Source of the DNA: Chytriomyces cf. hyalinus JEL632
Taxonomy: Eukaryota; Chytridiomycota; Chytridiomycetes; Chytridiales; Chytriomycetaceae
Direction: 5' to 3'
Assembly: GCA_025435555.1 (NCBI GenBank)
Contig: JAIWWG010000007.1
Span: 62,001 to 126,000 of the forward strand
Length of the DNA: 64,000 nt
Every line of letters starts with the position of its first letter. The stretch's first letter is position 1. Positions 1 through 64,000 of this stretch are shown in pieces. The translations under genes and the position numbers were made by a program. A model generated the notes under the pieces. The model did not search any database. It was not told the DNA's origin and saw only the letters and a list, made by a program, of their open reading frames with translations.

Positions 1-289
1 ACCAAAATAAACCCCAAAAATTATTCATCCTTTTTGGTTGTGGATATTCGCCGAACTTTGCGGGGTTAACTCTGGTCGGGTCATGTCGCCGGAACTCTTT
101 TAAAAGTTGCTGTGCGGTGACAACAAGACCACTGACACAACCCTGATCGCCTTATTTTGAGAGGTAACCCTAATCAACAATGATGCCAAATCAGCGGCTT
201 TATTTGATGGCCATCCTTTTAGAAAATGGCAGGAGAAGGACAAGCAGAAATAAAAACCGGAAAATCCAAAGACAAAGCAACCCTTTTTT
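1..289. other. 3' flank of PGI1, no gene seen
   Basis: No convincing reading frame or RNA gene was found here. The stretch lies downstream of the minus-strand glucose-6-phosphate isomerase stop codon and would carry its 3' UTR and polyadenylation signals. Confidence 0.5.
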
Positions 290-2324
<2,035 letters not shown>

Positions 2325-2577
2325 GTTTTGGTTGGTGGATGTTTTCTGGGGTTGTTTTTTGATATCGTTTGAAATGATAACGAGCGCCATAAATAATTGC
2401 TTATTCGAAATAAACCCTCCCCGTATTTCCAATGTCATTTCCCGTCATCACTCCCGCAATAACTGCAATTACGCGTGCAATGTTGATGCTGTTGCTGTTT
2501 TTAAATACCATTTTATGACGAGATTCAGGGAGGGATCTCTGGCCAGAGTAACAGGTTCCCGGAAAAACCCCCCAGTC

Positions 2578-5408
2578 TCACTTTCTTTTCCTTGATAAAT
2601 AGCGCAACCGTGCCGCTTCTGCCTTATCTTCCCTTTCCTTTGCCGGATCCACTTCCAGATCGCTGCTCACTGCCAAATTGCTTGTGGCCGGCACCCCTTT
2701 CACACCCACATCTTCACCAGTCGCACGGGTGCTACTTCCTTTTGCTTCTACAAGACCCAACAACCGTGCCGAATCACACCCCCGCACGCGAGAAATACCT
2801 TCCTCGACCCATCCAAAATCAATCCGACTCACAATTCTCATATTCGCACGCGTGACAAATTGAACGTCTTGGTACAATACCCATTCAAGTCCGCTTCGGA
2901 GAATGGCATCGTTTATGCCCATGCCGCCGGCATTTGTGGTGGGCCCGGCAAGACATGATGTTGGTGACAAATGAAGGCTTAACAACGCGTTTGCATTCGC
3001 AGACGATGATGAGACTTCCCCGCCCGATTTGACAGCACTTGTAAGATAGTGATAAAAGTATGCCCGTTGGGGATGGCGCTTGGCAGTGTTGCTGAATAGA
3101 CCCGTGCAGATCGCTTTCAAGATGGCTTGGGCGTCGTATTCTGCCAATATCTCTTTGGCGTCATGTGAGTCGTGATGTTCAAACACGAAGCCGTCTTCAG
3201 AGACGCGATTCTCTCTGCGCACTCGCTTTCGGTCACTTTCACTTTCTCTTCTTTCGTATCTTCTCTCACTGTCCCGCCTTGAACCGCTCTCTCTTCGAGA
3301 ATCAGTTTGTCTCCGACTCTCTCGCCTGCTCTCATGAATGCGGCAGCTCGAGTCGACATTGATTCCAAATCCGCGTAAAATGTCCGCAAACTGAACACGA
3401 ACATTCTTTGCCGCAACAAGGCTGCGACTCCGCAAAAACTGATCACGACACCAACTTTCGCGCTCGCCGTTCGCAATCCACGCATCGTACACGCAGAGAA
3501 GGGCCACGTGGTCGCCACTCGCGTGTCCAAATGCTGCGTGTGCTACTTCGGCTGTGATGCGTTGTGCGTCTTGGCGTGGGTGTGCAAACACTTCTTCGCC
3601 GCTGAGAAGTGCTGTGAGTGTCAGTAGCTCGGATGTGCATTTGAACTGCTCCGATGCGAGCAATGCGCGAGACAGGAATGGAGATGCTGGGATTTGTGCC
3701 ATTTGTTCACCCAGCGTCGTTAGTTTGCCATCGGCATCCAGAGCACCTTTTTTGATGAGTGGTTGTTAGTTCATTCCATGTGGATAATTCGAACTTACCC
3801 AGATAGTACAGTTGATGCAGCGCTTTGACAACATGGTCCCTCTCTGGCTTATCGATGAATTCAAAGCCAAGCACATCGTGAATGCCCATCCTCTTCAAAC
3901 TTAAAACAGTACCCAACAAACTCGACCTTTGAATCTCTGGAATAGTGTCCTCGCCCAAATCGTCAAAAGCGTCGCGGCTGTACAATCGAAACACCTTTCC
4001 AGGTGCCGTTCGTCCCGCACGCCCTGCGCGTTGCGTCGCTGCTGCTTTGCTGATGGGCACAACGAGCAGTGCGTCAACGCCCGTCGCCGCGTCTGCCATT
4101 TTCTCCTTCACAAACCCGCAGTCAACAACGAATCTGATCCCGGGAATCGTGACGCTTGTTTGCGCAATGTTTGTAGCAAGAACGCATTTGCGGAATCCCT
4201 TCCTGGCTGGGCGGAAGACGCTTTTCTGTTCGTGCGTTTCGAGCGCGCTGTAGATTGGATGTATGGACAAGTCTTGCACGTCTGGAAAGAATTGAATGTC
4301 GGATTTCGGGTGCAGAAGTCGCGCTTCTTGTGTAATCAGGCGAGCGCACGATTCAATATCTCCTTGGCCCGTTAGAAATACGAGAATATCGCCTTATTTT
4401 TTTGTTTCGATGAGTACGGTGTGATTACTTTTGAGCAAAGCGAAAAGACCTCACCTGGTTCCTCGGATTTATGAATTTGCATCACCGCTTCCACAGTTTT
4501 TGCGACAATCTGCCCCTTCAACGCTGACCATTTCATTTTGGCTGCGTAAAACAAATCGACTGGGTACATTCGTCCGGGAACCGTAAAAACCGGTGCCTCA
4601 TTGAAAAATCCCGAAAATTTGTCCATGTTCAGCGTCGCAGACATGACAATCAGCTTTAAAGACGGTCGCACGGCACAAGCGCGTTTCAGTAACCCAAACA
4701 AGACCTGAAAAACTGGTGAGTGTGAATTTGCAAAAAATAAAAAATAAAAATAAAACAGGCGTCTCACGTCAGTCTCGAGTGATCTTTCATGTGCTTCATC
4801 CAGAATCACAATGTCTGCCAGGTCATCCAAACTTTCCGAACTTGACGCGACGGAACGAAGTAACGTTCCGTCAGTGACGTATAAGATCTTTGTATCGGCA
4901 CTCTTGGCGCTCTCGAAACGGACGGAATAACTGCCAAAGAAAGAGAGAGAGAGAGACAGATAGATACACAGAAACGAAGGCAAAAAGATATAAGAAACAC
5001 AATCGATACAGGCGCAGAACTATTGTTACCCAACAAGTCCTCCAAGAGGCGTGCTCGTCTCATGAGCAACCCGCTGCGCCGCTGAGATGGCAGCAATACG
5101 CCGTGGCTGGGTGACAATAATACGTGCATCCTTCCTCTGCTCATGCAAATACTGGGGCAACTGCGTTGTTTTACCGGAACCTTTTAAAAACAAAAGCAAT
5201 GCACACGCGAATGGAAAAGGCTTGTGTTAGATTCCAGAACAGAGGGAGTGACTCAGCATGCCTCACCCGTATCGCCGCAGACAATCAACACTTGGAACTC
5301 GTCCACCGCCTCCACAATCGATTCTTGGTATTGGTATATGGGCAGCGAAGTGCGCGTGGTTTCAAAGTCTGCTTCGTATTCGCTTGCAGAGAACTTGTGC
5401 GATGTCAT
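2578..5408 (-). CDS. DEAH-box ATP-dependent RNA helicase with RS/RE-rich insert
   Basis: A DEAH-family RNA helicase, acting in splicing, ribosome assembly or RNA surveillance. Exons: 5408-5267, 5180-5030, 4930-4768, 4704-4455, 4392-3799, 3746-2578 (822 residues). Motifs in order are GDTGSGKTT (I, split by intron 1), TQPRRIAA (Ia), [19 protein letters not shown] (V) and QRAGRAGR (VI), followed by winged-helix/HA2 and OB-fold regions. The start at 5408 places about 40 residues before motif I, so there is almost no N-terminal extension, as in DHX33/DHX40-like members and unlike PRP2/16/22. After the HA2 region there is an insert very rich in Arg, Ser and Glu (coded around 3190-3330). Subfamily assignment is uncertain; the helicase call is firm. 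Confidence 0.93.
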
Positions 5409-5720
5409 GGTAATTTATGGTTTTACGGATATTTATTTTAGCAATGAACAGTGAGGGAAACATGGCATGAGCGAGTTGTCGACGCAGGCAACCAGTATGA
5501 TCAATTGGTTGTCGTGACCTGTTAGATGAGCACACTGCATTCGATGTGTCGACCGAGCAATGGAGTCAACGCACTGCGCTAGTCGTAAGTTGAGGGAGTT
5601 CATTTGTGTATTGCATATAAAACTGCCGATGCAGGAATCAGCACAGCGGGAATAACTGAGAACATGCAGTTGTGAAAGCGTTGAAATGTACACGAGCGTT
5701 CAAACTGGCAGCACAGTGCC
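5409..5720. other. Intergenic, helicase promoter side
   Basis: 312 nt between the STN1-like stop and the helicase start, both on the minus strand. Nothing coding can be supported; it should hold the helicase promoter and the 3' UTR of the STN1-like gene. Confidence 0.5.
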
Positions 5721-6600
5721 TCACTCCATCATCCAATCCTCGTCTCCCAAATCGTCCAACCCTCCTCCTTCCGCCAAAGCAGTAATGGCAGCAATCTCAT
5801 CTTGTAATAAACCATGGTTGCTGATGTCGTTGCTTCGAAATCCTTCCACATCTCGTTTCGGGACTTCCTTCATTGGCGAGAATTCAAACGGCCGTTTCTC
5901 CAGAGCTTCATTGTTCAAAACGCGTGATCGCATTGCAGCTTTCGGGGTTGACTGGACAATCCAATTTGCTCGTGCATCGGGTGCTGTTTGTGTGGAATTG
6001 GGTCGAGTTGTTGCGGGAAGGTTGAGCGCCGCTTGCACGGACGCGAGTGTTTCGGAAATGGGGATGCTGAGGGTTTCAAATGACGCTCTAAAGTACACGT
6101 CCCTATACAAGATCAGTGTGTTGATGGAATGCAAGAGTTCGGCGTTTTTGTCATTGATGCGAGCGATGCTGGGCGAGAGCAAAGAAGAAGGAGTACGTTG
6201 GTATTTTGTTGGTAAATGGACGTTGGGGATCACCTTGAGACTTGAACTAATCTATTTTCGGACATTTGTGAAATTGCGCCGAGGAGCTGCACGTATTCAC
6301 CCACGGCGAGGGTCGGCTGTGGTGTAGGCAGGATGCATTGAATTGTACCCGTGGAGTCGTCGAGAGTGAGGTATAGGGTTTCGATGGCAACCACCAGGCC
6401 TGAGACTCTGGCAGGCAATTGAAAGTGAGTGGACAGCGATTCGTGGGTGTCGATTGGCTTTCGTACCGGACATGCGTGAAGGCGAAAAGCGGGTTCCCGG
6501 TCTCAAGCGCAGCAGTGGATGTATTGCATGTGCTCGAGTGAATGTCTCTGATGAAAAGGTGTCGGTGGATTGGGTTCGAATCTGTGCAGTTTCCAAGCAT
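5721..6600 (-). CDS. STN1: STN1-like OB-fold protein (CST complex), short form
   Basis: Probable telomere-capping, single-stranded-DNA-binding CST subunit. Exons 6600-6467, 6407-6234 and 6168-5721 give 251 residues, with GT-AG introns of 59 and 65 nt. Early residues read HRHLFIRDIHS, followed by a joined OB-fold core (THVRVSGLVVAIE, then TLDDSTGTIQCIL) and a segment ending LHSINTLILYRDVYF. That segment resembles the part of human STN1 just after the OB fold, where an LxxLxxLYRxVY pattern occurs. The C-terminal half looks disordered, with an acidic tail; the tandem winged helices of animal STN1 are not apparent. RPA2- or RMI-like OB proteins are the alternatives. The start at 6600 is the first ATG in frame. 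Confidence 0.68.
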
Positions 6601-7013
6601 GTTTTCCACATTTTACACACGGTAAATATTTAAACTGAGTTCAATTTTTGAACAACAACTGCCGCTTCGCCGCTCTCGACTGAAGACTGCGCAATCGGGT
6701 CATCCAAGCACGAGCTTGCCACACGCGGAACTTCTTTTGCAATTACTCCCCGCTTCGTTGAATTCAAATGAAATACGCGCACTCGCAATTCGACCGTTGT
6801 CTGACCAGAAACTCAAAGCACGTTCGAAAATTGTGATCCATAGCAAGAGCAAACTTCCGATTCCAGTTCGGCCGTCGAGTTTACTCACGGATGGCCCCTT
6901 CTCAGTGACAGGTAAACATGCAGAAATAAATGGCCAGTTGGTTAATGATTGAAGCAACTTCAAAGGAGCGAACGTTTCTTGAGTTTCGGGTCGTGTATTT
7001 ATTGCATCCAATA
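6601..7013. other. Intergenic with unassigned short frames
   Basis: 413 nt between the STN1-like start and the end of SEC11. Open frames of about 80-110 codons exist on both strands (for example plus 6716-6952), but neither resembles a known family nor has flanking exons, so no gene is called. Confidence 0.4.
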
Positions 7014-7849
7014 TCACTCCTGGTATCAAGAAGAGCCGAACGTTAAGATAAAAACCTCAAAACAACTCCATGAAAGAACATCTCACCTCCTTAGTTATCA
7101 GCACAAACACTCCCAACACAGCCAATAACAACCCTTTTAGCTGTGGATAATCGTTGAGAATGATCGTGACCATTCCAATGTACGGCATGAACGCAGACAC
7201 GCGGCCAACAACTTCCTTCTGAGTCACCCACATTTGGTTGCGGTTGTAAAGCCCGCGATCGTCGACGGGGTTGTTGTCGCCCTTTGTCAGGAGATATTGG
7301 GTGCCGTTTACCGTGCTGAGAGACGGGCAAAAATAGAAGCAAGGGAAGCTTAAGCAAGAGAAGAAGAGAAGATAAGAAAAAGAAACGGCGCACGCAACTT
7401 TTCATGCACTTCCAGCACTCTATGCACGATGGGAATGTCCTTGCCCGCAATTTTGAAAACGGTTATATCGCCCACACGGATGGGCGTGTTGAACATGGAA
7501 AGAAGCAAAAGATCGCCTCGCTGGAATGCCGGCTCCATAGACTCACTGTTGTTATTCGTTCGTCAATGACTCTCGCGCCGAGGTAACCAAGCCAGAAACT
7601 ATTCGCTTTATACCTGAGCACAACAACGATGGGACTCTCGGAGTTTGTCACGACAGCGAGTCCTTTCCACATTGCGAGGGCGGATGAGACGACGAGACAG
7701 AAGTTGAGCAGTTGGTGGAGCATCTGCCGACTGTGTTGTGATAAGGGGTTGCGCTTAAAAACTGGGCTATTTCTCTCGGGGTCCTCTGGCAATGGATTCC
7801 TCTCAGCAGCTTACATGGACATGTGCCGGAAGCTGCCTAGCATGTCCAT
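7014..7849 (-). CDS. SEC11: Signal peptidase complex catalytic subunit SEC11
   Basis: ER-membrane serine protease that cleaves signal peptides. Exons 7849-7815, 7730-7614, 7545-7399 and 7315-7087, plus a six-base last exon 7019-7014 (codons GAG TGA), give 177 residues, close to the usual 167-180. One N-terminal membrane segment ([17 protein letters not shown]) precedes the catalytic-serine box SMEPAF, then [15 protein letters not shown] (conserved His), [14 protein letters not shown] (conserved Asp) and a second hydrophobic C-terminal segment. Only the conserved EP/SMEP core is typical: the usual SGSMEP reads SESMEP. Intron 3 uses a GTTGCG donor, chosen because it alone keeps the frame. If the last intron is not spliced, translation runs on to a stop at 7057 and adds eight residues. 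Confidence 0.88.
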
Positions 7850-8306
7850 ATTGTTGTTCAGTGTTTTGATTTAGATTTTATTAAACACAAAGGAAATGAT
7901 CGCTTGTCGCGATGTTTGAACTCAGTGACGATGGATGATGTCAGAACGACATGTTCTGTCTATGCTCGCAACTGTAGGTGCGCAAGGAATGTATCTTCCA
8001 ATTATCCTCGGTAACTGTGTGTATAAATTTTACTCACACCAAGAGGCTGATTCTCGCTGGTACTTGTTACCTGAAGACTTGGAGTAAAACGTGTTCATTT
8101 CAATGAGACTTTACGATCCGCAACGGCAACGGCATGGATGGCGATATCGGTTATGGTGCTTGCTTGAGCTCCTTTCCCACGATACACGTCGTCACATGAA
8201 ACAAAATACATTACAAACAGCCGACATAAGAACAAAAACTCTCTTCATTCTATTGTTTCGTGGCTGGAATAATGTCAAGTTTACTAAAGTTTACGAATAA
8301 CACAAA
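7850..8306. other. Intergenic, SEC11 promoter side
   Basis: 457 nt between the NIPA-type transporter stop and the SEC11 start, both minus strand. The only frames are short and unlike any known protein. It should hold the SEC11 promoter. Confidence 0.5.
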
Positions 8307-9773
8307 TCAACTCTTCTGATACTGCGGCAGCTGCTCCTTCTCTGCCCACACTGCATCTCGATTTACCAAGAATGCCCCATTCTCTTCATTCAGATGGCTG
8401 CTCCGCCGCCGCTGCCGGTGCTGCTGGAAACTGCTGCGTGATCGCGCATCATTTGATTGGGATAACGACCGCCGCACAGATTCACGGTTTTCCCGATCCA
8501 CCAACACCGTATCTAAATCGGTTACTTCAGTGTCGACGGCTTGAATTTTGATGTTTTCGGCTTCAATCTTGTTGAGCTCCTCCAAATTGCTCATGTATAG
8601 CAGCATGACGCCTGCCACCAGCACCAAAAATCCTTCAACGATTGAGGCGCCAGAGTCTAAGCTGGTAACTGGAAACTCGCGGAATAGAAACGCAGTTGAA
8701 ATGATGGTCACGCCCGTGAAACAGACATAGTGAATCGGATAAATAATCGCTGTAGAGTACACGGCCATGGCCTTGTTCAGGTATGTGATTTGGAACACTA
8801 TCGTCAGCACCATGAAAAGGATCAGAGGGTACATTGGCCACTGGAGGAACTGGTTGTTTTCTGGAAAATCCCGGACTGTGGTGACAATTGAGGATCCGAC
8901 ACCTGGGTTTCAAAGATGACTTCAGTAAACTGAACGCATGTTTGTGGCACACAGAAGGTGACATTTTTTGTATTTTGTTTTCGTCCCACCTTGTGCGCTC
9001 AAAACCAGGTACGAGCCACCACAGGAAGACATGGCGACATAGACAAACGGATTGGTGCGTGCGTATCGTGGCTCGGCGTAGTAGATGAGTACGGCAAGCA
9101 TGGCTCCAATAAAGACTGTGTAAACAATGAAAGCTGGTTGCGGATTTTTTGGGTTTTTAGTTTTCCAATTTTCTTTGGGGGACATGATGGGAGAAAAAAT
9201 GGTATTCCCACCAGGCTGGATAGCGTGGTAAATAAACTCGGGCACCGTCGCAGTCGTTTGCGCTGTCGGCGCATGCGTGACAATCATGACCACTCCGAGA
9301 ATACATAGTGCACAGCCAAGCTTTCCAAGCGTCGTGAGTCGTTCTTTGAGAAAGTAATTGGCCAGGACCGCCGAAATCACCACAGACAGTGTTCCCAGGG
9401 GAGTCACCAGGATAGCTGGACTGAATGCGTACGCCCCAAAGTTGGACACCTCGCCAATGGCCACTGGATGAGAGAGAGAAACGGGGTTCAGGGGGAAGAC
9501 TGTTGAGATAGGAGATTGAGAGGCAGAGAAGCCACACTCACATAAAAGCATGCCCAGCCACCAATAGACGTTGCGGAGATAGGCGTTGGAGCCAGAAGCA
9601 ATATCGTGGCCGCTGCTGGCGAGGTCCACGAGACCACGTTTGCGGAAGACAACGGATGCGCCGATGAATGCGTTTGAAGCGAGGGCCAGCGAGATGCCGA
9701 CAGCGCTCTGCCAAGCAGCAGCTGGCGGATGGGCAGGGTCAGTTGCACTCGAGCTGTTTGCGCTGCTCGTCAT
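8307..9773 (-). CDS. NIPA/DUF803-type magnesium transporter
   Basis: Predicted multi-pass membrane protein of the NIPA family, which moves Mg2+ and related divalent cations in plasma or endosomal membranes. Exons 9773-9542, 9463-8990 and 8902-8307 give 433 residues. Family features include VGISLALASNAFIGASVVFR at the first membrane segment, then GEVSNFGAYAFSPAILVTPL, LANYFLKERLTTLGKLGC, and late QITYLNKAMAVYSTAIIYP. About nine hydrophobic segments are visible, and then a hydrophilic tail of about 120 residues rich in Arg, Ser and Gln that is probably cytosolic. Its upstream region carries the 49-bp tandem repeat listed separately. Confidence 0.92.
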
Positions 9774-9907
9774 TCGTATTTATTTTTGTGCGAATTATTG
9801 TCTGAATTCTTTCGGTGCGACTTGATTGATTCAAAATACGCTTTTTTGTAATTCGAATTTCGCATGATTGATTCCAAATCATTGACAAACACGAACCATG
9901 GAAATAT

Positions 9908-10005
9908 ATATTCGGACTCTTTTACGCATCAATATTCGGACTTTATTTACGCACCAATATTCGGACTCTTTTACGCATCAATATTCGGACTTTATTTACG
10001 CATCA
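9908..10005. repeat. Two 49-bp tandem repeats (four ATATTCGGACT half-units)
   Basis: Two 49-nt units, 9908-9956 and 9957-10005, differ at one base. Each consists of a 24-nt and a 25-nt half-unit beginning ATATTCGGACT and containing TTTACGCA. The array sits in the 293-nt gap between the BiP stop codon and the start of the NIPA-type transporter, that is, in the transporter's upstream region or the 3' end of BiP. Confidence 0.9.
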
Positions 10006-10066
10006 ATACAAGTAAAGCGACATGTGCTTTGTGAATGTTAAAAGAAGGGATGTGCAAGGTTTTGAT

Positions 10067-12173
10067 TTACAGCTCATCGTGGTCTGACACGTCCTCCCCG
10101 TCTCCACCCCCGGCACCTCCATACAACTTGGACGTGATTGGGTTCACTACCGTCTCCAACTCAGACTTTTGTTCATCAATGTCTTCCTTGGTGGCAGTAG
10201 ATGCGTTGGAGTCAAGCCACTCGTTGGCCTCCTTGATGGCATCCAAAATGGTTTGCTTGTCAACTTCAGAAATCTTTCCTCCCAGCTTGTCCTCATCAGA
10301 CACTTGCTGCTTGATTTGGTAAACGTAGTTTTCAAACGTGTTCTTGGATTCAATCTTATCCTTGAGAATACGGTCTTCCTCGGCAAACAGCTCGGCTTCG
10401 TCAACCATGCGCTGGATTTCCTCGTCAGTCAGGCGGCCCTTGTCGTTGGTGATGGTGATGGACTCGGACTTTCCGGTTCCTTTGTCATGCGCAGATACAC
10501 GCATGAGACCGTTCACATCAATCTCGAACGTCACTTCAATCTGGGGTGTTCCGCGTGGGGCTGGTGGGATTCCGTTCAAGTCAAACTTTCCGAGCAAGTT
10601 GTTGTCCTTGGTGAGTGGGCGCTCTCCTTCAAATACCTGGATGAGAACAGTGGGTTGGTTGTCAACGGCTGTGGAGAAGATCTGGGACTTCTTGGTTGGG
10701 ATCTGAGTGTTACGGCCAATCAGCTTGGTCATGACTCCACCAGTGGTTTCAATTCCGAGCGTCAATGGGTTCACATCGAGCAACACAACGCCTTCGAGTT
10801 TGTCTTCACCAGAGAGAACCCCACCTTGGACGGCAGCACCATAAGCAACAGCTTCATCGGGGTTAATACCCTTGCTGGCTTTCTTGCCGTTGAAAAAGTC
10901 TTCCAGGAGCTGTACGACCTTGGGAATACGGGTGGAGCCACCAACGAGAACGATTTCGTGAATTTCACTCTTGTCAATACCAGCATCCTTGAGAACCTTC
11001 TCAACGGGTTTAAGAGTCTTCTTGAAGAGGTCCACGTTGAGTTCCTCAAACTTGGCACGCGTCAGGGTTTCGGCAAAGTCGACACCATCGAAGAAGGATT
11101 CGATTTCAACCTTGACGGACATTTGAGAGGAGAGAGCACGCTTAGCCTTTTCGACTTCGCGCTTGAGTTTTCCCATAGATTTGAGATCTTTCTTTGGGTT
11201 CTTGCCCTTGTTCTTCTTCGTGAAGGCCTTGGTAAAGTGTTCGATGAGGCCTAAAAAAATCGCGACGGATGAGAAACGCGCGTCGTTGAGGGAAAGTTGG
11301 CACGAAATAATACTCACGGTTGTCGAAGTCTTCTCCTCCCAAGTGGGTGTCACCGTTGGTGGCCAACACTTCAAAAACACCACCATCAATGGAAAGAACA
11401 GACACATCGAAAGTACCACCACCCAAGTCGTAGACGAGAATATTTTGCTCGGAGCCCTTCTTGTCAAGACCGTAGGCAATGGCGGCAGCGGTAGGTTCGT
11501 TGATAATACGGGCAACAGTAAGTCCGGCAATGGTTCCGGCGTCCTTGGTGGCTTGACGCTGAGCATCATTGAAGTAGGCTGGCACGGTAACAACGGCGTG
11601 GGTGACTTTCTGGCCCAAATAAGCCTCGGCGATTTCCTTCATTTTTTGGAGAACCATTGCAGACACTTCTTCAGGGGTAAACTTCTTGGCCTCGCCCTTC
11701 ACGTTCACTTGGATGATTGGCTTCCCTTCTTTGGAGACGACCTTGAAGGGGAAGTGTTTCATGTCCTTTTGCACGTCCGGCTCATCGAAACGGCGACCCA
11801 CAAGCCGCTTGGCATCAAAGATTGTATTGGTTGGGTTCATTGGGGCTTGGTTCTTGGCGGCATCTCCCACGAGACGCTCGTCGTCCGTGAATGCAACATA
11901 TGAGGGAGTGATACGGTGTCCTTGGTCATTGGCGATGATTTCAACGCGGCCATTCTTGTAAACACCCACACATCTGCAATAATCACGATAAATGGTTCAG
12001 GATCGCGTGAGAGGCACAAGTTTCGAATAAACTATTACGTACGAGTAGGTGGTTCCCAAGTCGATACCAATGACGGGGCCCTGGATTTTGGAGTCTTTGG
12101 TGTCCGCGTCAGCTGCGGAGACTGTGGCTGCAAGTGCCACCAATAGCATGGAGAATAGGTGCAGAAGCCTCAT
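10067..12173 (-). CDS. KAR2: ER Hsp70 chaperone BiP/Kar2
   Basis: Lumenal Hsp70 that drives translocation, folding and ER-associated degradation using ATP. Exons 12173-12043, 11973-11318 and 11250-10067 give 656 residues. A hydrophobic signal peptide ([20 protein letters not shown]) precedes IDLGTTYSC, split by intron 1. Hsp70 signatures are present: [19 protein letters not shown] and [16 protein letters not shown]. The interdomain linker [14 protein letters not shown] leads into the substrate-binding domain, and the protein ends DHDEL, so it carries an HDEL retrieval signal. Together these fix it as the ER paralogue rather than cytosolic SSA or mitochondrial SSC1. Very high conservation makes this one of the surest calls. 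Confidence 0.98.
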
Positions 12174-12759
12174 CCCTGCTTACAAGAAACGGAGTTAGAA
12201 CGGGGAGTGTGATGGCTTTGTAAAGGCGTGTTGAGCAATTCACCGATGTTCTGGTATTTTTCAATGTTTTTGCTGGTTGGATACGAGCCACTTTTTTGTT
12301 TGTTTAAATACGCGCCTTTGGAGTTGCTGAATTCTGATTGGTCGGTTTGAAAGTCGACAAACGTGGAATTTGCGGCTGACACCACGTCCACTTCCACGTG
12401 CTTCTCCCCAGGCGCATGTGCGGCTCGCCTTCGCGATCATGCTAATCTCTAAGCTATGCAAATCTCTGCAAGAAGTAAGTTTTGGAGAAAGTTGCAGCAG
12501 CAGTCAGAGGGAACCACCGGATTTATTAACACCTCCGGCACATAAAATGCACTGACGGATACAGTCTCTCAAGGCATTCGGCCTTCAAGACCATGAACCA
12601 GATGAGGCTGTGCCCAGCGCGATGAAGATAATAAAACCGCCAAAACATGCCTTCAACAAACCAGCATGCTGCAGATGCCGCCAGACCCACGCCCTCTGAG
12701 AACAGCGCCTCCAAGACACCGTCCTCGACGAAATCAACTTTTACCGGACGTTGCTGTGA
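12174..12759 (-). promoter_or_regulatory. BiP upstream region with ACGTG/CCAAT cluster
   Basis: The 586 nt upstream of the BiP start hold a compact set of elements: an ACGTGG at 12361, a minus-strand GGACGTGG around 12382-12389, a CACGTG palindrome at 12395-12400, and, closer to the gene, a minus-strand CCAAT at 12341-12337. ACGTG cores are the binding sites of bZIP unfolded-protein-response factors (XBP1, ATF6, Hac1), and BiP genes are classic targets. The order and spacing do not match the mammalian ERSE, so function is inferred from position only. Confidence 0.45.
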
Positions 12760-13692
12760 ATGCCGCCGGTGGCGAGCGTTGCTGCCTTCTCGGCACCCTC
12801 ACAACCAGTCACGCCTGACATCCCACTGCTTGCGTCCCCACGCTTTGAATTCATGCCGCCTGCAATACTCGATCGAATTGCTTCGTTTGTTGACGCCGAT
12901 TCCAAGTACGTCTCCGAGGCAATGCTGGACGTTGCAGACACGCTTCGACTGAAAAACAAGCGTTTAAACTTTTGGCCGCACTACACGCTGCCAACCGGGG
13001 AATCGCTTTCACGAAACACTGACTACGGAAACCACTTGGTTGCGTGAGCGTCTATTCTCGAATCATCTCTCGGCATTCTGGAAGCGCAACTATCGATTGC
13101 TCTGAAGGATTCGATAATATCGTTGGCGCTCTTCCCGACACATTGAGGGTCGTTGTTGGCGATGTGACGACGGGAAGAGAGTTGAGTGAATTCTTGCGTA
13201 TCATGAGCGAGAGCAAGAAAAAGTTGATTCAGTTCGACTTTGAATTTGAGCACTCCTTTGACGCATTTAACCTCCAAAGTATTGTGCGCATGTTGACTGT
13301 CTTATCACCGAGCGAGTTGAAACTGTACGGCACCGTTCCGCAAGAAATCTTGAACTCGCTTCCACACATGAAAGGTCTTTCAATCCTTCATATCAGTGGA
13401 CTTGACATATGCATTGCCCAGATCTCGGTCAATGTGTTGATTTGGAGGAAGTTGAGATTCGGTTGCTCCAGTATTCCAAGAATCAGCAATTTGTTTTGCC
13501 CGGTTTATAGCGTACACGAGGGAGACTCGTGTGAGGAAGGTGTCTTATATGATGCATCACATGGAAGATGATAATGGCCTTGAGGCGTGTATTAGCTGGA
13601 TCGATTCCGTCTTTGTCGTCCGTGGATGGTATGAAGTGAGCAAACGTGGGGGCTCCAAGACATTTCAACGCGGTGTACTAGCGTGCCACTGA
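12760..13692 (+). pseudogene. F-box-like/leucine-rich protein relic, frame-broken
   Basis: Three consecutive stretches of protein-like sequence lie in different frames with no splice sites that join them. First, 12760 onward reads PPAILDRIASFVDADS then WPHYTLP, like an F-box-type N-terminus. Next, a frame around 13010-13090 reads WLRERLFSNHLSAFWKRNY, and another frame through about 13450 carries ELSEFLRIMSESKKKLIQFD and leucine-rich strands. Finally, a tail around 13530-13692 contains ACISWIDSVFVVRGWYE. The family call rests on pattern only. A gene with very unusual introns is the alternative, but at least two frame changes without GT-AG sites favour a decaying copy. Confidence 0.4.
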
Positions 13693-14189
13693 AATTGCGC
13701 GTCTCATTTTTTGAAGCAATAAAATCCACCTTTTTATTGTCTAAGGGTACTCGAACTGTTTTTGCAAAAGCTGTGATGACAGAGGATGACAGGAACTGTT
13801 TCACACTCAGGAAATTGTAACCGAAAGAACTACCAAAAACGATGCCAAACAATTACCACCTCAACGCATAATTCACCAGCATGATCCGCCTGCCCGAAAC
13901 TAAGCAAGCTACTGAAAAACTTCATTTCCAACCCCACACCAAAACATTTATCGTGTTTCGGACAGGAGACAAGTACATGGCAACCAGGAGCAGCCAGGCT
14001 GCCGTGAGCATTACCAAATGAGTGAGTATCGTTCTTGTTGGAGTTTTCCCAGTGCCAATGAGTCATGCAAGCAAGTTTAGTTTTGAGTTGTGTTTTCAAA
14101 CACAGATTTACAGCCAATCCCGCTTCTGAAACAGCCAAAAAAAAAAGCATCCATCCCACAACACGTCCCAAACCAAAACAACACCACGA
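13693..14189. other. Intergenic, lipase promoter side
   Basis: 497 nt between the F-box-like relic and the lipase start. No gene or repeat is supported; it is AT-rich near the lipase start and presumably holds the promoter. Confidence 0.5.
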
Positions 14190-15541
14190 ATGAGCCCCAC
14201 AACAGACGCTGCTGAGAAACCCATCCACTTATGGGTCCTCCACCACGGGCTCTGGGGCCATCCGGACCACCTCACCCTCCTCGCCAAGACAATCCTCGAC
14301 AAGGCCTCCCAAACGGGCGAATCCGTGCAAGTCCTCAACATTGCCGTAAACTCGGGCACATGGACATACGCCGGCGTTGACGGATGCGGCGCCAAGACCG
14401 TGCGTATCGTCACGGAGCGGCTTGCCGATGCTTCCAAGCCACGCATTTCGCACATTTCGTTTGCCGGGTACTCCCTCGGCGGACTCATTCTGCGCTACGC
14501 AATCGGAGTCTTGTACGCCCACGGCGTGTTTGCAAATCCATCCCAGTCTGTATCGTTGAACGCCGTTTCGAATGAACTCGGCTTCTCGCCCGTCATTGCG
14601 CACAAGTTTGTCACCTTTGCGAGCCCACATTTGGGCACGTATAACCCAAACAGCGCCAACTCTGGCCTGTATTTCAGACTGGCTTCGTTTCTACTTGCGA
14701 GGCCTGGCGCGCAAATGCTTCACCAGGATCGGACGGGACTGGACAATAGAAAGATGATCAATGTTCTCGCGGATCCTGCGTTGCCGTTTTTCCAAGGCTT
14801 GGCGCTGGTAACTTTCCATGCTTTCTCGTAAACACGTGTTTTTTTTTGCCCAACACTGAAGCAACAATTTCCTATCAGTTTGAAGAGCGCATTCTATACG
14901 GGAATATCATCAACGACAATATGGTGGGCCACCGCACATCCACACTCCTCAGCGTTTCTCCACAGAAATCTCTCGAAAAGCAATACATTTACACTCTTCC
15001 AGCCATCAACCCTGACACGTATCCATCCATTGTGCTTTTAAAGTCACCAATCGATCTTTCAATTTCTGCGGCATCAACCAGTTTGGCTGTAGCCGAACTG
15101 AAGCCAACCGTTGGAGAAATCATTGCTCGCGGAGCGTGGTCCGTATGTTTTGTGGCTGCATTGACGCTGCAGCGGTGGTACTGGATCGGCCTACAAATGT
15201 ACGATGGATGGACTCAAAACTGGCGAAACCCCGTTTCTTCAAACGGGCCAACGGGGCTGCTGAAGCTCTTGTCGCCTTCAAACGAGCCCAGTGATTGGTT
15301 GAAATCATGGCCATCATATTCGAATGAAGCAAGTCGAATGGTCTCATCAGATTTGGTTCAAGAGAACGATGGGGATGCGTACGCGTTTGAACAGCTGAAC
15401 CGGTTGACATGGCAGCGGCTGCACGTGCGCAGTAAAGAAAGACGCGCGCATGCTTCGATCGTTGGTCGAATCAATGGCAATGAGGATGTTGTGCGGCATT
15501 TTGGGGACACATTTTTGGGGGCGGAGAAGCATCGCGTTTGA
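14190..15541 (+). CDS. DUF676/ROG1-type serine lipase
   Basis: Alpha/beta-hydrolase of the DUF676 putative serine-esterase family, related to yeast Rog1 and Lpl1, which act on lipids. Exons 14190-14807 and 14879-15541 give 426 residues; the acceptor at 14878 is the one that restores frame (joining LAL to FEERILYGN). The N-terminus reads HLWVLHHGLWGHPDHL, the oxyanion/lid start typical of the family, then the nucleophile elbow GYSLGG and FASPHLGTY. After the intron comes LYGNIINDNMVGHRTS, the Asp-containing segment of this family, followed by a C-terminal region with a hydrophobic stretch (WSVCFVAALTLQRWYWIGL) that may touch a membrane. Confidence 0.88.
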
Positions 15542-15664
15542 GTGAGTTTTTGTAGACTTTTTTTTTATTTTTTTCACGTTCTTTGTTGTCCAGAGCCTCG
15601 TGTGCGTTGTTTGTTGTTGTCAAATAGAATCTATAATCTCATAAACCTAAAAGCCACTGTTTTA

Positions 15665-16160
15665 TCAATAACACTTGTAGCACCAGCAACTCTCCGTCTC
15701 ACTGGGCGCAACAATCGCGCACTTTAACCCACCAATACACGGGTTCTGCGAGCACTTTGCTGGTTGCGGGACATTGCAGTTTGCCTGGCACAACCCAAAC
15801 CGGCGTTCAGCAGATGAGAGCTTGTTCAGCTTTGCTGCCTGCGTCGATCCATCGGGCTCGCTTTTACATACGGCCGTCAACTGGCACGTGTTCCAGTCGC
15901 GTTTGACGGTGCAGTACGGCGTGGTGCCCGTGCACAAAGCGTTCGGGTTTGCGCACGGGTTCTGGTCGGATTGGAGCATGGCGTCACGGCACGCAAATCT
16001 GTCCACTGGGGCGCGAGTTGTATATTGCAGCGTACTTGAGCATGGGGATTATGAGTTGCTTTTCATCAAAATGCCACTCACTTCCTCTCGCACGCGCCGT
16101 CTTTGCAACACTTAGAGAAAGGACCACGGTGAACAGTGTGGAGGCTCCAGGGATCCACAT
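15665..16160 (-). CDS. Small secreted 14-cysteine protein
   Basis: Exons 16160-16082 and 16005-15665 encode 139 residues. The start (MWIPGASTLFTVVLSLSVAK) is a good signal peptide. The mature part holds 14 cysteines in about 113 residues, even in number and mostly spaced three to ten apart, with the motif QNPC occurring twice (near mature residues 15 and 85), which suggests two related disulfide-knotted halves. It ends CWCYKCY. No family is recognised. Secreted cysteine-rich proteins in fungi include effectors, antimicrobial peptides and wall proteins; nothing here tells which. The intron (gtgagt to cag) restores the frame exactly and joins the signal peptide to the cysteine domain. Confidence 0.72.
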
Positions 16161-16275
16161 TGTGCGATTTTCAGGAATTGTCGGAGATTTTTTAGCGACA
16201 AAAAGAAAAAAATTAAACTTGACATGAACACCGCCTCAACTCATGCAATATATATATTATAAAACCAAAAGAAAA

Positions 16276-17499
16276 TCAAATTAAAGTACCCTGAATGCCT
16301 TGCGTGATACTGTCTAAACTCTTTCTTGAGAAGGCATCGTTTTTTGTTTGCTGAGAATCCGTGTTTTCCAATGCAGACGCAGCGTTCCTTTTCTTGGCGA
16401 GCGATTGCGCCTTTTGAAGTTTCTTCTTTTCTTTTCGCGTTTCCTTTTTCGCAGAGTGTTTCGGTTTCGATGATGCTTGCTGCGTTGCCGCTACCTCATC
16501 GCTTGTCACTGGATTCGAAACCGCCGCTTGCTTCTTGCCACCACAATCGCCCAACTGCTCACCCACCCCCTCAGACTTCTCATCAGACAACACAGGCACC
16601 GTCGACGCCACAACCCCCACATCCAAATCACCATTCTCAAAAGAATCGTCACCCTCAACACAATCCAACGAAATGAACGCTTCAACCACTTTCCCAATAT
16701 TATTATCATACTCCTTCAACAGCCTTTGAACAGTCGCCAAATCGGGATTCAAATGCGCAGGTATACATGCCATCGCCGTTTTCTCGAACGCTGAGCAAGA
16801 TTGCTTCATCCCAACCGCTACTGCCGTGGGCGCAACATTCTCCCTCCGCGCGCTTACTTCAACCGCATTATCCCCTCCATCCACAACAGAATTATAATGC
16901 TCCCAAGAATGATACGCAACATGCAAAACCCTCTTCCGCTCATCCTCATTCCCCGCATCAACAATCCACGGCGAAAGTCCCAATTGATGAATCACAACAA
17001 CACATGCCATCGCCCTTGAAAACGCTACAATCTCGATATTGTCTGCATACACGCCGTTCTTGGCCATTCGGATTAATCGCCGGTCAAGAGATTCGTCTGT
17101 ATGCATGAATGGGGCGTACAAGTCGGGATGAGTTCGCATGTGGTCGACGACTTTACTGCGCAGTTGGGTATGGTCTGGGGCTGAAAGATGCGGACATCAG
17201 TCAAATGCGAAAACAGAGAGCGCAGAGGATGAAAAAAGAACAAAATCACCGCCTCCCATTTGGTGACTCAAGCTGCGGAAGAGACAGTTGCCGTCGCCCG
17301 CGACTTCGTACTGTTGGAGACCCATCAAGGCTAGCTGTGCATCCAAACTGTCGTTTGAAGGGGCTTTCTTTTTGCTGCTGCCTTTATGGGCGTGGCCATC
17401 CTTCTTCCCATTGCTGGTGTCTTCGGCGGCTGCGTGCTTGCTTTTACCGCCGCTCTTGTGGTTGGGTGTGTGGGAAGAAGCTTTCTTGCCTTTGCTCAT
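16276..17499 (-). CDS. OTU-family deubiquitinase, OTUD3-like
   Basis: Predicted cysteine protease that removes ubiquitin. Exons 17499-17250 and 17180-16276 give 384 residues. After a Lys/Ser/His-rich N-terminus, the catalytic box EVAGDGNCLFRSLSHQ holds Asp69 and Cys72, and the partner His lies in HVAYHSWEHYNSV. FSRAMACVVVIHQL between them matches the OTU beta-strand core of OTUD3. A helical segment LNPDLATVQRLLKEYDNNIG further on resembles the UBA-like domain that follows the OTU domain in OTUD3. The C-terminal quarter is a charged Lys-rich coil (KKETRKEKKKLQKAQSLAKK), possibly nuclear targeting. Intron 1 is 69 nt and is in phase at HQMGG. Confidence 0.9.
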
Positions 17500-17595
17500 T
17501 CACAGATGTAAAAAAATTCGTGTATTCAACAACAACCAACCAAAACAGTACAAGACAGCTCTAAAAAGCCAGATCGAAAAAGGTTAACAATGCTT

Positions 17596-19641
17596 CTAAG
17601 CACTTCCATCATGCTCCGACCCTTCTTCATAACCAACCTCGTCGCCAAGTTCCGCAACCATGTCATCCCCATCAACAACTGCGTCCGTCACAGTATCATT
17701 ACAACTCTGAGATGAAGACAAGTCAAGTTCAGGAAACAACTCCCATTCCTCATAACTCTTCCGCTTCCTACCCCTTCCAGTTCCAGTTCCATTCTCCAAT
17801 CTCAAGGCACCGTCACTCATGACACTGACACCATGCATTCCCTTCATATGACGCTGCAGATCGAATCTCCGGCGAAACACTTTATCGCAATACTTGCACG
17901 CTTCAACAGGCACTCCAGCTTCCTTCAGATACTTTTCCGCATCCTCAAATCCAAGTGGAACATGCGTAAGGTAATGCATCTTAATGTTATAACGGCGCGC
18001 CGCACCATGTCCACATTGCGGAAATGGACATACAAACTCATTTCGAATTGGACACGCTTCAAGAGTATTGAATGCAGACGGTGGAAGAATGACTGGCGGT
18101 TCTGTCAATTCAGGCTTGGCTCTCTTTCCTCTTTTTCTGGTTTTTGGTTGCACTCGGGGCATCACGTCGGGCCTGGGAAGGATGACTGCACTTTGCTGGA
18201 CAGGACCTTCGAAATGAGCTCTTCTTGATCTGCGGAGAGCAGGCTTGTCGGACTTGGCCACTCTTTTCCGTGCTCCGCGTGTTGCTGTCGCCTCTGATTC
18301 AGTAGCATCCTTCGAAATAACTTGTGCAGGAACAGATTCCGCCTCAGCAGGTTCATGTGGCGCAGTTGGTTCATGTGGTTCAGTCACCGGAATTGTTTTG
18401 GATTTCACAGCTTTCGCTGGCACGTCAGTCAAAACAGGAAGCCGAGCTCTTGTCAGCTTGTGGTACCAGTTGCGCGGTGTGCAAATGGCGGAAGAAGTAG
18501 TTGTTGTTGCAGAAGTAGTAGAGAAAGGAGAAGAAGAGGCTGAAAAGTTGTAGAATGAGTTGCCGCCATCGGGTATAGGGGCATGAGAGAAGATGTCGTT
18601 AAAACTGACACCAACATTCGCTTGTTGCGGTTCGGGAGGGAAAAAAGCGTCCAGAAAAGCGAGTGGATCTTCCCTTTCTTTTCCATCATGAGAATTGATG
18701 TGAGATGGTACATGAGAAGATCCTGATACCATGGGCCCAGCGAGGGATGAATGCTGAGCTAGAAGCGATGCGAGGGTCTTGTTCGGATCCAGGAGGGATG
18801 CGAGGTCATCTCCAATAAATCCAAACGAGCCACCAGCCTCGACACTTGATTTGATATTCGAGTCAACGACGTCACAAGCAGAACTTTCAAGGAGCTGGTC
18901 AATTACGTCGCCAGATTGAGTGGTTGCTGCAGCGTTGGGCAGACTAACATTCGAGCCAACTTTTGGAGAAAACAGGCCAACCGTGAAGTTTGATAGATCC
19001 GTATCGGTTAACATGAAGTCTGACGCCATGTAACAGTCGGGAAACAACAAACCAGAAAGAGTGTCGAGTTCTTTGGAGTAAGCGAAATCCATGGAGGAGT
19101 TCAGCAAGTCCAACTGGTTCAGGCTTTCACAGCTTTGAGCCGGTCTGAGCAGACAGTCAATCAAATCCGTGATGGGGTCCGCCGGAGCTGCTCCCGGCTG
19201 TTTTGAATTGTCCCATCCGCAGACACCTCCGGACTGATTTAAATTGTCATCATATCCGCAGACACCCCCCTCAACATCCAACGGCCCAACAAAAACCTCT
19301 CGACTGGAGGATTCTCGATGTTCAGTGACAGAGAAGTCAAAAAGAGAGATTTCATCGTCACCTGATTGAGATGGACATAGAGTGAGGGAAGGGGGGCAGC
19401 TGGTGGAGCTGGGCGGAAGGGGGGAGGATGAGTCACAGGAGTGACTACTGATCAGCTGCAACGGGGTCTTGATAAACACATTTCCCAGAGTCGGCGGTTT
19501 GTTTGGGGACTCTTTTCCCGTCTCAATAGTGTCTGAGGGGGTGGGTGAGGGCAGGGCCGATGTCATTGGGGGTTCATCCGTGAAGGGCAGGGCAAGGACT
19601 ACTTCAGACGCCGTAAGCGTTGGGATTGGTTGCGTTAACAT
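17596..19641 (-). CDS. C2H2 zinc-finger transcription factor
   Basis: A 681-residue single-exon model. The first 500 residues are low-complexity, Ser/Thr/Pro and acidic, as in activation domains. Two C2H2 fingers lie near the C-terminus: one reads FVCPFPQCGHGAARRYNIKM with its histidines in MHYLTH, the second CKYCDKVFRRRFDLQRHMKG ending in MH. Basic patches (TRKRGKRAKP; GRGRKRKS) look like nuclear signals or AT-hook-like motifs, and the tail is acidic. The start at 19641 (MLTQPIPTL) is preferred; the frame continues upstream to 19746 through a Lys-rich stretch that may be 5' UTR. The target genes are unknown. Confidence 0.82.
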   Translation of the reverse strand: MLTQPIPTLTASEVVLALPFTDEPPMTSALPSPTPSDTIETGKESPNKPPTLGNVFIKTPLQLISSHSCDSSSPLPPSSTSCPPSLTLCPSQSGDDEISLFDFSVTEHRESSSREVFVGPLDVEGGVCGYDDNLNQSGGVCGWDNSKQPGAAPADPITDLIDCLLRPAQSCESLNQLDLLNSSMDFAYSKELDTLSGLLFPDCYMASDFMLTDTDLSNFTVGLFSPKVGSNVSLPNAAATTQSGDVIDQLLESSACDVVDSNIKSSVEAGGSFGFIGDDLASLLDPNKTLASLLAQHSSLAGPMVSGSSHVPSHINSHDGKEREDPLAFLDAFFPPEPQQANVGVSFNDIFSHAPIPDGGNSFYNFSASSSPFSTTSATTTTSSAICTPRNWYHKLTRARLPVLTDVPAKAVKSKTIPVTEPHEPTAPHEPAEAESVPAQVISKDATESEATATRGARKRVAKSDKPALRRSRRAHFEGPVQQSAVILPRPDVMPRVQPKTRKRGKRAKPELTEPPVILPPSAFNTLEACPIRNEFVCPFPQCGHGAARRYNIKMHYLTHVPLGFEDAEKYLKEAGVPVEACKYCDKVFRRRFDLQRHMKGMHGVSVMSDGALRLENGTGTGRGRKRKSYEEWELFPELDLSSSQSCNDTVTDAVVDGDDMVAELGDEVGYEEGSEHDGSA

Positions 19642-20692
19642 CAAGGTGCTGGTTCTCCGATGTCTGTTTTGTGTTGGGGCTAACCTGTGGGTGCACAGAG
19701 GACAGCTGCCTATTTTTTTTTTGGTTTTTTTGCTCTTTTTGCACAATGCTCATTGCAGTGCTTGACCAGGCAGACGCCCAGGTTCCTTTCCTTGAATAAA
19801 GTGGTGCGCTGATGAATTTCCGTGGCATATTCGATAGTTGCTAGTGTGGATACTTTGGGATCCTTCGATAGCTTCCTGAAAACAACGGTGGCAGCAGTCG
19901 GGAGGGTGGCTGAGCCACTGTACCGTTCATGCCATATTCTTGCGCTCAAATAACAGTGACTTCTACTGCACGAGTAAATGGGTTCAACTGTGAGGCAAGA
20001 CGTCAGGGAGGGATGCCTGACACCAGTCCGCAGATATCGGCGACATTTGGTTTGCCTGAAGGCAGTTAGTAATTACACGGACTGCAATTACTACAGCAGG
20101 GCAAGCAGCACTGCAACCGAACCCATCGAATGCTAAATGCGCAAAAGCAAACTCATATGAAGCAAAGGAGCCTTCCTTAACCACCTACATAACTTACTTG
20201 CTCATATGCAAAATTGTGATGGATGACATCAGCCATGTTTTGATGCCCTTCTCAGACGCGTCTGAATAAAATAAAAAAGACACTTGGGGCAATAACCCGT
20301 GACTTGGCTCAAGTGATCCAACTCTCTCTAGGGTGTATGATAATATATTGTAAATACGTGGCAGTAAATGACGTGGGTTGGGTGTCACAAACCCCCAATT
20401 ACACACGCACTTTTTCAGTCGCGACACTGCATCGATCAGCGAATAAACAGCATGTGTTGGTAAGCGCATGCTGCTTAGCCTCACATAATTTGTAAGTGGA
20501 AGCAATCTGATTGGTCAGTCTTGTTCGAAGTAACCCTAACATGCGATACTTAGGGTTTAAGATCCAGGGTTAAATAAATAAATAAAATACAAAAATCCCA
20601 AAACAAATCGGACAAAATCGCATTTCGAAGCAACGAAAAACCATTTAAAAATCAGCTGCGCTTGTTGACACCAACAACACCAACAACAACAC
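19642..20692. other. Divergent intergenic region, ZnF factor / ABC transporter
   Basis: 1051 nt separate the minus-strand C2H2 gene from the plus-strand ABC transporter, so it should contain both promoters. Short frames here have no exon partners or family resemblance. No repeat or RNA gene was recognised. Confidence 0.5.
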
Positions 20693-23600
20693 ATGAGCTC
20701 AGCAACAGCTGGACAACCCACTGCAGCTCCTAAAAAGTCCTTCTGGTTAAAAGCGGACAAACCGGACAAACAAGTCGCCGATGAGTCCGCTGCCGTCGAA
20801 ATCGATGATCCTGAGAAGAAGAAGGAGCCAGAACCTCCAAAACTGGCCTTCTTTTCTCTATTCAAGTACGCTGACTCCACAGACAAGGCTCTGTTTGCTG
20901 GTGGTATCCTGTTCTGCGTTGCCGCAGGTATTTGACGTCAAATCCTATCGTTGCCCATGTTTGTCTCACCTTGGAAATCCCCCTTCATTCTTCAGGCGCC
21001 CTATCTCCCTCGCTATTCCTCGTATTCGGCAAGCTCTTGGCTGCATTCTCCTTGATCTACACAGACCCTCCTGCGTTCGAACCAGAACTCAACAAGTTCA
21101 TTCTAATCTTTGTTTACCTGGGCCTTGGCTCCTTTGTTCTCAACTACATCGGCACGCTCTGTTGGCGTCTAACAGGAGAGCGTCAGTCACTGCGTATCCG
21201 CCTCAACTTTATGGAATCGCTGTTGAAGCAGGACATTTCCTTTTTCGACAATCGCCGAGCTGGAGATTTGGCAGGACGACTTAGCACCGACACCTTCTTG
21301 ATCCAAAATGGAATCAGTGAAAAGATTGGCTTGGCTCTGTACTTTTTGTTTTCCTTCCTGGGAAGTTTCGTTATTGCGTACACTCAAGGTGACAATCTCT
21401 TCACCAAAACTTTACCAACTCACTCCATAAATAAAACCTTATCTCCAAATGTCCGACACAGGTTGGAAACTGTCCCTTGTAATCACAGCCGCCGTCCCAG
21501 CCCTCGGATTCGTCCTCGTCACCACATTCACACTCCTCGCAAAACTCACAAACCAAGGCCAAACCGATTACGCCGTCGCAGGATCTCTCGCAGCCGAAGT
21601 CCTTTCCTCTATCCGCACTGTATTTGCATTTGGCGGTCAGAAGCGCGAAGCAGACACGTACGAAAAAATGCTCGAAAGCTCCCAAGGAATTCGTCGCAGA
21701 AAACTGTTTTCAACAGGAATCGGATTCGGAATGGTCAATCTCATGATTTACTCATTCATTGCTCTGGGTCTGTGGTACGGCTCCACACTTCTCGTCACCA
21801 AAGAGTACTCTGGCGATACCGTCTTGATCGTCTTTTTCGCGCTACTCGTGGGTTCCTTCTCGATTGGAAACCTGGGACCCTACGCAACATCGTTTGCAAC
21901 GGCACAGGGTGCGGCATACGAAGTATACAATATCATCGACAAGAAACCAAACATCGTCAACAAGAGCTCTGAGGGTGTCCAAATCCCACGGTTCGCAAAG
22001 GAAATTGAATTCCGCAATGTCCAATTCCACTACCCATCGCGTCCAGATGTAGCAGTTCTCAAAAACTTGAACCTCAAGATTCCATACGGAAAGACTGTGG
22101 CCCTCGTGGGGTCATCGGGAAGCGGAAAAAGTACAATTATTCAAATGCTGCAACGCTTTTACGATCCAATTGGCGGAGACATTTTTGTCGACGGCGTCAA
22201 CGTGAAGGATATCAATATTCGATCGTTTCGAAACCAAATTGGAGTCGTTAGCCAGGAACCGGTGCTTTTCCGATACACTGTCAAAGAAAACATTCGTTTC
22301 GGAAAACTCGATGCCACAGACGCTGAGATTGAAGAAGCCGCCAAGGCTGCAAACGCGTACGAGTTTATCAGGTCTTTGCCACAAGGTTTCAACAATGATG
22401 TCGGTGAGCGTGGGAGTTTGCTTTCAGGTGGCCAGAAACAACGAGTTGCGATTGCACGCGCCATCATCAAGAACCCACCCATTCTCCTGTTGGACGAAGC
22501 AACTTCGGCACTGGACAGTCAAAGTGAACATGTTGTGCAAGAAGCGCTCGAAAAAGTATCCGTCGGCCGAACCACAGTCGTGATTGCCCATCGATTGAGT
22601 ACAGTCAAAGACGCAGATGTGATTGTCGTGTTGGAGAAGGGAGACGTGTTTGAAATGGGCTCGCACGACGAACTGCTTGCAAAAAAGGGGCGATACTACG
22701 ATCTTGTCATGAAACAAGACTTGAAAAAGGATGAAAATGAAGGAAGCGAAATCACACGCTCCCGCACACCTACTCCAACACCACAAGCAATTTCAACACA
22801 AAGTCGCGTTGTTTCCAAATCAGGTCCACTTGCCGGAGCAGACGCGGATGTGGAAGCAAATTTGGAGCCTGAGGTGGAGAAGGAAAAGATTCAATGGAAG
22901 TATTTGGCGCGTTTGATTGGGTACAATAGTCAGGAGTGGTACTTTTTGGCGATTGCGGGTGTTGCTTCCACGGCGCTTGGGCTCGCGTTTCCGCTGTACT
23001 CGCTCTTTTTTGGTAAATTGATTGACGCATTTTTTAGCACGGATGTTGCTTCCGTCCAGTCTACAATCAACACGTGGTGCCTTATCTTTGTTTTGATTGG
23101 TGTCGCTGGCTTTGCGGCGTCCTTCCTGCAAATCGTGTTTGTGGGTCTCTATGGTTTGTACAGTTACTATTTTTCTATTACTGCCAAAACACTGACTTTT
23201 CTCACAACTCTACCGTTCCAGGCTCCAAAATCTTTGTCAAAGTCCGTGTCCTCGCAATGCGCAACATTCTCCGACAAGAAGTCGGATGGTTCGATGAGAG
23301 CCGAAACTCGTCATCAAACTTGGGAGAAATTTTGGGGAAGGATGTCGAATCGCTTGAAGCGTTGATGGACCAGACGATTGCTCAAGCGTGGGGGTCTATG
23401 GTGACTGCCATTGCTGGGTCAATTATTGGATTTTACTATAGCTGGAAGTTGACGCTTGTTGCGTTGGCGCTCCTGCCGTTTTCAACTCTGGGAGTCCTTC
23501 TCGAAACAAAGTCTCAGTTGTACGTGGCCAAACTTAATTTGACTCCCTGTACTGGATTGTAAAAAAACTAACGTTGCATATCTAATCATAAAAACAGGGG

Positions 23601-24873
23601 AAGCAACGACAAAACCAAAGGCTACTACGAACAAGCAACTTTTATCGCAAACGAAGCCATCTTCAACGTGCGAACAGTCGTCTCCTTGGGCCTCGAAGAC
23701 TTTTTCATTGACCAGTACAGAAAGGAACTCAACAAACCATTCAAAATTGCATTCAGCGCTTGCTTCCTGGCCGCATTTGGCCCCGCATTTGCTCAAAGCG
23801 CACAATTCTTTACATACGCCGTTTCATACTACTACGGAGGAACCCTTGTCCGCACGGGCGAGACCACCTTCCAAAGCATGAACATTGTAATCCAATCCGT
23901 ATTTTTCATGTCCCTGGCATTAGGCCAAGTCGGCGCCCTTTCTCCAAACATTACAAAAGCGCTTTTATCCGCAAACAAGGTGTTTGGCCTGGTGGACCGC
24001 GTGACATTGATGGATACGACTGCTGGAAAACCGGTTGTCAAGGAAAAAATGACGGGCCATGTTCGACTCAAGAATGCTCGCTTCTCATACCCAACGCGGC
24101 CAGACACGAAAGTGTTGCGTGGGATTAGTTTGGATGTGAATCCCGGAACCACGATTGGACTCGTTGGAGCGAGTGGAAGTGGAAAATCGACCATTATTAG
24201 CTTGGTGCAACGGTTTTATGATCCAGCGAGTGGAGGTTTGAGTTTTGGAGATGTGAATGCGGAACTGGATGCTCCTGAGTATAAGCTGGAAGAGTTGCGT
24301 AGTTTCATGGCAATTGTCAGTCAAGAGGTACACAGTTGCTAACACTGGATTGCTTTTTTGATCATGTTATCTGATTCCCCTCGTGTTTTTTCTTTTCAGC
24401 CAACTCTGTTTGCCCGCTCAATCGCAGAAAACATTCGCTACGGAAACGAAACAGCAACCATGGACGACATTATCCAAGCCGCCAAAGACGCCAACATCCA
24501 CGAATTCATCTCCTCCCTGCCGGAAGGATACGAAACCTCCGCCGGAGAACGCGGAACACAACTCTCAGGAGGCCAGAAACAACGAATCGCAATCGCACGA
24601 GCTCTTGTCCGAAACCCCAAATTTCTTCTCCTAGATGAAGCTACATCCGCATTGGACACTGAATCCGAAGCGGTTGTTCAAGACGCGTTGAATCGGGCGT
24701 CCGTGGGACGTACGACATTGGTGGTTGCGCATCGGTTGAGTACAATTCAGAATGCGGATTGCACGTTTGTGTTCAAGGATGGGGTTGTTGCTGAGAAGGG
24801 AACGCACCAGGAGTTGCTGGAGTTGCGTGGGATTTATTATGGACTGGTGGAGCAGCAACGGTTGGCGAACTGA
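20693..24873 (+). CDS. ABCB-type full ABC transporter (P-glycoprotein-like)
   Basis: ATP-driven exporter with the TMD1-NBD1-TMD2-NBD2 layout, in the plasma membrane or an organelle. Exons 20693-20927, 20996-21388, 21462-23153, 23222-23519, 23598-24327 and 24400-24873 give 1273 residues, the normal length for the family. NBD1 has Walker [10 protein letters not shown], signature LSGGQKQR and Walker [16 protein letters not shown]2 has [17 protein letters not shown] and [12 protein letters not shown]. Both switch His motifs are intact ([16 protein letters not shown]). Both catalytic sites therefore look competent. The linker between halves (around 22730-22900) is rich in Ser, Thr, Pro and Glu and is a likely phosphoregulatory region. 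The closest known types are multidrug exporters and Ste6-like peptide exporters; the substrate cannot be read. Confidence 0.95.
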
Positions 24874-24959
24874 TCTCATTTAAGTTTGTGGCTTACACAG
24901 CTAAAAATATAATACACACATGCAAGTTTCATGATGCTTATTTTTATGCAGACTTTTGA

Positions 24960-25331
24960 TCAAACGGACTTTCCACTCCCAAAGAAAAACTCATCCTCAT
25001 CAACAACCTGCACTTTACTATTACGTCGTGACTCGGACGCAGCAGCAGCAGTAGCAGCAGCCTGACTGTGATCCGCTTTCGTCGCAGCAGTGGACATGTA
25101 GTAGTCAAACACATCGTCTTCGTAACTGCCAAAGTTGAATTTGCCTTTGCCGCCTCGCTTCATGGGCTGGGTATACGAGGATACGCCGTTGGACTGGCGT
25201 GCGTTCTTGCTGTGTTTGGAGTTTGTTGGGATCATTGTTCGTGGTGCGCCCATTTTTGTGTTTTTTCTGTTTACGGAGGGGTGTGTGGTTGTTGTGTAGT
25301 TTTTGGAAGTAAGTGTGGTGGAGCGGGCCAT
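24960..25331 (-). CDS. Small basic protein of unknown function
   Basis: A 123-residue single-exon frame that converges on the ABC transporter. It is Ser/Thr/Asn-rich and basic, with the block MKRGGKGKFNFGSYEDDVFD near the middle, an Ala-rich run, and an acidic/Phe-rich end (VVDEDEFFFGSGKSV). The KxGGKGxFxFG pattern recalls the KGGAGKGNWG-type motifs of PDCD4 and Stm1/HABP4 proteins, but the match is weak. No function is assigned. Reasonable codon use and the conserved-looking block argue that it is real. Confidence 0.5.
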   Translation of the reverse strand: MARSTTLTSKNYTTTTHPSVNRKNTKMGAPRTMIPTNSKHSKNARQSNGVSSYTQPMKRGGKGKFNFGSYEDDVFDYYMSTAATKADHSQAAATAAAASESRRNSKVQVVDEDEFFFGSGKSV

Positions 25332-25695
25332 TTTATATATTGCCGTCCGGTGGCACGGAGTGGCACTCGTGATTCATCAATGATGATTTTCAGTGAAATG
25401 AAAATCACGCCTTTTTTCTTTCGTGAATGTTCGATGCTCAGACTCAACATGACTGGAATGCTTTCGTAGGTTCATACTCTCTGATGCTGGTGTTCAGCAG
25501 CGGAGGCATCGTGGAGGTATTGCGGCCCTGCCTGCAAATGGCAAGAACCAGTGTCGGAAGGCCAGCTTCGCTTGGAAGGGCATTATCATCATATTCATAG
25601 TTGTGAATCATGTTTCAATGTTCGTTCATATTACTTCTTGTCGGTTGTTCCCGCCCCTGCGAGTATTTTTATTCGCGTTGCTGATGCAATAGTTT
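25332..25695. other. Intergenic, nothing seen
   Basis: 364 nt between the small basic protein's start and the tyrosinase stop, both on the minus strand. No gene, repeat or RNA is supported. Confidence 0.5.
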
Positions 25696-27017
25696 TCAAA
25701 CGTCGGAGCCAATCCACCTCCAATTGCTAATGACATGCGTAAACCCTTCCTGGTAGGTAGCACTTGGCTTCTCTTCAAAGTACTTGTCCAGCGCATCGTC
25801 ATACTGCCTCGACAGCGCCAAGCTCGCTTTTTCACTCGCCCGCACTTGCCTCTCAACGGTCGCTTTTGTTTGGTTCATCAATTTTGCTGTCAATGTAATC
25901 CAGTGGTCTGAAAGCGGCTCGTGCGGCTGCCGGGGGTGGGTCTTGTAGTTTCCGCTGCCACATCTTGTCTTTCCGGGAGACAGCACAAACCCGTCCGCTT
26001 CTTGTGCCCTTCTTTGGAGTACGCTGGAATCTCGTCTTTTTGGCGCATTGCTTTTAATTTTTGAGTACGCTTGGTAGCGAATGCACCACTTGTCCGAACC
26101 AATTCCTTGCATGGACTGCTGGATTGTTACACCCGAGAATCCAGGCAGAACAGCATCAATCTTGCCACCATTGTAACTGGTCACGCGGTTCTTGCCACGT
26201 CTTTGCCACGCGTCGTAGAGACGGTCAACGTTTGTGTGGTGGAAATAAAAGAGAGGGTCCTCGGGGCTGTCATTGAGATGAAATGTGAGACTTTTCAAGT
26301 AAAAGCGAGGTTTTTCTAAAAGTTACCTTATGTTTGGTCTGTACATGTCCCCGTTCTTGCCTCCGATCCCAGCATGCACGCGGTTATGGTCGGCCTCCAT
26401 GCGGTTGAGGAAGCGTGCATAGTCTGGTGCATTCACAACATACGATGCGACTGAGAATAACAAATTCAATTAATTCAGTTTATGACCAAGAGCTTGAAAT
26501 AAACCCACTATTTACCAGTCGTATAGTCTGCAAAGGTAACCCCTCTCGGATAATCTCGTTTCAGACAACCCTTATTTGTAGTGTGGACGTACCCAGCAAC
26601 AAAGCCATCATTGATACAAGCCGAACTTTTTGTCCCTGCACTTGTGCTACCAGCCCCAAACAATTGTGGATTGAGGTTTATGGGGTTACCCCCCTCGTTC
26701 GCCCAGTCCCAGTAAGGCAGCGAGACAGTTGGATCCACTTTCCGCAGCTCATCCTCAAACCTGCGCAGCATCTCCCGATGCCAGGGCAGGAACAACGGCC
26801 TCCCATGAATGCTTTGAAGGTTCTGGGCGTGGATCTTTACGTACTGCGCGTACTTTCCGTTTTTACGGACGCCGTTCAACGCGTTTATGAATGATTCCTT
26901 TTCAGCGGTAGAAAGATCGCGCCACTCTTTGCGCGTACGCCAGCTTGAAGTGGAACACGCTGCGAGCGCGGAAGCAGCAACGGCAAGACGGAGGAGAAGG
27001 AGTAGCACGAACTTCAT
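25696..27017 (-). CDS. Secreted tyrosinase (type 3 copper oxidase)
   Basis: Oxidises phenols to o-quinones, as in melanin synthesis. Exons 27017-26516, 26450-26327 and 26290-25696 give 406 residues. A signal peptide (MKFVLLLLLRLAVAASALAA) begins the protein. Copper site A: His in VKIHAQN, then HGRPLFLPWHREML with two His. Copper site B: MEADHNRVHAGIGG with the HxxxH pair, encoded by the middle exon, then DPLFYFHHTNVDRLYDAW with the last His. All six copper ligands therefore appear to be present. The protein ends soon after the catalytic core, without the large C-terminal lid found in latent fungal tyrosinases. The small middle exon carries part of site B, so mis-splicing would abolish activity. 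Confidence 0.92.
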
Positions 27018-27331
27018 CTTCTGTGTGTGTACCTTCTTTTTTTGCTATTTTAGGCCCCCTTTCCGTTACGCGTATTTATGGAGCGGCATTTCAGGAAGCG
27101 TTAGTTTTTTTCTATTTTAGTGAAACATGGGTAGCGTTTCTATTTTTGGGAGGCAATGTTTCTGGGCACAAAATGTTCAGTACGAGTCTCATATGGCCAG
27201 CACTGCATATGCATGCATATACGTAGATAGATATAGAGCACTGCGTGAATAACCACCGATTTAAAATCGGAAGCGATAAGCTCGTTCCCTTCATCGCTGA
27301 CGCCATCGCAACAAAAATAAAAATAAAATAA
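27018..27331. promoter_or_regulatory. Divergent promoter tyrosinase / siroheme synthase with two inverted repeats
   Basis: 314 nt shared by the minus-strand tyrosinase and the plus-strand siroheme synthase. It contains a perfect 7+1+7 inverted repeat (CCGATTT-A-AAATCGG, 27256-27270) followed at once by a 6-bp pair (AGCGAT 27272-27277 with ATCGCT 27293-27298). Both lie within 80 nt upstream of the siroheme synthase start, so they could be protein-binding palindromes or 5' UTR hairpins. Confidence 0.4.
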
Positions 27332-29542
27332 ATGCTTGCAGACGCCGAAGTCAACACGCCGATACCCGCTGGTCTCATCGTGTCACTCAGACTGCTCGGC
27401 AAGAAGGTTCTCGTCGTGGGCGGCAACAAGGAGGTGAACTACTCGCTTGCCCTGATTACGGCAAACAGGCTAAACAGACACATGGGGTCATCTGCTTGAA
27501 CTTTCCCACGCAGGCCGAATCGCGTGTCATGCATGCATTGGACGCGGGCGCGGTTGTGACAGTTCTCTCACCAGTGTCCGGGCTGACTGCGGTGCTGGTA
27601 CAGCGCGTTGAGGCCAACGAAGTGTCGCTCATCGATGCAGCGTTTGAGGGTGTCCAGGATCTGTACTTTGACACACAAGCAGGAGACAATGCGGATGGAT
27701 GCAAGACTTACGATCTTGTGCTGGGATGTTTGGACGAGTACAATGAGAGCGAGCAGTTGGCTGAGTGTGCGCGAGCGTTAAAGATGTACAGACTCTCCCC
27801 CATTCCTATTTTTGTTTTATGCCCCTTGATAACTCAACTTATAAACAATCAACAGTCCCGTCAACTGCGCCGATGTCCCGCACTTGTGCGACTTTTTCTT
27901 TGTCGCCGTCATGCGCGAGGGACTTCTTCAGATTGGCGTATCCAGCAACGGCGGTGGACCGAGACTCGCGGCCCGTCTTCGCTCACATATTCAGTCAACG
28001 CTGCCGAAAGGAACGCGGGAGGCAGTCTCGAAAATTGCTCGATTGCGTGTGTTGGTTAAAAACACGCCTACACCCCCGGGTTCTGGCTCGTTGATCAAGA
28101 AACGAATGACCTGGATGACGAGGCTGTGCGACCAGTGGTCGTTTGATGATATGGTTTGTGTTTTTGGAAATTCGGAACCTCCTGATTTTATTTTGCGAAC
28201 TTGCGAACGCGTATGCACAACTCATATCATTCTTCTTCTTTTTTTTTTTTTTTTTTTTCCAATTATTGTCGTCATCCATTCTCTCAACAGGCAAATCTGA
28301 ATGAGGAGGACGTTGTTCGACTATTGGGTGCATACGAACGGGGCGAGATGGAACCTCCACTTCCCACTAGCAAAATCGCACCACTTGGATCCAGCACATC
28401 TGCAAACGCAAACTCCATTTCATCCAATCCAACATTTTCGATGCTTGCATCACAAATTCCGACACTGCAGCAACTGTTGGACAACCCCATCCAACGACTT
28501 AACGCGCTTGCATGTCTGTTTTTCACTGTTTGGCTGCACATCCTCACGTATCCTCTGCGTGCCACATTTTCCCTTCTCGAATCCATTTTCCCAAACTTGA
28601 AAACATGGTCTCCACCTCCGATCGTGATTCTGAAAGAATCGACAGCACTACCCACTGCACCAGCTGCATCCGCCAAACCCAACCTTGCAACACAATCTTC
28701 TCAACAACTACTCCAAATCCCACCTCTTCCAGCCTCCAAAACCCCAAAAGTAGTCCTCGTCGGAGCAGGACCGGGTTCCACAAACTTGCTCACGGTTGGA
28801 GCCATTCGAAACCTTGCCGCCGCCGATACAATCGTCACAGACCACCTCGTGAGCGCCGACATTTTGCGACACGTTCCACCGACATGTAAAATCCTGCAAG
28901 TCCCTAAAAAGGAAAAAGGCGCCAGCGACGCGGCTCAAGACGTTGCAAATGACCTCTGCGCAACAGCCATCCTTAAACACGGTGCAAAACACGTGGTACG
29001 GTTAAAGGGTGGAGATCCATACGTGTTTGGACGCGGCGGCGAGGAACTCGTGTACCTTCGCGAACGAGGCGTGAATGTGGAAGTGGTTCCTGGTGTGTCG
29101 GGTGTGAATGGGATTCTGGGGTCAGCAGGGATTCCAGCAACGTTTAAAGGGTTGAGTGAAGGTGTAGTTGTGTTGACGGCACGTGGAGAGAAGGGTGCGT
29201 GGCCGGAGGTGCCTGCGTTTGGGGATGGGTTAAAGACTGTGGTTGTGTTTATGCCGATTGCGCGGATGAAGGGGATTTCGGATTTGATGGTGAGTAGAGT
29301 GTGCGTGTGTGTGTGCCTGCTTGAACGACCTTTGACTTACAAATTTTCATAAACAGATCAAGCAAGGATACCCATCAACACTGCCTGCTGCAGTCATTGA
29401 AAACGGAAGCCTTGATCATCAAAGGGTCATTAAGGGAACACTTGCAACCATTCCAGATTTGGTGGTTTCTGAAAAAGTGGTGAGCCCCGCGTTGCTGGTG
29501 GTTGGGAAAGTATGCACCGTGTTGGACAAGGTGCAATCATGA
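27332..29542 (+). CDS. MET1: Bifunctional siroheme synthase (Met8-like + uroporphyrinogen-III C-methyltransferase)
   Basis: Makes siroheme for sulfite and nitrite reductases. Exons 27332-27433, 27514-27785, 27856-28153, 28291-29289 and 29357-29542 give 618 residues. The N-terminal part is a precorrin-2 dehydrogenase/ferrochelatase-type Rossmann domain (VLVVGGNKE, then DLVLGCLD, and FFFVAVMREGLLQIGVSSNG). The C-terminal part is SUMT: VVLVGAGPGSTNLLTVGAIR, VRLKGGDPYVFGRGGEE, VVPGVSGVNGILGSAGIP. This is the order of domains in bacterial CysG, whereas yeast keeps Met8 and Met1 apart. A long linker with a hydrophobic stretch (ALACLFFTVWLHILTYPL) separates the halves. Intron 3 contains a poly-T tract at about 28239-28259. 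Confidence 0.92.
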
Positions 29543-29869
29543 GCAGCTGGAGTATGTTTTGAATCTGGAAATGTGGGTTGAGGAATTGGAATGATGATCT
29601 CAGTCTAATGTAGCTGACATGCAAACAAGGCTCTTGTCGGTAACAATAAATAACAACACGTTCGGCGGTCTACCAAACTGCTGCAGCGAACAGCATCCAC
29701 TGACTCCGCAGTCTGAACACTTCAGTTTCTCTTCAGGGTTCGAATCCTGTGTCTGCTTCGATAATTTTCATTCGATGGCCAAGTCAGCATGAACTTCCAG
29801 CTGTGGCGAAGCCACGTTTATAAAACCAAAGGAGCCCTGGCAGGCACACAAACAAAACAAACACAAAAA
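29543..29869. other. Intergenic with isolated tRNA B-box-like motif
   Basis: 327 nt between siroheme synthase and the next ORF. A GGTTCGAATCC string occurs at about 29738-29748, matching the T-arm of a tRNA gene, but no acceptor stem, D-arm or anticodon arm can be folded around it, so no tRNA is called. Confidence 0.4.
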
Positions 29870-30358
29870 ATGCGCCGCCAACCCGTCTACTCCAAACTCC
29901 TCAACCGCACAATCCACACAAACGCAACCATCATCAACTGCCAACTCTGCTGCTCATCACCCCGCATCACTCGCAAAACCTGCACCGAAAACGACACGAT
30001 CCTCGCTGCAAGATTTCTCCTCAAAACCCGTGATACATGCCCCAACTTTCATCGAGACGCTGTCATCAGCCCGGAATGCATTGATGCGTTGAAAGAATTG
30101 CGTTTCACAATCAAGACCACTTGGGGGGACGTTGACTCGAAAGATTGGATGCGAATTGAGAAGGCTGCTCGACTGGATGACGTTGTGGATGAGCATAGTT
30201 GCAGGGACCGTGCGTTTGGAACACAAAACACGAAACTGGCGCAGCTGCATCGCAGGATTCGGTTTGAACGGACTGAGATGTTTGAAAGCTCGAATTGTGG
30301 AAAGAATCGCAAAGAGTTTTGGAGGGACTTTCAGCATGCAAAGAAGGAGTTTGTTTGA
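29870..30358 (+). CDS. Hypothetical protein
   Basis: A 162-residue single-exon frame starting MRRQPVYSK; the same frame extends 27 codons upstream to an ATG at 29789. The N-terminal 60 residues contain six cysteines, in CQLCC, KTCTEND and DTCPNF contexts among others, and the rest is charged and probably helical (KELRFTIKTTWGDVDSKDWM, then RRIRFERTEMFESS). No domain is recognised. A long antisense frame overlaps it, but that strand has no exon partners. Confidence 0.45.
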   Translation: MRRQPVYSKLLNRTIHTNATIINCQLCCSSPRITRKTCTENDTILAARFLLKTRDTCPNFHRDAVISPECIDALKELRFTIKTTWGDVDSKDWMRIEKAARLDDVVDEHSCRDRAFGTQNTKLAQLHRRIRFERTEMFESSNCGKNRKEFWRDFQHAKKEFV

Positions 30359-30505
30359 AGGGATGAGTTGTTTAGACGTATTTGAATTAAACCGCTTGTA
30401 AATATTTTAAAAATCGCGTTTATTTCCACATCCAAGTTACATTTTCACAGATATTACGCAAACGCAAGCACAAACTACTACTATATACTAGAAAAGGACA
30501 TGCAT

Positions 30506-32190
30506 TCAACCTTCCACCTCCAACTCTTGCAACCACTTGCTCGCCAACACATCCTCAATCGTAAATCTTTGCGCAACATCAACGCAAAAGATTCCCTTCA
30601 AAAGCTGCTGAGCACCATCACTCACATCACAGGACTCTAACCGACTCGCATCATACGTACCGGTCATGATCGTTTGCTGCAGTCTCGGTAGGAAACCATC
30701 ATTGAAAGGTAAAGTCCCCGTCAGGATAGCATACAAAATACATCCCAACGCCCAGACATCGCTAGATTTCCCATTCATGGCACCGTCAGTTGTTTCTTGC
30801 AAGTCTTCAGGGGCACAGTAATGCAAAGAGCCGACTCCGCATGAGGAGGAACTTAAACTACGTTCAAGTGGCGCTGGGCTCGTTGTAGAAGCACATTCTA
30901 GAGTTTGATTGTCGCGAATGAATTCGGATAATCCGAAATCAGCAATTTTGAGGGTCGGAATCCATTCGTCGCGTAGTTTTGCTCTTGCTGGGGTTGCACT
31001 GTTTTCCCAGTCCTCAAGGACAAGAACATTCTCGCATTTCAAATCCCGATGAATGACACCAGCTGTTTTATGCATGTAACTGACTGCTTGTGCCAGTTGT
31101 AAAAACATGGGCCGAGCAACACGTTCAGGCATGCATCCTCGCGAGGTTAAATAGTCTAAAAGACTTCCCCCAGCAGCCTGCTCACTCACAATACACACAG
31201 CATCATCGAGTTCCATGACTTCATGCATGCATAGAATGTTTGGGTGGTCTAGAGATGCCCAGATTCGAGTTTCTTTATCCATGAGCTGCCGGGCGTTATC
31301 GATTGCGTCATTCCGATCTTTTGAGTAGATGCTAGTGGGACCAGGTAGAGTTTGAAAAGAGGATTGCGGTGAAACTGCAGGCGCTTTTGCTGCTGAATCA
31401 CGTGTGTGGTAATTGGGGATGCTGATGCGGCCTTGCATGGTGAGACTTTCCATAGAGTTTTGGAGACTGCATGTTGGGCTTTGAATTGGCGAGCGTGTGT
31501 TTGGCTTGCGCAAAATCTTGATGGCAAAATGTTGATTCGAGATGGAGTCGTGTGCCAAAAACACGCGGCTGAATGATCCGTACCCAATCTCTTTGACGAG
31601 CGTGTAGTTTGCGATCTGGTCTCCTTCTTCGTATACGCCGCGTTCTGTTGATGGAAAGTGGAATTTAGTAATGTTGGGTGGGGAGAAAATGACAAATTTT
31701 CTTGGCAGCACAAGTTCATCCCGTGCGACAGATTCAGATCCGGCCCAGGCCAGCTTTCTTCAGCTACGCACATGCAGCGCATAGTCTTCAAATTTCACCC
31801 CTCACAGCACACTCGGCCCAAGAGCGAAAACTGAAAAAAACGACGGGGGAGACAAACAAACTCACCAAAGTCAAGCGAAACATCCAGACTTCCAACTCTA
31901 GGAGTACCAAGCATAGACAAAAACGACATTGCAGGTGACGAACAAATTGAAGCGTCAGAAGCATTCGGGATGGAGACTGGCGAAGACGCGGTCTGTGAGA
32001 CGGCCGAACCCCTCCGTTTGGCATTCACAAGACGGCGGAGGAGGGAGGTTGAGTTGGTTCTAGGCATAGAGTGCGATTGAGAATGGACAGGGCTTTGTGC
32101 TGGAATGGGTGGGCGGCGATGCTGAGAAGGGTCTCTGTCGCGCTGGTGGTTGGTGATCTGCGCGGAGAGAGTCGAAACGTTGCTGGACAT
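30506..32190 (-). CDS. Serine/threonine protein kinase
   Basis: Exons 32190-31866 and 31644-30506 give 487 residues. About 110 disordered Ser-rich residues precede the kinase domain, which runs to the C-terminus. The glycine loop is IGYGSFSRVFLAHD, the VAIK-type lysine is in HFAIKILRK, the catalytic loop is VIHRDLKCENVLV, the metal-binding loop KIADFGLSEF, and the APE motif GSLHYCAPEDL. SSDVWALGCILYAILTGTLP follows. All catalytic residues are present. A long insert between the lysine and the alpha-C region is Ser/Gln-rich and includes phosphorylation-like SP sites. It resembles fungal CAMK/SNF1-like kinases, but the subfamily and pathway are not clear. The 221-nt intron is longer than most here. 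Confidence 0.9.
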
Positions 32191-32737
32191 GTTCGGTTGC
32201 AGGTAGCTTGTAGGTCGTTGTAGGTTATTTGGAGATTCGGGGGTGGGTGTGTGGGGGTAGTTTGTGGGGTAGTTTTTGTATTTATTTGTTTTTTCTTTTT
32301 GTTTCTTTTTGATTCGATGCCTCAGATTAGATAAGATTGATTTATAGAAACCCTAATGATCAATAATGAGCCACTCAGTTTAGTGTCTTGTGCGGGGGAG
32401 AAATATTACTTGAAACATTTTGTGCGTGGGGTTCGAGTGTCTGTCTAGGTTGTGAGTGCCCGTTTGATAGCACAAAGCGGCGACGTAACTTTTCTTCCGT
32501 TTCGGCTAAAACGTTCGCTGAACCGGTATTCGCACTTTCTGGCGCGGACCATACCAGTGAATAAAGACATTTGGAAAACTGTCAATTCTTTTTTTATAAC
32601 GCGTTCGGTCGCAGAGACCACGTATTCAAAATTACAATCACTACTTATGGCCATACACACTAGTTTTGACAGGATATCGCGGGGCAAAGGTAACCAAAAC
32701 CAAAACAACAAAATAAAAATAAAAATAAAAACCGCAT
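32191..32737. other. Intergenic, kinase promoter and homeobox 3' flank
   Basis: 547 nt between the kinase start and the homeobox-gene stop. An open plus-strand frame runs through and into the homeobox gene, but it is the antisense shadow of that gene. Nothing else is supported. Confidence 0.5.
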
Positions 32738-33622
32738 TTACATGGCCCTTTGCTTCCTCCGCCGGTTCTGAAACCAGTACTGAATATGCCGATACTTTCT
32801 CCCAATCTGCTTCGCAGCTTTACGAATCACGTCGCTCTCTGGGACCGCACATTCTTGATAAATTTGTTCAAGCAGGTCTCGCTCTTGTTTCGAAAGACGG
32901 ATTTTTTGATTCGATCGATGAGTCGAAGCGGCGGCAGTGTCGGTTGGCGTTGACCGTGGGGCTCTTGAAATGGAGCGCTTTTGGATACAGTCTTGCGATG
33001 ATGTTGAATCAGCAACAGATAATTCGCGTGGGAAATTGTACTCGGGTGGCGGGGACACGATGGCGCTTTGAGGAGGTGACAGTGTGTCTGAGATGAATGA
33101 TGTTCCGTAACCTGGAGGAGCCTGAGCCACTGGAATGAAAGAGAGCAGTTGCGAAAGAGACGGCGCAGCTTCTGATTGGGCGTGGGCGCTATTTTGCGGA
33201 GCCTTCATGACGGGTGCCAGAAAATCAAACAGGTCTGGCGGAGTGTGACTGTTCGTGGGAGTGCTCTGCAAGAGTGATTGCAGCATGGGGCTTGCTAACA
33301 ATGACGAGAGCAGCAAAGCAGGGTGTACGGATGGATTCATGGATTGTAATTGGGCAGCTAGCGATGGTAGCAAGTGATGTCGCTGTGGATGGAATGGCTG
33401 ATGAGGGTTCCCAGCTTGCAACAAGGTCAACAGGCTGTCGGATGGAGTGAGTAAGTTTATAGGAAGATATGAGGATCGATCTGTAGAAAAGAAGGACCAT
33501 TAGAACCGCTTAAAGCGCGCCAAATAGGCAGGCAATCAACAAGTACCTGAGGCGGGTGTGGTGGCAGGTAGGCAGGACGCACATGGCCAGTGAGGCTGGT
33601 TGGAGACAAGGAAGCACGGCAT
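32738..33622 (-). CDS. Homeodomain transcription factor (pair member 1)
   Basis: Exons 33622-33547 and 33480-32738 give 272 residues; the first exon was found from an ATG and a GT-AG intron in phase, since the main frame lacks its own ATG. The N-terminal 200 residues are Pro/Ser/Gln/Leu-rich. A canonical, non-TALE homeodomain ends the protein: SKQERDLLEQIYQECAV (helix 1), AAKQIGRKY (helix 2), and RHIQYWFQNRRRKQRAM with Trp48, Phe49 and Asn51 in place. Its recognition helix carries QYWFQNRR, unlike the common KIWFQNRR, and this is shared with the neighbour gene. It is divergently transcribed from that paralogue. Confidence 0.86.
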
Positions 33623-34359
33623 CAGCTTGTCTGTCTGTTTGTTTACGGTAGTTGTCCCCACTCAGACTGAGAAAGTGTCCGCTTTAAGTTGTTTGGTTGC
33701 GAAAGCTTGATTGAAAAATTTCGATGGCACCACCACTGACGCAATCGACCCTGCCAAACAAAAAGAAGCAATCGCGTTATGCGACTCGAGAATAGTGGGT
33801 AAAAAGGAAGTGGTCGCAAGTGGAGTGCTGGGGTAGCTGCACGCGTGCTCGCTTGGTTGGACAATTGCAACCAAACCAAACAAGCATCCCACATCTGACC
33901 CTTGACAATGTTATCAAAAATACAATGTGCTCGGTTGGGTGATGGTTCAAATGTCCTTGGGTTCGATGAAGATCCGTCCTTCAAGTTGTTCCAAAAGCAC
34001 ACGCCATGAAAGACATTCCGCCCAGTGAATTGCGTGCACTTGTCTGTGATCCCCAAAATATGCAAGATATAACTCCGTCTGAACAGATTGATATTCGGCA
34101 ATCGCGAAAGAGTCTCGCAGCAAGTTTCATGGCTGACGCAGGGATCCGAATCGGCTACTTTGTTTGTTGGTCCAAATGAAAAGTGTCGCTGAAAATCCAG
34201 AAAAACTTGTTCTATCGCTTCATCAAATGCCCCAGGATCAATATTTCAGGTGTTCGGCGCAGACTCGGGGCATCGCAGTCATCGGAACATGCTTCACTCC
34301 AGCCCGTGTCGCACATTTCTTTGCCAAACGTGTAAAATAATTTGCGAAGTAAATTTCGA
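33623..34359. promoter_or_regulatory. Shared divergent promoter of two homeobox genes
   Basis: 737 nt between the starts of the two divergent homeobox genes. Several short frames exist, none with a supported function. Either gene may have further 5' exons in this interval. Confidence 0.5.
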
Positions 34360-35326
34360 ATGACGACTGGGGTCGAGGTGGACTCTTGCGCCGAGTGCGA
34401 CTTGTTCAGCACAACTTGCGAGTGCTGCGGATACCTTCTCTGCTGCTGCACGTGCTGTAAACCGTGCTGTGGGACTGCTGCTGGGAGCGGGGCAAAGAGT
34501 GCGGGACACACAGCCAGTGCTGAAGCGGGAGATGCCTTCAACAACAACGGCACCGATTGCTGCTACGACAGTTACTATCCATCAGTTGGCAGACAAGCAG
34601 GAGTGACTGCTGGAATCTATCCGACTCAACCATTAGATCCGATCCTTCTACTCAACTGCCTTCAATGTCCGCAACCGTATGACTGCAACTACTCCCCAGC
34701 AGCAGCAGCCATCGCAAACAGCAGCGACCTTTTCGATCTCTGCAATTTCCATCCCATGGGTCTCTGCAACGTCGGAACCCCCTTCGACCCACCATCACTC
34801 CCCACTCAACATCCGCAAACCCCCCAGAAGCCCGACCTGTTCAACTCCTTTAGCGCAACTCCTCAAGGAGACGCGTCATTTCCTCCTTTAGATCCACTCC
34901 TATCCATCACGACTCCAGCAACCACCCCAACAATCGAACCTCACATAAAACTTTCATGCCAACAGCAAAGCCACTCACCCGCACCGTCTTCTGCCGCAGA
35001 AACAGGCACATCAGAAAAGTGTCGAAAGAAACGGGTGCCGCTGACGCACGAACAACGTGAATATTTGGAATGTATTTATGAAAAGGAATGTAAGCCACGG
35101 TCAATTGTCGTTCAGCGCGCAGCAAAGGCGATTGGGTTGGATTATCGATACACGCAATATTGGTTCCAGGTGAGCGAGCGCGAGACTGCTTTTTTTTTTT
35201 GAGAACCCCAAAACTGGGAGTGTGGGGTATTGAACTTTTTTTGCGCAACCACAGAACCGGCGCGCATCGTCCAAAAAGAAGGGCGAACGCATTGTTTTGA
35301 AGGATCCGTGCTGCTGCACAAAATGA
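34360..35326 (+). CDS. Homeodomain transcription factor (pair member 2), Cys-rich N-terminus
   Basis: Exons 34360-35169 and 35255-35326 give 293 residues. The intron falls between WFQ and NRR of helix 3, a classic homeobox intron position, and the second exon supplies NRRASSKKKGERIVLKD and a short CCCTK tail. The homeodomain reads THEQREYLECIYEKECK, AAKAIGLDYRYTQYWFQ and NRR, and is paralogous to the gene at 32738-33622 (shared AAKxIG and QYWFQNRR). The first 40 residues hold about 14 cysteines in clusters (CECC, CCCTCC, CC). The middle is Pro/Ser/Thr-rich. The start at 34360 is the first ATG in frame. Confidence 0.85.
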
Positions 35327-35683
35327 TTTTATTTTATTATTTTATTATTTATTATTTATTATTTATTATTTGCTTTTCCGCAAGTTCCTTCTTCTTCTTC
35401 TTCTTCTTCTTCTTCTTCTTCTTCTTCTTCTTCTTCTCCTGCTGTTGAATGTCCCGGAAGAGAGACGCGTATGACAGTAAAACAAACAGAATTTACATAA
35501 ACACAACAGCGCGTTCAGTTCTTTTTTCGGCGAAATTGTTTTCAAGAAAAATAAGGTTTATTTCGAAATAATTTAAAAAAATCAAAAAAAAAGTCGAACA
35601 GCATTAAAAAGCACATGCCGCATGCTCGCAAATTCGCACACTTTGTCTCCACACTTTGTCTCTCTCGTCATCACATTCACCCC
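35327..35683. repeat. Intergenic with ATTATTT and (CTT)n low-complexity tracts
   Basis: After the homeobox stop there is a run of ATTATTT-type repeats (about 35331-35370) and then a (CTT)n microsatellite of roughly 50 nt (about 35387-35437). The rest, to the BYE1-like stop codon, is AT-rich. No gene is present. Confidence 0.8.
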
Positions 35684-38600
35684 TCATTGCCGTTGATACG
35701 TCCCTGATCCACCCGTGAAACTATATGCATTACCACCACCACCACCGCTACCACCACCATTAGACTGCTGTTGCTTTGCAGCTTGAATCTGGCTCAACAA
35801 CCCTGCAAGACCCAATCCACCACCAACAAGCATCGGCGGTCCAGTCCCAGCACTGGGTAAGCTAAAACCAGCTGTCTGGTGTAACTGTTGCTGCTGCTGT
35901 TGTTGCTGCTGTTGTTGACGCGTCAGTTCCATCAATAATGCCAATGCGCTCGTGTTCGATGCTGTAACTGGAGGAGCTGCAACCCCGCTTCCTGGTGACA
36001 TGCCGTTCGAGAGCGCGGCAACCAGTGGTGGTTGTTGCTGAACAGTTTGTGGAAACAGATTCGACCACGGTGTTGATGTTGCGGCTTGGTTAGATGGGTA
36101 CGTAGTTGGGACGGGGGCAGGAGTAGGTTTCGCGTCCACTGTAAAAAAATGCAACATAAAAATGGGGAATAATGAGTGAAAAACAAGTTCAGCGTTGGTT
36201 TTTGTTTTGTTTTTTTCCGGAAGTGATGCAATTTCCAACAGAAATAAACCACAGTCACAACAATTGGCAGGGCATAGAAAAGTAAACCACAAGAAATTAA
36301 AATGTTTACCTTTTTTCGCAGCGGATCCAGTTGCAGGAGGGCCCCTCTTGGCAGAAGCACCTGACCTCCCCGGCTTTGACACCGCGGCCTCTTTTGCAAC
36401 AGCAGCAGCAGAACTAAAAACTGCCTTATCCAAAATCAACACACCAAACAATCGATCCCGCTCATTACATTTATCCACAACACTCATTTTGCTCAAAACA
36501 GTCATCATGTCAGGAACAGCATCTCCACGCTTCACTGGCACAAGATACATATCCCGTACATGCACGTATTTTTGTCCAATCACTGCGTACCGTTTTTTTT
36601 GCACAAAATAACCCATCAATGCTTGGAACCCGCCTTCGGATGCTGCGCCGCCTCCTTCCTCGGGTGAATCTCTCACGTTCGTATCCGGCACAAATTCTAC
36701 AGCAATCACTTCTTTGGACGAGGAACTCCGCTGTTGAGAAATATAGGATTGCGTTCGTGACACATCAATCCGGCCCTCAATAAACACTGTCGGCGGCAGG
36801 ATGGATTCCCAAAGTGCTTTAGACGAACCCACAGGTTTTCCAGCAATTTGCGTGCATCGGCCAGTAAATTTTCCCACTTGCGGCATGCGCACGAGACCAT
36901 TCCAAACGATGGCACCATTGTTTTCAAGCGTATCAGGAGATGCTTTTGGAGATCCAGTCGGCGTGTTGGACGACGAATCGGATGGTTTAAAGTCGGCCAC
37001 ATCATCCCCTGGAGATTGAATCCATCCCTCGCCATCATCTACATGCGCCCAGGTATCCGAAGCTGCCAAGTGATCCCAGCTGTTGCTGCTATTTCCCATC
37101 CCTGAATTGATTGTACTTGATACGTCTTGATCATGGCGACTCTTTTTCGCAGGCTCTTCGTCATAATATGCTTCAGCGTGCCTTTTCTCTCCCAAGTTCT
37201 CCGCGGAAGCTGAGCTGCTATTCACCTTGGACAGCAAGTCATCCAAGCTCTCCACCTTTGATGGACCAACAGACACCCTCGCAGCCAGTTTCGCAGCTTC
37301 AACAGCCGCCATAATACCCGCAATGCCACTCTGCTTCACAGCTGCAACAGGAACTACTGGACTCATCAAGTTATCTTCATCGTCCTTTGAATTATCTGTG
37401 CGAAATGCTGGAACCGCACTCGAATTGGTAGACGCTGCCGCACCTCCAGCAACTGCCGCCAGTCCCGAAGCATCACCGACAACTTCATCACCTTTATGCG
37501 TCTTTTTGTACACAATGTCCACTATTTTTGGTTTAATAGCGTCGTGAATAGATTGTAGACGGATAGCCTCGGCGCGTGCACGGAGTTCATCGTTGGCCAG
37601 GTCACGCTGCTCCAATTTCACGAGAGAAGATGCAGGGAGTCGTCCAGTGAGCAAACGTGTTCGGAGGGTGCTATTTTTCTTGTCCTTGAGGTTGAATTGC
37701 AGCGATCGGAATTTGGCCTTGTACTGTTTCGTGGAGAAGAGGAAGACGAGAAAAAAAAAACCGTCGTGAGAATGAGGGCAGATTTGCGTACGGGAATGCT
37801 TATATTACCTTGTCTCCGCAAGTTCTATGCAATCCTTTGACGCCGTCTGAAGTAAGGTCAAAGAGTGCGTCTTCCATGGTACCCGCTAACTCCGTAACAT
37901 CCAACCACTCGGTCGGAACAGCGCCGTCAGCAGACTTCTCATCTGCATCGGCATGCTCAGGCGTGATTCCTTCAGCTGAAAAGTCGTCTAAAATGGTCCG
38001 CAAAACCTCTCCAAAACTTTTACGAACGAGGCTGCGAGTCTTGTCGTGAATCCAGGCCATGCTTGTGGGGCCCACATCCGGTTCGGGTGTCACTGGCTTT
38101 GGAGGGTCTGATTTCTTTGAAGTGTGTGAATTTATTGAGGATGCAATGTTTGGAGTTGTGGCTGTGTTGCTTGCGCGGCGTTGCTGATTTGGTATCGAGA
38201 TGGCTCGCTGTGCGGGAGGCTTCCGGCCCACGACAGGTGGAATGGCGATGACGACGGGTGGTGAGGCTGCGGAGGGATCAAGCTGGGCATTTTGGGTTTA
38301 GTTTGACCATGACCAGATAGGGAGAAAACGGAAGCCAGCAAACACTCACTTGGCCGCTTCTGTTGCTCCGTCTGCTTTGAGTGTTCGCATCTAGTTGGTT
38401 TGGGTTTAAGGAGGGGGCGGATGAGTGGATGGGTTTCGGGCAGACTTGTTTGTTTGAAACGAGGCAAAGAGGAAGAAAACGGAAAAAAACAGGCCCAACA
38501 CAGACGCTGATCCCCACACGGCCCACATGATAACCAGGTCTTTCAAACCAACGAGTTTCTTATTTGTGTTGATCAATCACGATTCAGTAGTCAAGAAACC

Positions 38601-39466
38601 ATGCTTGCCGCAGATGGCTGCGCCATCCGCTTTGCACTCCCGCATTGCAGGTCAAGCCAGGCTTCATAATCATGCAAGACAAATCCCGACGGCGGATGCA
38701 GAGTGTCGCATTGACGCTGATGCTATCCCTTCATTTGCCGTTCTGAAGCAAATTCACAGACGCCGAACGCATTTCACCGCCCAACCGGCAAAAGTCACAG
38801 GCAACAAGTACAAAACAAGGGAGAAAGTAATCAAGATAGAAAGACATCATGATAGAAAGCGGGGAGAAAATAGAAGAAACATGACGAAGGCGGATGAAAC
38901 ACAAAACACCAAGCTGGAAAGCAACACTCACGTGCAATATCGTTCCTTATCAGCTCGTTCTTCGCCTGGACACACTGAAGGCAGTCATAGCGAGTAATGG
39001 CACGGCCCTGCCTCTCGCTGATATCCACGCACGCCCCATGATACCAGTCTTTGCAAGTGTCACACTGGATCATAAACTTGCCGTCATCCACGCCCCGACA
39101 TATACAGTACACGCGTTCACCCTTTTCGTTATATGGCTGCTTGAGCTCTCGCACGAGCCGCTTTGCGTTGGCTTTGGAGGTATTCAAGTCAGAATTGAAG
39201 GATGGCCCCACTAAGCCACCCTCCGGTCCGCCTTCACTTTCGATGGTAGGTTGCTGATCCGTGTTGTTGCCCTCCGTATGCGCAACTGGCTCTTCTATCA
39301 GCGACATGAGGCCTTCACTGTCGGAGGGGGCGGTGCTTTCGGCGGCGTCCCTGTTCTTATTCTCGTTCTCAACCTCGTGCTCGTTCTCAATGTCGTCGGC
39401 CACAAACTGGACTTCAAGAGCGTTGAGCGGCATTCCCCAGAGTGGCTGGCTGTGCTCAGTCATCAT
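35684..39466 (-). CDS. BYE1: BYE1-like transcription elongation regulator (PHD, TFIIS-M, SPOC)
   Basis: Binds RNA polymerase II and methylated H3K4 nucleosomes in relatives (Bye1, PHF3, DIDO). Exons 39466-38932, 38390-38350, 38282-37809, 37723-36310 and 36138-35684 give 972 residues. The PHD finger reads YCICRGVDDGKFMIQCDTC then WYHGACVDI and DCLQC. The TFIIS central domain is split by intron 3 (KGLHRTCGDK joined to YKAKFRSLQFNLKDKKNSTL). The SPOC domain begins IVWNGLVRMPQVGKF. The C-terminus is Gln/Gly-rich. The 41-nt second exon and the 541-nt first intron were chosen because they alone keep phase. The last intron (36139-36309) is a multiple of three with no stop. Confidence 0.86.
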
Positions 39467-40331
39467 GTTTGTGTGTGTATCGTTTGGTTTCTTTTTTGCT
39501 GCTTTTTTTTACTTTGTCTTTTTTTCTTTATCGAGCAAATATTTACTTTATTAAGTTTATGATGCTCGTTTGCTTGATAAGGCGACCAGGGACGGGAATG
39601 CTCCTCCGTGGAATCAAGTCCCACGCATAATTGGTCAACGCTTACATGTTTCGTGTTTGCGGCTTTCTTCGTGTGTTACGGCGACGGGCAATGATGGCGT
39701 TACCGCATTTGCATAAGAGCATTTCTCAAGCACGCGTCGGAAGGTTGCGCACAGCATATAAGGGTTTGAATGGGGTGCATTGCATCTGCCACGTGCCTGA
39801 GTATGTCTGCGTGTGTCCGAATGTGTCCGAATGTGTCTGAACCAGGCGTTATCAACACGCGAACCTGTTCAACAAAGTTAAATCCGCATCCTTGTAAATA
39901 TGATTTAAGGGTCTGATCAACCGATTCCTTCTTCCACAGACAGACAGCACAGCTTGTGACTCCGCAGACAGACAGACAGACATCATCGCTCTCTCGCCCC
40001 CTCTCTCTCTCTCTCTCTCGCACGCAGACACTCGCCGCAAACAAACACAACAGCCAGCCAGCCCCTCTGGTTCAGATCGTGACAATTTAGTACGTAAAAG
40101 TGAAATGAAATTTTACGGAGCTGTCAGAGATCAGTTTGATAAATATTTACTTTCTCATACGCTCAGTCCTTGACAGCAGCGCCTGCCTGTCACAACAAAG
40201 GTAAATCCTGCTCATCCCATCCACACACACACACACACACACACGCACACCCACCCCCAACACACTCACAGCACGCTCTAACACGCTCATGCCCTCTCCG
40301 CAGCAACCCTCATACCCCACTATCAGCGCAA
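39467..40331. other. Divergent intergenic region, BYE1-like / synthetase A
   Basis: 865 nt between the BYE1-like start and the start of synthetase A. It contains a (CT)n run (about 39998-40019) and a (CA)n run (about 40222-40244), and short frames without support. Synthetase A may begin further upstream: its frame is open to an ATG at 40170, through the CA repeat. Confidence 0.5.
40222..40244. repeat. (CA)n microsatellite upstream of synthetase A
   Basis: About eleven CA units, roughly 90 nt before the chosen start codon of synthetase A. Confidence 0.9.
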
Positions 40332-43300
40332 ATGGAAAAAAAGACAAAAATGGATGAAACATATTTCTCATTTCATCCATCCGCCCCTCATCAACCAAAT
40401 TCGGAACAACTTCATCTTCAGAACACTCAGAAGCCTCCACTTGCTCCGGAACCCTCCATCACAAAAGCTTCCCATACCTTTCTCGTATCTCATAATTCAA
40501 TGGACCGCTCGAATGACTCTTCATCAACCTCTTGGAAACCCACGTCAAGGAGCAACTCGCGCCAAGACAGTTACAACTTCAATTACCGCATTGGCGACAA
40601 TTCAAAGCTGATCCTTGCATCAGGATCCAGCCCTTATACAGACTCCGAACAGGGACTGTCTGTCAAATCTTCAGAAGCATCCATCAGTACATTACTTCAG
40701 CACGGCAACCGCACGGCTTCCCCCTTCTCATCAACCCTGAAGCGGGAGAGCTTTGTTACACTGGGGAGCCCTTCTCTAGGCGCAACCATCAACAGCCGCT
40801 TCAGCAGATTCGAAACACTTCCTTCCCTTATGCATGAAACCGAAATATCTGCAGTTCGATCAACAGACTCGCGAATGCCTCTCACACACAAGCGATTGAA
40901 ATCGTTTGTTCACGATTGCTCCATTCCGTTACCGGGGCTGTCTCGAGGTTCACGGATCGGTGTCCTTTTGCCAGAAGGACCCGAGTTGGCTGTCTGTTTG
41001 GTCGCATTGCTGAGTCATTGCTGCGTTGTGCCAATGAACAGTCACTTTACAGCAAGAGAAGTGGCAGCGGAATTGACACAACTGCGTGCGGATGCGGTTG
41101 TTTTGAATGCAAGGGATCATGATGTAACTTGACGCCTTTTCCCTTCATCCTGTTTGCCCCAGTCGTTCACCTAAACGCATTGATTCCGTTTCCGCGGATA
41201 ATTTGTTTTCTCCAGGAAGAACTTGTCAGGATACTGACTGCCGCTGGCATCACAACAATGTTTCTATTTCCGGATCCAAATTATTGTGGATTGTTTACTT
41301 TAAACTTGTTCAGCACTCTGGAAGGAGGTTTGCATGATCTCATCTCAATCACCAGTTCATCCCGCAACAGGGTATGGATTTCATCTTTGGGATCACAACA
41401 GCATCAACACTGAACATCATTGAACACCCTTTCAAAACAAAAACAGAGCATGGCTAGCAAAAAACGTCAAAGCAGTCTCATCAGTTTCATGATGGGTGAC
41501 ACCGCCAGCACCACAACAACACACAGCATCCACGAACACACAGAACCAGAAGACACGGTCATGATCCTCCGCACATCCGGAACAAGCGGAAACAAAAAAA
41601 CAGTCCCATACACACTGCGAACACTCATTGTCGGTGCGAAATGTGTGGCTGAATCGTGGGGCTTGTCTCCTCAAGACGTCAACTTGAACATGATGCCTTT
41701 GTATCATGTTGGAGGGATCGTTAGGAACTTGCTGGCACCCATCCTGAGTGGTGGGACTGTGATTGTAACTCCCGGATTTGACGCTGTGGCTTTTTGGGAG
41801 ATTTTGCAGAATCACAGTCCTACGTGGTACTACGCCGTGCCCACTATGCACATGGCAATTTTAGAGGAAGGTGCCGAAGTCATGAAAAAGGGTCACAGAT
41901 TGGGTGAAGGACTGCGTACAAGTATCCGCATGATTGCCAATGCCGGGGGTGGGCTGCCTCATAGTCTTGCCGTTCAGTTACGCACCGTTTTTCAAGGATC
42001 AACAGTTTTACCATCGTACGGAATGACAGAGTGTATGCCAATTGCTACACCCCCGCTTCATTACAAGTTGGAGAAACCGGGCACTTCGGGAGTTTCTGTC
42101 GGTGCGTCTTCAGTTTGACATTTTTCCATCTCCACCCCAATCACAAAACATTCTAAATCGTGCTATACATTGAAACTTAGGCCCTGAAATCGCAATCATG
42201 GATGGAAACCATTCCATTCTTTCCGCTGGGCTGTTTGGGCGCATCATGGTTCGCGGAAAACCAGTTTTCGGCGGCTACGAAAATGACGACGAAGCAAACG
42301 CGAAAGCTTTCACCGCAGACGGATTCTTTGATACCGGCGACATGGGATACCTGGATGAAGATGGATATCTTTGTAAGTCGTCAAAAATCTCGTGCCGCAA
42401 TTTTCATTCTCAGTCATTAATAATATTGTTTTCAAATCAAAAGTCATCACGGGCAGATCGAAAGAAGTCATCAACAGAGGCGGTGAAATTGTCTCACCCG
42501 TCGAAATCGAAGACGCTGTTCTCTCGCATCCCCGTGTTCTGAACGCAATCGCGTTTTCAGTGCCGCACGCGGTGCTGCAAGAAACTGTTGGCATCGTCAT
42601 TGTCTCCAGAGACCCTGCTTCCAGAGTTGGACTTCTAGAGTTGCAAAGGTAATGGTCAAGAGTGTTCTTTGTTGCTGCTGCTGTTCATCCCACTTGAGAC
42701 TCATACCGCACAATCCCCGACAGACACGTTGCATCCACCCTCCATCCAACAAAATGGCCCCAATTCGTTGTATACATGGAAGATCTCCCGAAAAACCAAA
42801 CAAACAAACCACTCCGCATTAAACTCGCCGAAAGACTCGGCCTAGACGAACAAAGCGACAACACACCAATCATCCAACGCCACATGGAAGCAGAATGCCC
42901 ACCAAAAGGAACACCAATCTCTGTGAGAATCGACTGCCAACCCGTTTCATCCGTAAATGTTGAAAAACTGGGCAAGATTCTTTGCTTGATGCCGTTTGCG
43001 CGTGAAGCACGCATTTTTTCTTTTGAAAAGGGTGAGATGGCTGCGTTTGTGTCGGGGACGCAAGGATTGTCGTCACAAGATGTTCATGACTTTTTGACGG
43101 GGAGGGTGCACGATTATGAGATTCCGCAGGATATTATTGTCGTCAACCGTCTTCCAAAGGACTCTCATGGAACCATCAGCTTTGACAAGTGCAAGAAAAT
43201 TTACATGGAGCAACGCGAAGAAGCGTTGACGGAGACTGAGCGTGTTTTGGTGGATCTGTTTGCAAAAGTGCTGGGTTTAGGACGGAGACCTAAAAAATCG

Positions 43301-45909
43301 GATGACTTTTTCGAAATCGGAGGCAGCTCGTTAACAGCAGGAAAAGTGACTGCGCTCATAAGGTGATCAATGTTTTTTGGTAAATATTGCATTGACGTGT
43401 GAAGCTGATGGACTTAATTACTCAGGAGCAAGTTTGGCGTTCGATTGGCACCAATGGTCATATTCCAGCATCGAACAGCCGAAAAGTTGTCCGAAGCACT
43501 TGCCGAAGCTGTCCAAACCGATCGCGAAAAGCCAGGAAGCAATGGCAAATCGTTTGCATTTGACGGGAAAATCAAATCCCAAAGCCCTGTATCCGTGAAA
43601 GCCGTTTACACTCAACTTCTTCCTTTACTCGTATTCCGTCCGTTGCGCAGCATCGCACTCTGGCTGTCGTTTGCGCACATCCTCAGTTTCATCCACCTCA
43701 CATTTTTTTTCGAGTACAACAATCGAGGAACGGTCAAGACTTCCGTCATCATCATTTGTCAACTTATGATTGCTGGAGCAGCGACAGGCCTCCTTTTTCA
43801 AATTCTGTCTCCAATCATTTGCTTGATTGCAAAATGGACTCTTGTTGGGAGATACAAGGCCGGCGAATATCCGTTATGGGGTTCCGCGTACTTGCGTTGG
43901 TGGATCGTTGATCATATTTTGCTTCAGTTCGATTCGGGCGTTTTTGGGTGGTCAAACATTTCGCGCATCGCTTTCTGGAAGTTGATGGGTGCAAAAGTTG
44001 CTTGGAACTTTAAGTTTGACAAGAATTTGACGATTCGAGAGTTTGATCTGATGAAGATTGAGGACAATTGCGTTGCAGTGGATACACTGATGCGGCCGTT
44101 TACAATGGAGCCTGGGTTGATGGTGCTGAAACCGATCGTCATTGGTAATTTGTTTTTTGGAGGCGTGTGCGCTGTGCAATTCATCAACCCCTGTTTAACA
44201 TTGCAGAGCGAAACTCGATTCTGAACATGAAATCAAGTATTGCACCAGGAAGCGTCATCAGAGCGAATACAGTGCTTCCACCCATGAGCTCATCGTACGA
44301 TGCGTCTGCCGAATCCTCTGACAAGTATCGAATCTTCGCAGGAACGGGTCCAGATCCAAACATTTTTGTTCTTTTGCTTTTCGGATTTCCGTTCGTTGCC
44401 ATCTTCAGAGTTCTTGTCTTGATTCCATGGGCCTGCATGGTATACTGGATGGTCCAGTTTCCATTTTTTGGCTCCCTTGACGATGTCGCGTATCTTCTGT
44501 TGAGCAATTTCGGTCAACTGGTGCTACACTTCAAGGACCCGCGTCGAATCGGGATCCACGTTCTTGGTTTACTAGCGCATCATTTGATTGCCCCGTTCTT
44601 GAGAGTGGCGCTCCTGATTCTCGTTAAACAATGCGTGATTGGCAAGTTCACTGCTGGAGAAAAACGCCGATCGCAAGTCCAATTGCTGCGACACTGGATC
44701 ATGTCCACATTAGTCGACCGCGGCGAATTGGGCGGCGTGTACGAGCTTTTGGGACGGCATTATGAGGGAATCAGTATCATTTATCGCGCATTGGGTGCCA
44801 AGATTGGAAAACGCGTTTACTGGCCAGGCACACCAATGAGCTTCTACGAGTTTGATTTAATTGATATAGGCGATGACGTTGTGTTTGGGTCACGAAGCAA
44901 GTTTGTTTTTAGCGATGCAATCGAGACGCGGCATATTCAAGTTCATGCGGGAGCGATGGTTGCAGACAGATGTGTGATTCTGCCGGGAGCTGTGATTGGA
45001 AAGAATGCCATGATTGGAAGTGGATCTCTTTTGTGCAAGAACGGGTTCTACCCACCAGGCTCTACGTGGATTGGCAGCAAGGGTGGAGACGCGATTCTTT
45101 GGGATGCTGGAAACCCTGAAGTTGCAGAAAACGAGCCTACTTTGCGACCATTTGGAAAAGCGTTTTACCTCAAAAAGGCCAATTTCAAAGTGTTTAGTCA
45201 AGGCTTCATTTTCGCTTACAGCGCCGGTTTCGAAACGTTTTCAACGCTTTTGTGGTCCCTGCCGCTTCTCGTTGGAATCACTCTGTCGGGATCGTTTTAC
45301 GACATGGCCTTGAGCAAAACGGTGGAAGCAGAGGTGCAAGGGCACTTGTACTTTGCAGTGGGCTATTTATTCACGTACTACTGGGCCGTCGTGATTTCAC
45401 TCGCAATTCCAGTCACTGCCAAACGATTCATTACGCGCCGATTGTCGCCAGGATCATACGATTGGGACATGTCAGATTACTGTCAACGATGGCAAGTCGC
45501 AATCACATTGCAGAAAATCGCGTCTGAATTCGTAAACGATCTTCGCGGCTCTGCATTCATTGTTTCGTATTTTCGCGCTTTGGGGTGCAGTATTGGGGAC
45601 CGCGTTTGTTTATACCCGACGGGCGGGGATCCTATGATGACTGAACCAGATCTAGTCAGCATCGGAGATCATACCGTCATTGACAAGGCGAGTATTGTTG
45701 CGCATATTAATAGCAAAGGCAAGTTTGCCTTGAATGAGTTGCAGATTGGGAATTTTTGTGTGTTGCGCTCGGATGCGCGGTTGTTGTCGGGTGCGGAGAT
45801 GTGTGACAACAGCAGGCTGATGGAGCGAACACTGGTTCTTGGGGGTGACACTGTCGAGTCCGGGAAGGCCATGCAAGGCTGGCCAGCAAATGACCACATA
45901 TATGCTTGA
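40332..45909 (+). CDS. Pls-like NRPS synthetase A (adenylation, carrier, membrane hexapeptide repeats)
   Basis: Predicted single-module, membrane-bound adenylate-forming synthetase. Exons 40332-41123, 41216-41371, 41447-42101, 42181-42372, 42444-42648, 42724-43362, 43426-44144 and 44207-45909 give 1686 residues. The adenylation domain (about 190-690) has LRTSGTSGNKK (A3), YGMTECMPIATPP (A5), DTGDMGYLDEDGYL (A7), GRSKEVINRGGEI (A8) and a catalytic-lysine region NQTNKPLRIKLAERL (A10). The carrier domain has DDFFEIGGSSLTAGKV near 868, with the phosphopantetheine serine intact. The C-terminal 800 residues hold three units, each hydrophobic segments, then a K-W/C-T/V-GxxxxG stretch, then RALGAKIGKRV-like left-handed beta-helix turns. 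That layout matches poly-epsilon-lysine synthetase; the substrate is unknown. It converges on paralogue B. The N-terminal 180 residues are Ser-rich and not shared with B and C. Confidence 0.85.
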
Positions 45910-46227
45910 TTATTAATATGATCATAACCTTAGCTTATAACTTATAGATATCTGCGCTGCTTCTCAGAAACAATAAAAAATTCATTCTTTGAACATATTA
46001 ATATTTAAAAAAAGTTCACAAAAAACACAACGGCACACTTAATGGGTAAGCACCGCGTTTGGCTTCCATCGCATAGGTCATCTCAGAGTTCTAAATGCAA
46101 AAACGCGTGAACAGGTGAACCAAACGACGCGTCAACAACGCCACGCATCCTCACACCCGCAGTTCAAAACAACCCACCCGTCAAACCGCCTTTTCCAAAT
46201 AACCCTAAAATCGAAAAGGATTCCATC
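45910..46227. other. Intergenic, synthetase A 3' flank
   Basis: 318 nt of AT-rich sequence after the synthetase A stop, with AATAAA-like strings near 45972. No gene is seen. Confidence 0.5.
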
Positions 46228-46675
46228 ATGAAATCTGAAAACGACGCGCACGAAGGCGCTGGAAACACTGGCCAAGACGGTGGTGGCTCAGTCCACTTGG
46301 CAGCTCTCAACAATTCAACTGGATTTCCATTCCACAGAAACGGCACCGAGTTGAACCTGGATTTGGCGATTGAAAACTACGGAAACAGTTTGACGATGGA
46401 GGGAGCGTCGTCAAGAGGAGTGTGGAGCGCGATGGAACTGCTGCTGTTTCTGCATACTCTGCCTATCATGTACTGGATCTATACACTGTTCAAAAGCAGG
46501 GGAATCAAGGATGTCGAGTTGAGTTTCATTCCCACCTAGAATGCTCGTTGGTTGGTTTTCTTAACTGTGGCTGTTTTAGGACGCTGAAAAGGTCAGATAT
46601 CAAGAATTTGCGGCAACTCAAAAGACTGGTTCGATGATTCCAAAATTTGCCTTTCTTCAAAGGCAGCGGGTCTGA
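46228..46675 (+). CDS. Small single-pass membrane protein, unknown
   Basis: Exons 46228-46512 and 46580-46675 give 126 residues. Intron 46513-46579 (67 nt, GTCGAG donor, TTTTAG acceptor) joins TLFKSRGIKD to DAEKVRYQEFAATQKTG in phase; without splicing the frame stops nine codons later. The first 70 residues are hydrophilic and Gly/Asn-rich, then a hydrophobic segment SAMELLLFLHTLPIMYWIY could span a membrane, followed by a basic/charged end (FAFLQRQRV). No family is recognised. It lies between the convergent synthetases A and B and could be functionally linked, but there is no direct evidence. The donor is weak, so the model is tentative. Confidence 0.45.
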
Positions 46676-47201
46676 TGTAAAATATTCCTGGTTTTTTCTG
46701 TCCTGTATTCTGCGCGGTTGTAAATATGCAGACCGACCCGGCTCGCTTGTATAAATAAAATGAGCACTTGTCCAAATTATCTGCAGGTATCTAAACAAGC
46801 TCCATTCCAAACTTAATCGATTTACCAATACAAAAAGTTTCATCGACTGCTTTTTTCCTGTTCAAGAACGCGAGTTTGTGAATGACTGCTTTAGTTTTGC
46901 ATCACCCGCGTCATCAATCCGTGTTGGCTAACTTCTGAGTAACGGGCCATCCACACAAATTAACGACGATTTCACACGAAGCTGGCATTTAAATCTCGTT
47001 GAAGTTTCTCGGACTTGGAGAAAAAAATTCGCATGCACAACAGCTGCAAGTCTCCAAGACATCATCGCCACCAACAACCCGATAAAACAAAAAAATGCAT
47101 ACGCTTCTATCCAATATTTAATAAAGATCTATTTTTCGTCATAAACTATGTCACAAGAGGGGAAGAGGTATGAAGCATGCAAAAAAAAAGAAAGAGATAT
47201 C
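46676..47201. other. Intergenic, synthetase B 3' flank
   Basis: 526 nt of AT-rich sequence downstream of synthetase B. No gene, repeat or RNA is supported. Confidence 0.5.
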
Positions 47202-50200
47202 TCATCCCAACGTAGCAGCAGACGCCGCGCATAAGCGACCATTCCTATTTCTCCTCATTTCTCTGGACGGCCAACCTTGCACAATCTTGTTGCGGTGCAC
47301 AATTTCACCCCCAACAACAAGCGTTTGCTCCATCATTTGACTGCCATCCTGCATCTCAGCTCCCGAGAGCAACCGTGCCTCAGTTTTCAATGCACATCCG
47401 CGTCCGATTTTAAGCGCATTCATTGAAAAGAATCCTTTGCTATTAATGTGAGCTACAACACTGGCACAGTCAATCACGCTATGATCTCCAATCTTGACCA
47501 ACTCGGGTTCCGTCATCATAGGATCTGCTCCAGTCGGGTACAAGCACACACGGTCTCCAATCGTGGCACCAAGCGCATGAAAGTACCACACAAGGTATTG
47601 CGAACCGCGAATGTTGTTTGGAAGGCCGTGAAGAATCATTTGAAGCGTAATGGCTGCTTGCCAGCGTTGGCAATAATTAGACTTGTCCCAGTCGTAAGAT
47701 CCAGGCACACGACGCCCAATAATCAACCACTTGGACGCAATCATGATTGAAAAAGCAATAGTGATGACCATAATGTAAGTGGAGTAGGATCCCAGGACAA
47801 AGAAGGCGAAACCACGGGTATCCACAGCGTCCACCCCTGTATCCGTCCAATTCTCCATGCACCAGGTATAATATTGTCTCGCGACCAACAGCCCTCCAAT
47901 GGGGATCAAGGTCCACAAGCAAGTGATGACAATCGTGCAAAAGCAATTGTAAAGCACAACTGCCCATTCTGGCAACACATTGAACGAGGCTTGCTTCAGA
48001 TAGAATGCTTTCCCAAACGGCTTAAGTGTAGGCTCCTTCAATGCCGCTACTTCATCACCAGCATCCCAGAGAAGCGCATCCCCATTCTTGGCTCCAATCC
48101 AAGTCGATCCCGGTGGATAGTACCCATTCTTTCCCAACAACGTCCCCGTCCCAATCATGGCATTCTTCCCAATCACTACTCCAGGCAACACCACACATCG
48201 ATCAGCAAGCATGGCTCCTTCTTCAATCGTAATCTTTCTCGACTCTACACTGTCCGAGAACATGAGCGAACTTCTTGATCCAAACACAACGTCATCCCCG
48301 ACTTCCAGTAAATCATATTCATACAAGTCTAACGGAGTACCCGGCCAGTACACACGTTTTCCAACTTTGGCTCCCAGTGCGCGGTAAATGGCACTGATGG
48401 AAGAGTAATGGCGACCCAACAGATCGTACACCCCGCACAACGCTCCGTGGCCATTCACTTTTTGCATCGTCCAATGCTTTACAAGTTCCCAAGGAGTATT
48501 CCGTCGCTGCCCAGCCTTAAACTTCCCGATAACCAACTTCTTGACAAGGATCACCATCGCCAAGTCAACAAACGGGCAAACAACAAATCTGGCAACAGAC
48601 GCAAGAATATGAATCCCGATACGGTAAGGTTCACACTGATGCATGATAAACTGCGCAAATCTGGAGAGCATGTCGTATGCAGGGTTGGACGCGTCTGAAA
48701 AGAAGGGAAACTGGACGAGCCAGTAGATGCACGCCATCCACGGCAGAAATCCAATAAACTTTGCAATTGCTATGATGGGTAGTCCAACAAATACAAAATA
48801 GATCCAAGCAGCGAGACCCCATGTTGGACTGGGTGGTGCGAAAACACGGTACTTCTGATCAGCCTCGTCCAATGAGAATGCGGTACTTCGAGGAGGTAGA
48901 GCGGTATTTTCGGGAATGATTGTTCCAGGTGCGATGCAGGATTTTCGATTGATGACACAATCGCTCTCTGCGAAAACTGTTGCATCAGCACCGAGATAAA
49001 CACGAAATCATACAACTTTGCATCGAACTTACCAATAACAATTCCGTCCAAAACCATCAACCCAGACTCCACACCAAATGGTCGCAATGTCGACTCGGTA
49101 ATGGAACAGTTTGAATGAATTTCAACCAAATCAAACTCCCGCAACGCCGTCGCCCTCAACACCACATTCCTTCCAATCTTTGCCCCCATCAAACGAAAGT
49201 ACAGAGTCTTTGTCCAATCAAATATTTCAAAGACTCCCATTCCATACTCATGAATAACTTGATCCACAAGCCACCACCGCAAGTAATAAGATCCCCAGAG
49301 CGGAAACTTGCCACGTTTATACCGACCAATAATCAGCCACTTGCACGCAATGGTAAACGTCGGCAGTATTATTTGCATCGTCACGTACGCGCCGGACACT
49401 GACAGCATCAAAACAAAAATCTTTCCGATGGAAGTTACAACGTCACTTTTGGTCACATTGTCCAAAAAGACAGAGACACCAAAACTACTGAGGTAGTAAG
49501 CGAAAAACAGCCAAAACACAATGGTGTGCAAGGGGCGAAGAATCAGGATCGACATTGACTGAACGAGCAGCGCGGCAAAGGATGTGGGCGAACGAGACTC
49601 ATTCACGGGTGACCTAGGCTCGTCAGCAAGCGGCGCTTTTTCATTCTCTGAAGATTGCGAGAGTAGAAGATCGGGCGCTTTCAGAATAATAAGTTTGGAG
49701 AGATTCTCGGCAGTGCGGCACTGAAATAACGTCATTGGTGCCAGGCGAACGCCAAACTTGCCTCTATTCAAAGGAGATGAAAACAATTTAAATATATTAT
49801 TTGAGAGTCATATACTTCGATAGAAGCTTTGGTGTACCTGATGACAGCCATCGTTTTCGCCGCAGTGAGGGAGTTGCCTCCGATTTCGAAAAAGTCGACA
49901 GCTTTGCTTGGTCGTTCAGGAAGCCCAAGGATGGACTCCATGATCAAAACAACCTCCGTCTCGATCGGTGAGAGAGTTTCAGCAATGGAGTCTTGGTACA
50001 GCCTCAGGCACCACGCTTCATCGACAGAGTTGTTTGCAAGCCTCGGGAGCGATGGAAGAACAAATATGTCGGATGGGATTTGGTAATCGTGAATCTTGGT
50101 AGCCAGGTATGCTTGAACCTGCTCATTTCCCTTTTTCAAATCTCCAGCTGCGAATACTGCGAAATGGCCGGTTGATATGCACAACACCGAAACTGCAGAC

Positions 50201-52631
50201 ACGCCGCGCATTTTACTCAGCACAGCAATCAGATGCTTGGCAGTGAGTGCAGGCACAGAGCTCGTTGGAATGGGCACAGACAAGTCGGTCCCTTTTGGGG
50301 GGCAGACGGCTTCAAACAGCCGTTTCGAAGCTGGTTTCGTGTCATCGAGCTCGCCAAACTTCATTCGCTCGGCAAGTTTGACGCGAACGGGTTTGTTTGT
50401 TTGGTTTTTCGGAACATCATTCATGTAGACAATAAGTTGCGGCCACTTTGTCGGATGCAGCTTATCAGCCAGAAATCTGTGATATCGTTCCAGAAATTTG
50501 TGAGCAAAAAGAAAGGGTCGGGGGTAATCATTGCCGTTTTAAGACTGCTCCCTCTCACCTCTGAAGTTCCTTCAACCCAACTCGGCAGTTATCATCACGA
50601 GACACGATAATAACGCCAACTGTTTCCTGCAAGACTTGATGAGGCACAGAAAATGCTGCCGCGTTTTGCACCTTTGGATGCATTAAAACGGCATCTTCGA
50701 TTTCGACGGGTGAGATGATTTCACCGCCGCGATTAATGACTTCCTTCGAGCGACCTGTGATGACTGTTTTTCGCAGAAATGTCAGAGACAGTCGAGTTCA
50801 TACATTGTTTCTGATACGTACACAAGTATCCTTCTTCGTCTAGGTGTCCCATATCCCCAGTGTCAAAGTATCCGTCCTTTGTAAATGCCAGAGCGTTGGC
50901 ATCATCGTTGTCTTCGTAGCCATTGAACAACGGCGCACCACGAACCATGATTCGTCCATACGCGTTTGGAGGTAAAATTCGATCAGTTTCGGTATCCATA
51001 ACCGCAATTTCAGGACCTGTTCATGGCAAACAAAATGTCTGTTCAAAAAAACATGATTTCGACAACTCGTGACTCTTCAAAATCTTACCAACAGAAACTC
51101 CAGAGGTTCCAGGTTTCTCCAACTTATAATCCAACGGCGGTGTGGCAATTGGCATGCACTCTGTCATTCCATACGATGGCAACACCGTGGAACCTTGAAA
51201 CAAGGTCCGTAACTGCACCGCCAAGTTGTGCGGTAAACCTCCGCCGGCATTTGCAATCATTCGAATACTTGTGCGCAGACCGTCTCCACTTTTATGTCCT
51301 TGATCCCGAATTCGCGCTCCTTCATCGAGAATTGCCATATGCATTGTGGGCACTGCGAAATACCAAGTTGGACTGTGATTTTGGAGAATGTCCCAGAATG
51401 CGACTGCATCGAAACCGGTTGTGATGATGACGGTTCCTCCACTTAAAATGGGCGCGAGGAGGTTACGAACAATGCCGCCGATATGATATAGAGGCATCAT
51501 GTTCAAATTGACTTCGCTGGGCTGCAAGCAGTATGTTTGTCAGGCATATCTTGATAGCGGAAACTAAATAGTTTTTTACAAGAATTTAAATGGTTTACCC
51601 CAAGGCCCCAAGAATTGGCGACACATTTGGCGCCCAGCACCAGAGTTTTCAGCGTGTATGGTACAGTCTTTTTGTTGCCGCTCGTTCCAGACGTGCGCAG
51701 AATCAGAACATGATCGTCTGGTGTCGTGTATTTTGCTGGCACAGCGACGCTCGGCACCGAACGCGTACTGCGCGAAAGCGATAGATTATTTCGCGTCATG
51801 GACACGCCCGAACGCGTGCTTCGCGAGAGCGATAGATTGTTGCGCGACAGCGACGCCGACTGCGACCTCTGCGCCATTAGTCAGCACTGAAAAGTTTTCT
51901 TTCAAAATAAAAAAAGTAACGGAAACGAACCATGGACATGAAAGACTTCTTCTGCAATAGCCGGCGACCATTGTTGGAATGCTCCTGTTGAATGGTTGAC
52001 AATGAAGTAAATAAAATTTAGCCAATTTAGTTAATCTTTTTAATCAAACAAGGGGACTTACTCCACTCTCCAACGCACGGAGCGGCGCCGCAAGAGTCTC
52101 GCTCGACGAGTGTTCGACGCTCGGGTGATGCCGGGCCGAGAGCCGGAACTTCCCGGCGATTGCGTCCGACGCTTCGAGCAGCAGCACCGCCACCCCAGCG
52201 ACAGAAATGCTGTCCAGCAAAGCCCGCTGAATTGAACAACGTGAGACACAGTGCCCTCTCCCAACACACACACCAACAACACTTACGTTCTCCTTAGTAG
52301 CTGATACAATCACTGCAGTCGCACGCAGCGTCTGCAGCTCCAGCACAACCTCGCTGTCTGTCAGATGATAATTGATGGGGATCACACAGCACACGGCCAT
52401 CATTGCCACGATGCAGCATCCAAGCTCCGGACCTTCCGGAAGAAGGATTCCCACCCGCGATGAAGGCGAGAGACCAAACTCTTCCACTGACAGCGCTTGC
52501 ACGAACGCTTTCAGTCGCTGATGGGTGAGGGCAGAGCGGCCATCGACAGAGCGAATAGCGGGCAGCGACGTGTCCTTCAGCAGGTCTACCATTGCTGTGA
52601 AGCTCATGTCGGTGTCGAGCAGATGGGTCAT
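47202..52631 (-). CDS. Pls-like NRPS synthetase B
   Basis: Paralogue of A and C. Exons 52631-52287, 52226-52062, 51984-51931, 51868-51599, 51521-51089, 51016-50822, 50763-50559, 50476-49838, 49763-49033 and 48967-47202 give 1600 residues. The adenylation domain spans about 1-590 (LRTSGTSGNKK near 247, YGMTECMPIATPP, GRSKEVINRGGEI near 490, NQTNKPVRVKLAERM near 583). The carrier serine lies in DFFEIGGNSLTAAKTM near 757. Residues 800-1600 carry three membrane/hexapeptide repeats with KWLIIGRYKRGKFPLWGSYY, KKLVIGKFKAGQRRNTPWEL and KWLIIGRRVPGSYDWDKSNY, each followed by an ALGAxIGxRV-type turn. A Ser/Arg linker just before the A3 loop has a doubled RNNLSLSRSTRS. The start at 52631 aligns with C; the frame is open upstream to 52709. 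Confidence 0.88.
48051..48516. repeat. Conversion tract, copy in synthetase B
   Basis: 466 nt inside the last exon of B, matching 54261-54726 in C with only two differences found by direct reading (near 48126 and 48198). The sequence beyond 48516 diverges at once. The tract encodes the second hexapeptide domain (around WPGTPLDLYEYDLLEVGDDV). Confidence 0.9.
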
Positions 52632-53417
52632 GAGGTTGGGTGATGCGCAACCTTTCGGTTGAAGTTTGATTTGGATTTTGCAATTATCTGGGCTTTGTTG
52701 GAGGAGCAAGCGAGCTTTATTACTTTACTTGAGCCACACTTTGCCCCCGCCTCCACCGCCAACTGGACATGAGGTGTATGTGAATGGGGTGTCCTGTGGC
52801 ATTCAACTTGACCTCAGGACACTGCTTCAATGCATTCGGACGAGTGCGATAGTCAATACCGGACATAACCGCTCCAAGTCGATACAGTGCAGTAGCTGCA
52901 TCGGCGTACCGGGGCCACACTACAAGCATTCTTATTCTAGGAACGCAGTTCGGGTTGAACAAGACGAAGCTTACCGCAAATCTCCAAGCGCAAACTCCCC
53001 AAATTGTGTCTCGTGATTCGCACCAAATTTCAGCAAAAACGTAATTTTGGTGTCTTGTCCAAAGAATGCGCTTCTTTCCGATATATACTAATGTTCATAC
53101 GGGAGAAGCGACAAAAGACTGCACTGCTGCAAATGTTTTTGTTGTTCGCCAAGTGCTCACGTGACTTATCTCCTTTTGGATTTGTAATACCCAGCGCCAC
53201 CTGCATGACTCAAAGGCTTTTTATCCACTCGGCCCCATCCCATCAAAGTTGCGACAGAACCAAGTATTGCATCCGGTACTCCGGTTCTGCCACCGTCTCT
53301 GGCATCGTAAAATTTTCACAGCTCAACAACGGCTCAAAAAAATTAAAACTGTCCATCCAAATAAAGAAACCAACAAAAAAACAAAAACAAAACAAGACCA
53401 ATTTATTATGTATATAT
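52632..53417. other. Intergenic between synthetases B and C
   Basis: 786 nt between the B start and the C stop, both minus strand; it should contain the B promoter and the C 3' UTR. Short frames lack support. An A-rich stretch near 53380-53400 precedes the C stop codon. Confidence 0.5.
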
Positions 53418-56400
53418 CTAACCAAGAGTTTCTGAAGAAGCAGCACACAACGTCCCATTCCTTCTCGTCCTCATTTCTCTGGACGGCCAACCTTGCACAA
53501 TCCGATTGCTCTGCACAATTTCACCACCCACCACAAGCGTTTGCTCGAGCAACTGACTCTCATCCTCCATCTCAGCTCCCGAGAGCAACCTCGCCTCGGC
53601 CTTCAACACACATCCACGACCGATTTTGAGCGCATTCATTGAAAAGCAGCCTTTACTATTGACATGGGCGACAACGCTGGCACAGTCAATCGCGCTATGA
53701 TCTCCAATCGTAATCAACTCGGGTTCTGTCATCATTGGATCTGCACCAGTCGGGTACAAACACACACGGTCTCCAATCGTGGCACCGAGGGCATGAAAGT
53801 ACCACACAAGGTATTGCGAACCGCGAATGTTGTTTGCAATGCCATGAAGTATCATTTGAAGCGTGATGGCTGCTTGCCAGCGTTGGCAGTAACTGGATTT
53901 GTCCCAATCGTAAGATCCAGGTTCGCGTTTTCCAATAATCAACCACTTGGACGCAATCATGATTGACACTGTGAATATAATGACGAGCAGATAGGTTCCG
54001 TAGGATCCAAGGACAAAAAAGGCATATCCGGTAGAATCCCCTCTTGACCAATCTGTAGCCGAGCGCATTGCCCAGAAATAATAATGCCCAGCTGCCAGTA
54101 ACCCTCCGATGGGAATCATTGTCCATACGCTTGTTGTCACCACGTGTATGAACATACTATATAACACCACTGCCCATTCTGACAACACTTTAAACGGGGC
54201 CTGCTTGAGATAGAACGCTTTGCCAAACGGCTTGATGGTAGGCTCCTTCAACGCAGCTGCTTCATCACCAGCATCCCAGAGAAGCGCATCCCCATTCTTG
54301 GCTCCAATCCAAGTCGATCCCGGTGGATAGTACCCGTTCTTTCCCAACAACGTCCCCGTCCCAATCATGGCATTCTTCCCAATCACTACTCCAGGCAACA
54401 CCACACACCGATCAGCAAGCATGGCTCCTTCTTCAATCGTAATCTTTCTCGACTCTACACTGTCCGAGAACATGAGCGAACTTCTTGATCCAAACACAAC
54501 GTCATCCCCGACTTCCAGTAAATCATATTCATACAAGTCTAACGGAGTACCCGGCCAGTACACACGTTTTCCAACTTTGGCTCCCAGTGCGCGGTAAATG
54601 GCACTGATGGAAGAGTAATGGCGACCCAACAGATCGTACACCCCGCACAACGCTCCGTGGCCATTCACTTTTTGCATCGTCCAATGCTTTACAAGTTCCC
54701 AAGGAGTATTCCGTCGCTGCCCAGCCGTAAACTTTCCAATCACCAGCCTTTTGACAAGAATCACCATCCCCAGCTCGACAAACGGGCAAACAACAAATCT
54801 GGCAACAGATGCAAGAATATGAATCCCGATTCGGTAAGGTTCACACTGATGCATAACAAACTGCGCAAACTTTGACAAGTTGTCAAACGCAGGATCAAAA
54901 GAATCTGAAAAGAAGGGAAACTGGACGAGCCAGTAGATGCATGCCATCCACGGGATGAAGCTGACGAGTTTTACCAACCCCAGAATCGGTAGCCCAATGA
55001 ATCCCAGATACGCCCAAGCGGCGGGACCCCATTTGGAATTCGGCGGCGCGAAAATGCGGTATTTCCTGTCGGCTTCGTCCAATGAGAATGCGGTACTTCG
55101 AGGAGGTAGAGCGGTATTTAGCGGGATGGTGGTTCCAGGCGCAAAGCAGGATTTTCGATTAATGACACAATCGCTCTCTGCGAAAACAATATTCCATCAG
55201 CACCGAGATGAAAACGAAATCATCCTCTTCGAATCAAACTTACCAATGACAATTGCATCCAAAACCATCAACCCAGACTCCACACCAAACGGTCGCAATG
55301 TCGACTCGGTAATGGAACAGTTTGAATGAATTTCAACCAAATCAAACTCCCGCAACGCCGTCGCCCTCAACACCACATTCCTTCCAACTTTTGCCCCCAT
55401 CAAACGAAAATACAAAGTCTTCATCCACTCAGAGACTCCAAACACACCAATCCCATATTCATGAATAACTTGATCCACAAGCCACCACCGCAAGTAATAA
55501 GATCCCCAGAGCGGAAACTTGCCGCGTTTATACCGCCCAATAATCAACCACTTGCACGCAATGGTAAACAGTGGCAGTATGATTTGCATGGTACAATACG
55601 CGCCCAACACGGACACCATCAACACAAAGATTTTTCCGATAGAGTCGATAAAGTTGCTGTACTTGTCCGTATCCAGGAAAACCGAGACACCAAAGCTGCT
55701 GATGTAGTAAGCAAAAAATAACCAGAAAACGATGGTGTGTAAAGGCCGAAGAATGAGGATTGACAAGGATTGGATAAACAGGGCAGCGACAGATTTGGAA
55801 GAATGCGAGTTGACTTTTATGGACGCAGTTGCATCAGTCAGTGGAGTTTTGTCATCGTGATCGCACTTTTGGTCAAGAACGTTTGGAGATTTCATCAAAA
55901 TCAGTTTCGAGAGGTTTTCGGCCGTGCGGCACTGGAACAGTGTCATTGGCGCCAACCGTACACCAAACTTGCTCCTGCAAGAATTCACCGAAACAGTTGC
56001 AACAAAGCGTAAGATCACATGTGTGAATGTATAGAAATGCTTATTATACCTGATGACAGCCATTGTTTTCGCCGCAGTCAGTGAATTTCCTCCAACTTCA
56101 AAAAAGTCGGCGATTTTACGTGGCTGTTCTTGCAACCTCAACACGGACTGAAAAATTTGAAGAATATGCGTTTCCATAGGTGTAAGAGTTTCGGCGATTG
56201 AATCTTTATAAAGCTGTTGCAGCGCGGCTTCGTCGATTGATTTGTCTTGGCGTCTGGGAAGGGACTGAAGAATAAAGATGTCCGACGGGACGTTGTAGTC
56301 GTGTAGTTTCAAAGAAAGGAAGGTTTGAATTTGGTCCTTCCCCGTTTGCAAGCCCCCAGCAACAAATACTACCAGTTGCCAGGGCGATATGCATATCACT

Positions 56401-58937
56401 GCAGTGTCAGTAACGTCAGGCAGTTCATCCAAAACGCCAATTAAACGCTCAACGCTAATCGAATCAACCGGCCAAACATGTATAGGAACCGACAAGGCTG
56501 TTCCCTTTGGCGGGCAAACGGCTTCAAACAGGCGATTGAAAATGGGCACCGTGTCTTCAAACTCGCCCAAATTCATTCTCTCAGCAAGTTTCACGCGCAG
56601 TGGTTTGTTGGTTTGGTTTTTGGGTATATCGGTCATGTAGACAATAAGTTGCGGCCATTTTGTTGGGTGAAGTTTTGCAGCCACGAATCTAGGCGCCCAC
56701 ACACATACACACACACATGCGGCAAGGAGTCGGGGGGGAGGTGAGTGGTGGGATGAAACTGAAAAAAAGCAGTTACAAATTGACTCACTTTTGAAGTTCA
56801 TGGAGTCCAACGCGGCAATTTTCATCACGAGAAACAATGACGATTCCAATTGTTTCTTGCAAGACTCGATGAGGAACGGAAAATGCTGCCGCGTTTTGAA
56901 CTTTCGGGTGCATTAAAACGGCGTCTTCGATTTCGACGGGTGAGATGATTTCGCCGCCGCGGTTGATGACTTCTTTGGAACGCCCAGTGATGACTAGTAG
57001 AAAATGATGTTCAAGGTTTGAAGGTTCGTCTGAGCGAGCATCAGTACAAACATAAATATCCCTCTTCATCAAGGTATCCCATGTCTCCAGTATCAAAGTA
57101 TCCGTCTTTTGTGAATGCTTGCAAGTTTGCTTCCTCATTATCTTCATAGCCGAGAAATAAGGGAGCACCGCGCACCATGATTCGTCCAAATGCACTTGCA
57201 GGTAAAAGCTGATCAGCACCAGCATCCATGACCGCAATTTCCGGGCCTGAAACGTTATAAGAGCAAGTAAGCTTGGTAGCCACCTCCAAGAGTACATTGC
57301 CAAAAAAAATAAACTCACCAACAGAAACTCCAGAAGTTCCAGGTTTCTCCAACTTATAATCCAAAGGCGGTGTCGCAATTGGCATACACTCTGTCATTCC
57401 ATACGATGGCAACACCGTGGAACCTTGAAACAAGGTCCGTAACTGCACGGCCAAGTTGTGCGGCAAACCTCCACCAGCATTTGCAATCATGCGAATACTT
57501 GTGCGCAGACCATCACCGCTTTTATGTCCTTGATTACGGATTTGCGCTCCTTCGTCAAGAATTGCCATATGCATGGTGGGCACCGCGTAGTACCATGTTG
57601 GGCTGTGGTTCTGCAAAATATCCCAAAAAGCCACAGCGTCAAACCCAGTCGTGATTATCACGGTACCGCCACTTAAGATGGGCGCTAGAAGATTTCGAAC
57701 GATTCCGCCAACATGATACAAAGGCATCATATTTAAATTGACATCTCCGGGCTGTTTTTTGTCCACCAACAAAAGAGTGTTAGTTTTTTTCAGGAATCCC
57801 CCAAAATCTCATACAAGCGAGAGAAAAAAAACGAACCCCAAGTCCCCAAGATTGAGCCACACATTTTGCACCAACGACAAGAGTCCTCAGAGTGTACGGG
57901 ACTGTTTTTTTATTGCCGCTAGTTCCAGAAGTGCGCAGGATCATGACTGTGTCGCCGGGTTTCATGTACCGGTCTGTTTCCAGTTGGTTTAGAATGAAAA
58001 GTCTGCTTCTTTTTGTCATTGCTTGGGACATGGGCGTGTGGCAGCGCAATGCGCTTTTGGCGGATGCCTGAACAGCGTTGATTATGTAAACAACGAGTAA
58101 GCACCAAAAACAACAGAAAGAAACCGCGTTATACCAGCGACAGAAGAGAGTTCACGGCGCGTAACGCAACATTCGCGGTCGGAGCGAGTGCGGCATTGTC
58201 GGCGCCACTTGTCCGACTGGATGTCCGACTCCGACTGCTCCGACTCTGAGTGAAAGGCAATAATCCAATTATGAAAAATCTGTGGTTACTCATCTGCGCT
58301 TTGAAATGCTTGAAAATCTTGAATGCAATTTACCAAGCCCTTTTCCAATGAATCCATGGATGATGAGTTTTTCAACGTGCCGCTTGAGGACTCTGACACG
58401 TTCATTCTTGTGTCGTGGCTGGAGAGGCGGAAGAGACCCGCAACGGCCTCGTAGGGATCGAGAAGTATGACGGATATTCCAGATCGGGATATGGACTCGC
58501 ACAACTCGCTCTGTTTGGATAAAGAAAACCCCAGCAATTGTTGTGAACAATGACCGTTGTTTTTTTGGATGAGAACAGGAATAATACTTGCATCTGCTTT
58601 CGACTTGCACAGAATGACTGCCGTAGCGCCGAGAGTCTCCAACTCCAGCACAACCTCGCTGTCGGTCAGATGGTAGTTGATGGGAACCACACAGCAGAGC
58701 GCCATCATTGCCAGAATGCAGCTCCCAAGCTCTGGACCCTCGGGAAGCAATATCCCGACTCGCGACGACGGTGAGATGCCGAGCTCTTTGACGGGAAGGG
58801 TTTCGACAAGCGACTTTAGTTGGCGGTGCGTGAGAACGGCGCGACCATCGACGGCACGTATTGCGGGAAGGGGAGTGTCGTGGAGGAGGTCCAGCATGGA
58901 CGCGAAGGACAGAGCGCTGTCAGTCGCTGGACCAAGC

Positions 58938-58939
<2 letters not shown>
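53418..58939 (-). CDS. Pls-like NRPS synthetase C
   Basis: Tandem paralogue of B. Exons 58939-58592, 58510-58334, 58245-58135, 58067-57837, 57751-57319, 57246-57052, 56993-56789, 56688-56050, 55974-55244 and 55177-53418 give 1609 residues. The lengths of the 433, 195, 205, 639 and 731-nt exons equal those of B. Adenylation motifs: TSGTSGNKKTVPYTL, YGMTECMPIATPP, DTGDMGYLDEEGYL, GRSKEVINRGGEI, NQTNKPLRVKLAERM. The carrier site is DFFEVGGNSLTAAKTM. Three membrane/hexapeptide repeats follow, as in B. The first intron (58591-58511) begins GCAAGT, a GC-AG intron; A and B have GT-AG introns at the same place. Exon 3 encodes a Ser/Arg linker (SRSSRSRTSSRTS). The start ATG at 58939 directly follows a (CA)n tract on this strand. 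Confidence 0.88.
54261..54726. repeat. Conversion tract, copy in synthetase C
   Basis: Partner of 48051-48516, offset by exactly 6210 nt with no gaps. The flanks on both sides are clearly diverged between B and C. Confidence 0.9.

Positions 58940-58940
<1 letters not shown>

Positions 58941-58969
<29 letters not shown>
58941..58969. repeat. (GT)n microsatellite at the start codon of synthetase C
   Basis: About fourteen GT units on the plus strand, that is (CA)n on the coding strand of C, ending one base before its ATG and so lying in its 5' UTR. Confidence 0.9.
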
Positions 58970-58973
<4 letters not shown>

Positions 58974-59716
58974 TGTTTGGATGATTTTAATTTTCAGATG
59001 GGTCACAAGCCCAATTTATGTTTATCAGGTGGCTTTGATCTCCATCGGGAAAATTAATTTTTATTCTTTTTCGCCGAGAGCAAAGCAACGACCGCGTTTG
59101 CGGGGGTGAGTCTGTCCGCATTCTCGGACACGCGTCTTGTTTACCTGAGAGACACTTTCTGAGAGCGTCTCCTTCAGCTGCGCTGCGTGTGTTGGCAGTC
59201 AAGACACACGGTTTGATTGGACTCTATCTCCATCACATCACAAAAAGAATTGCAATTTTCCCATATCTTTGCAAAATGACGAATCAACGGCAGCAAAGCA
59301 AGCGGCACTCACTCCATCCATCCTGCCCCTCTCTGGGTCCACTTGTACCCCTGGTTCAGGTTAAGCTGCCGCCGCCCCGTCTGTCTGTCTGTCTGTCTGT
59401 CTGCCTGTCTTGCCGCACAAGACCCAGCTCAAACAAGTCTCACGTGACGTTGCTTCTCTTGGGTGGCGCACTCCGTATCGGTGGGTGGGGTGGTTGTGTC
59501 ACCGGTGCACTTCATACCCCGCCACTTTGGCCGCAAAAGAGATAACCAACAAGTAAAAGCACACATCAAATCACTTTCTCAAGTTTCAAAAAGGTCCATC
59601 CACTTCACGCCCGAGATACACTCATTCACAATGGCTCAGTGGAATAATAGTGCAGGAACAACATGGACAAGTTGAGCTCTGATCCATCAACTTCTCTGAA
59701 TCTTCGATCCATGAAG
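58970..59716. other. Intergenic, synthetase C promoter region with (TGTC)n
   Basis: About 750 nt upstream of synthetase C. It contains a TCTG/TGTC tetranucleotide run at about 59379-59410. An ATG-headed short frame at 59632 ends after 14 codons. No gene is called with confidence. Confidence 0.45.
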
Positions 59717-60124
59717 TCCCCGAGATAACGACGCGTTTCACCGGGCTAATTATGAGTCTCAATGCGAGAGTCCTGCACTTGAAGGCTTCACAGTTTGCCA
59801 AGTGCACCTTGACATGCGCAACGCTGCCAATGCCAAGTAAGCATTTGCACATGTAAACATTCAATTTTAATCACTGTAAACATTCAAAGGCAACGGCCAC
59901 GGAAGAAGGACAGAAAACGAAATCTGATTCCGTCCCACAAGTCAAGGGCAAAAGCTGCGCGTTCCATACGCTGTCAAAAACTTGGAAATCTTCCATGGAT
60001 TTCATCTATTGCAACGTGGAGCCAGCAAAAGGATGGTCTCGCAAACACGCCACGAGAACACTGCCATGTGGGCGTTTTTCTCAATCCAGCAGCTACGATG
60101 GTTGTCCATCACTTGGAACTCTGA
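59717..60124 (+). CDS. Candidate small gene, unknown function (partial model)
   Basis: Tentative exons 59717-59836 and 59890-60124, joined by a 53-nt intron with a good GTAAGC donor. The first exon reads FHRANYESQCESPALEGF then TVCQVHLDMRNAANA, a C-x-xPA-xxG-xxx-C-xxH pattern like a small zinc-binding motif. The second continues with a strongly basic block (KQRPRKKDRKRN, KSRAKAARS), as in nuclear proteins. The 5' end is not resolved: an ATG at about 59663 with a 46-nt intron would fit. Other frames between 59982 and 60595 are also protein-like (for example SECLQAINKFVVREG, then HVGEPILSENRELETL after a GT-AG join), so the locus may be a larger or decayed gene. Confidence 0.33.
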
Positions 60125-60903
60125 GATTCCAAACTCGTGCTGGTTGTATATTGGGCAAGACAAGAAACTGCCACCAGACAGCGAATGCCTGCAAGCCATA
60201 AACAAGTTTGTTGTGAGAGAAGGGTAAGAAATCTGGTCTCAACTAAAAATGGTCAGACTAATTCACTGCAAAGCAGGCATTCTCGTTTTCTTTGCCTCAA
60301 ATAATGCATACGACAAGAATCGTACACTGGACTGGTTCAACAGCCAGAACCAGCCACAGCAGCTCAAGTGGCTCAATGCAGGCGCTGACCTCCTTTTTTT
60401 AATTTGATTTTCAGTCACGTAGGCGAGCCGATCTTGTCAGAAAACAGGGAACTGGAAACCTTACAGCGATCTCTGGAAGGTGGATGGTGCGGGACTCAGA
60501 GTCAGGCAGTGTGGCTTAAGGAGACTGTGTATTCAAGTATCCTTTGGTCTTCCATAACTTGTCACGGAAGAAAACCTTTGGGTGGAAAAACTTGACTTGC
60601 TAATGTGATCATGTGAAAAAAACAGACCCGTGGACATTTGGCCGCGTTGCAAAATAATAAGTCTATTGATAAAACACGGTGTAAAATACCAAGAATTAAG
60701 ACACAAAAACCATAAAACAGAAACCAAAGACAAAGGAAAAGGGGAAAACAAAGAAAAGAAAAAGACTAGGATAATTGAGGGCCAAAAAAAAAAAAAAGGA
60801 AGGAATTACGAGAGCCCATCCAACACAGCCCTTAAGTTATAGATGAAAACAAAAAACACCACGCATCCCCAACAAGAACCCAACAGCCAAAATACATGTC
60901 AAG
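60125..60903. other. Unresolved region, possible further exons
   Basis: 779 nt between the candidate gene and the NDT80-like stop. A frame reading VVREG at 60227 can be spliced with GT-AG (donor about 60225, acceptor about 60413) to a frame ending at 60595. This is not assigned. The last 250 nt are A-rich and give only low-complexity frames. Confidence 0.35.
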
Positions 60904-63768
60904 TTAACGCTTCAATCGACCTCCACCGCGACCACCACGTGACCCACCACGCGATCCACGTGGTTTATAATCATCATCACTATCATCAGGCTCCTCAAAC
61001 TCCTCGCTTTCTTCATCAAAGTCAGCTTCTTTCAATGTCGCTTTGACAGTTGTTGAATTGTGCGCTTTGACTTCCGCTATTGCTGCTGCTGCTTGATTTT
61101 GAGCGTGCATTTGATCCGCCTGCTGCTGCTGCCGCATGTGCTGTTGCTGGAACTGCGCAACCTGGTTTCGCTGTTGTTGCTGCTGATATTGCAGTTGCAG
61201 CTGCATCTGCGAATAGCCGGGCGAATATTGCGAGTACTGCGCGGATGGATATAATTGCTGCTGTTGCTGCTGCTGCGTTTGTTGATGGTGCTGATGCTGT
61301 AGCGGTGGTTGCTGCGGCAACAGTGGGTACGCATGCTGCGCCGTCTGGGGTTGGCTCGGGAACCCAAAACCAAGATTCATGGCCGATGAGTGCGTTTGTT
61401 GCTGCGGTGCTGGACCAGGGCGGTGTTGTTGTTGGTATGGGTAAGGCTGTTGTTGTTGTTGCGGTTGTTGAAGCTGCGGTTGTTGGATCTGAGATTGAGT
61501 CTGTTGGTGAGGTTGGTGCTGCTGCATGAAGCTCGGATATTGTTGTTGCTGTTGTTGATGTGGCTGCTGCAAATGCTGCAATTGTTGTTGGGTGTGTTGA
61601 GATGCCGTCGCGTAGGGGTGCAATTGCTGCAACTGTTGCTGCTGCAATACAGGCCGTTGCTGCTGCGGCGTCTGCTGCATTCCGCCTCCGTTTCCATAAA
61701 AACTAGTGTACATTTGCGACGTGTTTTGCTTCGCATGCGCAGCAGCTCTTTCTCGTTCCTGGGCAACCATGAGTTCAGGGATGGTTGGGGGGCGAGAAAT
61801 TGGGGACGGAAGCGGCATGGACGCTGGAGTTTGCGGCTGAGACTGGTACTGGTTGGGTCGCTGTTGCTGCTGCTGTTGATATAATCCTGTCGGAATTTGC
61901 TGCTGCGCAGTTGCACGAGGGGTGTTTTGCTGATTTACCATGGATCCAAAATTCACATAGCCTGTGTCCAACTGCTGCTGCTGCTGCTGATGTTGCTCCA
62001 CTTTTGTCACTGCCGCGTCGACTCCTTTGACACTCCGTTTTGCAGACAAGCGCGGGGTTCCACCTGCACTAGAAAGTTTCCTAGAATCCACACCCATCGA
62101 TCCTTGATCCCTCGCAACATAATGCCCAGGAGCACGTCCACGAACAACCACACCACGATCCATCTCCGACTCACACACTTTGTAAAACTCGCCGCTCGCA
62201 ACTTTACACAACACTTCCACAACGACAATGAAAAACTGCTGCGCAAGCGGTCCACCACTCACACTTGTACCGTTGCTCCCGGCAGACAATGGCTGCTGCT
62301 GATCACCCATACGACGGCGCCCATTGTTACTGGTGGCTGTTCGGAACTGAATCCGCTCAAACGTGATACGCTGATCTTTGTCCGTCACACGTGGAACAGG
62401 TTGCGTGAGTTCTCCTTTATCACGCTTTGAAGTATGCTGCACAAGCTCGACGGGGCCTTGAGGGGCAGAGGAGCCATCCGTTGATGAACTTGCATATGCA
62501 CTCATGTGCGTGAGAAAGTTTGTGATGGGAACCAGGCGTTCTTTGATTTCGAGAAAGTATTTGGATGAAGTTGGAAGTGGGGTTGCGGAGGTATCGATTG
62601 TTGGCGCTGCTGCGGTGCTTGATGGAGCGCTGTTCCCGTGACCACTGATGGATGCATAGTTGGTGCTGTCGTCAGTAGCCGATTCCGTTATTGAAAAACT
62701 GGAACTCAGTTGAAAGTAATTTCGGCGATCTGGTTTAACAATTTGGCGTTAGATTGACTGAAAGAAACAAAAGGGAAATGAAGAGGGAAAAATCAACAGA
62801 GACAAAGGCGCAAAGGGCTAAGAAGTGGCCGCGGAGAAAGTCGCGGGGAGGATACAGACAGAGCAATGTTCAAAGTGGAAAAAAAAAACGAAGCGCACTC
62901 ACAGCAAGTCCAATTTCCCTCCGTCATAAAAAACCCCCGATCGATAAGAGGCTTCACTTCAATGTCGTAGCTGTACGATAAAATACCGAATTAGTGGCGG
63001 AACGCATCACTTTGTGCGCAGACAGTACCTTTTGCTCTTGTCTGCATTCCAAATGTGACATTTCTGCACGCTGCGCCTAAACAAGCAAGAGTCACTCATA
63101 TCGGCCATCAAATTTCCCTCCGTTGGACTTCCTGCTTCCGAACCACCGTCTGCTGCGGGGGCAATGATTGGATTCGCAGTGGTGGGGCTTTCGAAGGAGG
63201 TGACGCTTGAGGTCTGCTCGACCGGACTAAATGACGAGACGTCCTGTAGAGAGTGCTTCTGGAGGGGCTGCAGATGCAGACTCTGGCGGGGTTGCGGCTG
63301 AGTCTGCTGGTGGATAAGATCGGAAGGGAAAGCAATGGACTGGGAGGTCGAGGCACTGTACTGCATGGAGTACGGGTTCGGGTGGTTGTGCTGCGAGAGG
63401 ATACCGGACATGGAGGCCATTTGCATGTTTGCGGTGTTCCCAATCAGGTTGATTAAATTCAGTGTGTTGGATCCAGTGGAGTTTGCCTGCTGCTGGTGCT
63501 GGTGCTGCTGGTGCTGGACGGGGCGGTCGAGGGGCGACTGCTGTGAGTGTGTGTGTGGGTGGAGGTGTGCTGGCGGCAGTGACTGCGGCAGTGACTGCGG
63601 CTGTGTCTGAGTGGACGGATGATTCTGACTATGCGTGTGGGCTGCCGTGTCTACGCTGAGACCCGCACCGCCGACGCCGACGCCGACGCTCACTCCCACG
63701 CCCGTTCCGTACAGCGGGTAGCGGGTCCCGTCTCCCTGTCCAGAGTGCTGTCCGTGCGCTGACTCCAT
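60904..63768 (-). CDS. NDT80/PhoG-type transcription factor, polyQ with RGG tail
   Basis: Sequence-specific DNA-binding factor of the Ndt80/VIB-1/PhoG family (p53-like fold), which in fungi controls meiosis, nutrient response or cell fusion. Exons 63768-63029, 62970-62903 and 62729-60904 give 877 residues. The DNA-binding domain is built across all three exons: SDSCLFRRSVQKCHIWN, KPLIDRGFFMTEGNWTC, YRRNYFQLSSSFSI, IQFRTATSNNGRRRMGDQQQ, QQFFIVVVEVLCKVASGEF and VVVRGRAPGHYVARD. The N-terminus is Gly/Gln/His-rich. The C-terminal half is dominated by long Gln runs, then an acidic patch (DEESEEFEEPDDSDDDYK) and an RGG tail (GSRGGSRGGRGGGRLKR). The start at 63768 is the first ATG; the frame stays open a few codons upstream. 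Confidence 0.87.
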
Positions 63769-64000
63769 AAGTTTGCTGTGCGACAAGGCGACGAAAATTC
63801 AATCAATCACTTTTCTTTTGCGAACCAACTTTGCTGACAACAAAACCCAGCGCATTCACATCCACAAGGGGAACACACCTTGCCGGATGCATCTCTGCTC
63901 GATGAGGGACTGTATTCGCACTGTACATGTCTGCGGATACGCGCACTGCTGCAGTGCTGTCTCGCTATTGCACCCGCGTGTAAGGGTTCTGTTCAAGCCT
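63769..64000. other. Upstream flank of the NDT80-like gene, window edge
   Basis: 232 nt that should hold the promoter of the NDT80-like gene. No other feature was seen. Confidence 0.5.

Follow-up and report, generated by a model that had tools for sequence, protein, structure and literature searches.

Three clustered chytrid genes as members of an old eukaryotic family of putative self-loading membrane acyltransferases related to Pls-type synthetases

The window analysed here is a 64,000-nucleotide stretch of Chytriomyces cf. hyalinus JEL632 DNA (bases 62001-126000 of contig C210, from a genome of 37.8 Mb and 242 contigs), and it holds three intact synthetase genes, each of which encodes an adenylation (A) domain, a carrier (T) and three membrane/beta-helix repeats in one chain. 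The best reading of these genes is that they are local paralogues of an old eukaryotic family of single-chain, acyl-loading acyltransferases. Judged from its sequences, the family probably consists of self-loading membrane-bound acyltransferases which would activate one conserved carboxylic acid and pass it to an amine or hydroxyl. It is a sister group of the Pls-type enzymes: common in eukaryotes, old, constrained and apparently unstudied. Widespread and constrained as it is, the family is of more interest than the three clustered chytrid genes themselves.

Gene models were built from GT-AG splicing with the paralogues as guides, and one GC-AG intron was used in gene 3. The spliced models are open throughout, and five intron positions are common to all three genes. 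Genes 1 and 2 are convergent, and translation of genes 1 and 3 begins at the outer coordinates of the original prediction (40332 and 58939). Gene 1 has a Ser-rich N-terminal extension of ~165 aa, and both this extension and the start are also found in the annotated C. hyalinus protein P0007 (96% identical); intron placement is uncertain in a Ser-rich loop near the N-terminus, where several choices exist. Gene 3 is publicly annotated as a single protein, P0003 (hypothetical protein BJ741DRAFT_698104), to which our model aligns with 0 mismatches and two gaps, both arising from intron choice, with the A, T and C-terminal parts in one protein. The three genes and their exons are as follows:

40332..45909, + strand: gene 1 synthetase, in the order A, second A_sub, T, (TM, LbH)x3; spliced model, 8 exons, 1686 aa
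47202..52631, - strand: gene 2 synthetase, architecture as gene 1; spliced model, 9 exons, 1579 aa; 95% identical to annotated C. hyalinus P0001
53418..58939, - strand: gene 3 synthetase, architecture as gene 1; spliced model, 9 exons, 1572 aa; annotated at 1614 aa (P0003)
41447..42101, + strand: gene 1 exon, A domain core with ATP-binding loop and pocket motifs HVGGIVRN, ANAGGG and YGMTECMPI; PF00501 E 4.4e-35 on 41414-42115
51089..51521, - strand: gene 2 exon, pocket part of the A domain; spliced model
57319..57751, - strand: gene 3 exon, pocket part of the A domain; spliced model and Pfam scan
42724..43362, + strand: gene 1 exon, end of the first A_sub with catalytic Lys, degenerate second A_sub, carrier GGSSLTA; PF13193, PF00550, second A_sub by family profile comparison
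49838..50476, - strand: gene 2 exon, end of A_sub, second A_sub, carrier GGNSLTA; spliced model, profile comparison
56050..56688, - strand: gene 3 exon, end of A_sub, second A_sub, carrier GGNSLTA; PF00550
43426..44144, + strand: gene 1 exon, end of carrier, TM pair 1, most of beta-helix C1; TIGR02353 E 1.3e-17
49033..49763, - strand: gene 2 exon, TM pair 1 and C1; TIGR02353 E 5.1e-24 at G000:C210:111031-111495
55244..55974, - strand: gene 3 exon, TM pair 1 and C1; TIGR02353 E 1.2e-25
44207..45909, + strand: gene 1 last exon, end of C1, C2, C3, TM pairs 2 and 3, invariant C3 His (AHINSKG); PF00132 E 2.2e-13, TIGR02353 E 3e-42
47202..48967, - strand: gene 2 last exon, end of C1, C2, C3; PF00132 E 3.7e-12, TIGR02353 E 3e-33
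53418..55177, - strand: gene 3 last exon, end of C1, C2, C3; PF00132 E 1.9e-12, TIGR02353 E 2.2e-32

From N- to C-terminus, the domain order is A core, A_sub (with the catalytic Lys), a degenerate second A_sub, carrier, and three membrane-helix plus beta-helix repeats. The Pfam families AMP-binding, AMP-binding_C, PP-binding and Hexapep are all over cut-off in P0003, P0001 and P0007, and PF00501, PF13193 and PF00550 confirm in these proteins an NRPS-like A-T arrangement with no C domain. Together with the spliced models, these matches bear out the original prediction that the three genes share an A domain, a carrier and a three-repeat membrane half. The carrier Ser is intact in each gene (GGSSLTA, GGNSLTA and GGNSLTA in genes 1, 2 and 3), again as predicted, and both it and the A-domain Lys are invariant in 24/24 aligned family members. 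The second A_sub was called by profile comparison on the family (97.5%, E 7.3e-12). It lies between the Pfam A_sub and carrier matches, which are 146 residues apart in P0003 and 150 in a Novosphingobium homologue; in the one bacterial Pls/PosA protein scanned, this gap is 34 residues and therefore has no room for a second A_sub.

In the C-terminal half, the three repeats are mutually homologous (hhalign probabilities of 99.6, 99.8 and 99.2%, with 0.3% for a control pair), and the membrane helices fall into three pairs, both by hydropathy of the chytrid proteins and in an AlphaFold model of an orthologue. This model is of the Novosphingobium protein, which is 33-34% identical to the chytrid proteins and was used in their place; its C-terminal half has a pLDDT of 93 and a pTM of 0.92. 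An early 258-residue prediction made without an alignment (pLDDT 47) was set aside. The closest folds to the orthologue model are hexapeptide acyltransferases, in fold-match (VIA-align) rows that mostly cover model residues 322-498 (C2) and barely cover the other parts. PF00132 is over its cut-off of 27 bits in one stretch per protein, also in C2 (40.3, 40.1 and 48.2 bits). Hydropathy, profile comparison, Pfam scan and orthologue model thus agree on a Pls-like A-T-(TM, beta-helix)3 architecture in one chain, as first proposed. The K-x-x-x-IG-x4-G stretch once assigned to every repeat is less regular: read by eye, it occurs in 7/9 repeats as written and in 8/9 if V is allowed for I, and repeat 3 of gene 1 has lost it (KRFITRRLSPG).

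The expected homology of this half to TIGR02353 is clear (197-204 bits, E 1e-58 to 1e-60). Full-protein scores of 203.5 (P0003), 203.9 (P0001), 197.1 (P0007) and 188.5 bits (the Novosphingobium ORF) do not reach the curated cut-off of 423.1, however, and two of the five bacterial members, used as controls, scored 772.6 and 559.5 bits. Thirty-six positions in the C-terminal half are common to the family and five bacterial Pls/PosA proteins, one His (in C3) among them. These shared positions, a domain order like that of Pls/PosA and the paired helices would suit a Pls-like homopolymer synthetase which takes a monomer with an acid and a nucleophile off the alpha position (an omega- or beta-amino acid, or a hydroxy acid) and makes a polyamide or polyester. 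But the A domain is of the acyl-CoA-ligase type, and at 22-27% identity to the bacterial Pls/PosA genes found, the family could well catalyse a different reaction, so we regard such a synthetase as rather unlikely and a homopolymer product as possible but not favoured.

Among solved structures, the nearest relatives of the A domain are oxalate-CoA ligases (6qjz, E 6.5e-63; 5ie0, 1.6e-60; 8aff, 1.3e-55), followed by a malonyl-CoA ligase (E 1.1e-39), in agreement with its predicted resemblance to peroxisomal acyl-CoA synthetases. The best NCBIfam model for P0003 is FadD7 (262 bits), and long-chain ligase models are also among the best matches. With hydrophobic segments present as well, these models could point to an enzyme which loads fatty acids to form a membrane lipid or a lipopeptide-like ester. 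They fall far below cut-off, however (262 vs 650 bits), and the nearest solved relatives are small-acid ligases (oxalate, then malonate), which leaves a fatty-acid substrate improbable.

The preferred reading, a self-loading transferase of one conserved acid, draws on the pocket, for which the argument rests on alignments; a literature search listed no usable paper on the oxalate-binding residues of AAE3. The HxHG, RSxS and TEAxH motifs of three solved oxalate ligases are replaced in the family by HVGG, NAxG and TECMP, and the pocket letters (NMMPL-x-HxGG-xx-RN, NA-x-G-x-L, YGMTECMPI, PP, Y) show a conservation of 0.90-1.00 across 67 proteins of the family. We also looked at 82 motif rows from 80 bacterial loci, kept of 545 confirmed: TEAxH was found in 79 rows, two further rows were of other kinds, HxHG and RSxS were seen in the bacterial rows displayed (40/82), and only the full-length Novosphingobium homologue had TECMPI. 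By part, the mean majority fraction is 0.68 for A_sub, 0.66 for the A core, 0.51-0.55 for the C domains, 0.49 for the carrier and 0.38 for the second A_sub, making the A core the best-conserved part next to A_sub. Since the pocket is nearly invariant, the same acid is probably used across the family. The A domain thus reads as one that selects a single conserved substrate, which would not be oxalate, nor an alpha-amino acid held in the usual way.

In NRPS A domains, an Asp217-type residue contacts the alpha-amino group. The column of PosA Asp217 (Stachelhaus position 1) is His in 28/28 family rows (27 distinct proteins) and Asp in 5/5 bacterial Pls/PosA proteins. The amino-acid adenylation model TIGR01733 is absent from the best 25 models for P0003 and so scores at most 134.4 bits, against 419 and 437 for bacterial Pls/PosA controls. 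Arg fills the PosA Glu221 column in all 67 family proteins, although this column match lies beside a two-column alignment gap and is less sure. According to the PosA study, Asp217 binds the substrate, and Asp217 and Glu221 are the most important pocket residues (PMC10522769). A canonical cationic polymer synthetase (polylysine or polyornithine), i.e., a true Pls/PosA or Epls member, would share the architecture described for Epichloe Epls (PMC7179176) and PosA (PMC10522769), but the missing Asp, the Arg in the Glu221 column and the missed TIGR02353 and TIGR01733 cut-offs make it very improbable. We therefore reject true Pls/Epls membership on two grounds, a TIGR02353 score of about half the curated cut-off and the replaced recognition Asp, and the original filing of these genes as Pls is not supported. 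A polylysine-like product is unlikely. For the same two reasons, the homopolymer or isopeptide first put forward as the product is reduced to one option, and the acyl substrate then mentioned as an alternative becomes the better one.

Loading of an acid onto a carrier by an oxalate-ligase-type A domain is not odd, because bacteria also fuse that type to carriers: it was so in 5/5 ORFs picked for long matches, four of which also have a thioesterase or condensation domain. These ORFs lie at loci L026, L029, L040, L075 and L054, with a thioesterase in L026, L029 and L040 and a condensation domain in L040 and L075.

We propose that the family works in a manner resembling Pls and LpxA/LpxD, the latter being acyl-ACP-using beta-helix transferases. 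The alignments strongly suggest that the A domain, an oxalate-CoA ligase relative with a rewritten pocket, activates a carboxylic acid without binding it in the manner of an alpha-amino acid. An anionic acid is weakly hinted at by the invariant Arg, because in PosA a Glu at that place holds a cationic side chain. The acyl group would then be loaded onto the phosphopantetheine arm of the carrier in the same chain. The three beta-helix domains, set on membrane helices, may form a pseudo-trimer within one chain, with a single active site near the conserved C3 His, where the acyl group would move from the carrier arm to a membrane or cytosolic acceptor that offers an amine or hydroxyl. More speculatively, the product could be an undescribed class of eukaryotic metabolite or lipid, in which one acid is joined by a pseudo-trimeric membrane transferase into a conjugate or polymer common to diatoms, cryptophytes, slime moulds, moulds and mushrooms.

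Fungal members had been thought rare. Homologue searches (E <= 0.001) instead gave at least 776, at least 803 and at least 680 overlapping proteins, and both fungi and protists are among the best 120 of each, which were examined. Named sources among the matches listed include chytrids, Umbelopsis, Absidia, many Agaricomycetes, Malassezia, Fusarium, Trichoderma, Verticillium, Colletotrichum, Metarhizium and Aureobasidium. Non-fungal sources among them are Guillardia (a cryptophyte), a pelagophyte and Coccomyxa (a green alga), while diatom and Physarum (slime mould) members were inferred from the record ids Psemu1 and Phypoly. Family records, which also include Schizophyllum, carry names such as 'peroxisomal-coenzyme A synthetase', 'oxalate--CoA ligase', 'acetyl-CoA synthetase-like' and 'NRPS-like'. 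For some Agaricomycete members (P0068, P0070, P0096, P0100, P0106 and others), RING-finger Pfam domains are listed alongside the synthetase within a single protein.

In a tree of 48 C-terminal halves, Ascomycota, Basidiomycota, chytrids, and Mucoromycota plus one unnamed row each form a group with support of 1.0, and Asco- and Basidiomycota join at 0.998. The order among fungal phyla is weak (0.76 and 0.40, with Dikarya outside Mucoromycota plus chytrids), and deep nodes are poorly supported. Each fungal phylum groups alone and a branch of 1.45 sets the five bacterial Pls/PosA proteins apart, so a recent transfer from bacteria to fungi was rejected. A viral carrier was also rejected: there were 23 pattern matches, none of them a relative.

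One of the 80 bacterial loci, in Novosphingobium percolationis (L025), encodes a full-length homologue as an intron-free ORF of 1531 aa, with 37% identity over residues 2-1597. Its protein falls among protist sequences in the tree (0.74), and its gene is present in 1/199 genomes of its bacterial family, so transfer from a eukaryote to Novosphingobium is the simplest reading. Beside it at this locus (L025:8905-18384) are genes for a phosphopantetheinyl transferase, a ferritin-like protein, a TonB-dependent receptor and a cation efflux protein, and the locus is possibly metal-related. A phosphopantetheinyl transferase adjoins 3/6 Pls/PosA loci, and the host chytrid genome has four matches to this enzyme.

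No biosynthetic partner was found among 20 chosen neighbouring ORFs of the window, which belong to housekeeping or regulatory families or have no match. We therefore rejected a dedicated gene cluster, and the neighbourhood suggests no acceptor; the three chytrid genes are local duplicates without a visible gene cluster. The window also contains, at 27301-29349 and 20875-23362, NAD-binding plus tetrapyrrole methylase ORFs, which we take to be siroheme-type, and an ABC transporter.

A second locus in the genome (L021, G000:C57:55527-62359) holds a convergent pair of the same genes, one on each strand, with 82 and 83% DNA identity to genes 1 and 2 across the main alignment segments. In this genome, TIGR02353 gave 19 matches (10 candidates scored), every one of them at the C210 or C57 locus. 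Over the last exon, the C57 copies are each 97% identical to an annotated protein (C. hyalinus P0006 and C. confervae P0002), and genes 1, 2 and 3 are 96, 95 and 92% identical to C. hyalinus P0007, P0001 and P0004 (P0004 being a shorter record). From these identities, the second locus and gene 3 predate these Chytriomyces species. Elsewhere, at G000:C165:45390-49982, two AMP-binding gene matches with equal scores lie 3.5 kb apart and are perhaps a recent tandem duplicate.

We estimated dN/dS on last exons by the Nei-Gojobori method (558-586 codons). Against the C57 copies, values were 0.051/0.72 for gene 1, 0.050/0.853 for gene 2 and 0.117/1.388 for gene 3; between window genes, they were 0.100/0.513 for genes 2 and 3 and 0.408/2.862 for genes 1 and 2. 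The last exons are under purifying selection, and the genes are not decayed. Although the gene models rest on splice signals, the chance that separate neighbouring genes were read as one, or that the copies are decayed, is negligible given this selection, the annotation of gene 3 as one protein without mismatches to our model, and one-chain homologues in many lineages, the intron-free bacterial ORF included. Between genes 2 and 3, 150-base bins at window positions 48101-48550 have 98.7, 100 and 94.7% DNA identity, other bins having 53 to 93%, and this stretch over C2 resembles a gene-conversion tract.

Pls-type enzymes are familiar as makers of antimicrobial cationic polymers. For the present family, no functional study was found among the literature matches listed for NRPS-like, hexapeptide, polylysine-synthetase and peroxisomal-CoA-synthetase topics, and the literature search found no papers naming TIGR02353. 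One table row in a Verticillium dahliae paper carries the family's usual name ('Peroxisomal-coenzyme A synthetase, NRPS-Like'; PMC4971026), making that gene a putative member by name. In the text available from two papers, Pls-type enzymes are bacterial with a limited number of eukaryotic members (PMC7179176, PMC10522769); the sequence network of the latter mentions unnamed eukaryotic sequences, which may include members of this family. The family is present in well-studied genera (Fusarium, Trichoderma, Verticillium, Malassezia and Schizophyllum), and the pocket signature HVGGIVRN / NAxGxL / YGMTECMPI offers a means of finding further members.

Of the known systems, Pls/PosA (epsilon-polylysine and delta-polyornithine synthetases) are alike in having an A domain, a carrier and membrane helices with three beta-helix domains. 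The PosA terminal domain is predicted to be three left-handed beta-helices on six helices (PMC10522769), and the family likewise has three beta-helices. It differs in its A domain, which is of the acyl-CoA-ligase kind and lacks the Asp, in the ~150 residues with a degenerate second A_sub before the carrier (34 in one bacterial member), in length (1494-1821 aa in 24 aligned family members vs 1335-1353 aa in five bacterial proteins) and in the tree branch of 1.45 that separates the two. The fungal Epls (epsilon-polylysine synthetase of Epichloe festucae), compared here by its published description, has the same domain order, is 51% identical to Streptomyces Pls, and has a lysine pocket and a distribution in few Ascomycota (PMC7179176), whereas our family has another A domain and a eukaryote-wide spread. 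Oxalate-CoA ligase / Pcs60 / AAE3 are the nearest solved relatives of the A domain, but they are stand-alone CoA ligases with other pocket motifs. Finally, the maltose, galactoside and serine acetyltransferases (hexapeptide, left-handed beta-helix) are soluble homotrimers that use acyl-CoA, whereas the family carries three unequal copies in one membrane chain with its own carrier.
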